From Paragyromitra xinjiangensis (Eukaryota; Ascomycota; Pezizomycetes; Pezizales; Discinaceae): 64,000 bases of DNA. Of the stretch, positions 1 through 64,000 are shown piece after piece. How positions within the stretch are numbered: position 1 is the first letter of the stretch; each line of letters starts with the position of its first letter. The notes under the pieces are model-generated. The model saw only the letters and a list, made by a program, of their open reading frames with translations, ran no database searches and was not told the DNA's origin. The stretch is from positions 744,001 through 808,000 of the forward strand of contig JBCAMK010000008.1 of NCBI GenBank assembly GCA_038503065.1. Direction: 5' to 3'. The position numbers and the translations under genes are program-made.

Positions 1-474
1 TATGGTACTCCCTGCCTCGTCTAATGCTTCCATGTGCCTAATATCCGGATACTCACGTACGGTGGTATGCTTCCATGCGCCCACTGCGTGGTATGTATAT
101 TACGCTGGCAGAATGGTACGTCCACTTTCGCCCAATGCGCTTATACCCCCAATAAGCTGGTACTACGGTACGTCTGGGTCTCGCCCCATACTCTCGTACG
201 CTTAGCCCTACTTGCAGTACATCTATGCATGTGCCCAAGTGCCCCATATGCAGTTTCACTCATCCAATGGCCTAGCTGGGTCTAAGGCGCGCGTTGGATT
301 ATCACAAGAGATCATTCGAGTAATCTCTTCAGGCGACAACGCAAACTTTGGTCTCAATATGCTAGATTATGATACAATATCTCGGGCAATCTCACATCCG
401 GCCCCCTTCTCCCCTCGCCCACTCAGGATCGGTGACCTAGCTAGGATGTGTCGGCCAGCGCCCGATACCCACTA
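1..474. repeat. Transposase-side subterminal region of Plavaka copy A
   Basis: No gene is seen. Positions 1-230 hold degenerate copies, in reverse complement, of the 52-bp repeat that is clearer at 34020-34402. Recognisable words are CGTACG cores, GCCCAATGCG and GGTACG. Positions 231-474 match the spacer between the transposase stop and the repeats in copy B (33817-34020). Clustered short repeats near transposon ends are typical binding sites for CACTA-group proteins; that role is inferred here. Confidence 0.65.
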
Positions 475-3400
475 TCAGTATATCTCGTTGAAGGTATCTA
501 GATCTATGGTGTTGTTGACATACCACCGCGTATTCTCAGGCCCAGGCGATTCAGGTACGAGGTGAGCCATACTGGTGATGCTTTTGATGTTGATAATCCA
601 TGTCTCATAGTTCGTGCTAGGGCGAGATACTCGTACCATCCCGTGGATAGGGTCCACCTGGCCGCCTGATTCAGGTCGCAAGGGCTGTACCGCTGCCAGA
701 AGTAATGGCCTTTGTGTTGGATCCCGAAGCTTTAGAAAGCGTAGGACCCGAGCTGGTCGCTTGCCTCGTAGGGCTCCATACTGATCTTCCGGGCCGAACT
801 TGCACCAGGCCCAGTCGCTTCTTGCCTCACGACCCCGGAAGGGTTCTCCTCCAGTCGCTTGAAGGATATGGACCACTGACTCGTCTCCTAGCCCGAGGTG
901 GTGGACTGGTACGTGAAGAGCGTTGAAAGCAGTAACTTTCCATAGCCCAATATTCGGCATGACGCTGCGGGCATGGCCAAATTCTCGACGGTAGTACTGG
1001 ACGAGGTATGCTTCTAAGGGAAGCCTCGCTCCAGGCAGGACGAATTCACATACAGATACAGTTTCCCTCTCCGAGGCGGCGCGCCGCCTAGCATTGATAG
1101 GTTCAACTGTATCAGGGAATTGAGGATGTATGGTGGTACTGACTGGGGCGTTTGGGCCATCCCAAGGGTCTTGATCTTTCCTACGGCAGGCGCTAACTAG
1201 CCGATTGGTCTCTGGGGGCAGGAGATGTAGGATGTCTGCCATCTCGGTGGTACAGTGACCCTCACGCGCAAGCTGAATTAGGTTTTGCTGGCACATAGCT
1301 AGTCCGTGTTCACAATTATACCCTGCTAGGATCTGAAGCGTGGCATCGACCCTATTCGTCCGATGGTATGGCTCTTTGATCTGATCCTTGTGGGCCGTTT
1401 CCCCCGCCTCAGTCGAGTACTGAGAAATACCGCCATACCTGCATATCTACTCCAAGAAGTGGGAGAAAAGATGCATCTTAGGGAAGTTGAAGTGGGAGTG
1501 CTCACGGTATCCTTCAGCGACAGCCTCATCCAGTTCTAATTGTTGGTTTGCCTGGAGGCGTCGTTTCTTGGTCTGGGTCATGCCTTGCGTTGATCGGATC
1601 TCAGTTTCATGCTGTTCCTTCATAGTTTGACGTACATGGGCCGCTAGGATATCCGAGGTCTTGCCCCCTCGGTACTTGAGAAAGACACCTTTATGGGCAT
1701 GAAACTGCTCGATATACTCATCCATATATGCTATAATGTGGTCAGTATGAGACGGATACTGGGCCATTAGTACCCATCCAATGAGTGCCTTGATGCAGCG
1801 AAGTGCTTGACTAAAGATCAGACATTGGGCGTCATTTGCGGGGTTTCTCAAGGCCCCAGCTAAGGCAGGTAGGACGATCCTGCCAAAATTGCGCATCTCT
1901 TTGCCTTGCCATTGGGTCACCTCTCGATATGCCTTACGAGGCAGTGTCAACCCAGGATAAGTCGGTAGACTCTTCCAGATACTGTCAAAGTCATCCAATC
2001 GCCCGAATTCTTGCAGGAACGGGCTGAGCCAATCCATCAGGTGCTTCAAAATACCCAAATATACCACGTGCAGAGTATCGGGCATGTGGAGATCGGAGGC
2101 GTTGACGAAGGGGAGTCCCCAGAAGGGATTGGGCGCAGATCTGAGGCCACGCTGCTCAAACCAGCCTTCAATTATCACTATTTGCTCACGTATGCTCCGA
2201 GTATTGCTATTACTAGCACTATTAGTAGTATTAGGTTCTAGTATTTGCTGCAACTGATCGTACTCCTCCATTTTAGCCTCATAGGCATCCTGAGTCCGAC
2301 GGTACGTGGATCCAGGGTCTTTGATGTAGGTACCTAGATCCTCTTTCGGTATCTCGCACTTCGGGCACTGATTATGCTTGACGTTCTGAAGATTGCAGTG
2401 CTCCACGTGGTCCGCCAGCCACGCAGCTAGTACTGGCCAGCATTCTCTTATCTTACCATCCGAACTGTGCATGGTAATACTGTGGGTCGTATCTATACCA
2501 CGCAAAGGGTCCATAATCGTCCGCAAGACCTGGAATAGGACCTCACAATTCCAGGTACACTGTCGATCTTGGGCTGCTGCATTCCCTTTGAATTTGGGCG
2601 GTATGGGAAGTAGGGCAACACATATTTGGGCACGATACCGGGAGCCGTTGCGTACACGCCTCAGGAGGTTGCCTATAGTCATATATATGGGCCACGCTTT
2701 CTTGTCACCTGAGAAGTTGGTCAAATGAGTGGCATCGGAGCCACAGATCACGGGGACAACCGTAGCCCCAGGAGGCAGCTGGGACTGGATATCCCACCAC
2801 CAATCCGCTGTGTGGAGCTCAGAGTACAATCTATTACCGTCCCTGTCGAATTCCTTCACTGGGGCGTAGACCATATGAGGCGTGTAGCAGCGCTGACGCA
2901 TGAGATATCGGGCGCAAGTGAGTATATCACGGTAGTAGAAGTGGATAATACCTCCCCGTTCTCCTGAGACCGATCCATGCTGCCATGGAGGTAAGGATTC
3001 TGAGCCAGGCATACAATCGAGGTGCTTGTCCAAGGTGTGGGCGGACTGGAAAGTACGACGGGAGTGGGATGGCTTCCCGAGCCCAGCATTGAAGAAATCG
3101 TTGATCTTCTGCTTGGGTGTTTTTGACTCAATGAACCAGCGAGCAAGCTGCCATTCTTCTGCATCCGAGAAGGGCGACCAAGGATCCCAATCGTCTGAGA
3201 GATGGTCTTCATACCCAGGTACCTCGCCCAATGGCGCTCCGCTGGCAGGCCAGTACTCAGGAGGATAGACGCTATCACCGTCTGTATCGGGCTCGTCTGA
3301 GCCCTCTATGGATTCAAGGTCTGAGTCTGAGTCTGAGTCTGGGTTTGCGTCTGAGCCAAAAGAATCAAGTAAATCCAAGTCTTGAGATGGCTCATATTCG

Positions 3401-3510
3401 ATATCCTGAGGGCAGCGAGCGAGGTGCGTATTGAAAGCTCCAGCCAGAGCATAGCGACGCGGGCAATGGGGGCATTTGGTCTCCTGAGGCATACTGTCTC
3501 TGCTAGTCAT
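475..3510 (-). pseudogene. Plavaka transposase, copy A, one in-frame TAG
   Basis: This encodes the cut-and-paste transposase of copy A, about 1,011 residues if the stop is ignored. The ATG at 3510 opens a protein whose first 35 residues carry a C2HC finger (CPHC, 12 residues, H, 3 residues, C). An acidic Asp/Ser stretch follows. The Plavaka core includes ATHLTNFSGDKKAWPIYMT near residue 270 and PDTLHVVYLGILKHLMDWL near 490, both motifs of this family. The frame is broken by a TAG at 1447-1449 where copy B has CAG. Translation continues in frame to a TGA at 475 through a region that aligns with copy B. The gene is divergent from the accessory gene at 4160. A single C-to-T change separates it from an open frame. 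Confidence 0.85.
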
Positions 3511-4159
3511 ATCAGCCCTAGAGTCAAGATATATGTAGGGCACCGCATACCTGACTATTCTCGTGTAATTGCCTGAATAGGGCAAAAGAGTTGGTGATCC
3601 AAGGTGGTGATCCGAGGTGTTGATCCGAGGTGGTGTGGTTTGGTGTGGGGCAGTACCGGATTAGGCATGAGTTTGCGAGATCTTGGCGCCTTGGCATTGG
3701 GCGTCATTGCCTACTTAGGCAATTAGCAACGTCACCTCCCCCCTCAACCACAACAACACCGCTCACCACTCCTTTGTTTGCTCCCTTCGCCCAACGGCCC
3801 TCTATTTCCTTTGTTTCTCGTCCTATCCTCACTTTGTTGTATCCTTTGACTTGGTATGGTAGAGGCTATTCCGCCCGCTGATCCTTCTCATACCAGAGGC
3901 GGGGGTGGTGGGATTGGGCAGGGGTGGTAGGTAGCGGTATGGCAGGTGACTGATGAGCATGTTGGAAAGGGCCCGGGCGCAAAAAGGAATATGAAGTGTT
4001 TGTTTTGATACAACGCCCTATATATGGGGCTCAGGCTGCCCTCCGCTCTCAGTCAGCTCCTTCACACCTTCCTCTACCGCCTAAGGCTTGTTTGCTATCT
4101 CGTACGCTCTCTCGTACGCTTCCTTCTATACTATCCGATCTAATCCTCAGCTCCTACCG
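3511..4159. promoter_or_regulatory. Bidirectional promoter region of Plavaka copy A
   Basis: This is the spacer between the divergent transposase and accessory genes. Three near-copies of a GGTGGTGATCC-type repeat lie at about 3590-3640. A TATA-like CCTATATATGG at about 4016-4026 sits about 135 bp before the accessory ATG. Pyrimidine-rich stretches follow, as in fungal 5' leaders. Copy B has lost this whole region by deletion. Confidence 0.5.
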
Positions 4160-5550
4160 ATGGCCCCAGGCAAAGCAACGCCCAAGAAAGATAAGGGGAA
4201 AGGAATCGCGGATCCTCTCGCTAAGGTTGTTAAGAAGGCAAAGGCTAAGGCTAAGGTTGAGGTTAAACCAGCCAAACCTATAGCTCCCATATCGATACTG
4301 GGACTACCAAAGGAGGAGACCGATGCCCTCGTGAGTCGCAGCGCCTGATCCTATACTGACTACGTATCTCTACTAATACTAATCGATCTTATAGGATAAA
4401 GCACGTCTCAAGATCAACGAGTCAAAGGCGATCTGGGGCAACATGAGCGCTGAGGCATGGAAAACCTTTCGTACCAACATGAAGCAATACTACGCCACAA
4501 ATAAGATCAGGAACAAGACTGCGGCCGGCGCTCCCGCTTGGGCAGCTGCTATGCAACATGCTCTGACGCTCGAGCCACTGGTCCAGTTTGCTGCAATATT
4601 TGGGAAAGGGGATGAGCAGGCTGCAGTACTCCAAGCAGCCATCAATACCTTGCTGACCGACGCCACAAAGAATAAGGGCAATGCTGCTGTGCGGGCAGTA
4701 CTCGCTGGGCCGACTACTCGGGCGCGGGCCAGAGCTGAAGAGGATGAGGAGGATGGGGAGGAGGAGGATGAGGAGGATGAGGAGGAAGAAGAGGAGCTGG
4801 ATATTGATACTAGGGAAATACAAGGTACAGCAAATCCTATCCTACTGCGGAGTATGATATTAACTCATCGGTGGCTTAGGTATATGTAGGGCGAATCGTC
4901 ACGCATACTTTGGCTGACCCGTAGCTGTTAGCTACCACTGGCCTGATGACTGCCGTATCGAGCAACCTCCAGCTGCAGGGGCTGGTGATGCAGCCGGGCC
5001 TGCTGGGCCTGCTGGGGCAGCTGGGGCAGCAGGGGCAGCAGGTGCAGCCCCACTTAGATCTTGCGCCCGATCGTTCACCCAACCTGCCTGGGTGCCCACT
5101 CAGGACAGCGTGGATATCCCATACATGGCGCACCTTCAATTGAGGTTGCCTACGTTTGATTATCTCCTGAAGGCGATACGTCGTCGCTATCCAAGCCAAA
5201 TCAGGGACAGAGCAGAGTGGACGCCGCGTCAGATCTATGGGGTGTTGAAAGGTCCCAATCGCTGGTTTGTGGTAGTAGATACGAACGAGCCGCTGAAGCC
5301 GTTCTGGGGCGACGACGTTACCATCGCGGACGATGAGGACGTCCGCACCTGGCTGGCTGCGACCAAGGCTCTGGACGTCCTTCATCTCCTTGCCGTCTTC
5401 CATCAGCCCCACTACAAGGATGAGCAGATGCCACCCCCTTTGTATAGGACATATCCTGATGGTGATATATTCAACAATCTAGAGACTGACGAGGAGGATG
5501 AGAAGGATGAGGCGAGGGCTGACATGCCGGCGGAGGCTGAGGGGAAATGA
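4160..5550 (+). CDS. Plavaka accessory protein, divergent to the transposase (unknown function)
   Basis: Three exons are supported: 4160-4330, 4395-4824 and 4925-5550. They are joined by GT-AG introns of 64 and 100 bp with phases that fit, giving about 408 residues. The N-terminus is Lys-rich (MAPGKATPKKDKGKG). Next comes a helical segment with AGAPAWAAAMQHAL, then a Glu/Asp run near residue 180, a Gly/Ala/Pro linker, and a C-terminal domain with SVDIPYMAHLQLRLPTFDY and ending in acidic residues. The helical and C-terminal domains both align by eye with the gene at 35495-36769, which is likewise divergent to a Plavaka transposase. I know no named family. By analogy with two-gene CACTA elements it could bind the element ends or help the transposase; this is inference. 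Confidence 0.7.
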
Positions 5551-5583
5551 TGGGAGTCAGACTTGGGGGAAGTGTATTACCGG

Positions 5584-5905
5584 GCAGCTTTGGTACGCTA
5601 TCCTATCCCCGCCTTTAGCCTCTTGCAGTTGCTGACCCATCGGATATCCTATCACAGGCGCATTATCAGTAGGAGGATATTTCTTTGTTTTTATACTATT
5701 TCTTATCTCTGGTCGGCTCGTTGTGTTTTGTTGGAGTATTATTAGGCAGCTTTGGTACGCTATCCTATCCTACGCCTTCTGCCCCTTTCAGTTGCTGACC
5801 CATCAGATATCCTATCACAGGCGCAGGTACTACTAGTAGGAGGATATCAGGTTCTTTGTTTTATACTATTTTTTATCTCTGGTCGGTTCGTTGTATTGGT
5901 CTAGT
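5584..5905 (+). repeat. Tandem duplication, period about 162 bp
   Basis: Two adjacent copies start at 5584 and 5746, both with GCAGCTTTGGTACGCTATCC. They share TTGCTGACCCATC, GATATCCTATCACAGGCGCA and TATCTCTGGTCGG. They fill most of the space between the accessory and DUF6532-like genes. The rest, to 6166, shows no gene, only a pyrimidine-rich leader before the next ATG. Confidence 0.8.
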
Positions 5906-6166
5906 TGGTCGGGTTAGCGGCCAATCGGTATCTGTAGCCTAGCCTCGGGGCAAATAGCTTGATCTTGTATGATGTCAGTATATTGTTACCTTATTTGTAT
6001 TAGCGTTCGTAGCGAATATATGTTTTAGGCCCGCTCCAATTCTTCTATAAACGCCACACCCCCCTGCAACCTAGGTCTGATCGCCTCCATCCCTCGTACT
6101 CACACATTCAACCTACTCAGCCCGCCCAAGCACCCATCCCAGCCATACTACAATCGCCTAATCCTC

Positions 6167-8246
6167 ATGCCGCCCAAACATAAGCCCCAGTGGGTGATTG
6201 GCACAGCTTCGAGCACTCGTAGTACTCGACTCAGGCAAAGCCAAATGGAGGGTATCCCCAGCACTTATCCAGACGAGTGTGCAGGACCCAAGGCTTGTCT
6301 ACAATCTAAAAAGCGTATCGGCCCAACCCCTACTAGACCTGGTGGTCAATCTCAGTCATGTCCAAGCCCCAGAGAGTCTTCGCAAACACCATCTGCCCAC
6401 CTTGACCCCTCTCAGCAGCAGGAAGACCCACCTCTGGATAGCCAACAGCCGGAGGAACAGCCACGGGATAATCGAGGCCCAGATAGTCAACCTCCAGGTA
6501 CGAGTAGCCGGTCTTAGGACAACCATCCTACAGGCCAATCAGCCCCTGCACGTACATGCAACGTAGATATTGGTATGCGGCTGCAGGGAGATGCCTTCTG
6601 TCGTCCAAAGCCTACACAAGCAAATAAAGGAGCATCTCAGGATCGATATACGATGCCTCAGGCTAGCTCCTCGGAATCTTATACCAGGTCGGACCCAGCC
6701 CTTAAGGATCACTTTACAGGAAGCACGAGAAGTATCCACCGATTCCAGGATTCCCATGTTGATATCCTACAAGAGGCTCAACGCCGTATCATATATAGTA
6801 CGTTATTCGTCTGCCCCTTCCCTGGAATTACTGAAACAAATACCATGGTCAAAAATGCTTGGGCAGAGGTGCAGGAAGCTTTAGATGTGGATATCGGAGC
6901 TATTCCCTCACTACAAGTGGCTAGTCAGGTACGTGCTGCAGTATATCCCACTATCGTATAAAACCTTAGGCTAATAGGGCTTGGGCGTACTGTAGCTCCA
7001 CAGCTACCATCATCGCATACGATCCCAGCTTTACTCGACCTGCAAGGACCACATCCTAAGCTATTACCAACTGAAGCGTTTGCATAGTACTGAAGTATCG
7101 ACCAAGATACGATACCTGCTAGAACTAGACCGCTTCCACTGCGACCTAGATCATTACCAAGTACGTACCGCCACCAGGCATTAATCGGTCCTGATATCTC
7201 CCCCAAATCCAGCCTGGCCGCTGCTTACTTATACCCAGTCGTACGGTTGGCGATTTGGGGCACCCCAGATACCTCGTCTGATTTGGAGGAAATACTTCTT
7301 CCGTTCGCAATCTTTAGGATTGTTGGATGCAGGATTCGCTCAGCGCATCAATCCCACATTCGTCTGCCTGATATCGACAGCAATCTGCCACGCCCTACGG
7401 CTGTATCGGACAGGTAAGTACGTCCAAGCCTCCAACTTCAATAGGGATAGCTGCCATGGTATGTGCTCCAGCAAAGACGGTACAGCGTAGTTGGCTCGTA
7501 TACCTGACTGGTTTTAATACCTAGCCCTATGGGAGCGGCAATTCAGTACGTGGAATACCTCGTTTCCCACGCAAGAAGTCAGTGATCTAGTCCTAGGTCG
7601 TATTCGCCGGAGGGTATTTGAACGGGTTAAGGGCAGGGGCTTGCAGCCTCCTGATGTTGACCTGGTCCAGGCCTTGCCAGATCCAGATATTGACTCTTTT
7701 ACGGCATCACTTCGTACGGAGGCTGCTGCTTACGCCCTAGAGCACAGTCCTACCAGTCTCCAGCAGGCGAGGCATGGCTCGAATGAAGATTCGGACGAGG
7801 AAAGCAACGGATATACTTCCGGGCGTGAAAACCGTGCCAGATACGTATCTCAGGACCGGGGAAGTGATCAGGAGAGATCCGGTATACGCTCTGATCCATT
7901 GGACGATGACTCAGATGAGCTCTCACCTCCGCCCGATGAGGACGGGATTGAGGACGAGGACGAGGGCGAGGTTGAGGATGAGGATGAGGGTGAGGTTGAG
8001 GATGAGGATGAGGGTGAGGTTGAGGATGAGGATGAGGGTGAGGTTGAGGATCAGGATGAGGACGATGGGGCAAGGGGGCTAGCCCAAGACTGGACTATAT
8101 TGAGGTCGTCTCGCGAAGATTTTACTACCACCCAACCTTATTTTGTTACTATCTCTGCCCCATACTCTGCTGGGAGTATCAATCCTGCCTTGGGCACGTT
8201 TTACCCACGTACTAGCCCGTATGTACTTTATATAGCAAATAGATAG
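6167..8246 (+). CDS. DUF6532-like protein carried inside Plavaka copy A
   Basis: Five exons join in frame: 6167-6497, 6534-6928, 6996-7160, 7239-7413 and 7525-8246, about 595 residues. The first intron is only 36 bp and is the weakest call. The N-terminus is Pro/Ser/Gln-rich and low-complexity. The core includes HVDILQEAQRRIIYSTLFV, KIRYLLELDRFHCDLDHYQ and IPRLIWRKYFFRSQSLGLLD. It then passes into a long acidic tail with four 24-bp repeats (about 7964-8060). The core aligns block by block with the gene at 10377-12207. The pattern of hydrophobic blocks ending in a TAI-x-HAL-x-TG-like segment resembles the fungal DUF6532 family, whose function is unknown. It lies between the accessory gene and the element end and is absent from copy B. 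Confidence 0.65.
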
Positions 8247-8688
8247 CTAGACTCCTGCAGTATATAGAGAATATGAAGTATATGCCCAAAAAGAACATTG
8301 TACGCCCACGTAAGATAGTACGCCCAGGTGGATATCCACGCCCCAGAGAACCTGTACGTCCAGTATATCAGGCGCAGATTTTTCACGCCTTCGCCCGGGC
8401 ACAGATGAGATCTGACCTACATACATGCGTCCAGGCGAGAGTACACGCCCCATGGACACCGTACGCCTAGTATAATGGGCTCGGATTTTCCAGGCCTTCG
8501 CCTGGGCGTGGACGAGGTCTGACCTACGCCTAAAACTAGGATTGATATCACCACGTCCAGCACGCCCACACGCAGGCCATACTAGACGATGCGCCTAACG
8601 CAGTGCCTAAAAAAAATCCGAGCCCAGTGCGCTCAGTGCGCCTACTGCTCTAGGCGCGACTGGACGCAGACCCGGCTTTTTGCTGATG
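8247..8688. repeat. Accessory-side terminal region of Plavaka copy A
   Basis: The last 440 bp of the element hold repeated words such as GTACGCCCA, CTTCGCC(T/C)GGGC and GTCTGACCTAC in degenerate repeats, and the terminus CCCGGCTTTTTGCTGATG. In reverse complement it matches 25593-25790 over about 200 bp. No coding capacity is credible. Confidence 0.75.
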
Positions 8689-9037
8689 AACTTTCTCTTT
8701 AATTATCACAAGAATTTGTTTATGAAAACATGAAATATGAAGTAAAGTAAATACATTAACATATATGTATCTAGATATGTAAAACAAATGATCAAAGCGC
8801 ATTACCCACAGTATGAAACCACCTGTCTCATATTCTCTCATAATATACCAGAACCCTTTTTCCCAAAATCTAACCACTGCTCTGCTTTTCTCCTTTGTCT
8901 TCTGTACACAATCCACATTGGCCATCATATATTCTACTTTATTCAAGTCATTATCAATTTTTCACTACTTTTCAATGCCTCTTCAATCAACTCTCAACCC
9001 CCCATCAGCTTCAGTTCCCGTCTCTAGAAGAATTCAA

Positions 9038-9510
9038 ATGCCACCTATTTGCCATGATGAAGCATATACCAGAAATCAGTGGCTTGTTATAGCTCTTAGC
9101 CATTACTATGCAGAGCTACAGAAACACACAGAATCACCAACAACCACAACAAAACCAGTTATCCTCCAGATTGCAAAGCTTTATGATGTTAGTGATGCTA
9201 CATTTGAAACCCTACTCAAAGATCACAAGAAGATGTCCACAAGGAGCAACAGGTTTTTACTCCTGAAGAGGAGACAGCTTTGGTAGAGAGACTACTATTA
9301 CTAGATGACTTCAATGTTCCAGCAAGCAAGTTTCAACTATATAGGCTAGCTAATGCCCTCCTCCATCGACAGGAACCAAAGGAAACTATTGGAAGTAACT
9401 GGATTTACCGTTTTCTGTCACGTCATGAAGAATGCAGGTATTTGGTGGTTAAAGCCATTGCTTCCAATCGCGCCAATGCAGTTACCTGGAACATGCATCA
9501 ACAAAAAAAA
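9038..9510 (+). pseudogene. Pogo-type transposase remnant (HTH/CENP-B-like N-terminus)
   Basis: A first frame reads PVILQIAKLYDVSDATFETL, a psq-type helix-turn-helix. A +1 shift at about 9235 leads into VFTPEEETALVERLLLLDD and then GSNWIYRFLSRHEE, the CENP-B/Tc5-type helix-turn-helix of pogo transposases. Similarity stops near 9510 and no DDE domain follows. The fragment is therefore frameshifted and truncated. It lies between two Plavaka-type ends and is probably an old unrelated insertion. Confidence 0.7.
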
Positions 9511-10043
9511 CAGATTGTCGCCTGGTCTGCCCAATGCATCAGGCGACTGGGGCGGTTAGGGCGGAATATAGCCCTTCCTAAGGTTGCACTTTTTGCCCTC
9601 TGCGCCCGGAGGCAGCCTTTGGGAGGTCGTCAGTCCTGATGACTCCTTTTGCAACTGTTGAAGTAGCCTAGCCTCTGGATGGCTTTGCTTCAACATCATT
9701 TCTCTAGAAAACCTTGACAACCTCCTACAGTCCGGACACATCCTTCCTAGATTCAAATGTTTTGAAGATTATGGATGCTCATGATCGTGAGCTAGAGCTT
9801 TTGGGGGCATATTCAGATGTGTGGTAAAATGACTATTATTTATACGCTCTATTCTATCACTCTTAATACAAATCTTTGGCTGCCTCTCTCTGCTCCTTCC
9901 GCCCATCTATCCCTTCCCTTCCCTATCTTTCCTCCACTCACTTGACACCTCCCTTCCCCTTCTCCTTGTCAGCTTGTACGAGGTCATCGGCAAGCTCTAA
10001 TGGCAAACTCCTATTGTGTTTCCGCGCAGTTTTTCTCCGAGGC
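9511..10043. other. Non-coding spacer, unidentified
   Basis: The sequence after the pogo remnant changes character (GC-rich GGCGACTGGGGCGG, then GGAGGCAGCCTTTGGGAGG). I find no convincing gene or element boundary here. A pyrimidine-rich stretch at 9895-9970 lies downstream of the minus-strand DUF6532-like gene. Confidence 0.4.
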
Positions 10044-10045
10044 AG

Positions 10046-10421
10046 CATCAGCAAAAGGTTTGGATTTCCGCCCAGTGCCATTTTATGTAATCCCCATTCG
10101 CCCAGAGGAGATATGAGAAATCCAGATATTGCATTGGAATCAGCTCATCAAACTGCATATTCTCACGCGGGGCTTGGCAGGATCGGATGAGGTTTAACTT
10201 TCGGTCTTACATGTTGAAAATAAAGTTTTCAGGCTTAAAATTGTGATATTCAACATGTAAGACCAAAGGTTAAACCTCTTCCGATCCTGCCAAGCCCCGC
10301 GTAGGAATATGTAGTTTGATGAGCTGATTCCAATGCAATATCGGGATTTCTCATATCTCCTCTGGGCGGATGGGGATTACATAAAATGGCACTGGGCGGA
10401 AATCCAAACCTTTTGCCGATG
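10046..10421. mobile_element. Foldback MITE (376 bp) with Plavaka-like ends
   Basis: The two arms, 10046-10217 and 10249-10421, are near-perfect inverted repeats separated by a 31-bp loop. The ends read CATCAGCAAAAGG and, in reverse complement, CATCGGCAAAAGG. They resemble the CATCAGCAAAAA termini of the Plavaka elements here. A 2-bp AG target duplication flanks it (10044-10045 and 10422-10423). It has no coding capacity and presumably moves using a Plavaka transposase in trans. It interrupts the last exon of the minus-strand gene next to it. Confidence 0.85.
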
Positions 10422-12207
10422 AGGGATTGCTGTTAGAATGGCAGCCACCTCTTCAACGTCATTTCTAGGGATTGAGCTGGAGCTTGACAGTCGAGCTCGC
10501 CGAGTCACCGACTGCTGGAGAGTCATCGACGAGCTTCTTTTGCGTAGCTCTAATATTGCCTTTAGTCGTCCTTGATCCCCCCGGAAGGCAGCTTGCAACT
10601 CGATATCTGGGCTGACATCCTCCCACTAATACTGTTAGCCAGCGTTACATTGTAACGAGAAAGGATCTTACTAGACTATCGATTTGGCGGCGGATATCAT
10701 TTACTAGCATTTCCCGAACCTTGGCATCAAGGAACCTCAACGTATTGTACTGACGGTGCCAAGGATACCGGCCTCCCAGAGGCCGTTCATAACTTACAGA
10801 AAGCGCTTTTGGTGTTGAAGTCCTTAGGGTCTGAATAGGCGCCTGTTTTCCAAGCATGTAGACAGTGATATATCATGGTTGCAGTTGTTGCAAGGAATAT
10901 AATATTGATACTCCCAATAAAGCTTCTATCCGACCACCCAAGAGCCTTCTTACCTTCGAAAAACTTGCCATATATCAAAGCAGGGATTTGGGGGGCTAGG
11001 AATCTACCCTCTCAGCTCTGCCAGCTTGTCAGCGGTCGTCATATACTAGTAGAAGTTTGTACTGACCTCATATGTATCAAGGTGACAGGTAAACCTATCA
11101 TCATCTAGCAGATATTTGATCTCCCTCTGACACTCTTCCTCCTTTAGGTTTGTGAGGTTGTAGGCACTCATCACGTTCCTTTTGATGTGAGTGAGGAATT
11201 GGGACTGTGCGCTCAATTGCTTTGCCTTTAGCTGAGAGCTGTTAGAATACCCAATGAACCTCATGGAGGCCGGCAACGTACTAGGTCAATACACAATTTG
11301 TTGACAGGGCATACTATGTCTATATCCTTCTCAGCAGTTGCCCAGGCTTTTTTTGCCCATTTGGCCATCTCGATTGCGTCAGGGAATGGATGCTTGAAGT
11401 AGGTAAAGAAGCAATATACAGCTTCGCGAGCTGAGCGACGGGCTGTAGGGAGCTTTTTATGTAGGCTATGCTTTGGTCTCAATTGCAACTATGAACCTCA
11501 TTGGTTATGCTATGAAGGCTATCATTAGGTCCATCTGCCAGCTGCAGAGGAGTTGGCATGATGCTGCTCGGTACCGGCTTTGAATTGGTATCCTTATTAC
11601 ACCCATTAGTAGGCTAAGTGACTGGAGGATTAATTGTACTTGCCAGTCTTTTGCGAATGAGGTTTGCCTGTATCATCTCTCGATGCCTTGCAGTAGGCTT
11701 TTTGGGAGGGCCTGCCGGCTTCTGTGAGGTCGGGGGTAATTCATATTCGTCTGAATCGTCACTCTCATAGGGTCTACGAAAGAGCGCTATATTTTCTTCC
11801 TCTTCCTCTTCCTCTTCCTCTTCCTCTTCCTCTTCCTCTTCCTCTTCCTCTTCCCCTTCCCCTTCCTCTACTTCCTCCTCTTCATCTTCATCTTCACCTT
11901 CTTCTACCGCCCCCCTGTTTTCTTCCTCATTCCTCGTCGACCTCTCACGAGACAGCAGATGCCTGGAGGTGGAGGGTTGGAAGGAAGGATTTGTTATCTG
12001 CATCGAACAGTGTTTTAAAGTGCTAGATTTCTTACCTGAATTTCTGATCATTCTTTCAGTAGAGTGACAAAGGAGTTTGTCAGGCTGTAAGGGATGGTAG
12101 CTCTTTGAGTGGGAGGTGAGGTAGTGACCGGCCTGAGAGAGGTCGGCGTCTGCTTGAGGGAGTAAGTAAAGGGGTATTGCACTGACTCCCAAAACATTGG
12201 TTACCAC
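10377..12207 (-). CDS. DUF6532-like gene with MITE-derived C-terminus (exon model approximate)
   Basis: This is a multi-exon gene read right to left. The acidic exon (12207 to about 11640) has a Glu run from a TCTTCC repeat. Conserved exons follow with SAREAVYCFFTYFKHPFPD, CQREIKYLLDDDRFTCHLD, IPALIYGKFFEGKKALGWSD and FLDAKVREMLVNDIRRQIDS. Short introns lie at about 11281-11240, 11056-10995 (or nearby), 10798-10756 and 10662-10620. These blocks match the gene at 6167-8246 one for one, so the two are homologues. The last exon runs into the MITE: after LTAIP the reading continues into the MITE arm and stops at 10377. The true start is uncertain because a TIR element sits 77 bp upstream. Function is unknown. 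Confidence 0.6.
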
Positions 12208-12283
12208 AGGGGCACGCTATGACTGTGGAAATGACCAGATCTTTAGCTCTGCTGCTACACCTAGCAACAGTGGCTAGTAGATA

Positions 12284-13646
12284 CATCAGTAAAAAAAAAA
12301 AGGCATCCAGAAGGGTAACATTGTATAATGGCATTTTGACCCTCCAGAAGACGGGCATTGCCTCTTGAACCCCTCCTGACAGCCTGCCTGCGCCTGTGCT
12401 GCATCCAGATGCGCACTGACCAACTCTTACCACCAGCTAATGCCAGAGCACCCTTCCAGAAGCCCGACTGACCTTTGTGCGTCTGACACCCTCCCGATGC
12501 GTGTAGCTGCCGGAACTTTTTTTTATTTCGCTAAGTCAAAACCCTGACCCTAGGCACTTAGCGATTTTCAAAATCTTCAAGCTTCGCTTAGGTGTCGCCT
12601 AAGAAACGCCTAAGCAACGCCTAAGCAATGCCTACTAAGACACCTCCCCCTATTCCTTCCCATCTGCTTTCCTCTATTCTCTCCCACCCATTCTCTACTA
12701 ACATCGTGAGATTTAGGCCTCGAGCAATAAGCTCTGCTTCCGAAGAACCTCCTAGGTAACGTCTTGCTTCCGTTTATTTGACTCCTGCTGATATGCCTCC
12801 TAGACTCGGTTCGATTTACACTGCCTGCCTGCCTGCCTGCCTGCCTCACTGCTTCCGCCCAAGCGAGCTCAGGAGGCAACTAAATTCGCTGCCAGCCTCT
12901 AGCAGGTTGTCAATTCGCTGCCTGCGCTGCCTGTGCCTGCGCCATATGGTCGATTCGCTGCCTGCACTTCCTCCGCCTCCGCAATATGGTCGATTCACTG
13001 CTGCAGCTTCCGCTGCCTGCGCCAATAGGTCGATTCACTGCCTGAGCTTCCTCCACCTCCGCCATATGGTCGATTCGCTGCTGCAGCTTCCGCTGCCTGC
13101 GCCTGCGCCATGTGGTCGATTCGTTGCCTGCGGTTCTGCAGCCTGCACCATATGGTCAATTCGCTGCCTGAGCTTCCTCCGCCTCCACCACATGGTCGAT
13201 CCGCTGCCTGAGCTTCCGCCGCCTCTGCCATATGGTCAATTTGCTGCTGCAGCCTCCGCCACCTGCACCAGTTGGCCGATTCGCTGTGGGTAGTAAATGT
13301 TTGTACATATATATAGATAGATCTGTAGAATAGTAAATAAATCAATAGAACGAATTCAAGCCATACAAGCCATACAAGCAAAGCGTGCAATTCCAAACCT
13401 ACCAAAATGTGCTGGCCCCGCAAGAGGTTCCCCTGGACGTACAGAGGTCGACAGGCTTCATCCAGACGACCAGAGCTCATCCAGACGATCAGGGCCTACA
13501 GTGCTGCCTTTCAGACGGCCAGAGCTCCTACCCCATGTCTTCTGGACGACATGTAGTTGGACCACGCTGCGTCCAGAAGGGTAGGTTTCCGCCATGGCAT
13601 TTTGGCGTCCAGAGGGACTTTACGGCATTTCCGTTTTTTGCTGATG
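12284..13646. mobile_element. Non-autonomous TIR element, 1,363 bp
   Basis: The left end is CATCAGTAAAAA and the right end, in reverse complement, is CATCAGCAAAAAACGG. A TA dinucleotide flanks both sides (12282-12283, 13647-13648), matching the 2-bp duplications of the other CATCAG elements. Just inside both ends are inverted copies of CCAGAAGGGT and of GGCATTTTG. The inside holds no transposase, only repeats. It is probably mobilised by a Plavaka-type transposase and lies just 5' of the minus-strand DUF6532-like gene. Confidence 0.7.
12820..13290 (+). repeat. CCTG microsatellite and ~40-bp minisatellite
   Basis: A (CCTG)n run at about 12821-12850 is followed by at least seven degenerate units built on ATGGTCGATTCGCTGCC and TTCCTCCGCCTCCGCC. 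They sit inside the 1.36-kb TIR element. The repeat keeps both strands open over several hundred bases, but the implied proteins are simple repeats and not credible. Confidence 0.75.
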
Positions 13647-15705
13647 TATATTAACCATTATAGAAATTGAATGAGTGTGCCATTCCATACTGTGCAACTA
13701 ACACTTTACCCGATCTGGCAGAAATATCCTAATCCGGCTGCACACCAGTTTTGATCTAATACCCTACATCATATTTAAAGATATCACATATGATATACTA
13801 ATAGTATTCTTCCTACAATACCTACTTTATCACGTATATTGTTCTATAGCCTGCAATCTAATCATTCTTTCAATGTGTATTAACTAACAAAGTAGTTGAA
13901 GTGGCAGTAACAGATATCATTTTACCGTTCGGAAGCTTATTCATGATGTTTTACTGATAACCTTTCAATTCTAACTCGCAATAGTCAAACTCCGTTCACT
14001 CCCTGCCTTGGTATCAGCCTCATGTTTATGATGTCATCTCTCTGTAATATAGCATTTTTTAAATCTTGCACAAATGACTTCCTCCTGCTCCGTACCAGGC
14101 AAAGCCTCTCCAATTCACTTCAAATGATTGAGCCAATGGTTGTGGAGTTGTTACCTCACATGTATACTGACATCATATGTGTTTAGTAATCCAACATGTT
14201 CAAACATACGGCTTGCCTCAATTTACTCAATTCAGCTAATTGCACTGATCATCATGTAAGACTTGTGGTACTTGTTCTTCGCTTCATGCATACTATTCAT
14301 GCGCTTCCCTCGCACACCGTCGTGCAGGATGGGCCAGCCAATGGGCGCCCTCCATAAGACACGGTTTCCTGCCTCTTCCTCACACTTTATCTCCTGAATG
14401 CTAGTTTTCCATCTCATCCCCATATGGAAAACTAGAGGATCCATCAGGCTCATACGGAGGGAACTTGTTCCCGTTCTTTTCATATTCTCAGCGTCGTTTT
14501 TGGGTCGTATATACCCTTTCTCGTTGCTGTGAAGCTATTTTTTACCCCGCTTTTGCGGTTCCACTTTTTCGTGTCAAAACCTTGGCACTCCTCCATACCA
14601 TCACATATTATTCAATATGGTTTTACGGAAATAACTCCATCCTCTTACAACCCAACCTTCGACGATTGTTTTCCGAATCCTACTTCCACTATCGGCCAGA
14701 AGACACAGCGTGAAGGTTGCCGCCCAACGCTTCTGCGAAAAGATTCCGATACCGATTTAGAACAACTCCGATAGGTCCACCCCACTACCGGCTAGAGATC
14801 TTGCACTGGCTCTTCGTAGAGTCCATCAGTTGAGGGACTGGGTGTAAGGGAAGGGCTCTACATATGCACTCCGGTACCGGGAGAAAAAACCCTTGTCAGT
14901 TGTGGAGGGTTGGGTTGCGAGAGGGGAAGAGGGAAATAAGTAAGAAGTATTGTCTAATGTGTTTCATATTTTGTTTGGTAGTTTGGAAGAACGAAACTAC
15001 CCACCAGCGAGGTGGTGTCGCGTGTGGATGTGTTGTTTCTGGGTGTGGTTTGTTTTTGTTTTTGTTTTTTGTGTGGGTGAAGCGAAAGGAGGGTCGGGCG
15101 GAAAACACGTTATATGATGGCCCTGAAAAGCCGAAAGGGTTCTGTTGCTACCGTGTTTTTTGCGGGCTTCAGGATTCATTATAGTGTGGATGGGGACTTG
15201 TCCCTGAGTTTATTTTTCGTGAACATCAGTACTTGTACTGTTGTTTTATATTTTTATATTTATTTGGCTGGGGTTTCCCATGCCATAGGATGAATACCCA
15301 TAAAGGGTCCTATCCTTTTGTAGCTAGAATTCTAGTTATAATAAACTCATTATTAAAAAAAAAATGCATACTATTTGGGATCCATCACCGGCAACACCAT
15401 AAGCAGAAAATGATGACATCAACATTACCTTATTCATATACCTGTGACAACATATCCTCGCTAACCACTTCCCAAAAAAGCCATACATCTTTCAATATAT
15501 GTCTCAACAAGAAATCCTGCTTTTGCAATTGATGTTGGTGTGCTATTCTCAATTCAAATACCTTGCACATTCTTCCCTGAGTGACTTTTCTATCCTTTCT
15601 TTCTTCATACCATTCAATTGATACCTTTTTTCCCTTCCAGAACTACTGTACGATTATTTCCTTGCTCCAGGAATACCACCATAATTCATTAGGTTTGTTT
15701 TCTAT
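13647..15705. other. Intergenic, AT-rich, no supported gene
   Basis: Only short, low-complexity frames occur. An inverted pair (CTAGTTTTCCAT at 14401 and ATGGAAAACTAG at 14424) forms a 12-bp hairpin stem. A TTTTTG-rich tract lies at about 15047-15075. No element end was recognised. Confidence 0.5.
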
Positions 15706-16989
15706 ATGCCCATTCATTTTACTTTCATTGGTCAAGTCATATCCGTAACAGGAATGGGAGCCTTCAAAACTGCCAAAGTAGCACATGAAGACAGTGAAGG
15801 TAGTATGCACGAGGTGGGAATCAAATATTACCAGAATGCAGACAACACGCTATTTCCTGATCGTTTCTATCTTTTCAACGGAAATGTCATCTTTGTTCAG
15901 TCATCAAATCCAAAGGTGGGTTTGAGAAATGAGCTACACGAACCTTCTGATCAATCCCACTGACACCTAACTGTACAGTACACACTTATCCGCAATGTGG
16001 AAATATCTTTTGGAGGTTTAAGCCAAAGACATATTTCCAACGATCCCTATTGTACTGCAACTGTCACTATGCTTTCAGATCTCGAGAGTATGAATGATTC
16101 AACCCTATCTCACTTTCAAGGACAGATGTATCAGTACAACAGTGATGCCCGTGAAGATGTGGTGGTAAGTATCTCTCAGCCTTATCAAAATTTCACCTTC
16201 ACTGACAGGTGTAGTGTTTATTAACCTTTTTGGTTGATACCAAGGTTCCACTATTCACAAAGCTGGCAACCTATCTGCATTCGGGAAAGACTTTGGATAT
16301 CTCATTCCGTTATATCTATGAAACTGATGGTGACCGTGGTTAGCAGTCCTGGATTTGAACCTGTTGTTAACATTGGAAAACTACTAACAAGATAAATGGA
16401 AGCTTACGGGTTTGCTTTGACTATCAGCTTTACTCGTGAGACAATACCCAAAGATGACAAAGCTTCAATCTTTCAGTCTCTCAAGTCCAAACGCAAAGTC
16501 TTGCTTGGCCCGGTTAGGTCAGCACCAAGTCCATCAAAAATCATCAAATCGGAACCAGGGGTTGATACTGACAGCACTCTCTGAAGCTCACCTGTCATAA
16601 AATCATCAATTCCTGGCAGACGATTGTTTGGACCTGCTCGTATGTACTTTCTTGCTTGTATTAAAATTAAACAATATATCTTCTTCTATTTACTGACTGT
16701 TTGCGATGATTTAGGTACTGCTCATAACCAATTGAATGAAGCAGAGGAAGATGATAGGAACCCACTATCAGAGACATTGCGATTACCCAAATCTAGCTGC
16801 ATCTCAGGAATCGATGTAGCAAGTCCCAGTTGTCCACCAACACCAGTGGATGAAATAGACATGCTGAATACGTCTGAAGAAGAAGATCAATTGGCATACA
16901 GTGCAGCTGTTCAAACGGATAAAAATAAGGGAAAAGGGAAAGGGAAAGGGAAAGGCAAGGGGCGTGTAGGAATGGGGACAGGGCAATAA
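15706..16989 (+). pseudogene. Unrecognised multi-exon gene upstream of the Helitron gene
   Basis: Exons 15706-15915 and 15979-16164 join in phase across a 63-bp intron. Further exons are likely at about 16215-16340, 16395-16638 and 16715-16989. The start MPIHFTFIGQVISVTGMGAF looks like a small beta-rich domain. The end is acidic, followed by a Lys-Gly repeat tail (KGKGKGKGKGKG). An in-frame TGA at 16582-16584 interrupts exon 4, and reading continues sensibly to a phase-compatible intron, so the copy may be dead or my model may be wrong there. I do not recognise the family. It lies 150 bp before the RepHel gene on the same strand and could be a Helitron passenger; this is a guess. Confidence 0.45.
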
Positions 16990-17134
16990 CTATATTTGGT
17001 TGTGTATAGTTAGAGTTGTGGCGGAGGCTGGACTGTGGTCATTTTGGTTTCTTTTTTTCTGACTGTTGTATTGCTGGAGGGTGTGGATGATAGCTGACTG
17101 TATCATTTGGTTGAATATCTTAGTAGTCAAAATA

Positions 17135-20100
17135 ATGAGTTTCCGTTTTCGCTCATACATCCCTCAACATCGTGCAACTGATGAAACACATGACAACGTA
17201 GCCAATAATCAATCTTCGTACCTGCGTTCAACTCCCAGTGACATGCAGTTGGAATCCTCAGGCGAACTGTTCTCCACTTTTAGTTTTATTCAACAAACCA
17301 ATCAAAGTTCACGAAAAACTTTACCTGCGGTGATATCCAGTTCCATAACAACATCTGCTGTACCAAAACCTTCACACCAAACAGCTGCACCAGAGCCATT
17401 CAAACCAAGTCCTACTTTTCAGAGACTTTTGCTTAAGTGGCGTTCAACCTATGACAATCACTTTCCCGATACTCCATGTGCATTTTGTACCATATTGCTT
17501 CTTCCCCGCCATGTGAACTGGATCAACAGAGATCGTGGTATCCTATACCCATTATCAACTAAATTCAATCTCCCACCCATCGAAAGGCATAAGAGTAATC
17601 ATGTTCAAATTGCTGTTTGCTCTCATTGCAAGTCCTGTCCAGTCTCACCGCCAAATATTGGGCCTTGGCCTGCAGAGTTAATAAGTTTGCCTCAACGTTC
17701 TCGTGTTTTTCTCAGCCCAGTCTCTCTGCAAACCAGTTTGGGAAGGACAGTTAGCCATCGGGAGCAAATAAACCCTTATGCTACTTATCGAACAGTGACA
17801 GGTGAGATGGTAAAATGATTTTAATCTTGATATTGGTTACATGCTGATTAGCAGAAGGGAAAATGGGGCTTACTAAAAACCATCGAGCTGTTGCTCTGTA
17901 TAGTGGTTGCATTGGTGCCTTCCTAGAAAGTTCATCCAATCTATTGGATGTTGGACATGATGTTGATCATCTTGAACGTTGCTGCATCTGGCTATTAAAC
18001 AACAACCCTTTGTTTCAAAGATATGATATCCGTGCAGAGCTACAGCTCCATCCTTTGCCAACTGCATCAATCTCCGCTCTCACTTTCAACAAGGAAACAA
18101 GACCAATGTACTATCCAGATCTTGTCATGAACCCAATTGACTATCTTCCTGAAACTGCCAATGAAGATCACCGTGGATTTCGTCTGCCTGTTGGATCGAA
18201 GTCTGATCCTAATTCATCTCATCGCCCCCTGTCAATATCCCGTTCAGATCCTGCACTCGAACTCCTACTTTTTCCTGTTTTATATCCATGGGGCCGAGGT
18301 CAGTGGACATGGCAATCCAAGGCCACACGCATACCCTACAAGAACACACGCCTTGTGGATACCAAACTGAAACTGAACTGTGCTATATCCCATTTTCGAG
18401 ATGACCATTATTGGCCTGCCTGGACTTATATGGAGATTGAGGCAGCTCGTATCTTCCAAAACACTGCGAGATTGATAAAAGGTCAAGCACAACGCTCAGC
18501 TGATCATCAGTACACTGGCTCTCAACTGCTTCAGCCTAGTCAGTATGGTGCTTGGTCTGTCGTGAACGAGGAACTTACCACCACAATTCCAAAGTTCATC
18601 CGTACTGGTGACACCTTTTTTGTTAATGCTGAAGCTAAAATCCGTTGCATGCTTCAAACATTTGGCATTCCAACCCTCTTCATCACCACAACCTTCTCTG
18701 AACGCTGGCCTAAGTATCAACAGATTCTTCAACAGTCTGGCAATCAAGACACACTCCCATCCAACAGGCCTTGGGATGCTGTTCAGTACTATTATGAGCG
18801 TTGGCATTGGATCAAAGCTTCCTATCTGAGGGCACCTGCGGTGTCTGGGTTTGGTCGCTTACAAGAGTTAGTTGAACGTCATGAATTTCAACTAAGAGGT
18901 GCAATTCATACCCACTCATTGTTGTGGACAGAGAAATCGCAACAGGAATTGATTCAACTGGACTTCATTCGAGCAGATGTTCCGGATCCAATCACCGAAC
19001 CTGAACTGTATCGTCTTGTCATGATGCACCAAATTCACCGTTGTGATAACCGTCTTTGTGGAGGTGGTGATAGTACATTGGGGCCTTGCCGCAAAGGATT
19101 TCCTGCCCAGCTTTCATCAGTCACTTATCAGAAACCAGGAGAACTCAGGTACACTTATCGCAGATTATCAGCAGCAGATCAATATGTTGTCCCATACTCC
19201 CCTCATCTGCTTCTTCTGTGGCAGGCCCATTGCAATGTTCAATACTGTACCTCCGGTGGTTTAGCCAAATACATATCAAAGTACGTTACCAAGGCTGAGC
19301 CAAAATCATTGGTGAATATTCATAGCGAGAACCACACAGCTTCACATCTGTTGGCCCGTAGAATGGGTTCCATGGAGGTTATGGTACTTCTCTTAAGTTT
19401 TCCAATTTTCCAAATGTCAAGTGCTTGCATGTACCTGCCAACAGCAATTCCGTCAGAACGAGTCTCTGTAGTCAAACCTGCTTGGCTGCTGGAACGCCAA
19501 GGTGATGAAGACAAACCATATTATGCTGATGCATTGGAGAAATACTTTGCTCGACCCAATCAAGCCACCTTCAACCACTTGACTTATTTCGAATATCATT
19601 CAGAGTACACAATTGAATGTCATCGTAGAAAGAGCAAATCCCCATATTGGCAAGATCTGTTAGGCAACTATATCTATTGCCGTAAAAAGGTAATTCAATA
19701 CACTCCTGTCCATAAATGCAATTGTACTAACCTTTCTATCAGCCTATCCTTATACGAACAGCATATAGACGTCTTTCCGATGGGGAATCATTTTTCTTCC
19801 ACAAACTACTGGAATCTGATGCATGGAGATCGGACACTGATATTTCTGGCAATGGACTTTATATCTCCTACAAAGAACACCTATTAGCACGCCATCCAGA
19901 CCTGTATCAGCAGCTAATCACAACCTACCGCACTGGTGTCCAAAACACCCAGCTACGTCTTGCAAATGTCTATCTTGAATTAGTCCAAGCAGTTACAGAT
20001 CGCTCACCTTCTTCCATCAAAGTCATCATTGAGCATCAATTGTTAGAACTTCAATGTCCTTCTCCCCCTCAATTAAATCCTGTTTTGATTTTTGATCTCC

Positions 20101-21446
20101 GACCCGAGCAATACCAGGCCTACTGTAGGATTACCCAAGCTATAGCCAGCAGTCGCAGTACCAGTCCAGGGGTGAAACTGTTCATCACCGGTCCAGCAGG
20201 TACTGGTAAATCATATCTGCTCCGTGCCCTTCAACAATGGTTTTCAAATCAGCATATGCAATACCTCCTTCTTGCACCCACTGGTATTGCTGCCAACAAC
20301 ATTAACAGCCAAACAATCCATTCTGCACTACATATTGCTGGTCAGTCCTCCGGAGGCCTGAAGTCCAACATCTTTCAACTTCCAGAAACAATTCGCTTGC
20401 TGGAAAAAGTCAAAGTTTTAGTTATCGATGAGATTTCCATGGTCAACACTGACCTGTTTGAGTTCATTTCCTCTATGTTTGCTCGCTTGCACAAAAACAT
20501 CAAGCCATTCGGCAATGTCCATGTCCTTTGTTTAGGTGATTTGATGCAATTACCACCAGTTACTGGTCGCAAGATATTTTATTCCAGTATTTGGAAACTT
20601 TTCAGCCCTGTGTTTTTGTCACAATCAATTCGCCAGCAATCTGATCCTGCTTTCTTTACTTTGCTCAATGACCTGCGTTTCGGTCTTGTCAGCGATGCTA
20701 GCGAACGTATCATTCAACAGAAGGTACAGGCATTTCACCATCAGCAGGAGTCCTACCTGACAACATACTTTGTGTCCTACCGCAATACAGCAACCAATAT
20801 CAACAACCTGCTCCTCAATTCCTTGCCCGAAAGTGTTAAACATACCTGGAATGCAATTGATCGTGAAGAGGGCAAACTCTTGACTGACAGTCATCATTCT
20901 CGAACCTTCAAAAGTGGTACTAACTACCCCAGCGAAGTCACTTGTGTCCCTGGTGCAAAAGTCATGTTTCTAAATAACTCTTTGCTATCAGTGGGAATCT
21001 CAAATGGTACCTGCGGTGTAATAGTGGAACTGAGAGCAGGGGAGAGACTACCAACTGTTGCATTTCCCACTTTTGAAGGTATTCGGGTAAGTAATCTTAT
21101 GAGGTGGAGCTTTGATTCAAAGAAACTAACAACCACCTGTGGTTAGATGGTAGAACTACAGCCAGAAACTATATACTTTCGCAGCAATGGCATTCCATAC
21201 TCCAGAACACAACTTCCGATTCAAAACGCCTTTGCACTTACCATTCACAAAACTCAAGGCCTTTCTCTGAGACGCATATGCTTGGCATTAGACTCCACGA
21301 TATTTAGTGTTGGCCAAGCATACACTGCACTTAGTCGCGCAAGCAAGTTGGAGGATGTTTCTATCACGGATTTTGATATTGCTACTGTAAAGGTAGATGA
21401 AGAGGCAAGGCTTGAGTATCAGCGTTTGGAGAAATTAGTCAGTTAG
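17135..21446 (+). CDS. Helitron RepHel protein (rolling-circle Rep plus Pif1-type helicase)
   Basis: Four exons (17135-17801, 17855-19689, 19743-21086, 21147-21446) join in phase across introns of 52-60 bp and give about 1,381 residues. The N-terminus has a Cys-rich DUF6570-like region (CAFC, CSHCK). A Helitron-like N domain follows (LLFPVLYPWGRG). The HUH nuclease motif GAIHTHSLLW is at about residue 571 and the two-tyrosine motif AKYISKYVTK near 695. The helicase has Walker A GPAGTGKS near 985, Walker B VIDEISM, LGDLMQLPPV, and the C-terminal TIHKTQGLSL and YTALSRA motifs. All catalytic motifs are present and there is no internal stop, so the gene looks intact. It would nick and transfer one strand during rolling-circle transposition. 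I could not place the Helitron ends. Confidence 0.9.
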
Positions 21447-21459
21447 GATACAAATAAGA

Positions 21460-21960
21460 CTATCAAACTCGTCAGACTGGTGAGACTGGTAGGACTGGTA
21501 GAAGAAGTGGAACTTATGGCAGCAGTCGGAGGTGTGGGACTTGTGAGACTCATGGGTGTAACGGAACTGGTTGGGCCTGTGGGACTGGTGTAAATCGTAG
21601 AACTGGTGAGAGCAGTGGGACTTGTAAGACTTGGGGGACTCTGGAGACTTGTGAGACTCATGGAACTCATGGCAGGAGTAGAACCAGTGGCAATCGTGGG
21701 AGTGGTTCAAGTTGAAGCAGTGGGATTGGTGGGACTCGTGAGACTCATGGCAGCAGTAGAACCATTGGGACTCGTGGGAGTGGTAGGACTTGTGAGATTT
21801 GTGGAAGTAGTGGGACCGGTGAGCTTGTGGAAGTGGTGGGACTCGGGGGATTGGTTGAAGGTGTGGAAGTTGTGGATGCTGTGGAACTCGTGAGACTTTT
21901 GAGGCTGATAAGACTAGTGGAACATGTAGGATCTGTGGGACTGGCTGGTGACTAATTGAA
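21460..21960. repeat. Degenerate minisatellite after the Helitron gene
   Basis: Repeated words GGACT(T/G)GTGAGACT, GTGGAACTCATGG and GTAGAACC recur at multiples of about 12 bp. The unbroken 183-residue frame on the minus strand (SHKSH-type repeats) is a by-product of the 12-bp period. The sequence fills the gap between two convergent genes. Confidence 0.7.
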
Positions 21961-22070
21961 CCAGGCAATCGACAAAGCTTGGGCATGCACTTGTACGTTA
22001 GGATGTGACATTGTTGGATGAATGTAAGCTGTAAAATATCAGTGGTATTAAAGACGGGTGTAAAATACTT

Positions 22071-23471
22071 TTAAATGATGTGGGTTATATCCGATTCCAA
22101 TAAGATAGAAATAGGTTGATGTAAACAAAAGTAGAAGAACAAACATAGAATGAAGAAAACTTCAAGAGAGCATAACATACTACTGAGGGAGTCATTGCCA
22201 TAAATGGTAAGAACCAACGAAAACTCAATACACTCAATTATTACACTTTCCACCAGACATCTTCTCACCCTTCTGTCTCTCCTTCTTCTCTGCTCGCAAC
22301 ACTGCCCTATGCTGTTTCCTCTCCTTATTCTTTTCTTCTGTTTTTCTTCCATTCTCTTCTTGCCTTCCTTCTTTTCGTACTGTGGCTTACCTCTGCTTTG
22401 GTCTGTCCTATTCATGTTGTCAAACGTACTCTTGTGACAAAACAAATCAATACTGTTCCGGAGACCAGAAGTAATCTCTGTCACCTTGTGCGCAATCAGT
22501 GCCCCCATAAACATAAACCCCTCTCCGATTGACAGTTCAACCCTCATCTTCAACTGCCACAACACCAAATCACCTCCAGTAAACCCATCCCCGTATGGAG
22601 CCACACAGTTGTAGGAGTTAGGCACATCCATCCAATCCTGATGTGATTTAGACACATCTCCACTCTGATTCCTGTTGATACATACCCCATGCCAGGCTCC
22701 TGCAACAGGTCTAACTGGTGTCCCCCGTTTGGTATTGACTCTTCTAATGTGCTTGACGATTGTACCTGTTAGCCTCACATACTGCTCAGGATTCTGCATC
22801 CTCAACTCATGACTCAATGCATCAAATAACTCCTGGTTCGCAGCCAGCCATTCATCAGCAACAGGTTGATCCTCCTCCATCTCCTTGCTCTCCCGAATTG
22901 CTCCATAGTCAGCCCATGCTGCATAATGCCTGCTGTCAAACACTCCCCGTGCCTCAGGATCTCCACCACCTCCTTGCCTCCTTGCTGCCCTGTCAGGTAA
23001 CATGGCATCTGCCTCTCTCAACCTCTCCATAAGTCTCTGCTTGATCTTGAACCTGTAGCCCAAAAGAACCCCTTTGCTGTCCTTGATCTCCAATGGCCCC
23101 AATGACGATGGAAAAAAAGTAAAAGCACGTACTGCCTCTGGATGCTCTGCAATCTCTGGCAACAATCCCACTTGCCCTTTAGATTTATTCAATAAATCTG
23201 TGAAGGTTTTGTTGGTTGTAGCTACATGTTTCTTCCTATTTTTGTCTATCCACGAGTCCAAAATTGTTTGTACCTCTACCTCCAAAGAACTCCCCTCCGG
23301 CATTCCCCCAGGAAGAGATTGCCTGGTAAAGGCTCCAGTAGTAATAAGGTGTTTGGCTCTCTTTGAATAATGAGTTGTTGTGGTTGCAGGTGTCGGTGCA
23401 GGAGTGAATGCGGGAGTGGATGCAGACGCAGAAGCTGAGGCAGAGGCTGATGAAGAGATGGAGAAAGTCAT
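22071..23471 (-). CDS. TET/JBP-like 2OG-Fe(II) dioxygenase
   Basis: A 466-residue frame opens with a Ser/Ala run. Its C-terminal half shows a 2-oxoglutarate/Fe(II) oxygenase core: HGVCINRN, then SKSHQDWMDVP supplying the HxD iron ligands, GFTGGDLVLWQLKMRVEL, then ALIAHKV with the distal His, and GLRNSIDLF with the Arg expected to bind 2-oxoglutarate. The spacing fits the fungal TET/JBP-like group, whose studied members oxidise 5-methylcytosine or thymine in DNA. Substrate cannot be told from sequence. The last 100 residues (basic, then hydrophobic) are unlikely to be native, and an intron or earlier end is possible. The gene is convergent with RepHel, 600 bp away. TET/JBP genes are known to ride on fungal KDZ transposons; linkage to a Helitron is unproven. 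Confidence 0.7.
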   Translation of the reverse strand: MTFSISSSASASASASASTPAFTPAPTPATTTTHYSKRAKHLITTGAFTRQSLPGGMPEGSSLEVEVQTILDSWIDKNRKKHVATTNKTFTDLLNKSKGQVGLLPEIAEHPEAVRAFTFFPSSLGPLEIKDSKGVLLGYRFKIKQRLMERLREADAMLPDRAARRQGGGGDPEARGVFDSRHYAAWADYGAIRESKEMEEDQPVADEWLAANQELFDALSHELRMQNPEQYVRLTGTIVKHIRRVNTKRGTPVRPVAGAWHGVCINRNQSGDVSKSHQDWMDVPNSYNCVAPYGDGFTGGDLVLWQLKMRVELSIGEGFMFMGALIAHKVTEITSGLRNSIDLFCHKSTFDNMNRTDQSRGKPQYEKKEGKKRMEEKQKKRIRRGNSIGQCCEQRRRRDRRVRRCLVESVIIECIEFSLVLTIYGNDSLSSMLCSLEVFFILCLFFYFCLHQPISILLESDITHII

Positions 23472-24219
23472 TGCTTGATGGAAATCTGGATAGAACCTCT
23501 GTCAGTCTATGCCTTATGAACACTCCCGACAGTAATAGTTGTAGTAGTAGTAGCAGTAGAAGTGGCAGGTGTATGATTTCCACATACGGGAGCTTTTAAA
23601 ACCTCAGCATGAGGGTACTTGTCTTTATCGTCTACATCATTGACGTGAGCTTAAAGTCCTGCTAGACGGCCACCAACCTCTAAAGGTACAACTGCCAGCT
23701 TTAACCTCCTGAGGAGGGCAGTTATCCTCAAGCTGAGTTGCAGTTATTCTCAAGCTGAGCGTGTTTGCCTTCACAAAGGTTCAGCATAGGGCCGAAGCCG
23801 TACACTGCTAGCTAAAATGCCACACTCCACCACCAACAAGTTGGCAGTGTGTCCACCAAACTCCCTCATCAACTGTATGTATACAGTCAACGTAGCCATA
23901 GGAGTTGACTTTCACATGGAGCGAGTGGGGGTGTGTTGCCAAACACATAAACACAAGAACAAACGAACATAAGAACACACAAACACATGAACACACAAAC
24001 ACACAAGCAATAGGAACTGACAGAGGAGTGTTGCGTACCAACCTTATGGAACACGAGTGGAGGAGGACAAGCAAAGGGCAGGCAGAGGAAGACGAGCTGA
24101 GGAGGTCGGGTGGAAGACAAGAGCGGGTGGAGGATAAAGATGAGGATGAGCGAGTCTACCAGGGAGGTCTGAAGTTGCTGCACAAGCAGAGGACAGGAAG
24201 CGGACACAAGGGAGACTAG
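23472..24219. other. Intergenic with ACACAAAC-rich microsatellite
   Basis: A GTAGTAGTAG run lies at about 23540. A (ACACAAAC/ACACAAGAAC)n stretch at about 23940-24010 yields spurious Cys/Val-rich frames. CTCAAGCTGAG and related words repeat at 23730-23760. No gene is supported. Confidence 0.5.
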
Positions 24220-25330
24220 AGGTCGATCAGGGAGGTTGGCAACTGCGGAAGAAGCTTGAGATAGGTGGCGGATGAGGGGGAGACTGCGGGTGGACCAGTG
24301 AGTTGACTAGGGAGGTTGGCAACTGTGGAGGAAGCTACAGATAGGCGGCAGATGTGGGGGAGACTGCAGGTAGACGGAGTGTCAACCAGAGATGTTTGTA
24401 GGTGCGGGAGAATCTCAGGAGAGGCGGGGGCGGCGGGGGAGGCTGGGAGACGAGCTCAGGAGAGCTGGGGGACGCGGGGGAGACTGGGGGACGCGGGGGA
24501 GACTGGGGGTCGGTCAGGGAGGTCTGCAGCTGCGAGACAAACTCAGGAGAGATAGAGGATGTGTGGGAGACAGCGGGTTGACCGGGGAGTCGACTAGGGA
24601 GGTTTGCAACTGTGGGAGAAGCTAGGGAGAGACTGCGGCGAGACTGAGAGTCAACCAGAGATGTCTGTAGATGTGGGAGAAGCTTAGGAGACGTGGGGGC
24701 GGCGGGGGAGACTGGGAGACGAGCTCAGGAGAGCTGGAGGACGCAGGGGAGACTGGGGGTCGGCCAAGGAGGTCTGCAGCTGCAGACAAGCTCAGGAGTA
24801 ATAGAGGATGTGTGGGAGACTGCGGGTTGACTGGGGAGTTGACCAGGGAGGTTTTCAACGGCGGGAGAAGCTAGAGATAGGTGGCGGATGTGGGGGAGAC
24901 TGGGGGGAGACTGAGAGTTGACCAGAGGTGTCTGCAGGTGCGGGAGAAGCTTAGGAGACAGGGAGACGAGCTCAGGAGAGCTGGGGGACGCAGTGGAGAC
25001 TGGGGATCGGCCAGGGAGGTCTGCAGCTGCGAGACAAGCTCAGGAGAGATAGAGGATGTGCGGGAGACTGCGTATTGACTAGGGAGTCGACCAGGGAGGT
25101 TTGCAACTGCGGGCGAAGCTAGAGATAGGTGGCGGATGTGGGGGAGACTGTGGAGAGACTGGGGGGAGACTGAGAGTCAACCAGAGATGTCCACAGGTGT
25201 GGGAAAGGTTCAGGAGAGAGGGAGGATGCACAGGAGACTGCGGGTTGCCCAGGGAGTAAACCAATGAGGTCTGCAACTGCAGGACAAACTCAGTAACAGC
25301 AGTGGACGTGCAGGAGATTGGGAGTGGACA
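24220..25330 (+). repeat. Satellite array, period about 249 bp
   Basis: The unit mark GGGAGGTTTGCAACTG...GAAGCTAGAGATAGG recurs at about 24599, 24848 and 25097, exactly 249 bp apart, with more degenerate copies at about 24232 and 24313. Each unit is built of shorter related blocks (GGGGGAGACTG, GAGGTCTGCAGCTGCGAGACAA, CTCAGGAGAG). Frames across it are low-complexity and not genes. Confidence 0.8.
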
Positions 25331-25592
25331 AAGTGATATGATAGCTGGAGGAAGTCGAGCTTTGAAGAAGCTAACAGTGGGGCGGTGTTGGAATTGTATG
25401 ATGTGTGCTGTGGGGTATTGGCATGCGGATGAGGTCACTAAAGTAATCCTCAACTGCTCTCAAAGTAAGAGGCCCTGTTGCTTACCCAGACAACCAGAAC
25501 CTTGTGCTCCCAGCAAGACCACCGATTTCCTAGTTTCTGGATACATAAGAATGATTAATAATTAAGTGAATCCAACCAAATGACGCCATAAA

Positions 25593-25795
25593 CATCAGCA
25601 AAAAGCCGGGTCTGCATCCAGTCATGCCCAGTGCCTTGGGCGCACTGGGCGCACTGGGCACACTGGGCGCACTGGGCTTGGATTTTTTTTAGGCACTGCT
25701 CTGGGCGTACTTACTAGTATGGTATACGCCTGGAAGCGCTGGACGTGTGGATATCAGTCCTAGTCCTTGGCGTGGGTCAACCTTCGTCCATGCTT
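25593..25795 (+). repeat. Accessory-side terminal region of Plavaka copy B
   Basis: This matches 8688 to 8490 in reverse complement. A short tandem run of TGGGCGCAC at about 25645-25675 is more expanded than in copy A. Similarity ends where the LINE tail TTATTATTTATTT begins at about 25794. The 260 bp before 25593 shows no gene. Confidence 0.75.
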
Positions 25796-26989
25796 ATTAT
25801 TTATTTATTTATTATTCATACTCGCATGTATCCGAAACGGATATGGCGTACAGCAGAAGAAAACCCAACAGGAACATAAAAGAAAACAAAACAAAACTAA
25901 CTAATCCTCCGCCAGTTCCAACCCAGCCTCTTCTAGGCTCATCGTCAATGAATGTGTTAATACCCCGATCTAGTGACTCCCTCTCACAGTGTCAAGACTA
26001 CCCTGGGCATTCTTCTCTCACCATCACATGTTGTGTGCCTATAGCACTCCCTCCACTAAGCCCAAAGGCCCATGAGGGCTGGATAAATCAATACAGGTAG
26101 GGGGAAACTTTAAAGAACCATGCGATCCTGACGTTCGCTGGCCTTAAGTCTAGCTTCAGTGAGTTTGAGGCAACCAGAAAAGTTACTGCGATGCTGTTCG
26201 TTACAGTTCTTGCAACGGATAATGGTGTGGAGGCAAGGAGCTCCCTTGATGGTGCAAGAGGAGGTTGCGCAGGAGTGGGAGGATGCTGTATGAGGCCCAG
26301 CACAGATGTTGCAGTAAGGCGTTTTGCTGGTACAGCGTTGTTGTGGATGGCCAAAAGCCAGACAGGTAGTGCATTGGGTATCTGGTCCGAAGCGAAGGTA
26401 TTTGGTGACTTTGTGGCGAAGTCCAAAGAGTGAGAGCCCTCTCTCAAGGGCAGTGGTGGCAGGTTGTTTCCCCACAATGGTCAAGACCATGGAGGAGGCC
26501 TGCTTTCCCTCTCTCTGCTCAGGCCTGGTGAGCCAGCGAGGGTCGCGGAGTAGGGTGGTGCCTGGGTTGAACTGCTCAACCTCAGACCTGATCTGCTGGA
26601 ATCCCTCTTCGCCAGAGGGAATGGAGGTAGGGACATTGTGCACAACAACTTGGGTAAGGATGGCTTCCTTTTCCATGCTGGTGGCATTGGGGATGGTATT
26701 GCGAACTACTTCTTCAAGCTTTTGTCTCTGCTTGAGAAGGGAGTCGGAGGTGGTAGAGGTGACAGCAATGAGCTGAACATGGTGAGCTGGTGTGAATCGC
26801 ACCTCTGCAATCAATGGCCTTTCCAGGGCAGCATTGACTGCATTGCGAATGAGGAGTGGGGTGATGTCATCAGGAATGGGTAGACCATTCCTGGTGATGA
26901 TTAGGGTATGGTCGCGTTTAGGGGGGTTTGCTGGTTGTTTGGTAGGCTTGGAGTCCTTGCTGGCGGGTCTGGGAGCCTTTTTAGAGGCA

Positions 26990-29269
26990 TTATTTATTTA
27001 TTTATTTATTTATTGTTCATACTCGCATGCATCCGAAACGGATATGGCGTACAGCAGAAGAAAACCCAACAGGAACATAAAAGAAAACAAAACAAAACTA
27101 ACTAATCCTCCACCAGTTCCAACTCAGCCTCTTCTAGGCTCGTCATCAGTGAATGTGTTAATACCCCGATCTAGTGACTCCCTCTCACAGTGTCAAGACT
27201 ACCCTGGGCATTCTTCCTTTACCATCGCTTGCTTTGTGCCTATAGCACTCCTTCCACCAGGTCCAGAGACCCCTGAAGGTTGGATACATCAATAAGGGTG
27301 GGGTGTAACTTAAGTTACCATGCGATCCTGACGTTCGCTGGCACTAAGTCTTGCTTGGGTGAGTTTGAGGCAACCAGAGAAGTTACCACGATGCGGTTCG
27401 TTACAGTTCTTGCAACGGATGATGGTGTGGAGGCAGGGAGCTCCCTTGATAGTGCAAGAGGAGGTTGCGCATGAGTGGGAGGATGCTGTATGAGGCCCAG
27501 CACAGATGTTGCAGAAGGGTGTCTTGCTGGTACAGCGTTGTTGTGGGTGGCCAAAGGCCAGGGAGGTAGTGCATTGGGTGTCTGGCCCAAAGCGAAGGTA
27601 TTTGGTGACTTTGTGACGAAGTCCAAACATGGAGAGCCCTCTCTCAAGGGCAGTGGTGGCAGGCTGCTTCCCCACAATGGTAAGAACCATGGAGGATGCC
27701 TGTTTCCCCTCTCTCTGCTCAGGTCTGGTGAGCCAGCGGGGGTCGCGGAGTAGGGTGGTGCCTGGGTTAAACTGCTCAACCTCAGATCTGATCTGCTGGA
27801 AGCCCTCTTCGCCAGAGGGAATGGAGGTGGGAATGTTGTGCACAACAACTTGGGTCAGGACTGCTTCCTTCTCCATGCTGTTGGCATTGGGAATGGTGTT
27901 GCGAACAACTTCCTCAAGCTTCTGTCTTTGCTTAAGGAGGGAGTCAGAGGTAGTGGAGGTGACAGCAATGAGCTGCACATGTTGAGCTGGTGTGAATCGC
28001 ACCTCTGCAATCAATGGCCTTTCCAGGGCAGCATTGACTGCATTGCGAATGAGGAGTGGGGTGATGTCATCAGGAATGGGTAGACCATTCCTGGTGATGA
28101 TGAGTGTACGGTCGCGTTTTGGGGGGTTTGGAGGTGTTTTGGTAGGCTTGGAGGCCTTGCTGGCGGGTCTAGGAGCCCTTTTAGAGGCAACCTGAGCCCA
28201 GGAGGTGGTGGCTGGCGGGGGAGGTGGGGGGAGGTTGGCAGAGGTCAGAATGGTTGTAAGAGTCCGTTTCTGTTCCAGGTCTGCAACCTTGGAGGTGAGG
28301 GTAGCCACCTTTTCCACTAGAGCTGGGTCATTGTGGAAGGTAGGGGCTGGTGGAGGTGTATTGATGGCTTTTTCAAGCTGTTTGACGCGTTTGGTGAGTG
28401 CTTTGATGAGCCTGTTCTGCTCATCCATCACTGCGAAGAGGGAGGGGTTGTAGTTCTCCCCAGTGCCAATGGCACCAAGGCGATCCAAATTGCTGTTAGA
28501 ATCATCCATCTGGATGACTGGAGGTAGGGTGGTAGAGAAGGTGAGGGGTCCCTCACTGTCCGTCATGTTAGAGTCAGACTCTTCCAGGAGGACAGAGCCA
28601 CTGTCTGTGGGCTCTGTGGCGGGCAGGGAGGCATAGTGAGGTAGGGGGACTGCTGGGCGAAGTGGCAGGGCTTGTGTAGGTGTTTGCTCTGGGTCTCCAT
28701 GAAGCAAAGGCGAAAAACGGGTGTTTGGGGGTGTTGTAGGGGCGCCAAACGGCGTTTGGAGCGGGTTTTGAGGTGAACTAGTCACAGAAGAGGGAGACCT
28801 GAAGCCTCTGCCTCTCCCTCTGCCTCTAGTCGAAGAGGAAGACATAGAGGGTCCTGAACCGACAGGAGGAGGTGGGGTGTATGGGGGGGTCCCTGGCGGG
28901 TGGGGGAGGGTGGGAGCAGGAAGTGTCAACAACTTCTGCAAATCTGCTCGGATCCGAACGAACGAGAGGGCGATCGAACGGGCACAGTGAGGGGACTCCA
29001 AAAAGCCCGGGGTCGAGTCAATCGGAGTAGTATTGGTGGAGATATGAGGTTTTGCAATATCTCAGGATTTGGTGAAGTTTTGGGAAAAGAGGGGTAAAAT
29101 AGCGAATTCGACAACAGCTTTTGCAAATCGAGGGCGACCTCGATGTACAATAGCAGGATCGAACGAGGGCAGCGAGCTGATTCCGAATAATCAAAAATCT
29201 CGTTAATCGGAGTAGTATTGGTGGAGTTGTGACCAAAAAGTCACTTTGGTGTTGTTGTTGTCGGTTTTT
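26990..29269 (-). mobile_element. ORF1-only LINE, copy beta (2,280 bp)
   Basis: The element is inserted within ORF1 of copy alpha and flanked by TTTTTAGAGGCA at 26978-26989 and 29270-29281. It holds a 5' leader, ORF1, about 300 bp of 3' UTR and an (AAAT)n-type tail (plus-strand TTATTTATTTA at 26990). The 5' leader ends at the same GTTGTTGTTGTCGG as alpha, so it appears full-length, yet ORF2 is missing. Confidence 0.85.
27310..28845 (-). CDS. LINE ORF1 (gag-like) of copy beta
   Basis: From the ATG at 28845, matching the start of copy alpha, this gives about 511 residues with no stop. Order: RGRGRGRG and Pro-rich N-terminus, acidic SDSNMTDSEG region, Leu heptad-like segment (LIKALTKRVKQLEKAI), Pro-rich linker, middle domain with PLIAEVRFTPAQHVQLIAV, and three Cys/His knuckles ending CKNCNEPHRGNFSGC. 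Such proteins coat LINE RNA. It is intact although the element lacks ORF2, so it would need another LINE's reverse transcriptase. Confidence 0.85.
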   Translation of the reverse strand: MSSSSTRGRGRGRGFRSPSSVTSSPQNPLQTPFGAPTTPPNTRFSPLLHGDPEQTPTQALPLRPAVPLPHYASLPATEPTDSGSVLLEESDSNMTDSEGPLTFSTTLPPVIQMDDSNSNLDRLGAIGTGENYNPSLFAVMDEQNRLIKALTKRVKQLEKAINTPPPAPTFHNDPALVEKVATLTSKVADLEQKRTLTTILTSANLPPPPPPATTSWAQVASKRAPRPASKASKPTKTPPNPPKRDRTLIITRNGLPIPDDITPLLIRNAVNAALERPLIAEVRFTPAQHVQLIAVTSTTSDSLLKQRQKLEEVVRNTIPNANSMEKEAVLTQVVVHNIPTSIPSGEEGFQQIRSEVEQFNPGTTLLRDPRWLTRPEQREGKQASSMVLTIVGKQPATTALERGLSMFGLRHKVTKYLRFGPDTQCTTSLAFGHPQQRCTSKTPFCNICAGPHTASSHSCATSSCTIKGAPCLHTIIRCKNCNEPHRGNFSGCLKLTQARLSASERQDRMVT

Positions 29270-30385
29270 TTTTTAGAGGCAACCTGAGCCCAGGAGGTGG
29301 TGGCTGGTGGAGGAGCAGCTGCTGGAGGTAGAGGGAGGTTGGCAGAGGTCAGAATGGTTGTAAGAGTCCGTTTCTGTTCCAAGTCTGCTACCTTGGAGGT
29401 GAGGGTAGCCACCTTTTCCACTAGAGCTGGGTCATTGTGGAAGGTAGGGGCTGGTGGGGGTGTGAGGATAGCTTTTTCAAGCTGCTTGACGCGTTTGGTG
29501 AGTGCTTTGATGAGCCTGTTCTGCTCATCCATCACTGCGAAGAGGGAAGGGTTGTAGTTCTCCCCAGTGCCAATGGCACCAAGGCGATCTAGGTTGCTGT
29601 TGGAGTCGTCCATCTGGATGACTGGAGGTAGGGTGGTGGAGAAGGTGAGGGGTCCCTCAGTGTCCGTCATGTCAGAGTCAGACTCTTCCAGGAGGACAGA
29701 GCCACTCTCTGTGGGCTCTGTGGCGGGCAGGGAGGCATAGTGAGGTAGGGGGACTGCTGGGCGAAGTGGCAGGGCTTGAGTAGGTGTTTGCTCGGGGTCT
29801 CCATGGAGCAGAGGCGAAAAACGGGTGTTTGGGGGTGTTGTAGGGGCGCCAAACGGCGTTTGGAGCGGGTTTTGGGGTGAATTCACAGAAGAGGGAGACC
29901 TGAAGCCTCTGCCTCTCCCTCTGCCTCTAGACGAAGAGGAAGACATAGAGAAGGGTCCTGAACCGACAGGAGGAGGTGGGGGGGTGGGTTGCTGTGCCCT
30001 GGGGGGGAGGGCTGGTGGTTGGGAAGGGGAAATCGATCAGAACTTCTGCAGTTCTGGACGGATCCGAACGAACGAGAAGGCGATCGAACGGGCGCGCTGA
30101 GGCGGTTCCAAAAAGCCCGGGATCGAGCTAATCGGACGAAAACTGGTGGAGTTATGAGAAGATGCAGAATCTGAAGATTTGGTGAGGTTTTTGGGAAGTG
30201 AGGGGTAAATAAGCGAATTCGACAACAACTATTGCAAAACTAGACGGATCCAGGCGTACAATAGCAGGATCGAACGGGGGCAGCGAGCTGATTCCGAATC
30301 TTCAAGAATCTCGTTAATCGGAGTAGTATTGGTGGAGTTGTGACCAAAAAGTCAATTTGGCGTTGTTGTTGTCGGTTGATCATTT

Positions 30386-30893
30386 TGGGGTGATAATCAA
30401 ACGTAGGCAACCTCAATTGAAGGTGCGCGATGTATGGGATATCCACGCTGTCCTGAGTGGGCACCCAGGCAGGTTGGGTGAACGATCGGGCGCAAGATCT
30501 AAGTGGGGCTGCACCAGCAGGCCTGGCTGCGTCACCAGCCCCTGCAGCTAGAGGTTGCTCAATACGGCAGTCATTGGGCCAGTCGTAGCTAACGGCTACG
30601 GGTCGGCCAAAGTATGCGTGACGATTCGCCCTACATATACCTAAGCCACCAATGAGTTAATATCATACTCCGCAGTAGGATAGGATTTGCTGTACCTTGT
30701 ATTTCCCTAGTATCAATATCCAGCTCCTCTTCTTCCTCCTCATCCTCCTCATCCTCCTCCTCCCCATCCTCCCCCTCAACCTCTTTAGCTCTGGCCTGCG
30801 CCTGAGTAGTCAGCCCAGCGAGTACTGCCCGCACAGCAGCATTGCCCTTATTCTTTACGGCGTCGGTCAGCAAGGTATTGATGGCTGCTTGGA
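30386..30893 (-). pseudogene. Accessory-gene relic of Plavaka copy B
   Basis: This holds the end of exon 2 (KNKGNAAVRAVLAG, then the Glu/Asp run and TREIQ), the second intron and the start of exon 3 (SVDIPYIAHLQLRLPTFDY). Exon 1 and half of exon 2 are lost in the deletion at 30888-30893. The rest of exon 3 is lost at the LINE 5' end. It lies antisense to the opening of the long transposase-containing frame. Confidence 0.85.
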
Positions 30894-33816
30894 TTTACTT
30901 GAATCTTTTGGCTCAGACGCAAACCCAGACTCAGACTCAGATCTTGAATCCATAGAGGGCTCAGACAAGCCCGAAACAGACGGTGATAGCGTCTATCCTC
31001 CTGAGTACTGGCCTGCTAGTGGGGCGCCAATAGGCGAGGTACCTGGGTATGAAGACCATCTCTTGGACGATTGGGATCCTTGGTGGCCTTTCTCGGATGC
31101 AGAAGAATGGCAGCTGGCTCGCTGGTTCATTGAGTCGAAAACACCAACGCAGAAGATCAACGATTTCTTCAATGCCGGGTTTGGGAAGCCATCCCAGTCC
31201 TGTCGTACTTTCCAGTCCGCCCACACCTTGGACCAGCACCTCGACCGTATGCCTGGCTCAGAATCCTTACCACCATGGCAACATGGGTTGGTCTCAGGAG
31301 AGCGGGGAGATATCATCCACTTCTACTACCGTGATATACTCACCTGTGCCCAATATCTCATGTGTCAGCGCTGCTACGTGCCTCATATGGTCTATGCCCC
31401 AGTGAAAGAGTTCGATGGAGATGGTAATAGGTTATACTTTGAGCTCCATTCGGCGGATTGGTGGTGGGATATGCAGTCCCAGCTGCCTCCGGGGGTGACG
31501 CTCATCCCAGTAATCTGTGAGTCTGATGCTACTCTTTTGACTAACTTCTCAGGAGACAAGAAAGCGTGGCCCATATATATGACTATAGGCAACCTTCCGA
31601 GGCGGGTATGTAACAGCTCCCAGCATCGCGCCCAGGTATGTGTCGCCCTACTTCCCATACCGCCCAAATTCAGAGGGAATGCACCAGCCCAAGATCAACA
31701 GTGTGCCTGGAATTGTGAGGTCCTCTACCAGGTCATGCGGACGATTATGGACCCCCTGCGTGGTATAGATGCGACCCACAGTATAACCATGCACAGTTCG
31801 AATGGTAAGATAAGGGAATGCTGGCCCGTACTAGCTGCATGGCTGGCGGACCATGTGGAGCACTGCAATCTCCAGAACATCAAGCATAATCAGTGCCCGA
31901 AGTGTGAGATACCAAAAGAGGAAATGGGTACCTACATCAAAGACCCTGGATCCACATACCGTTGGACTCAGGATGCCTATGAGGCCAAAATAGACAAGTA
32001 TGATCGGTTGCAGCAAATGCTAGAGCCTACTACTAATACTAGTACTAATACTAATACTAGTACCAATACTGATACTAGTACTAATACTTATACTGGGGGC
32101 ATACGTGGTCAAATAGCGATGATCGAAGGCTGGTTCGAGCAGCGCGGCCTCAGGTCTGCGCACAATCCCTTCTGGGGACTCCCCTTCGTCAACGCCTCCG
32201 ATCTCCACATGCCCGATACTCTGCACGTGGTATATTTGGGTATTTTGAAGCACCTGATGGATTGGCTCAGCCCGTTCCTGCAAGAATTCGGGCGATTGGA
32301 TGACTTTGACAGTATCTGGAAGAGTATACCGACTTATCCTGGGTTGACACTGCCTCGTAAGGCATATCGAGAGGTGACCCAATGGCAAGGCAAAGAGATG
32401 CGCAATTTTGGCAGGATCGTCCTACCTGCCTTGGCTGGGGCGCTGCGAAACCCCGCAAATGACACTCAACGTCTGGTATTTAGTCAAGCGCTTTGCTGCG
32501 TCAAGGCTCTCGTTGGATGGGTACTAATGGCCCAGTATCAGTCTCATACTGAGGAGACTATAGCGTATATGGATGGATATATCGAGCAGTTTCATGCCCA
32601 CAAAGATGTCTTCCTCAAGTACCAAGGGGGCAAGACCTCAAATATCCTGGCGGCCCACGTATGTCAAACTATGAAGGAACGGAATGAGACCGAGATCCGA
32701 TCAAGGCAAGGCATGACCCAGGCCAAGAAACGACGCCTCCAGGCAGACCAACGATTAGAACTGGATGAGGCTGTCGCTGAAGCGTACCGTCAGCACTCCC
32801 ACTTCAACTTCCCCAAGATGCATCTTTTGTACCACTTCTTGGAGCAGATATGCAGGTATGGCGGTATTTCTCAGTACTCGACTGAGGCGGGGGAAACGGC
32901 CCACAAGGATCAGATCAAAGAGCCATACCGTTGGACGAATAGGGTCGATGCTACGCTTCAGATCCTAGCAGGGTATAATCCTGAGTACGGACTAGCCATG
33001 CATCAGCAAAACCTGATCCAGCTTGCGCATGAGGGTCACTGTACCACCGAGATGGCAGACGTCCTACATCTCCTGCCCCCAGAGACCAATCGGCTAGTTA
33101 GCGCCTGCCATAGAAAAGATCATGACCCTTGGGATAGCTCAAACGCCTCGGTCAGTGCCACCATACATCCTCAATTCCCTGATACAGCTGAACCTATCAA
33201 TGCTAGGCAGCATGTTGCCTCAGAACGGGAAACCGTGCCTGTATGTGAATTCGTCCTGCCTGGGGTGAGGCTTCCCCTGGAGGCGTACCTCGTTCAGTAT
33301 TACCATCGAGAATTTGGTCCGGATCGCAGCGTACCAAATATTGGGCTATGGAAAGTGACCGCTTTCAACACTCTCCATGTACCAGTCCACCGACTTGGGC
33401 TAGGAGACGAGTCAGTGGTCCATATCCTTCGAACAACTGGAGGAGAATCCTTCTGGGGCCGTGAGGCACAAAACGATTGGGCCTAGTGCAAGTTTGGTCA
33501 GGAGGATCAGTATGGAGCCCTACGAGGCAGACGACCAGCTCGGGTCATACGTTTTCTAAAACTTCGGGATCCAACACAAAGGCAATTACTTCTGGCAGTG
33601 GTGCAGCCATTGCGGCCTTACTCAGGCAGCCATGTGGACCCAATCCATGGGATGGTACAGGTATCTCGCCCTAGCGTGAGTGACCAGACATAGATTATCA
33701 ATATCAAGAGTATCACGGGTATGGCCCACCTTGTACCTGAATCGCCTGGGCCTGATAATACGCACTGGTTCATCAACAACACCATAGATTTGGATACCTT
33801 CAACAAGATATACTGA
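30888..33816 (+). pseudogene. Plavaka transposase, copy B, 5'-deleted with two stops
   Basis: Homology to the copy A transposase begins right at the deletion junction with DLLESFGSDANPDSDSD, so the zinc finger and start codon are gone. Any frame starting earlier (ATG-like at 30697) is antisense accessory sequence. The core is well kept (LTNFSGDKKAWPIYMTIGN, PDTLHVVYLGILKHLMDWL). TAG at 33484-33486 and at 33691-33693 replace TGG codons of copy A. The frame then runs to TGA at 33814. At the site of copy A's stop this copy has CAG. Confidence 0.85.
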
Positions 33817-34019
33817 TATTAGGTATGGGGCGCGGGGTGCGGGGTGCAGGGTGCGGGGCAATACAATCTGGGTCGCAGATCTAGAGGGGACGGGGATGGG
33901 TTAGCGGGACGGCATAATGTGCCCGAGATATTGTATATAAACAAGGATTTGGAGACTAAACGTTTTGTTTTAGCCTGATAAAGGATGGTCGAGTGATTTC
34001 TTGTGATTATCAACTGCGC

Positions 34020-34402
34020 ATATCAGACGTAGGAGAGCATTGGGCGAGGGTAGGCATACCATACTATCAGTGTATCAGATGTACGAGCGCATTGGGCGAA
34101 AGTGAGCATACCATACTACCAGTGTATTAGGCGTGTGAGTGTGTTGGGCAAGGGTGGACGTGCCATACTACCAACGTATCAAACATACCAACGTAGCAGG
34201 TGCATGGAGGCATGCCAACATACCATACTACCAGCGTATCAGACGTACGAACGCATTGGGTGAGAGTGAGCGTACCATAGTACCAGCGTATCAGACGTAC
34301 GAGTGCATTTGGCAAGGGTAGGTGTACTATAGTACCAGCGTATCAGACATACGAGTGCATCAGGGGGAGCTGGACGAAATAGCGTACCATTGTACTAACG
34401 TA
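34020..34402 (+). repeat. Seven 52-60-bp subterminal repeats of Plavaka copy B
   Basis: Units start at about 34022, 34075, 34127, 34179, 34239, 34291 and 34343 with the pattern ATCAGACGTACGA, GCATTGGGCGA and TACCATACTACCAGCGT. Most are 52 bp and two are 60 bp. The CGTACG core is a palindrome. The final 110 bp to 34515 carry GAGCTGGACG repeats and the terminus. Position and repetition suggest protein-binding sites for transposition. Confidence 0.85.
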
Positions 34403-34515
34403 CTAGACGTACGAAGGGAGCTGGACGCAGCTGGACGCAGGTGGGTGTGCTGGATTTCGGAGGCTCGCCCAGGCACTTGCCCATACGCCTGGGCGGACAT
34501 CCCTTTTTGCTGATG

Positions 34516-34980
34516 AAGATAGTAAGACCCTTTACCAGCTCGCTGAAGGTCGGCAAATACTGTCTTAGACGTTAGCGTTTAGCTATAAAGGATGGATAGG
34601 GTACTAGGGTACCTGCAACGGCTTGTGCCTTGCTGCCCCTAGGCCAATAATAGAAACGAAATGACATATAACATCTAATCAATCCCGCCATAATAATACA
34701 AATAATACAAATAATATAGATAATAGGAATGATACAGATAATAGGAATGATACAGATAATAGGATATTACAAAGACCCTGCCTTCCTCCTGAAGGTCATC
34801 GGATACCACCTAAAAGTCAGCTTTGGATCTCAAACAATCGGTAGGAGGGAGCGTACCAGTACTCATCCACGCCTTGCTGCCCCCTTTACCCTCTAAAGCA
34901 ACAGATAAAACATAGGATATAAAACATATAAAGCATCCGGTATAATAATGATAAGAATAGGAAAGCCAGGACCGCCGACC
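34516..34980. other. Intergenic, AT-rich repeats
   Basis: The words AATACAAATAATA and GATACAGATAATAGGAAT repeat at 34690-34765. GCCTTGCTGCCCC occurs at about 34628 and 34883, hinting at a degenerate duplication. No gene is seen. Confidence 0.5.
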
Positions 34981-34995
34981 TTTGGGAGGTCGGTA

Positions 34996-35247
34996 TTTTT
35001 ATTTATTTATTGTTCATACTCGCATGCATCCGAAACGGATATGGCCTACAGCAGAAGAAAACCCAACAGGAACATAAAAAAAACAAAACAAAACTAACTA
35101 ATCCTCCGCCAGTTCTAACTCAGCCTCTTCTAGGCTTGTTGTCAGTGAATGTGTTAATACCTCGATCTAGTGACTCCCTCTCACAGTGTCAAGACTACCC
35201 TGTGCATTCTTCCTTTACCATTGCTTGCTTTGTGCCTATAGCACTCT
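34996..35247 (-). mobile_element. LINE 3'-end fragment (252 bp) with 15-bp target duplication
   Basis: This is the 3' UTR and tail of the ORF1-only LINE family, truncated at the 5' side. TTTGGGAGGTCGGTA flanks it exactly (34981-34995 and 35248-35262). The minus-strand start AGTGCTATAGGCACAAAGCA is close to the truncation point of the fragment at 37822. Confidence 0.9.
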
Positions 35248-35262
35248 TTTGGGAGGTCGGTA

Positions 35263-35494
35263 AACGCTATACATAAACCTTCACAAGCCAGTCAGTAATC
35301 AGGTAACCACGCGGGAGGAAATTTGACCTACCAAAAAAAATAATCATGTGTATTCATCATATATCAACGAAAGGAAAACAAAAAGAACTTGAAATGGATA
35401 AAGAAATTTGCCGGCCTCTAGGAGGCTGAGGGGGGGTTGCCACAACTACAAAACTGAAGAAAATAGGAAATCGAGGACGAAATGGCCGCAGAAG
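35263..35494. other. Short spacer downstream of accessory gene C
   Basis: No coding sequence is seen. A CCTCTAGGAGG palindrome-like word sits at about 35414, and the run ACCAAAAAAAATAATC at 35329. It is probably the 3' UTR of the minus-strand gene. Confidence 0.4.
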
Positions 35495-36769
35495 CTAAGC
35501 GGTAGCTCCAACATCCTCGTCAGCCCCACCCTTCCCATCCCCTCCATCGTTCTCCTCCTCTTTATCCTCCTCCTCCTCCTTCTCCTCCTCCTCCTCCTCC
35601 TCCAACTCCTCGTCCTCCTCCGCTTGGGCTGCTGCCTTAACCGCTTCCCTTGCTGCCTGTCTCTGAGCGGCTGACATATACCTGTTCTCAAACCCTTCCT
35701 CGTCAGAAAATATGGCATCTGGCGTTATCTCCTTGTGATGCTCTTTGATTGACTCCAGGAGCTCTTGCTGGCGCAAGATTCGTGCCCGAATCTTCCTTTT
35801 GCGAGCTTGAAAGCCCCTATCTGTACGCGGCAGCGGCTTAAACTTCTTCTGAAGTGGGCGGTCGTCCTTGTCAGAATCCTCGGCAGGGTCCTCGAGAAGA
35901 GAGGCGAAATAGCGCTTGGAGATATGTGCCCGCTTGCCAGAGGGCGGCGGGGTTTGGCACGATCGCATTCCTTTGGCAGTAACCTGATGAAGAGTAACGT
36001 TCACAACTGGAGGGTTAGCCATTGTCGACCTCAGCCAGGCCATCACCTTGTCATCCTTGCTGAAAATCATCTCATCGTTAGTAGATATCCGAAAGTCTTC
36101 AGGTATGGGGACAAGAGCTCCCCAAACTGCGCGAGCGCAACGATTCTCAGCGACATGCTTTGCTGCGTATGTCAAGATATCACGGTGCGTGACCAGCTCT
36201 GGGAAGGTCATCAGCTTCTCGAAAATGGTATTAGCTGGGTCCCAGCCATATCCGCTTGTCAGGCGTGGTAGAGGTGCATCGCTGTTGTAGGCACCAATTA
36301 TGTCAGGATCGATAATGCGGACCTGAATGATGCGGGAAGGCAAAGGTGCAGCAGCGCCAGCAGCACCAGTGGTGGCAACGGCTCTAGTGAGGCCGGCAGC
36401 AGGCCTGTCAAAGTCACCATTATCTGCCATCTGCTTATCCGCTGCTGCTCTGGCAGCGTTCTTCTTCTTGATAGCATCAAGGCAAAGGCATTTGATAGCC
36501 TTCTGAACGACTGCGGTATTCTCCTTTGGCCCTGCTCCTTCGTAGGCTTCCTTGAAGCGGCTCAAGTATTTGTGGCTGACTGCATGCTCCTCACAAGCAG
36601 TCCAGGCAGCCTTTCCAGGGGTGTCAACGCCTGTGATACCGTGCTGAATAGCATAGGAAACAATATCATCACGAACAATCAAATAGGCTTGATTGTTGGT
36701 TGCGCTAAAGCCCAGCACTATTTTGAGATCTACTGCAGTCATTTCAGTCTCTCTGGCGTGGGGTGGCAT
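35495..36769 (-). CDS. Plavaka accessory protein, diverged lineage (copy C)
   Basis: A single-exon frame of 424 residues starts with ATG at 36769 (MPPHARETEMTAVDLKIVLG). It shares two domains with the protein at 4160-5550. The helical one aligns GKAAWTACEEHAVSHKYLSR with GAPAWAAAMQHALTLEPLVQ and ends KKKNAA versus KNKGNAA. The C-terminal one has GAYNSDAPLPRLTSGYGWD, RAVWGALVPIPEDFRI and DDKVMAWLRS. It ends in a basic stretch and a long Glu/Asp run. It is intact although the partner transposase is broken. It lies divergent to a Plavaka zinc-finger exon 900 bp away. Function is unknown; its conservation with the transposase points to a role in transposition or regulation. Confidence 0.75.
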   Translation of the reverse strand: MPPHARETEMTAVDLKIVLGFSATNNQAYLIVRDDIVSYAIQHGITGVDTPGKAAWTACEEHAVSHKYLSRFKEAYEGAGPKENTAVVQKAIKCLCLDAIKKKNAARAAADKQMADNGDFDRPAAGLTRAVATTGAAGAAAPLPSRIIQVRIIDPDIIGAYNSDAPLPRLTSGYGWDPANTIFEKLMTFPELVTHRDILTYAAKHVAENRCARAVWGALVPIPEDFRISTNDEMIFSKDDKVMAWLRSTMANPPVVNVTLHQVTAKGMRSCQTPPPSGKRAHISKRYFASLLEDPAEDSDKDDRPLQKKFKPLPRTDRGFQARKRKIRARILRQQELLESIKEHHKEITPDAIFSDEEGFENRYMSAAQRQAAREAVKAAAQAEEDEELEEEEEEEKEEEEDKEEENDGGDGKGGADEDVGATA

Positions 36770-37666
36770 CTTGGTAGGGGTGCTTGCCGGCTTGGGGGAG
36801 GTCGGTTGGGTTGATGATTGCCAGGGTGATCGATATACTGGAGTTTTTTGTCGGGGGGGTTAAGCTTGGGGATATTCATCGTAAGGATGGATCTGTTTGC
36901 GATGGCTTGTGAGAGGTTGGTACACTGTTTGGTTGGGTTGTTTGATTGTTTAGATTGGGCGAGGGGGTTTTGTTTGCTCTGCTTGGTTCTGACTCAGTTA
37001 GAGGCGCCATATCTGCCATTTTATAGCCTTTGCTGGCTATTCAAGCTGGAAGGCAAGATTGCGAGAGCAGCAACTTGAAACGTTGAGCTGAATAGCAGCT
37101 GCAGCTTGAAACACTGCGTTGAAGGAGGCTGCGAGGGAGGAGGTGGTGGTGTGAATAGTGCAAGGAGGTGGAGGTTGGAGGTTGGAGGTTGGAAGGTGAG
37201 GGGGTGGAGGGTTGATGTAAGAGTTAGCAAATCCGAAACTCTTAAAGAGCTCAGGGTTCGGGTTATAGGTCACTAGCGCTACTTCAATATGCGCAGATGT
37301 CGAGAAAGGAGCCTGTCGACCTCCTGTAGGCTGGTAGAGGATCCACATGCCAGAAAATCACTGAGTTTAGAGCAACTTTTTTTTGAGGATCTTGCTGCTG
37401 TTGAGCTGCGATTGAGCTGGTTGTTGAGCTTCAAAGTAGGCTGTGTCGGCTGCAAAGGTCCAAGCTGTTGCATTGCGGCTCTTATTCTGAATCAGGCACC
37501 ATATCAACCCCCAACGTCAGCTCAACCCCTGATCTCAACCCCCGAAGACACGGCTGAGAGTGCTATAAGCTCTTTCCCGGCTCTTCAGAGGTCGTCACTC
37601 CCGGACCATCAGTCCCCTATTATCCCACAACACCTTGCTACCCCTTTTACTACCAAATCTCCAAAC
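36770..37666. promoter_or_regulatory. Spacer between divergent genes of Plavaka copy C
   Basis: This is about 900 bp separating the accessory gene from the transposase zinc-finger exon. It contains a purine-rich GGAGGTTGGAGGTTGGAGGTTGG repeat at about 37169-37195 and repeated GCTGCAGCTTGAAA and TTGAGCTG words. Frames here are short and low-complexity. By position it should contain both promoters. Confidence 0.45.
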
Positions 37667-38785
37667 ATGCCAGACCGCTGCCCCTTTTGTCGATATTCCT
37701 ACAACTACAGCTCAGCTTTGATGACCCATATCTTGACCAAGCACCCTGAACAAGCAGAAGTTTATCTAGACGACTCACTGACAGATTGAGAGGAGCCGGC
37801 AGAGGACATACTGGACGAAAGCGGGCTATAGGCCCAAAGCATGCGATGGTGAAGGACGATAGAAAACTGATGAACACCCTGAAAGTGGGGTGAGATGGAA
37901 CATGACCCTGTGGAGGATTTCTGATTATAAAAACTGTTTGAGTATTTCCCTATGATTTTACCCTGTTGATTGATATTCCGTTCGTTTCTACTGTTCGGTA
38001 GAACTTTGAGATAATAATTGTTATTTCCTCTCTTGTTATTTTTCCTTTTGTTATTTTGTTTTGATTTATGTTTCTTTTGTTTTCGCAAAGGGATATCTGA
38101 TGTGGATATCTACTAATTAGTTGGTTCATGTTTGCGGAGGATTTTCCTTTGTTAGTTATTGTGCGGTCATGGGGTTTCCTTTCACTGTATGCCATATCCG
38201 TTACGGATTTATGCAATATGAGCAATAAATAAATAAATAATACAGGACGAAAGGAGCGATTGATCATCAATTTACGATTTGGACAATAATCCAGACGAAG
38301 AACCAGCTACAGTCTCTGATGCCGAAGACAATGATAATGATGCGGTCGAAGTTCCAAATATCACCCAAAGCTTCCTACTGGACGCAGGGAGGTCAGCAGG
38401 GAACGTGCCAGGCTTCCTAGAAACTCAGGAAAGCTTGCTCCAATTCCCTTTATTTCCTTTCCACACCGCTTATGACTTCCATTTAGCCAAATGGTTTACT
38501 GATACCAAAACGACAAAGACTGGCATCAAGGAATACTTCAAGAAAGGTCTTTACTTTGGTGCCGGCTCCTATCGGTCTGCCTACACCCTTTACAAGGTCA
38601 TCAAAAACCTGCCTACGACCTTAGGAGAGCCTAGTTGGACCTTTATAGAGGAGGAGATTGATGGAGAGCCTTTTGTATTCTACCATCTCGATCCTATGGT
38701 TAACCATGATAGATATCGTTCGGCAAATAGATTTGCTTTGGTGCTACCTACACTAAACCTGATTCAGAAGAAATTACCGCATTAG
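37667..38785 (+). pseudogene. Plavaka transposase remnant, copy C
   Basis: The start is MPDRCPFC with a C2H2 finger (CPFC, 12 residues, H, 4, H), equivalent to the finger of copy A. A TGA follows at 37787-37789, then the LINE fragment 37822-38244, another TGA, and homology resumes to 38785 with LQFPLFPFHTAYDFHLAKWF and YRSAYTLYKVIKNLP. These align with EEWQLARWFIESKTP and FQSAHTLDKHLDCMP of copy A. The catalytic core is absent, so this is a dead 5' piece of a diverged Plavaka. Confidence 0.8.
37822..38244 (+). mobile_element. LINE 3'-end fragment (423 bp) inside the copy C transposase
   Basis: This is a 5'-truncated 3' UTR ending GCCATATCCGTTACGGAT and (AATA)n, the same end as the ORF1-only LINEs though more diverged. 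GGACGAAAG flanks it (37813-37821 and 38245-38253). It begins GGGCTATAGGCCCAAAGCATG, nearly the same point as the fragment at 34996. Confidence 0.8.
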
Positions 38786-40221
38786 GAGTGAGAAGCAATT
38801 TTAGTATAGGTACAGAAGAACAGAAGAAAGAATGTACAGAAGAAAGAAAGTATTACGTATGTATGTATTCGTTTCCTTGTTTATTAATTGATACAACACC
38901 TTACCACTTGATAACTATTCACATTCTAATTATCAGGTACAAACTACTTATTCTACTTTCTTATCATGGAAGATTAGGTTTAAAAATCCTATCAAATGTA
39001 TGTTCTGAACTCGGAAGCCGAAACTGAAAGAATTGGCATGAAAGAACATATACTATATCGCGATAGTTGAAGTCCCTTGGCTCTCCTACACAATTCATTC
39101 TGACGTCATTAGTATGTAGTACTAGCATGAAAAAATATGTACTTTATTGCGAGGTCAAAGTCCCGTTGCTCTATTGCAATAATTGTTGGAACGTCATCCT
39201 GACATCATCAATAGGTCATTCTATTCTTAGGTCTTTCTTCAATTAATGTTGACATCACGGGGTGTAGCAAGTGAAACTTGGTTAACATCAAATTTGTTAG
39301 CCCCAGCTTTACCCTACTCCTAGGTCGTGCTTAGTGTTTGCTCGAAATCAGGGAACACTGTTATGTTCACGGTGATATGACATCATGTTCGTCATACTTT
39401 GACCTCATGTTCGTCATACTATGATATCATGTTCATCTCATTCATGATACGATTCTCCAACTTTTCAGATTTAAGGAAAGATCTACCAACACTCATATCC
39501 CCCACTACAACCTTAAATCCTGATTTTAGTACTGATTACATCATTAAGTTATCATCATGCACATATCTTACTCCACTTACCATCGGATAGCTGGCCTCTC
39601 GGACAAACCACCTGATATATAGGTATAGCGACTGCCGTGCAACCCACCCTTTCAAATTATTTCTATCAACTTAGTTCTTTGTTAACACTTTTTTAATTAC
39701 AAGCGAACAGATCTTCCAAAATACACTGCAACTAACTTAATCAGGTATTTTTTTTTTTTTACTTTTTGTAATGCCGATTTATTTCACCCTTGTGGGAAAC
39801 CTTGTGTCAATTAGCGGTGTAACGGGGGTAGGCCTAGGTAGATAAGCTAGGTGTACGGCCGTTGCGAAATGGATATAGATCAAGTTCAGCATCCGATTCT
39901 TTCGTGCAAACTACTCAAGAATCTTAAGGGCTCAATTATCGCTGAAGAAAGAGCAGCAGGGTGGAGCATTCGTGATGTATTTAACACCTGCGTTCCGCAG
40001 TCCTCGCTCTGCCGTGCTCTAGTGGGGGACTGGGTTTGACCCGGAGTCCCATTGCCAAATGGACTGGTGTTCTACTCCGGAAGACCTTCTGTACTTCCGG
40101 GGGCTATGCTCCTAAAGCTGCCGCACCTCCATTAGCAATCTGACCACTCTAGACTCTATGAACCACCGGCATAGTCCTGCACACTGCAGTCCTACACGCA
40201 CGGCGCAGTTCAGTCTAATCC
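38786..40221. other. Intergenic with degenerate repeats
   Basis: Two copies of a roughly 90-bp block (GGCATGAAAGAACATATACT and AGCATGAAAAAATATGTACT) lie at about 39036 and 39125. Three copies of a ~22-bp word containing CATGTTCGTCATACT lie at 39376-39440. A CCGGAAG...CTTCCGG hairpin sits at about 40077-40100. No gene or tRNA is supported. Confidence 0.5.
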
Positions 40222-40395
40222 GCATGTGTATTTATTTTATTTTTATTTATTTTTTATACGGCCCTGATACAAAGTATATCGCCTCAACTACCACCGCTAA
40301 ATCCTCCCCTTAATCCTAATATAAACAAAATAACAACAACAAAAAACAAAAACAAAAAATAAAACAAAACAAAATAAATAAAATAAAAACAATTT

Positions 40396-43300
40396 TTAAA
40401 TATCAAGCGCATCCATAAAAGAAAAACAATTCGCAATATTTAAATCATTTTCAAAAAGAAAATCCCATTTAATATCCCGTTGTCCAAAAAATAAAACTCG
40501 TTCGTTAACGTAGAGTGGGCACGATAGGATGCGGTGTTTGGAAGAATCTTCTTCTCCGCATTGGCAGATAGTGGGGGGTTGTCCAGGTAAGTGATCAGCT
40601 TTGGAAAGTTTGTTTCTGACTTTCCAGATTCTTTTTGCACGGTATAGGGGCAGTCGAGCTATTTTTGGGTTTAATTGTTTGGTATGAGGAATCGGTGGAA
40701 TCCATTTTTGGTGTAAGATTTTGCGTGGTTGTATGGATAGCCAGTTTAATGTGGTTCGTGTCCATTTGCATGATGATAGGTGGTAGGCTTCTTTGGCTAG
40801 GTTGTCTGCTATTTCGTTTCCTGCGATGCCTGTGTGTGATGGGGTCCATTTGCCCATTACTTGGCAGCCGATTGATTGTAGGGTTCGTATGCCGGTGAGG
40901 GTGTGCCAGAGATATTCTCTGTTGGCTGTAGTTGCGCCTGTTAATGCCAATAAGGCATTTTGATTGTCTACGCATAAGAATACTGGTGCGGGGTGCATGA
41001 TATGGTTGACAAGCAGATGAATGGCTTCTTGTATGCCATGAATTTCTGCGTCTTCGTTTTCAGCATGGTGTGCGATGTTGCAGCGATGTGAAAGGCTTTG
41101 TGTTTCAATGCCAAAGCGAATGTGGATTAAGTGTGCTGCTGCGGATACAGTTCCATCCTCGGCTTTAGAGCCATCGGAATATAGGAGCCAGGCGTTTTCA
41201 AGTGTGCCAATCCAAGTTTTATGTGTTTGGGCCGTTTCTTCTTTGGATTTGGAGGATATTATGATATTTTCAGATGGAAGATAGGTTGGTAAGGAGGGAG
41301 GGAGGAGGTTTTCGAGCGGTGGGGAATGTTGGAGCAGAGGTGTGAGGAGTGAAGCGATGCGTTTGAGTCCAGTCCCTTGGTACTCTTGGGTTTGCGGTAG
41401 TAATTTGAGGAGGGGAAGGAAAGCTGGGTTATGAGGTCCAGTTTTTAAAATTCTAATGGCGTATTTCTGAGTGTGCATATCTAGTAGGAGGTCTAGTGGG
41501 GGAAGGGAAGCTTCTGCGAATAATTTGTCGAGCTTGGTTCGTCGTGGGAGGCCTGTAATTAGCCTGGCGAGTGAGTGATAAGCCGGTTTGATTTTTTCCA
41601 AAAGATTATGTTTGCCTGTCCACCAGAGGGATGAGCTCCATAAGAAGTTGGGTTTGGCTAGGGCATGGATGAGTTGGTGAAGGTTGTGTGGGGTGAGGTT
41701 GTGTGCTTTGGCCATAGTGCTGAGGCGTTGTGTAATTGCCCTGAGCCGGTTGGAAGCTTTTTCTATTTGGGGAAGGAAGGATAATTTATCGTCAATGTGT
41801 ATTCCAAGTGATTTGATTACTTGTGAGGGTAAAATTTCAAGATTGATTGATGGTATGAAAAGTGGAGTGTCCAGTTTCCTGATCGTGGTCTTTGTGAGGA
41901 ATTGTATGAGCTCTGTTTTGGGCGGTGAATAGTTGATGTTTAAAAATTTAGCCCTGTTGATTTTTTCCATAAATCTGCTTTGCAGGGTGAGATTGGCGAA
42001 TTTGGTGCTGAAGGCTCCTTGTAGGAGAGCGTCGTCATCTTTGTAAATAGAAGAAAGTTGAAGATTCGAAGGAGAAGGCGCGGTGTCTAGTGCCCCACTG
42101 TAAATGGTAAACGCGATAGAGGAAATGGGTGAGCCTTGTGGGAGGCCTTGTGGAAATGGTTTGGGATCTTCTTTTTGTTGATTAAAGGAAAAAGAAATTG
42201 TGCGATCATTGTTGAATTCCTTGTACCAATTGGTGATCCAGTTGGGGAAGGTGTAGTGTTGGAGGATGTGAAGCATTTGTGAGTGAATTACGCAGTTGAA
42301 AGCTCCTTCTATGTCGGATGTGAGGAGGGATGGTCTAATTTCCCTGTTGCCGCTTTTATTTTTGCTTCTGATGATTTTTCTGTCGAGCCATTCTTGAGCT
42401 GTAGTGAGTAGATTGGCAAGGGGATCTATGGCGGAGATAGAAGTTCTTGCTCCTGTGTGTTGGGAATTTATTGCGCCTGTGGTTATTGCATAGGATTCTA
42501 ATTTTTTGGCTACGCATTTGTCCAGGAGTTTTCCTAGGCATGAAAGTAGTGAAATAGGGCGGTAGGATTTGGGTGTGGAATAGTCGGGTTTCGATGCTTT
42601 GGGGATTGGGGTGATTAGGGCGTGTTTCCAACAGGTGGGCATGGCTGAGTGAAGTAATGCCTGATTGAAGATTTTGGGTATGAGATTCGGATCAGCGAGG
42701 TGCGCTTGGATGATGATGGGGTATGTTATGCCATCTGCGCCTGGAGCTGAATTCTTGTTGGTTTTGGCGAGAAGTTTGCTGATGTGATTTGGTGTGATAT
42801 GTGGCAGTTCGTGTGTGATATTTGTGTGTGGGGGTTGTAACCATTGCGGTGGTATGGGTTGTGGAGTGGAATTGTTGGGTGGGAAGAATGCCTTTGTGAA
42901 AATTTGACATTTATCTTGAAATTCCGATTTATCTTCCAGTGTGGGAATGTTGGTGGGGGGAGTGCGTCCTTTGGATTGTTTGATGGTTTTCCAGAGGATG
43001 TTGGGATCGTTGGTGTTGAGTCTTTGTTGCCAGTGGTGTTCTTTAGCGAGTTTGACTTCTTTTTGCCATTTTTTGTGTAGGTTTTTGGCGATGTGTTTAT
43101 TTTCTGGTGTGGGGTGCGTTCTGCTGTATTTGTTGGTGGCATTAAGGGCCTTGCGCAGTTTGGTGAGTTCTTTTGTCCACCATGATTTGGATTTTTGGGA
43201 GGGTTTGGAAAGAGGAATTGCGGCTTCTGTTGCTTGTTGCAGCATGAGAGTTAAAGTTTCGCATGCTGTTGTGGTTTGAATTTTGGTTGTGAGTGGCATG

Positions 43301-44082
43301 TTGTGTATCGGGTGATTTTGTATTATGCGGTGGAATTTGTCCCAGTCTGCCCTGTGGATATCTCTTTTAGGGTGGATATGGGTGTGTGCATTTAATACGA
43401 AGGTTGTGGTGATGGTTGCATGATCTGATCCATCCTTTAGGCCTGAATCGCTTTCCCATAGTTGGGCAAGGTGATCAATGCCTTTGGATAGTGTGAGGTC
43501 GATTATGGAGGAATTGTTACCATTGCGGGGGAAATGTGTGTATGTTCCTGGGTGGTTGTGGAGGTGGTAGTCTTGTTCTTCCAGCCAGGAGACTAGGAGA
43601 TTGGATATGGGTCTGGTTCTGTCGAGAGTTGGGAAGTGCAGGTGTGTTTTGGCGCCATACCACCATGTGTGATGGAGGTTGAAATCTCCGCAGATGAGGT
43701 GGTTGGGCAGGAAGGTGTTGGTGGAAAGGTAGTTGTGTGATGATGGTAAGTGATTTGCGTAGATGTTGGTGATATCGATGGTTAGATTTGGGAGTTTGAT
43801 TTGTACTGTTAGGCAGTTGTTGAAATATGTTGATTTTTGTATTGGATCGAGATATGACTTGATATAGGTGACACATTTGGGATTTGGTGATAAAGGTGCA
43901 AATAGAGTGAAGTTTGGAATTTGAGGTGGTAGGCCAGTTGGTAGGCACCAGGGGTCTTGTAGTAGGAGTGCTATTAAATTTTTGTTCGATGCGGCGTGTT
44001 GGGTTACTGAATGGGTGGAGGCCATTCCTTTGGCACAGTTCAGTTGCTGTACCTGGGCTATGCCTGATGATTTGGTTGTCAT
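40396..44082 (-). CDS. LINE ORF2: APE endonuclease, reverse transcriptase, RNase H
   Basis: 1,228 residues without interruption. The N-terminal APE-type endonuclease has QLNCAKG, LQDPW, GDFNLHHTWWYG and the SDH motif near 225. The RT has RPISLLSCLGKLLDKC, SDIEGAFNCVIH, PQGLPQGSPISSIAFTIYSG and the catalytic YKDD near 680. The RNase H domain has LYSDGS near 969, ENEDAEIHGIQEA, CVDNQNAL and WTPSHTGIAGNEIADNLAKEA. A CQCGEEDSSKHRILSC knuckle ends the protein. This set is typical of the Tad1/I group. Its ATG overlaps the ORF1 stop as ATGA, which suggests reinitiation after ORF1. Confidence 0.92.
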   Translation of the reverse strand: MTTKSSGIAQVQQLNCAKGMASTHSVTQHAASNKNLIALLLQDPWCLPTGLPPQIPNFTLFAPLSPNPKCVTYIKSYLDPIQKSTYFNNCLTVQIKLPNLTIDITNIYANHLPSSHNYLSTNTFLPNHLICGDFNLHHTWWYGAKTHLHFPTLDRTRPISNLLVSWLEEQDYHLHNHPGTYTHFPRNGNNSSIIDLTLSKGIDHLAQLWESDSGLKDGSDHATITTTFVLNAHTHIHPKRDIHRADWDKFHRIIQNHPIHNMPLTTKIQTTTACETLTLMLQQATEAAIPLSKPSQKSKSWWTKELTKLRKALNATNKYSRTHPTPENKHIAKNLHKKWQKEVKLAKEHHWQQRLNTNDPNILWKTIKQSKGRTPPTNIPTLEDKSEFQDKCQIFTKAFFPPNNSTPQPIPPQWLQPPHTNITHELPHITPNHISKLLAKTNKNSAPGADGITYPIIIQAHLADPNLIPKIFNQALLHSAMPTCWKHALITPIPKASKPDYSTPKSYRPISLLSCLGKLLDKCVAKKLESYAITTGAINSQHTGARTSISAIDPLANLLTTAQEWLDRKIIRSKNKSGNREIRPSLLTSDIEGAFNCVIHSQMLHILQHYTFPNWITNWYKEFNNDRTISFSFNQQKEDPKPFPQGLPQGSPISSIAFTIYSGALDTAPSPSNLQLSSIYKDDDALLQGAFSTKFANLTLQSRFMEKINRAKFLNINYSPPKTELIQFLTKTTIRKLDTPLFIPSINLEILPSQVIKSLGIHIDDKLSFLPQIEKASNRLRAITQRLSTMAKAHNLTPHNLHQLIHALAKPNFLWSSSLWWTGKHNLLEKIKPAYHSLARLITGLPRRTKLDKLFAEASLPPLDLLLDMHTQKYAIRILKTGPHNPAFLPLLKLLPQTQEYQGTGLKRIASLLTPLLQHSPPLENLLPPSLPTYLPSENIIISSKSKEETAQTHKTWIGTLENAWLLYSDGSKAEDGTVSAAAHLIHIRFGIETQSLSHRCNIAHHAENEDAEIHGIQEAIHLLVNHIMHPAPVFLCVDNQNALLALTGATTANREYLWHTLTGIRTLQSIGCQVMGKWTPSHTGIAGNEIADNLAKEAYHLSSCKWTRTTLNWLSIQPRKILHQKWIPPIPHTKQLNPKIARLPLYRAKRIWKVRNKLSKADHLPGQPPTICQCGEEDSSKHRILSCPLYVNERVLFFGQRDIKWDFLFENDLNIANCFSFMDALDI

Positions 44083-45515
44083 TTAATTATTGGTGGTGGG
44101 TTTTTGGAGCGATTTACTAGATATAGGGCTCTGGTCTTGGCTTTTTCTGGGCAATCGATGGCTGTGTGTTGATTGGTGTCGCAGCAGGCACAGCGGAGGG
44201 GCATGTGAGTGCATCTGGCTCCTCCTTTGCAAGTGGGAGTGGAACATTTGTGGTCTTTTGTGTGATGAGGTTGGGCGCATATGGCGCAGGCGGTGTCGCT
44301 TTTGCATGTTGCGTCGTGGTGTCCGAGTTTTTGGCAGTTGCGGCATTGGGTGGTAGGGTTAATGGGGTGATATTCCCTTGCTTTGCATGTGGCATTAAAG
44401 AGGTTGAGGTATGTGAATCCAAGTGATTTGAGAGTGTGTTTGGCGGGTATGGCGATAACGATGGAAGAGTGTTTTTTCCCTTTGCGGCCTTCTTCCGTGC
44501 TGAGCCATCTGGATGCTTGTGCGAGTTCAACTTCGGGGAGGGCTGCTTTGAGTGCATTGGTGATATCCGTGGTTTGGACTGGTTTGTCATTGAAGTGGGT
44601 GGGGACGCTGTCTAGTATAAATTTGGACCATCTGCTGTTAACTCTGGTGTTGGTGATGGGGATTTTGAGTAGTGTGCAGGCAGAGGTGATTTCATGTTGG
44701 AATTGCGTGAGGAAGGTGTCTGCTGGTTCGTTGGGTCGTGTGAGGAGCATTAGATTATCTCCATTGGTTTTCTTGACTGCGAGGATGCAGGTCTTTTGTG
44801 CTCCTAGCTTGTTGTTGATGGCGTCAAGAATTGCGTCTGGTGTAATGGTTGCTGGGAGAGGTTCGGTGAGTTCTAGGATTATTTCTCTTTTGTCTGTGGT
44901 ATAGTCCAGTTTGTAGAGAGGTTGGGGTGATGGTTTTTTGCCCTTTTTGTTTTGGACTTGTTGGAAGGATGGTTCGCCTGGTGCTGGGGCGGTGATGTTG
45001 GCATAGGAGGTTTGAGCTCCTTGTTTGGGTTTGGTCTGGTTGGTGAGCTGGGGAGCTTGAATGGTGGGGATGATGGGGGCGGTTGGTGTGGTTTTTGCTA
45101 TTTGCAAGCTGTGGAGTCTGTTATCTAGGGTGTGAACATCATTTTGAAGTCTGATGTTTTGTGCCTTGATATCGGCGAGTTTGGTGAGGGAGGATTCATG
45201 CTGTTTGTGGCTGAACTGAATCTGGGTTTTGAGACTGCTTAGCTGTTGTTCGAAATCTAGCTTAAGGTCTGCAATTTGGCTTTGGATGAGCCAGGCGAGG
45301 TAGTTAGTGGCTTTGCCATGATTGAGGTTTTGAAGTTCCTCGGGCGCAAATTGTGTGAAGTTCATGTCGGAGTTGTATTCTTGTCCTGCGATGTCTTCTT
45401 CGTCTTCGTCGGCTTCGCTAGAAGAGCTGCTTTGGTGGGAGGGGGGTTTGTCAGTCATGGGAAGGTCTGCTGCGTCAAAGGCAGAGAGCGCGGTGGAGCC
45501 TTCAGCTTGTGACAT
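44079..45515 (-). CDS. LINE ORF1 (nucleocapsid-like)
   Basis: About 478 residues from the ATG at 45515 (MSQAEGSTALSAFD), which matches the start of the plus-strand ORF1 proteins (MSAPEGSTALSAFD). Ser/Asp/Glu-rich N-terminus, a Leu-rich coiled-coil stretch around residues 90-150, a middle domain with TTDKREIILELTEPLPA and VNSRWSKFILDSVP, then Cys/His knuckles CRNCQKLGHHDATC, CAICAQPHHTKDHKC and CACCDTNQHTAIDC. It would bind LINE RNA. Confidence 0.9.
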   Translation of the reverse strand: MSQAEGSTALSAFDAADLPMTDKPPSHQSSSSSEADEDEEDIAGQEYNSDMNFTQFAPEELQNLNHGKATNYLAWLIQSQIADLKLDFEQQLSSLKTQIQFSHKQHESSLTKLADIKAQNIRLQNDVHTLDNRLHSLQIAKTTPTAPIIPTIQAPQLTNQTKPKQGAQTSYANITAPAPGEPSFQQVQNKKGKKPSPQPLYKLDYTTDKREIILELTEPLPATITPDAILDAINNKLGAQKTCILAVKKTNGDNLMLLTRPNEPADTFLTQFQHEITSACTLLKIPITNTRVNSRWSKFILDSVPTHFNDKPVQTTDITNALKAALPEVELAQASRWLSTEEGRKGKKHSSIVIAIPAKHTLKSLGFTYLNLFNATCKAREYHPINPTTQCRNCQKLGHHDATCKSDTACAICAQPHHTKDHKCSTPTCKGGARCTHMPLRCACCDTNQHTAIDCPEKAKTRALYLVNRSKNPPPIIK

Positions 45516-45829
45516 TGGGATTGTTTTGCGTTGGGTGGAAGGGGCGAGGTGAGAGGAGGTTCGTTTGCGGCCAGCAACCTTTGGTGGGGTTGTTTGGACG
45601 CGGACAAAGTGCACTGGGGTTGCGATGGGTGAGGGGGATCTCCTGGGGGGAGTTTGGGGATCCAGAGTGATGGCTCAGATGCAGGAGGAGGTAAATTTCC
45701 TGAAGCGGGGTAAAAGTGGTGAGAAAGGAAGCAGTAAAGTTAAAGACTTTTTGCTGTGTGTAACGCAGTTGCAACGCAGAATTTGGTGTTTTCGGCTATT
45801 TCAATCAGCGATGTCGGGGCATGTGTATT

Positions 45830-46085
45830 ACCAGTAGAAAGCGCTGCCAGTGCGTTGCCTATCAGCTTCCACTGATGCATACTGCACAGGTTGATTCAGA
45901 ACTCTACCACTTCCTCGGAGTGGTAGATGCAGCCGTCTAAGTGCCGTCAGCTTGTCAGCTTACGCACTTGCGGTTCCTTTGTATCAACCAGATCAGTGGG
46001 ATGCGGTAGCTCTCTGCATGTGGGAGCAACCCCACCGATGCAGGCTCCTACAGTCCCATCAGTCTGGCCCTGATCTACTACGCAT
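45830..46085. other. Short flank between the head-to-head LINEs
   Basis: This 256-bp segment separates the two insertions and should be older target DNA. It has an inverted repeat CTACCACT-TCCTCGG-AGTGGTAG at about 45902-45924. The open frame across it is short and unrecognised. Confidence 0.5.
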
Positions 46086-46098
46086 ACTAGAGGCAGTA
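46086..46098 (+). repeat. 13-bp junction repeat, copy 1 of 4
   Basis: ACTAGAGGCAGTA immediately precedes LINE copy 1 (TATAACAAGCGACC...). The same 13 bp lies at each following boundary, so three insertions are flanked by four copies, as expected for target duplications at one reused site. Confidence 0.85.
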
Positions 46099-46430
46099 TA
46101 TAACAAGCGACCGCCCACCTCGCTTCCACTTTTCCTCCATCATCTCCGACCGCAAACTCAACACCACAAACCACCTCTCCCAGAATCTCACAGAACCAAA
46201 AGTTTTCATCTCTTTGGCCTCGTTTATCATCACACCCCACCCTGCATCCGGGAATTCATCACTCCCATTGCTCTCCCATCAACCTGGCTCCCAATACTCC
46301 CCCCAGAGTATCGCCATCACCACCCGCAACTCCCGTCCGACTTGTTTGGGCACCCGTCACACCCACACCTCTTGCTGGACGCAAACGCACATCCAGTCAT
46401 CTTTCCCCCCATCTCACTCGAATCTCCAAC

Positions 46431-47864
46431 ATGTCTGCACCCGAAGGCAGCACTGCCCTCTCTGCCTTCGATCCCACAGATCTCCCCATGGAAGACAAAC
46501 CCGCTTCCAACCACAGCAGCTCCTCCAGTGAACACGACGACGATGAAAGCGTCGGAGGCCAGGAATTCAACTCCAATCTCAACTTCACACAAATCCCTGC
46601 CAAAGAAATGGCAAACATGACCAATGCCACCACCACCAACTATCTCACTTGGTTCATCCAGAGCCAATTCAACTCAATGAAAGACGAATTTGAGAGACAA
46701 ATGGACACTCTCCTAGCCCAAATCAAATTTAACAACATCCAAAATACCAACACCACCTCCAAACTCGCGGAAATTAAAGCTCAAAACATTTCCCTCCAAA
46801 ACACCGTCCGCTCCCTAGATGCCAGACTTCTACACCTTCAAACCAACCAAAGCACCAAAACCAACACTCCTGCCGCAAACAACAAACCTTCCACCACAAA
46901 CACCAGCAAACCCCCCAACACCACCAACAAAGCACAAGAAACCTACGCCAGCAAAGCCACAACAGCACCTGGCGAAAGTAACTTCACCACAGTCACCAAT
47001 CGCAAAACTCCAAAGATCCAACCACTATACAAGCCTGATTTCACCACCGACAAAAGAGAAATCATACTTGAACTCACCGAACCCCTTCCAACCTCAGCCA
47101 CCCCAGATTCCATCCTCAACGCCATCAACAACCGCCTAGGAGCCGTTAACACATGCATCCTAGCCGTTCGCAAAACCAACAACGACAATCTCATCCTCAC
47201 CACCAAACCCAACGAAGCAGCCGACAAATTCATAGAACAATACGAACATGAAATCACCTCAGCATGCAACCTCCTTAAAATTCCAATCACCAACATCAGA
47301 ATCAACAGCAGGTGGTCAAAATTCATCATCGACGCTGTCCCACTCAACTTCAACCTTGAACCTGTCACACCCACCACCATCACCAATGCCCTTCAAGCCG
47401 CCCTACCCGACGTACAACTAGCCCAAGCCCCAAGATGGCTATCCACCGAAGAAAAACGCATCGGCAAAAAAGCCTCCTCCATCGTCATCGCCCTGCCGGC
47501 CAGACACACCCTCAAAACCCTAGGCTTCACCTACCTCAACATTCTTAATGCCACCTGCAAGATCCGTGAATACCATCCAATCAACCCCACCACTCAATGC
47601 CGAAACTGTCAAAAATTAGGACACCACGACGCCACCTGCAAACAAGAAGTTGCCTGCGCCATCTGCGCACTTGCTCACCACACCAAAGACCACAAATGCG
47701 ATCAAATCACATGCAAAGGTGGCGCCAGATGCACACACATGCCACTCAGATGTGCCTGCTGCAACACCAACCAACACACCGCCATTGACTGCCCCGAAAA
47801 AATGAAGACCAGAGCACTCTACCTTGCTCAACGCGCACAAAAAATCAACAACCGTAATGATTAA
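46431..47864 (+). CDS. LINE ORF1, array copy 1
   Basis: 477 residues from the ATG at 46431. Ser/Asp-rich N-terminus, a coiled-coil-prone stretch with MDTLLAQIKF and ISLQNTVRSLDARLLHLQ, an Asn/Thr/Pro linker, a middle domain with DKREIILELTEPLP and NSRWSKFIIDAVPLNF, and knuckles CRNCQKLGHHDATC and CACCNTNQHTAIDC. It is homologous throughout to the minus-strand ORF1 at 44079-45515. The stop overlaps the ORF2 start in ATGATTAA. Confidence 0.92.
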   Translation: MSAPEGSTALSAFDPTDLPMEDKPASNHSSSSSEHDDDESVGGQEFNSNLNFTQIPAKEMANMTNATTTNYLTWFIQSQFNSMKDEFERQMDTLLAQIKFNNIQNTNTTSKLAEIKAQNISLQNTVRSLDARLLHLQTNQSTKTNTPAANNKPSTTNTSKPPNTTNKAQETYASKATTAPGESNFTTVTNRKTPKIQPLYKPDFTTDKREIILELTEPLPTSATPDSILNAINNRLGAVNTCILAVRKTNNDNLILTTKPNEAADKFIEQYEHEITSACNLLKIPITNIRINSRWSKFIIDAVPLNFNLEPVTPTTITNALQAALPDVQLAQAPRWLSTEEKRIGKKASSIVIALPARHTLKTLGFTYLNILNATCKIREYHPINPTTQCRNCQKLGHHDATCKQEVACAICALAHHTKDHKCDQITCKGGARCTHMPLRCACCNTNQHTAIDCPEKMKTRALYLAQRAQKINNRND

Positions 47865-50800
47865 ACACACCACACAAATCACAGGCATAGCCCAAGTGCA
47901 ACAACTGAATTGCGCTAAAGGAAAGGCCTCCACTCTTTCAGTACTGCATCATGCAAACATCAACACCCAACTAGCCATACTCGCCCTACAAGATCCATGG
48001 TCAGAAACCCAAGGCCTACCACCAAACATCACAAACTTTCATCGTTTTTCACCAACGAACCAAAACCCCAAATGCGTCATCTACATAAACGCAAACATGA
48101 ACCTGAATCCACGCATATCAACCTCCTTCTTCAACAACGCCATTTCAATCATAATCACCACAGCCATAGGTGACATTGAAATTTCAAACATTTACGCCAA
48201 TCACACACCCACAACACACACTTACCTCAACATGCACAACTTTCTCCCCATGCACATAATATTAGCAGACACAAACCTACACCACACATGGTGGTATGGA
48301 CTCGAAACAGACACCCATCGCACTTCCATAAACAGAACCAGAACCACAGCCAACCAACTCGTGGATTGGCTAGAAGATCACAGCTACCAACTCATCAACC
48401 ACCCAGGAACCTTCACACATTTCCCCAGAAATGGCAACAAAAATTCCATCATCGATCTTACCTTATTCAAAAATATACAACAATATCTCATAACATGGCA
48501 ATCCGATCAAGGTCTAAGAGATAACTCTGATCACACCCTGATCACAACTACCATATTTCTTCCGCCAAAACCCACAGCAACACCCAAACGCAACCTCAGC
48601 AAAGCAAACTGGACTCAATTTCACGATATAATAAGACAATCAGCAATCAACAACTCCCAACCCACCAACGCCAACGAAACCATCAAAGAATGCGAAAAAC
48701 TCACCTCCCTCATACAACTAGACACCATCACCGCCATACCCCTATCGAAACCCAGCCAACATTCCAAAGGCTGGTGGACCAATGAACTCTCCAAACTGAA
48801 AAGGAAAATAAACACCATTAATCATCTAATCAAACGACCCAATCCACCACAGCACACCAAAAGCCTCCTTAAAAATCTTCGAACGCAATGGAAAATCGAA
48901 ATCAATGAAGCCAAAAAACATCACTGGCATCAACGGCTATCCACCAACGACCCCAAGCAAATCTGGCAGGCCATCAAACAAACCAACGGCCGCAGACCCC
49001 CCACAACCATACAACCTCTACACAATGCACCCAACTTCGAAGCACAATGCAACGCCTTCAAGTCCACGTTCTTCCCACCCATCCTCGCCTCTCACCAACC
49101 ACTACCACAAAACTGGCTTCCCCCACCTGCATCAGATCAATCTACCAACATACCCTATGTCACTTCAGAATTAATTTCCAAATTGCTCGCCAAAACCTCC
49201 CCCACATCCGCCCCAGGACACGATGGGATCATTTACCCTCACATACAACACACTCATCAAGCTGCTCCTCTACTCATTCCTAAAATTTTGACAGCTGCCC
49301 TTCGCTTTGGCGCCTTCCCCGACATATGGAAACAAGCAATCGTCACACCCATACCCAAGTCAGGCAAAGACGATTACTCCAAACCTAATGCCTACCGCCC
49401 TATCTCATTATTATCATGTCTAGGCAAACTTTTAGAACGCATTATCACAAAACAATTAGAAATCGCCGCAATAAATTCAGGTGCAATAAACCACCAACAC
49501 ACAGGTGGGCGCACGGGAATCTCGGCAATAGACGCTCTTCAACAAATCATCACACCATCCCAATCCTGGCTTGACATTCCTGCCACAACAGGACATCAAA
49601 AACAATTACGACCCTCCATCCTCACTACAGACATTGAAGGAGCCTTCAACTGCGTCATCCATCAACAAATGACTGCGATCTTTCTTCACTTCAAATTTCC
49701 CACATACCTAATACAATGGTACCAGAGCTTCACTACCAACCGAACAATAGCTTTCCGCTTCAATAACACCACAAGTCCGACACTACCCTTCAACAGTGGA
49801 CTCCCTCAAGGATCCGCTGTTTCATCCATTGCCTTCACCATATACAGTGCCGCATTAGACACCGAACCATCACCCTCTAATCTCACTTATTCCAACACCT
49901 ACATTGATGACAACGCCATGCTACAAGCAAGCTTTTCACAAAAATTTGCCACCAGAACACTGCAACAACGCCTCGACCTCAAGATCAAAAGAGGCTCACA
50001 TCTCAATATCCTTTTCTCCCCGCCAAAAACAGAACTCATGCATCTAAGACTCAACTCCAGAATCAAAGATCCCATCCCCACTCCCATCACACTCTACAAT
50101 CAAAGCATCCTACCCACCGAACAAAACCGCATGTTAGGCCTCATAATCGATCGAAGATTAACTTTTCATCAACACACACATCACATCGTCGCCTCCCTAC
50201 TCAAAACCAAAGGAGCCATATATCCTCTTCTCAAATCCATACACCTCACCCCCGCCACAATACATCACATCTTGCATATAGTCCACATCCCCAAAATGTT
50301 ATGGGGTTCCCCCATATGGTGGACAGGCGCACCCACCATAATAGATAACATTCAACCAACATATCACAGCCTTGCCCGTCTCATCACAGGCCTCCCCAGA
50401 TATACCAAGATAACCCACTTACTACGCGAAGCCGCCCTACCACCGCTCAATCTACTGCTAGATTACCACTCACAAAAATACGGCATACGCATCCTAAAAA
50501 ACAACGCGTACAATCCAGCCTTCCTCCCGCTACTCAAGCTCCTTCCACAAACAACAGAATACAAAGGAACAGGACTTAAAAGAATAGCCTCCCTGCTTCA
50601 ACCCCTCATCAATAACCTACCCCTCGAAAGACTTGAATTTTCCTTCCATTCTTCATATCTTACACCAAGCTCCTTACAAATTTCCAAACTTTCCAAACAA
50701 CAAACAGCCACGCAACACATAAATTGGACAGGCACATTAGAAAACGCCTGGCTTCTTTATACAGATGGCTCCCTCAATGATAATGGACACACATCCTCCG

Positions 50801-51549
50801 GTGCATACATCGCCCATATACGCTATGGCATCACCACACAAACGTACACACATTCTTGCGCCCTCGGATATTACGCTGAGAACGAAGACGCCGAAATTCA
50901 CGCCATTCAAGAAGCCTTAGCCCTCTTGCTCCAACACATCATCCACCCCACCCCCGTATATATATGCGTCGATAATCAAAATGCTCTAAAATCACTTACA
51001 GGAGGACCCACACACAACAAGGAATACCTGTGGCACGCACTTAACGCATGCAATTCACTTCAAAACATAGGATGCTCCATCAAGGGCATATGGACTCCCT
51101 CCCATACACAAATCTTTGGCAACGAAAAAGCCGATCAACTGGCCACATTCGCCCATAACAAACCTCTCTGCCCATGGCATCGCCTTACCCTCGGACACTT
51201 ATCACTTCTACCTAAAAAACTTCTACTCAAATCATGGGCCTCTAACACCTCAGAGCCCACCGCACTCCACATCGCGCAACACCTCACATCACTACCACGC
51301 AAACGATTCTCCAAACTTGTCAAAATACGCAACCAAGCGCATTTTATCGATCCCACCGGATTCACCGATCCACTCATATGCACATGCGGCGAACAGGATG
51401 GTTCTTATCATCGCATCATGTCCTGCAAACTCAGAAACAAAGAACGACAAGTTTTCTTTAAAAATTCAGAACCAGATTGGAATGTTTTCTTTTCGCCTAA
51501 GTTAAATTTTTCCGAATTTTTTTCCTACATGAACCTATTAGGGTTATAA
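47857..51549 (+). CDS. LINE ORF2, array copy 1 (APE, RT, RNase H)
   Basis: 1,230 residues, uninterrupted. APE motifs QLNCAKGKAS, LQDPWSE, DTNLHHTWWYG and SDH; RT motifs RPISLLSCLGKLLER, TDIEGAFNCVIH, GLPQGSAVSSIAFTIYS and YIDDNAML near residue 681; RNase H motifs LYTDGS near 968, ENEDAEIHAIQEAL, CVDNQNAL and WTPSHTQIFGNEKADQLA; terminal CTCGEQDGSYHRIMSC knuckle. The ATG at 47857 lies 8 nt before the end of ORF1, so translation probably depends on reinitiation. Confidence 0.92.
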   Translation: MIKHTTQITGIAQVQQLNCAKGKASTLSVLHHANINTQLAILALQDPWSETQGLPPNITNFHRFSPTNQNPKCVIYINANMNLNPRISTSFFNNAISIIITTAIGDIEISNIYANHTPTTHTYLNMHNFLPMHIILADTNLHHTWWYGLETDTHRTSINRTRTTANQLVDWLEDHSYQLINHPGTFTHFPRNGNKNSIIDLTLFKNIQQYLITWQSDQGLRDNSDHTLITTTIFLPPKPTATPKRNLSKANWTQFHDIIRQSAINNSQPTNANETIKECEKLTSLIQLDTITAIPLSKPSQHSKGWWTNELSKLKRKINTINHLIKRPNPPQHTKSLLKNLRTQWKIEINEAKKHHWHQRLSTNDPKQIWQAIKQTNGRRPPTTIQPLHNAPNFEAQCNAFKSTFFPPILASHQPLPQNWLPPPASDQSTNIPYVTSELISKLLAKTSPTSAPGHDGIIYPHIQHTHQAAPLLIPKILTAALRFGAFPDIWKQAIVTPIPKSGKDDYSKPNAYRPISLLSCLGKLLERIITKQLEIAAINSGAINHQHTGGRTGISAIDALQQIITPSQSWLDIPATTGHQKQLRPSILTTDIEGAFNCVIHQQMTAIFLHFKFPTYLIQWYQSFTTNRTIAFRFNNTTSPTLPFNSGLPQGSAVSSIAFTIYSAALDTEPSPSNLTYSNTYIDDNAMLQASFSQKFATRTLQQRLDLKIKRGSHLNILFSPPKTELMHLRLNSRIKDPIPTPITLYNQSILPTEQNRMLGLIIDRRLTFHQHTHHIVASLLKTKGAIYPLLKSIHLTPATIHHILHIVHIPKMLWGSPIWWTGAPTIIDNIQPTYHSLARLITGLPRYTKITHLLREAALPPLNLLLDYHSQKYGIRILKNNAYNPAFLPLLKLLPQTTEYKGTGLKRIASLLQPLINNLPLERLEFSFHSSYLTPSSLQISKLSKQQTATQHINWTGTLENAWLLYTDGSLNDNGHTSSGAYIAHIRYGITTQTYTHSCALGYYAENEDAEIHAIQEALALLLQHIIHPTPVYICVDNQNALKSLTGGPTHNKEYLWHALNACNSLQNIGCSIKGIWTPSHTQIFGNEKADQLATFAHNKPLCPWHRLTLGHLSLLPKKLLLKSWASNTSEPTALHIAQHLTSLPRKRFSKLVKIRNQAHFIDPTGFTDPLICTCGEQDGSYHRIMSCKLRNKERQVFFKNSEPDWNVFFSPKLNFSEFFSYMNLLGL

Positions 51550-51745
51550 AAATTTCTTGTTGCGAATAAGTAGGGGGATGATCATTTGGTTTTCCTTTTA
51601 GTTATAAACTTCCTTTTGTTTTATTTTTATTTTTCTTTGAGAAATTGGTTCGAAAAACGGGGAGGATTTATTTGTAGATGGCGGTGGATGAGGCGATATA
51701 CTTTAGTATTAGGGCCGTAGAATTAAAACACTAAAACACTAAAAC

Positions 51746-51758
51746 ACTAGAGGCAGTA
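51746..51758 (+). repeat. 13-bp junction repeat, copy 2 of 4
   Basis: ACTAGAGGCAGTA joins the AAAACACT tail of array copy 1 to the 5' end of copy 2. The last ACT of the tail overlaps the first ACT of the repeat. Confidence 0.85.
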
Positions 51759-52090
51759 TATAACAAGCGACCGTCCACCTCGCTTCTGTTCTTCCTCCAT
51801 CATCTCCGACCGCAAACTCAACACCACAAACCACCTCTCCCAGAATCTCACAGAACCAAAAGTCTTTATCTCTTTGGCCTCGTTTATCATCACACCCCAC
51901 CCTGCATCTGGGAATTCATCACTTCCATCGCTCTCCCATCAACCTGGCTCCCAATACTCCCCCCAGAGTATCGCCATCACCACCCGCAACTCCCGTCCGA
52001 CTTGTTTGGGCACCCATCACACCCACACCTCTTGCTGGACGCAAACGCACATCCAGCCACCTTTCCCCCCATCTCACCCGAACCTCCAAC

Positions 52091-53524
52091 ATGTCTGCAC
52101 CTGAAGGCAGCACTGCTCTCTCCGCCTTTGATCCCACAGATCTCCCTATGGAAGACAAACCCGCTTCCAACCACAGCAGCTCCTCCAGTGAACACGACGA
52201 CGATGAAAGCGTCGGAGGCCAGGAATTTAACTCCAACCTCAACTTCACACAAATCCCTGCCGAAGAAATGGCAAACATGACCAATGCCACCACCACCAAC
52301 TATCTCGCTTGGTTCATCCAGAGCCAATTCAACTCAATGAAGGACGAATTTGAGAGACAAATGGACACTCTCCTAGCCCAAATCAAATTCAATAACATCC
52401 AAAACACCAACACTACCTCTAAACTTGCGGAAATCAAGGCTCAAAATATCTCCCTCCAAAACACCGTCCGCTCCTTAGATGCCAGGCTCCTACACCTTCA
52501 AACCAACCAAAGCGCCAAAACCAACATCCCTGCCGCAAACAACAAACCTCCCACCACAAACACCAGCAAACCTTCCAACACCACCAACAAAGCACAAGAA
52601 ACCTACGCCAGCAAAGCCACAACAGCACCTGGCGAAAGTAATTTCACCACCGTCACCAATCGCAAAACTCCAAAAATCCAACCACTATACAAGCCTGATT
52701 TCACCACTGACAAAAGAGAAATCATACTTGAACTTACTGAACCCCTTCCTATCTCAGCCACTCCAGACTCCATACTCAACGCCATCAACAACCGTCTAGG
52801 AGCCGTTAATACATGCATCCTAGCCGTTCGCAAAACCAACAACGACAACCTCATCCTCACCACCAAACCCAATGAAGCAGCTGACAAGTTCATCGAACAA
52901 TATGAACATGAAATCACCTCAGCATGCAACCTCCTCAAAATTCCAATCACCAACATCAGAATCAACAGCAGGTGGTCAAAATTTATCATAGACGCTGTCC
53001 CACTCAATTTTAACCTTGAACCCGTCACACCCACCACCATCACCAATGCCCTTCAAGCCGCCCTACCCGACGTACAACTAGCCCAAGCCCCAAGATGGCT
53101 ATCCACTGAAGAAAAACGTATCGGCAAAAAAGCCTCCTCCATCGTCATTGCCCTGCCGGCCAGACACACCCTTACAACCCTAGGCTTCACCTAACTCAAC
53201 ATCCTAAATGCCACTTGCAAAATCCGTGAATAGCATCCAATCAACCCCACCACTCAATGCCGAAACTGTCAAAAATTGGGACACCATGACGCCACCTGCA
53301 AACAAGAAGTTGCCTGTGCCATTTGCGCACTTGCTCACCACACCAAAGACCACAAATGCGACCAAATCACATGCAAAGGTGGCGCCAGATGCACACACAT
53401 GCCACTCAGATGTGCCTGCTGCAACACCAACCAACACACCGCCATTGACTGCCCCGAAAAAATGAAGACCAGAGCACTCTACCTTGCTCAACGCGCACAA
53501 AAAATCAACAACCGTAATGATTAA
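52091..53524 (+). pseudogene. LINE ORF1, array copy 2, two stops
   Basis: Same length and frame as copy 1 (1,434 bp). TAA at 53192-53194 and TAG at 53231-53233 both replace TAC codons just before the Cys/His knuckles, through C-to-A and C-to-G changes. The truncated 367-residue product lacks all knuckles. Confidence 0.9.
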
Positions 53525-56500
53525 ACACACAACACAGATCACAGGCATAGCCCAAGTGCAACAACTGAATTGCGCTAAAGGAAAGGCCTCCACTCTCTCA
53601 GTACTCCATCATGCGAACATCAACACCCAACTAGCCATACTCGCCTTGCAAGACCCATGGTCAGAAACCCAAGGGCTACCACCAAACATCACAAATTTTC
53701 ATCGCTTTTCACCAACGAACCAAAATCCCAAATGCGTCACTTACATAAACGCAAACATGAACCTAAATCCACGAATATCAACTTCCTTCTTCAACAACGC
53801 CATCTCAATCATAATCACCACAGCCATAGGTGACATTGAAATTTCAAACATCTACGCCAACCACACACCCACAACACACACTTACCTCAACATGCACAAC
53901 TTTCTCCCTATGCACATAATACTAGCAGACACAAACCTACACCACACATGGTGGTATGGACTCCAAACAGATACCCACCGCACCTCCATAAACAGAACCA
54001 GAACCACAGCCAACCAACTCGTGGACTGGCTAGAAGATCACAGCTACCAACTCATCAATCACCCAGGAACCTTCACGCATTTCCCTAGAAATGGCAACAG
54101 AAATTCCATCATCGATCTCACCTTATTCAAAAACACACAACAATATCTCATAACATGGCAATCCAATTAAGGTCTAAGAGATAACTCTGATCACACCTTA
54201 ATCACAACCACCATCTTTCTCCCGCCAAAACCCACAGCAACACCCAAACGCAACCTCAGCAAAGCAAACTGGATTCAATTCCACAACATAATAAAACAAT
54301 CAGCACTCAAAAATTCCCAACCCACCAACGCCAATGAAACCACCAAAGAATGCGAAAAGCTCGCCTCCCTCATACAACTAGCCACCATCACGGCCATACC
54401 CCTATCGAAACCCAGCCAACATTCCAAAGGCTGGTGGACCAATGAACTCTCCAAACTGAAAAGGAAAATAAATACCATCAACCACTTAATCAAACGACCC
54501 AATCCACCACAGCACACCAAAAGCCTCCTCAAAAATCTTCGAACGCAATGGAAAATCGAAATCAATGAAGCCAAAAAACATCACTGGCATCAACGACTAT
54601 CCACCAACGATCCCAAACAAATCTGGCAGGCCATCAAGCAAACCAATGGCCGCAGACCCCCCACAACTATACAACCTCTACACAATGCACCCAACTTCGA
54701 AGCACAATGCAACGCCTTCAAATCCACGTTCTTCCCACCCATCCTCGCCTCCCACCAACCATTACCACAAAATTGGCTTCCCCCACCTGCATCAGACCAA
54801 TCCTCCAACATACCTCATGTCACCCCAGAATTAATTTCTAAATTGCTCGCCAAAACCTCCCCCGCATCCGCCCCAGGACACGATGGGATCCTTTACCCTC
54901 ACATACAACACACTCATCAAGCTGCTCCCCTACTCATCCCCAAAATCTTCACAGCTGCCCTTCGCTTTGGCGCCTTCCCCGATACATGGAAACAAGCAAT
55001 CGTCACACCCATACCCAAGTCAGGCAAAGACGATTATTCCAAACCCAACGCCTATCACCCCATTTCATTATTATCATGCCTGGGCAAACTTCTAGAACGC
55101 ATCATCACTAAACAACTAGAAATCGCCGCAATAAACTCAGGTGCAATAAACCACCAACACACAGGTGGACGCACGGGAATCTCGGCAATAGACGCTCTAC
55201 AACAAATCATCACACCATCCCAATCCTGGCTCGATACTCCTGCTACAACAGGACACCAAAAACAACTACGACCCTCCATCCTCACTACAGATATTGAAGG
55301 AGCCTTCAACTGCGTCATCCATCAACAAATGACAGCGATCTTCCTCCACTTCAAATTCCCCACATACCTAATACAATGGTACCAAAGCTTCACTACCAAT
55401 CGAACAATAGCTTTCCGCTTCAATAATACCACAAGCCCAACATTACCCTTCAACAGTGGACTCCCTCAAGGATCTGCTGTTTCATCCATCGCTTTCACCA
55501 TATACAGTGCCGCATTGGACACTGAACCATCACCCTCTAATCTCACCTATTCCAACACTTACATTGATGACAACGCCATGCTACAAGCAAGCTTCTCACA
55601 AAACTTTGCCACCAGGACACTGCAACAACGCCTCAATCTCAAGATTGAAAGAGGCTCACACCTCAATATCCTTTTCTCCCCACCAAAAACGGAACTCATG
55701 CACCTAAGACTCAACTCCAGAGTCAAAGACCCCATCCCTACCCCCATCACACTCTATAATCAAAACATCTTACCCACCGAGCAAAACCGCATGTTAGGTC
55801 TCATAATCGATCGAAGATTAACCTTTCATCAACACACACATCACATCATCGCCTCCTTACTCAAAACCAAAGGAGTCATTTATCCTCTTCTCAAATCCAT
55901 ACACCTCACCCCCGCCACAATACATCACATTCTACAAATAGTCCATATCCCCAAAATGCTATGGGGCTCCCCCATATGGTGGACAGGCGCACCCACCATC
56001 ATAGACAACATCCAACCAGCATATCACAGCCTTGCCCGGCTCATCACGGGCCTTCCCAGATACACCAAGATAACCCACTTACTGCGCGAAGCTGCCCTAC
56101 CACCGCTCAATTTACTACTAGATTACCATTCACAAAAATACGGCATACGCATTCTAAAAAACAACGCGTATAATCCAGCCTTCCTCCCGCTACTCAAGCT
56201 CCTTCCACAAACAACAGAATACAAAGGAACAGGACTCAAAAGAATAGCCTCCCTGCTTCAACCCCTCATCAATAACATACCCCTCGAAAGACTTGAATTT
56301 CCCTTTCATTCTCCATTCCTCACACCAAGTTCTTTACAAATCTCCCAACTTTCCAAACAACAAACAGCCACGCAACACATAAACTGGACAGGCACATTAG
56401 AAAATGCCTGGCTTCTCTATACAGATGGCTCCCTCAACGACAACGGACACACATCCTCCGGTGCATATATCGCCCACATACGCTATGGCATCACCACACA

Positions 56501-57209
56501 AACATATACACATTCCTGTGCCCTCGGACATCACGCCGAGAACGAAGACGCCGAAATCCATGCTATTCAAGAAGCCTTAGCTCTCTTACTCCAGCACATC
56601 ATTCACCCTACTCCCATATACATATGCGTCGACAACCAAAATGCCCTAAAATCACTAGCAGGAGGATCCACACACAACAAGGAATACCTGTGGCACGCAC
56701 TCAACGCATGCAATTCACTTCAAAACATAGGATGCTCCATCAGTGGCATATGGACTCCCTCCCACACACAAATTTTTGGTAACGAAAAAGCCGATCAACT
56801 GGCTACATTCGCCCATAACAAACCTCTCTACCCATGGCATCGCCTTACCCTCGGACACCTTTCACTCCTACCCAAAAAACATCTATTCAAATCATGGGCC
56901 TCTAACACCTCAGAGCCCATCGCACTCCACATCGCGCAACATCTCACATCACTATCACGCAAACGGTTTTCTAAACTTGTTAAAATACGCAATCAAGAGC
57001 ATTTCATCGATCCCACCGGATTCACTGATCCACTCATATGCACATGCGGCGAACAAGATGGTTCCTATCATCGCATCATGTCCTGCAAATTCAGAAACAA
57101 AGAACGGCAAGATTTCTTTAAAAATTCAGAACCAGATTAGAATATTTTCTTTTCGTCTGAGTTAAATTTTTCTGAGTTTTTTTCTTATATGAACCTATTA
57201 GGGTTATAA
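53517..57209 (+). pseudogene. LINE ORF2, array copy 2, two stops
   Basis: The frame equals copy 1 in length (3,693 bp). TAA at 54168-54170 replaces CAA in the endonuclease domain just before the SDH motif region. TAG at 57138-57140 replaces TGG near the C-terminus. All RT and RNase H motifs remain recognisable between them (YIDDNAML, LYTDGS). One core RT residue also differs: YHPISLLSCLGKLLER where copy 1 has YRPISL. Confidence 0.9.
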
Positions 57210-57391
57210 AATTTTCTGTTACGAATAAGTAGGGGGATGATTGATTTGGTTTTCCTTCTAGTTAAAAATTTCTTTCGTTTTTATTAGAAAATTGGTTCGA
57301 AAACGGGGAGGAATTATTTGTAGATGGCGGCGGATGAGGCGATATACTTTAGTATTAGGGCCGTAGAATTAAAACACTAAAACACTAAAAC

Positions 57392-57404
57392 ACTAGAGGC
57401 AGTA
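57392..57404 (+). repeat. 13-bp junction repeat, copy 3 of 4
   Basis: ACTAGAGGCAGTA links the tail of array copy 2 to the start of copy 3, identical to the other junctions. Confidence 0.85.
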
Positions 57405-57736
57405 TATAACAAGCGACCGCCCACCTCGCTTCTACTTCTCCTCCATCATCTCTGACCGCAAACTCAACACCACAAACCATCTCTCCCAGAATTTCACAGA
57501 ACCAAAAGTCTTTATCTCTTTGGCCTCGTTTATCATCACACCCCACTCCGCATCTGGGCATTCATCACTCCCATCGCTCCACCATCAACCTGGCTCCCAT
57601 TACTCCACCCAGAGTATCGCCATCACCACCCGCAACTCCTGTCCGACTTGTTTGGGCACCCGTCACACCCACACCTCTTGCTGGGCGCAAACGCACCTCC
57701 AGCCACCTCTCTCCCCATCTCACTCGAACTTCCAAC

Positions 57737-59170
57737 ATGTCTGCATTAGAAGGCAGCACTGCCCTCTCCGCCTTTGACCCCACAGACCTTCCAATGGAAG
57801 ACAAACCTGCCTCCAACCACAGCAATTCCTCTAGTGAACACAACGACGATGAAAGCGTCGGAGGCCAGGAGTTCAACTCCAACCTCAACTTTACTCAAAT
57901 CCCCGCCGAAGAAATGACAAACATGTCCAACGCCACTTCCACCAACTACCTTGCCTGGTTCATTCAAAGTCAATTCAATTCAATGAAAGATGAATTTGAG
58001 AGACAGATGGACACCCTCTTAGCTCAAATTAAATTCAACAACATCCAAAACACCAACACCACCTCCAAACTTGCGGAAATCAAAGCCCAAAACATTTCCC
58101 TCCAAAACACCGTCCGCTCCCTAGACGCCAGACTTCTGCACCTGCAAAACAACCAAAGCGCCAAAACCAACACTCCTGCCGCAAGCAACAAATCTCCCAC
58201 CACAAACACCACCAAACCCTCCAACACCACCAACAAAGCGCAAGAAACCTATGCTAGCAAAGCCACAACAGCACCTGGCGAAAGCAACTTCACCACCGTT
58301 ACAAACAAAAAAACACCCAAGATCCAACCACTATACAAACCCGACTTCACAACCAATAAAAGGGAAATCATAATTGAGCTCACAGAACCTCTCCCCACCT
58401 CGGCCACCCCAGATTCCATCCTCAACGCCATCAATAATAGACTCGGCTCGGTTAACACAAGCATCTTAGCCGCACGCAAAACAAACAACGACAACATCAT
58501 CCTCACCACCAGACCAAACGAAGCCGCAGACAAGTTCATCGAACAATATGAACACGAAATCACCTCAGCCTGCAATCTACTCAAAATCCCCATCACCAAC
58601 ATCAGGGTCAACAGCAGATGGTCCAAATTCATCATCAACGCCGTCCCCCTGAACTTCAACCTCGAACCTGTTACGCCCACAACAATCACCAACGCCCTAC
58701 AAGCCGCCCTACCCGACGTACAACTAGCCCAAGCCCCAAGATGGCTATCAACAGACGAAAAACATATTGGCAAGAAAGCCTCCTCCATCGTCATTGCACT
58801 ACCAGCGAGACATACTCTTAAAACCCTTGGCTTCACCTATCTCAACATCCTCAACGCCACCTGCAAAATCCGCGAATACCACCCCATCAACCCAACGACA
58901 CAATGCCACAATTGCCAAAAGCTTGGACATCATGATGCCACCTGCAAACTTGAAGTCGCCTGCGCCATATGCGCACTTGCACACCACACCAAAGACCACA
59001 GATGTGATCAAATCACCTGCAAAGGAGGTGCCAGATGCACACATATGCCACTCAGATGCGCCTGCTGCAACACCAACCAACACACTGCCATCGATTGCCC
59101 AGAAAAACTCAAAACAAGAGCCCTATATCTAGCACAACGCGCTCAAAAATCAAACCAACAACATGATTAA
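57737..59170 (+). CDS. LINE ORF1, array copy 3
   Basis: 477 residues, uninterrupted, starting MSALEGSTALSAFDPTDLP. It has the same domain order as copy 1 and complete knuckles (CHNCQKLGHHDATC, CAICALAHHTKDHRC, CACCNTNQHTAIDC). The first knuckle has His instead of Arg after its first Cys. It overlaps ORF2 by ATGATTAA. Confidence 0.9.
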   Translation: MSALEGSTALSAFDPTDLPMEDKPASNHSNSSSEHNDDESVGGQEFNSNLNFTQIPAEEMTNMSNATSTNYLAWFIQSQFNSMKDEFERQMDTLLAQIKFNNIQNTNTTSKLAEIKAQNISLQNTVRSLDARLLHLQNNQSAKTNTPAASNKSPTTNTTKPSNTTNKAQETYASKATTAPGESNFTTVTNKKTPKIQPLYKPDFTTNKREIIIELTEPLPTSATPDSILNAINNRLGSVNTSILAARKTNNDNIILTTRPNEAADKFIEQYEHEITSACNLLKIPITNIRVNSRWSKFIINAVPLNFNLEPVTPTTITNALQAALPDVQLAQAPRWLSTDEKHIGKKASSIVIALPARHTLKTLGFTYLNILNATCKIREYHPINPTTQCHNCQKLGHHDATCKLEVACAICALAHHTKDHRCDQITCKGGARCTHMPLRCACCNTNQHTAIDCPEKLKTRALYLAQRAQKSNQQHD

Positions 59171-62100
59171 TTACAACAAACAAACTGCAGGCATAGCCCA
59201 GGCACAGCAACTGAACTGCGCCAAAGGCAAAGCTACCACCCTTTCAGTACTACAGCATGCAAACAACAATCCACAATTAGCCTTCCTCGCACTACAAGAT
59301 CCATGGTCCGAACATAATAGTCTCCCACCCAACATCTCAAACTTTCATCGTTTTTCACCCACTTTAACTAATCCCAAATGCGTCACATACATCAACACTA
59401 ATATGAATTTCAATCCACAAATATCACACACTTTCTTTAATAACGCTTTATCCATAATAGTCACCACAGCCATTGGCAACATCGAGATCACAAACATATA
59501 TGCCAACCACCTCCCAACAACACACACCTACTTAACTACATTTAATTTTCTCCCCAAACACATAATTCTAGCCGATACCAACCTCCACCACGTATGGTGG
59601 TACGGCAGCGAAGCCGAAAATCATATCACATCGCTGAGAAACACAAGCATACCTGCAAACCAACTGGTACAACTACTTGAAGATCAAAACTACCATCTCA
59701 CCAACTCACCTGGCATACTCACACACTTCCCCAGAAATGGCCACAAACCCTCTGTCATTGACCTCTCACTCCTCAGAAACCTGCAACAATACCTCATAGC
59801 ATGGCACGCAGACCAAGATCTCAGAGACTGCTCAGATCACGCTCTCCTTACCACCACACTTTTCATACCACCCGCACCCATAGCCACCCCAAAACGCTCA
59901 CTGCACAAAGCAAACTGGATCCTTTTCGACCAGATCATAACACAATCACCACTTAATCATTCAGTCCCAATTAATGAAGCCGAAGCCACACGCGAATGTC
60001 AACTTCTTTCACTCCTCATACAACAAGCAGTCACCACAGCTATCCCTCTTTCTAAGCCCAACAGCAAATCAAAAGGCTGGTGGACTAACGAACTTACACA
60101 ACTCAAAAAGAAAATAAACGCAGTCAAAAGACTAACACACTTCCCTCACTCACCACACATCAAACACATCCTCAAAAATTTGAGAAAACAATGGAAAAAC
60201 GAAATCTTGGAAGCCAAGAAACACCATTGGCACCAACGCCTTTCTTCAAACGATCCTAAACAAATATGGCAAGCCATCAAACAAGCAAATGGCAGACGGC
60301 CCCCCACAATCATACAACCTCTTTTAAATGCATCAGACTTCAACACACAATGCAATCTCTTTCATTCAACCTTTTTCCCACCAGTTACAAATACTTCACA
60401 AGAACTACCCAATAACTGGCTCCCTCCTCCCATTTTAAAACAATCCCACACCACACCGCTTATTACCCCACACCTCATTTCCAAACTCCTCGCCAAAACC
60501 TCACCGGCATCCTCCCCCGGCGCAGATGGCATACTCTACCCTCACATTTCTAGAGCCCATCAGGCCTCCCCCTTCCTCATTCCAAAAATATTCACCGCAG
60601 CATTAAAATTTGGCATCTTTCCCGATATCTGGAAACAAGCCATCATTACACCAATCCCAAAGGCAGGCAAAGGCGATTACTCCCAGCCCAAATCCTACCG
60701 CCCGATCTCGCTCCTTTCATGCCTAGGCAAATTACTCGAACGCCTGGTCACAAAACAACTGGAAATAGCAGCAATTAATTCAGGCGCAATAAATCAACAG
60801 CATACAGGAGGGCGCACAGGCATTTCCGCCATTGATGCGTTACAACAAATTATCACCCCTGCACAACAATGGCTAGACATTCCCGCCACAACTGGACATC
60901 AAAAACAACTCCGACCATCCCTTCTCACCACAGACATAGAAGGAGCCTTCAATTGCGTCATACACAAACAAATGGCAAACATCCTCACACACTACGAATT
61001 CCCAGCTTACCTCATCAAATGGTATCTTAGCTTCACAGCAAACAGAACCATCTCCTTCCGCTTCAATAATACTATTAGCTCTACATTCCCCTTTCACAGC
61101 GGCCTCCCTCAAGGCTCACCAATCTCCTCCATCGCCTTTACAATTTACAGTGCGGCCCTAGACATTGAACCTACCGCCTCCAATCTAACACGTTCCAACA
61201 GCTACATTGATGACAACGCCATGCTCCAAGCGAGCTTTTCACAAAAATTTGCCACCATAACACTTCAACAACACCTCAACCTAAAAATCGAATGAGGCTC
61301 ATTACTAAACATCACCTTCTCCCCCCCCAAAACCGAACTCATGCATCTAAGATTACCATCCAGAATCAAAGATCCGCTACCCATACCTATCACCCTTTAT
61401 GGCCAACAAATCTTACCAACCAAACACAGCATAGTGCTGGGCCTCACCATCGATCAAAGAATTAATTTTCATAAACATACCGATCACATCACAGCTTCCC
61501 TCTTGAAAGCAAGAGGAACCATTTATCCTCTCCTTCATTCCATCCATCTCACACCCACCAATATTCATCATATAATACAATCAATACACATACCCAAAAT
61601 GCTCTGGGGTTCCCCCATATTATGGACGGGAACAACCACCATCCTCAGAAACATTCAACCCTCCTACAATAACCTTGCCCGCCTCATCACAGGGCTTCCC
61701 AAACACACCCACATATCAGATCTTCTACGGGAAGCAGCCCTCCAGCCATTAAACCTACTCCTCGATTATCATTCCCAGAAGTACGCCATCCGTATACTCA
61801 AAAGCAACGCCAACAATCCAGCCTTTCTTCCACTTCTACAACTACTACCACAAACTACCGAATACAAGGGCACAGGCCTCAAAAGAATTGCGTCCCTACT
61901 TTACAACCTTACAAGCAACTTACCACTTGAACGATTAAATTTCCCATTTCAAAGCCCTCACCTACATGCACAACAACTCATTATTTCCATGCTCTCCAAA
62001 GAAGCCACCGCCCAACAACATAATTCCTGGATAGGCTCTCTCAACGATGCATGGCTACTGTACTCTGACGGCTCCCAGCGAGAAGATGAGCACACTTCCG

Positions 62101-62852
62101 CAGCAGCACACATTATTCACATCAGACATGGCATTCCCACACAAACCTTTCAACATTCATGCGCCTTCGGCTTTCATGCTGAAAACGAAGATGCAGAAAT
62201 CCACGCCATACAAAAAGCTCTCACCCTACTGTTACAAAACATCATCTTACCCGCAGACATTTACCTCTGCGTAGACAACCAAAATGCACTACGCGCCCTA
62301 TTCGGAGGACCCACGCAAAACAAGGAACACTTATGGCACGCCCTCAACGCCTGCAAAACCCTCACTGATATTGGATGCACCATATGAGGCATCTGGACAC
62401 CATCGCACACCAAAATTCCCGGTAATGAGGAAGCTGACCGCCTCGCCACACTAGCCCACAACAAATCTCCCTGCTCATGGCAACGCCTCACGCTAGGACA
62501 TCTTTCACTCCTTCCACGCAAACATCTTCTTCAACAATGGTCAATGAAATCTATTTATCCCACCGCTCTGAAAATTTCAAAGCATCTAACACATTTATCA
62601 CGCAAACACTGCTCTAAACTCATGCAAATACAAAACCATCTACACCACATTGATCCCACCACGTTCACCGATCCTAAACATTGCAAATGTGGGGAACTCG
62701 ATTCATCTCATCATCGCATCATGCTTTGCAAATTACGAACAGCCGAGCGTCAGGAATTTTTCAAAGATTCCAACATAGATTGGAATCTTTTCTTTTCATC
62801 TCGGTTAAATTTGTCAGAATTTTTTTCTTTTATCGGAAAACTTGAATTATAA
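59163..62852 (+). pseudogene. LINE ORF2, array copy 3, two stops
   Basis: 1,229 codons in one frame. TGA at 61293-61295, just after the RT catalytic YIDDNAML, replaces an Arg codon. TGA at 62385-62387 lies in the RNase H domain before GIWTPSHTKIPGNEEADR. Endonuclease and RT motifs are otherwise kept (PQGSPISSIAFTIYS). The terminal knuckle is CKCGELDSSHHRIMLC. Confidence 0.9.
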
Positions 62853-63049
62853 AAACAGCGCGTCATAGTAAGAAACTTGGTCGGGAATTTTCTTTGATTT
62901 ATGTCTTCTTTATTCCTTTATGTTATTAAGTTTTGATTGGAAAGTTAGTACTTTTTTTTTTTTGGGGAGGAATTATGTAGTATGACGGGGGATGAGGCGA
63001 TATACTTTAGTATCAGGGCCGTAGAATAAAAACACTAAAACACTAAAAC

Positions 63050-63062
63050 ACTAGAGGCAGTA
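63050..63062 (+). repeat. 13-bp junction repeat, copy 4 of 4
   Basis: ACTAGAGGCAGTA follows the tail of array copy 3 and is directly continued by the gypsy-type coding sequence. It marks the right edge of the array. Confidence 0.85.
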
Positions 63063-64000
63063 ACGGCATACCCGTTACACCAGGCTATGATTAATGAGGT
63101 GTTGCATGACCTATTGGATCTGGGCGTGATAGTATACTTAGATGATATACTTATCTACACAGAGACAATTGGGGAGCATCAACGCCTCGTTCAGAAGGTG
63201 CTGCAGAGGCTTCGAGAGGCAAGTCTGCATGCACACATAGACAAGACCTTCTTCCACTTGAAGGAGGTTGAGTACTTGGGATACCAGATCTCCGAGCGTG
63301 GCATCTCTATGTCAAAAGAGAAGGTCAACGCCGTGAAGGACTGGCCAGTCCCTAGGAACGTGAAGGATGTGCAAGCCTTCCTAGGCTTTGCCAACTTCTA
63401 CCGCAGGTTCATCGCCGGGTTTAGCAAGGTGTACAAACCATTGACTGACCTGCTGAGAAAAGAAGGGAAGTGGCACTGGACCGCTGCCTGTGACAGGGCT
63501 TTCGAGGAACTCAAGCAGCTGTTCACCAGCGAGCCTATCTTGGTCCACTTCCACCCACAAAGACGCAGAGTTGTAGAGACTGATGCTTCTGACTTTGCGA
63601 AGGGAGCTGTGATGTCCCAGTATGGCGAGGATGGCAAGCTGCATCCTGTTGCTTTCTATAGCAAGAAGCACTCGCCAGCTGAGATCAACTATGACATCCA
63701 TGACAAGGAAATGGGTGCCATAGTAGCTGCGTTCCGGGAATGGGAGCACCTTCTTAAGTCCGTTAAGGGAGAGGTTGTGGTCTTCACCGATCATAAGAAC
63801 CTAGAGTACTTCAACAGTAGCAAGGTTTTGACCTGCCGGCAGGCCAGATGGGCTGAGGACCTGGCGGGGTTTGATTTCAAGGTCATCTACAGACCCGGTG
63901 AACGGAATGGCAAGCCTGATGTCCTATCTAGACGTTGGGATCACCGTCTGGGAAAGGGAGGTGAACCTGCTGCCCAACAGCCGCAGTTGTTTTTCCGTCC
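63063..64000 (+). CDS. Ty3/gypsy polyprotein fragment (RT and RNase H), open at window edge
   Basis: The frame is open from the LINE junction to 64000. RT palm: VIVYLDDILIY with the catalytic DD, then LGYQISERGISMSKEK and VQAFLGFANFYRRFI. RNase H: ETDASDFAKGAVMSQ, YDIHDKEMGAIVAAFREWEH, VFTDHKNLEYF, ending FKVIYRPGERNGKPDVLSRR. The usual TNAPATFQAM ahead of the palm reads TAYPLHQAM, which looks like small compensating indels. Fingers, protease and gag are absent on the left, so it is 5'-truncated at or near the LINE array. The integrase would lie to the right, outside the window. Confidence 0.9.

Follow-up and report, generated by a model that had tools for sequence, protein, structure and literature searches.

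What could set three LINEs head to tail, each between copies of the same 13-bp sequence? The first-pass annotation of the window (the 64-kb stretch of DNA analysed here) had described three complete LINEs of about 5.64 kb flanked by four copies of one 13-mer, and had taken them for a site-specific or self-targeting family. The description itself holds, as ACTAGAGGCAGTA occurs on the + strand in four exact copies (Table 1), and the LINE1 bodies between them measure 5,647, 5,633 and 5,645 bp for copies 1, 2 and 3; a search of the window allowing up to two mismatches returned seven matches, four of them exact, against a mean of 1.11 in shuffled sequence, with none of 100 shuffles reaching seven. 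We propose, with a probability of roughly 0.9, that LINE1, an element with an APE-type endonuclease, is fixed at a single point of a chromovirus LTR, that its 13-bp duplication restores the site, that arrays arise via separate insertions, and that a second family, LINE2, behaves alike.

Table 1. Features of the window, in order of position; ORFs of the LINE1 copies were judged intact or broken by open-frame lengths.
Feature	Position	Strand	Details
LTR, first interrupted piece	39818..40232	-	begins TGTAACGGGGG in + orientation
LINE2 target-site duplication CATGTGTATT, left	40223..40232	.	10 bp, 11 with the preceding G; right copy 45820-45829
LINE2	40233..45819	-	5,587 bp; AT-rich tail (AAAT/AAAAT)n
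LINE2 ORF2	40396..44082	-	endonuclease, reverse transcriptase, RNase H
LINE2 ORF1	44079..45515	-	frame open to 45614, first ATG at 45515; zinc-knuckle-like motifs
LTR, second interrupted piece	45820..46098	-	right LINE2 duplication at start, first LINE1 13-mer at end
LINE1 target/duplication ACTAGAGGCAGTA, 1st of 4	46086..46098	.	exact match
LINE1 copy 1	46099..51745	+	full length, ORF1 and ORF2 both open
LINE1 copy 1 ORF1	46431..47864	+	477 aa, zinc-knuckle-like motifs
LINE1 copy 1 ORF2	47857..51549	+	1,230 aa; its ATG and the ORF1 stop overlap; endonuclease, RT, RNase H
Tail (AAAACACT)3, LINE1 copy 1	51725..51748	+	last ACT within target
LINE1 target/duplication, 2nd of 4	51746..51758	.	exact match
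LINE1 copy 2	51759..57391	+	ORF1 and ORF2 broken
Tail (AAAACACT)3, LINE1 copy 2	57371..57394	+	
LINE1 target/duplication, 3rd of 4	57392..57404	.	exact match
LINE1 copy 3	57405..63049	+	divergent and broken ORF2; target and tail same as copies 1-2
Tail (AAAACACT)3, LINE1 copy 3	63029..63052	+	
LINE1 target/duplication, 4th of 4	63050..63062	.	exact match
LTR, last 17 bp ACGGCATACCCGTTACA	63063..63079	-	completes the LTR interrupted from 39818
pol (RT region) fragment, copy of the same chromovirus family	63080..64000	+	adjoins LTR end

The LINE1 unit has no LTRs of its own (sequence read at both ends is common only in the 13-mer), and its ORF2, with endonuclease, reverse transcriptase and RNase H, matches the profiles PF00078, PF14529 and PF00075. 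Per 400-bp window, identity between copies 1 and 2 is 91-96%, whereas copy 3 shows 80-92% identity to copy 1 over the first five such windows (some 2 kb, comprising the 5' UTR, ORF1 and the start of ORF2) and 65-77% over the remainder, which covers most of ORF2, so that the greater divergence ascribed to copy 3 is borne out.

The sequence that the array interrupts proved to be an LTR of 704 bp, intact at C5:1237609-1238312, with the LINE1 target at a constant position 17 bp in from one of its ends. The element that owns it is a retrotransposon of the Ty3/Gypsy type that encodes an integrase and a chromodomain, in other words a chromovirus: the frames of loci L052 and L001 contain RVT_1, RNase H, Integrase_H2C2, rve, SH3_Tf2-1 and Chromo domains, with the integrase, SH3_Tf2-1 and Chromo domains adjoining the LTR. 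A 415-bp LTR query had 109 candidates, of which the best 40 were scored and gave 96-100% identity, the window's own copy among them; with the pol fragment as query, 40 of 55 candidates were scored, and in 37 of the 39 other places the match begins at query base 31-32, with 96-99% identity in 17 and 77-78% in 20. The strand of the RT, purine-rich sequence preceding the LTR and the frame with integrase and chromodomain together give the chromovirus a sense opposite to that of LINE1 (its own coding strand is - in the window), and rule out reading the LTR in the same sense as LINE1. A Helitron-like 3' hairpin had also been considered for the 30 bp past the array, and was rejected when a LINE-free copy (TGTAACGGGG ... 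GTTACA, 704 bp) identified this sequence as LTR.

To see where LINE1 ends lie across the genome, a 3'-UTR motif, blind to the target, was searched with up to three mismatches, giving 86 matches (reversed control, 0), one of which, C14:1060851, was assigned to LINE2 by its tail. All 85 of the remaining LINE1 3' ends sit at the LTR-derived site, among ends within three mismatches of the motifs, a scope in which families or copies with other targets may be missed. Forty-five lie against an LTR end (40 read, 5 placed by coordinates), 39 against the 5' end of another LINE1, and one (C20:796009) at a decayed LTR end; unrelated targets were not seen in this tabulation, as site specificity had predicted. 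The term ‘self-targeting’ fares less well, since the primary target is the chromovirus LTR, and it applies only indirectly, through a 13-bp duplication that restores the site and so permits stacking. LINE1 was detected alongside 44 of 93 LTR ends.

Exact 13-mers number 95 genome-wide, and the flanks of 89 could be seen. A LINE 5' junction follows in 57 (after a tail in 23, after LTR sequence in 19, after an internal unit in 14 and after unclear sequence in one, C17:928112), and all 57 begin exactly at the LINE 5' end; the extra unit that precedes 14 of them itself has LTR-like sequence and a 13-mer at its end. The others comprise 16 joints between tail and LTR end, 13 LTRs without LINE1 (C18:977296 being a diverged one) and three places in unrelated DNA without a LINE. 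The duplication is 13 bp long, and variants of the LTR are matched on both sides of the insertion, for example GCTAGAGACTGTA at C2:3008188/3013810.

LINE2 repeats this pattern at a second point of the same LTR, AATACACATG when read in LINE2 sense, and in the orientation opposite to LINE1; its proteins are 66% (ORF1) and 51% (ORF2) identical to those of LINE1, and its duplication in the window is 10-11 bp. Fourteen of 22 LINE2 3' ends are at the LTR site (8 read, 6 by coordinates), one was read as stacked on another LINE2, spacing suggests the same for two more, and five were not seen. Judged by sequence, LINE1 and LINE2 are sister families, each fixed at its own site of the one LTR and oriented oppositely to the other.

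Could the arrays have grown otherwise? One LINE insertion might have been followed by multiplication in place of the unit of LINE plus 13-mer, by segmental duplication or unequal crossing-over, and the regular spacing of arrays, the 97.5% identity of C1:3404042/3409709 and the similar joints of the C19 arrays on opposite strands would all fit such a history. Against this, when every LINE1 end with 1.4 kb of sequence was compared (33 of 85), tandem neighbours were nearest relatives in none of the eight testable pairs (of 18 neighbour pairs by spacing), although for the C1 pair the margin is within rounding (0.975 vs 0.975), which argues that arrays grew through independent insertions into the regenerated duplication. 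In the window, the 3' 1.4 kb of copy 2 is closest to C8:649053 (98%, against 92% and 67% for its array neighbours) and that of copy 3 to C8:646102 (92%), while copies 1 and 3 diverge by as much as 35% within windows of ORF2, and multiplication in place is not supported for this array. The earlier argument that a recent simple triplication is inadequate is supported here, and we consider multiplication in place very improbable. The same nearest-relative identities among the 33 copies gave no clear order from which the youngest end of an array could be read.

Slightly less probable still is that a single ancestral insertion of LINE in LTR was spread by the chromovirus, so that the shared site would reflect inheritance and not site choice. 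LTR and LINE identities do correlate somewhat (r=0.52 over 15 locus pairs, with LTR and tail taken, at two of the six loci, as parts of a single insertion although 8-12 kb lie between them), and some loci may therefore be co-duplicated; yet a single LTR harbours, at the same site, LINE lineages that are not mutual nearest relatives, LINE1 3' ends, compared pairwise, are anywhere between 42 and 99.6% identical (528 pairs among 33 copies; median 82%) whereas LTR pieces from six LINE-bearing loci lie at 93.5-98.0%, no LINE1 was detected at 49 of the 93 LTR ends, and LINE2 occupies another site of the LTR in like manner. Somewhat more room, though improbable as well, has to be given to the idea that the true target is the LINE's own 5' end, in a Zepp-like self-nesting to which the LTR matches would be secondary. 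The 39 ends that adjoin a LINE1 5' end and the internal unit with LTR-like sequence and 13-mer speak for it; the 13-mer is, however, present in its LTR context in LTRs that carry no LINE1 (the 13 noted above), in 19 cases the LINE 5' junction sits immediately on LTR sequence, and the 5' joints formed at the 13-mer are precise.

Synthesising these results, from sequence comparison in one genome, the fixed site and orientation, the matching duplications, the separate origins of arrays, the two families and the tail-target overlap are established at that level, and the steps that would produce them can be set out as a model of site-specific insertion into the chromovirus LTR. The LINE1 ORF2 endonuclease would nick one LTR strand directly before RCTAGAGGCAGTA, in a presumed order of strands, and the freed LTR 3' end would pair with the terminal ACU of a (AAAACACU)n RNA tail and prime reverse transcription. 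A cut in the second strand 13 bp away would then leave the 13-mer duplicated on both flanks of the new LINE1, and with it a cleavable site at each edge, such that later copies could insert beside earlier ones; LINE1 would stack in head-to-tail arrays because the duplication restores its target. We suggest the same process for LINE2 at its own site with an (AAAT)n tail, and that the chromatin targeting of the chromovirus itself may bring both LINEs to the region in which they cluster.

LINE1 and LINE2 3' ends are found on 20 of 22 contigs, four of which hold a single one, and on each of the 16 contigs with at least two ends the whole set falls within a single stretch no longer than 206 kb. This one LINE/LTR region per contig may be centromere-like. 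Occupancy of LTRs by LINE1 was not significantly associated with position, whether the cut was set at a distance of 150 kb from the median LTR of the contig (3/13 beyond, 41/80 nearer; p=0.076) or at 250 kb (2/10 vs 42/83; p=0.095), nor with local LTR density (18/37 vs 26/56; p=1), such that guidance by chromatin beyond the sequence is unsupported. We speculate, at odds a little short of even, that the LINE lineage is an obligate hyperparasite of the chromovirus, which would reach centromeric chromatin while the LINEs find its LTR by sequence, the sister families splitting the LTR between them, and site-rebuilding LINEs, some with a spare 5' ‘landing site’, lengthening LTRs into arrays that account for much of the (peri)centromere. 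Such insertion could, in a simple sequence-based way, restrict LINEs to one region per chromosome and let them accumulate there.

A Tad/I-like placement of LINE1 is plausible from its predicted APE-type endonuclease, RT and RNase H, and the order of these domains, together with a zinc-knuckle-like ORF1, would be compatible with the Tad1 clade; a protein search returned 19 relatives at 21-27% identity, and a PDB search one weak match, to the RT. In the literature searched, no LINE family with an LTR as its fixed target came up. Tx1L of Xenopus, a LINE inserted in a DNA transposon as fixed target, shares with LINE1 the use of another transposon; LINE1 differs in the class of target, an LTR, in having a sister family at a second site of that LTR in the opposite sense, and in its regenerating duplication and stacking. 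Among fungal elements, Grem-LINE1 of Mucoromycotina lies near centromeres, as LINE1 may do, but to our knowledge has no fixed target, unlike LINE1, and MoTeR is a telomere LINE with site-linked insertion. PMC12857005 describes FoTeR as fungal telomere LINEs with site-linked insertion; unlike these elements of chromosome ends, LINE1 occupies an internal LTR site. Transposons are listed among LINE targets in PMC5035012. R1, TRAS and SART belong to the R1 clade with its APE-type endonuclease (PMC4640811), and for SART1Bm the tail or 3' region is thought to anneal to the target (PMC7265360); LINE1 resembles them in endonuclease type, strict site and tail-target match, and differs in having another retrotransposon's LTR as target, an apparently fungal host, and full-length copies stacked at one site. 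Zepp and Zepp-like LINEs of green algae, as portrayed in PMC3446292 and PMC8226300, form stacked clusters, one per chromosome and probably centromeric, Zepp being an L1 element that targets its own existing copies and is frequently truncated at the 5' end. LINE1 is similar in its stacked clusters, one region per contig on the 16 contigs, and dissimilar in its primary site, the LTR, and in its exact 5' joints at the 13-mer.

In both families the tail's final three bases are the first three of the target. The overlap through ACT noticed in the three window tails recurs genome-wide, with RNA-DNA pairing as its proposed cause; the claim of exactly three tail units stands for the window (3/3) and fails beyond it, where a regular-expression count gave mostly two or three, with a range of one to four (9 of 86 rows not countable). 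A 3' RNA hairpin, sought in four sequences, gave no fold clearly better than shuffles (z -0.70 to 0.54). LINE1 and LINE2, with differing targets and tails on one LTR, form a natural pair for the study of site choice by endonuclease and RNA tail, and the ACT/GCT target variants supply naturally occurring mutations with which to examine tail-target pairing. A register test on 71 of 85 rows (5 unread and 9 with other target variants were set aside) found a two-base slip in 0/41 joints at ACTAGAGG targets and in 7/30 at GCTAGAGG targets (Fisher p=0.0015), in joints that are not independent (C19:921713 and C19:1024482 are similar) and to which local LTR variants may contribute.

The first-pass annotation had described three tandem LINEs bounded by the same 13 bp, with the last ACT of the tail overlapping the start of the target, and both points hold: the 13-mer ACTAGAGGCAGTA has four exact occurrences in the window, flanking three LINEs (here the LINE1 family, with copies numbered by position), every copy carries the tail (AAAACACT)3, and LINE1 tails end in ACT where the target begins with ACT. 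ORF2 encodes an APE-type endonuclease (PF14529), reverse transcriptase (RT) and RNase H; a Pfam search with ORF1 returned no family above cut-off, and motifs that we would name zinc-knuckle-like sit close to its end. In copy 1, the ORF1 stop is overlapped by the ATG of ORF2.

Mobile-element features of the window
Feature	Position	Strand	Remark
Plavaka transposase frame	1447-3585	-	domain search
Helitron-like N domain frame, then PIF1-like helicase frame	17863-21146	+	domain search
Plavaka transposase frame	30697-33486	+	domain search
Split LTR	39818 to 63079		interrupted by one LINE2 and three LINE1 copies
LINE2	40233-45819	-	sister LINE
LINE1 copy 1	46099-51745	+	body 5,647 bp
LINE1 copy 2		+	body 5,633 bp
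LINE1 copy 3	57405-63049	+	body 5,645 bp

The 48.2-Mb assembly (22 contigs) was searched with a motif from the LINE1 3' UTR that lies upstream of the tail, such that the search is blind to the target; with up to three mismatches allowed it gave 86 matches, against none for the reversed motif used as control, and one of these (C14:1060851) belongs to a sister family, LINE2, leaving 85 LINE1 ends. Site specificity, as checked on the sequence downstream of the genomic tails, is borne out at all 85, which are located at one and the same site (80 junctions read directly, five placed from coordinates): 39 adjoin the 5' end of another LINE1, 45 adjoin ACGGCGTACCCGTTACA or a variant followed by DNA that differs among most loci, and one (C20:796009) adjoins a decayed form of the ACGGCGTACCCGTTACA end. 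The assembly holds 95 exact 13-mers, and among the 89 with flanks examined a LINE1 5' end is preceded by a tail (23), an LTR (19), an ‘internal unit’ (14) or unclear sequence (one), with a further 16 joining tail to LTR end, 13 lying in an LTR without LINE1, and three in unrelated DNA with no LINE there.

Sequence to the left of the first LINE1 copies and to the right of the last is uninterrupted within a 704-bp element in LINE1-free copies, one of which (C5:1237609-1238312) begins TGTAACGGGG and finishes GTTACA; we identify this element as an LTR. At one locus (L001) the frame adjoining the LTR carries integrase, an SH3_Tf2-1 domain and a chromodomain, and at another (L052) the coordinates place an RT/RNase H frame between paired LTRs, so that the owner is, on its domain content, a Ty3/Gypsy chromovirus. 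LINE1 lies antisense to it, as judged by RT strand, with the insertion point 17 bp in from the end of the LTR. In the window, the split LTR borders on a pol fragment from this chromovirus family at position 63080, and no 5-bp duplication is present at the LTR flanks (39817/63080; AGCGG and CCAGG), so this spot has probably been rearranged; nested insertion or recombination would each suit the unlike flanks and adjoining pol.

The earlier proposals that copy 3 is the more diverged, and that repeated insertion rather than simple triplication built the array, both stand. Compared with copy 1 in 400-bp windows, copy 3 shows 85-92% identity across the first four (5' UTR and ORF1) but 65-77% across most of ORF2, which may reflect either different constraint or recombination with a divergent ORF2 lineage that retained the same target. 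When the last 1.4 kb of 33 of the 85 copies was compared, neither array neighbour was the other's nearest relative in any of eight pairs (18 exist by spacing): window copy 2 matches C8:649053 at 98% identity but its two neighbours at 92% and 67%, whilst the pair at C1:3404042/3409709 is 97.5% identical, with one member's better match elsewhere falling within rounding. Tail spacing points to 14 arrays, each with between two and four copies. Where the host LTR carries GCTAGAGACTGTA, that variant stands on both sides of LINE1; target variants, as read at these sites, follow the host LTR. Opposite-strand arrays with similar joints at C19:915-927 kb and 1018-1024 kb are perhaps an inverted duplication, and two LINE1 3' ends 355 bp apart, each with an LTR end (C21:515891-516331), may stem from a small local duplication or from truncation of a copy. 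Of nine full copies compared (three from the window, six elsewhere), five (window copy 1, C1_3409, C3_679, C2_2977 and C2_3013m) retain an ORF2 open for 1,233-1,247 codons between stops, suggesting recent LINE1 activity; the other four are broken.

LINE2 shares 66% (ORF1) and 51% (ORF2) identity with LINE1, with endonuclease and RT domains at 56% and 55%. The window copy has CATGTGTATT on either side (10 bp; 11 when the G before it is included) and is inserted, with opposite orientation, at a second point of the LTR that also hosts LINE1. Among 22 LINE2 3' ends (21 from its own search, plus C14:1060851), 17 were placed: 14 at the second LTR point (eight by letters read, six by coordinates), one stacked on another LINE2, read directly (C14:1068059), and two as stacks judged from 5.6-kb spacing.

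LINE2 tails are of AAAT type, and its target begins AAT in the element's own sense. For LINE1, joints reading GCT for ACT show a two-base shift (boundary AAAACAC/GCT) in 7/30 cases, as against 0/41 at ACT targets (p=0.0015; 14 of 85 rows were left out and the joints are not fully independent). This pattern fits priming through short RNA-DNA pairing, although shifted joints may instead reflect local LTR variants. Priming by such pairing has been argued for SART1Bm (PMC7265360).

LINE1 3' ends were found directly beside 44 of 93 matched LTR ends (up to three mismatches) and none was detected at 49, a count that relies on the LINE1 motif, such that copies with a decayed motif would escape it; neither position nor density differed significantly between occupied and unoccupied LTRs. 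LINE2 lies beside 14 of 90 matches to its LTR site. Ends of the two families are present on 20 of 22 contigs, four of which hold a single end, and on each of the 16 with at least two, all of them fall within one stretch measuring 12-206 kb. Added together these stretches cover 1.77 Mb, whereas 2,000 simulations averaged 24.1 Mb and never went below 19.1 Mb. This arrangement is similar to that of Zepp, which forms a single cluster on each chromosome (PMC3446292 and PMC8226300).

The internal unit precedes 14 of 57 LINE1 5' junctions at exact 13-mers, and terminates with LTR-like sequence followed by the 13-mer; the seven read further run from ~250 bp of LINE 5' UTR through ~46 bp of no recognised source and ~45 bp of LTR-like sequence to the 13-mer. 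The closest precedent we know of is Tx1L, a LINE inserted in a DNA transposon. Known LINE targets include transposons (PMC5035012), and no report of a LINE with an LTR as fixed target was found among the titles and opening lines of abstracts retrieved from a library of open-licence papers. Extra 5' units of ~355 bp with LTR-like sequence and a spare target are seen at C1:3398419, C2:3013810, C9:1384328, C11:1459816 and elsewhere, and 13-mers occur in pairs with a spacing of 355-357 bp on C11 (twice), C17 and C18. Plavaka transposons, of which the window holds two transposase frames, are typical of fungi and give the host a fungus-like character.
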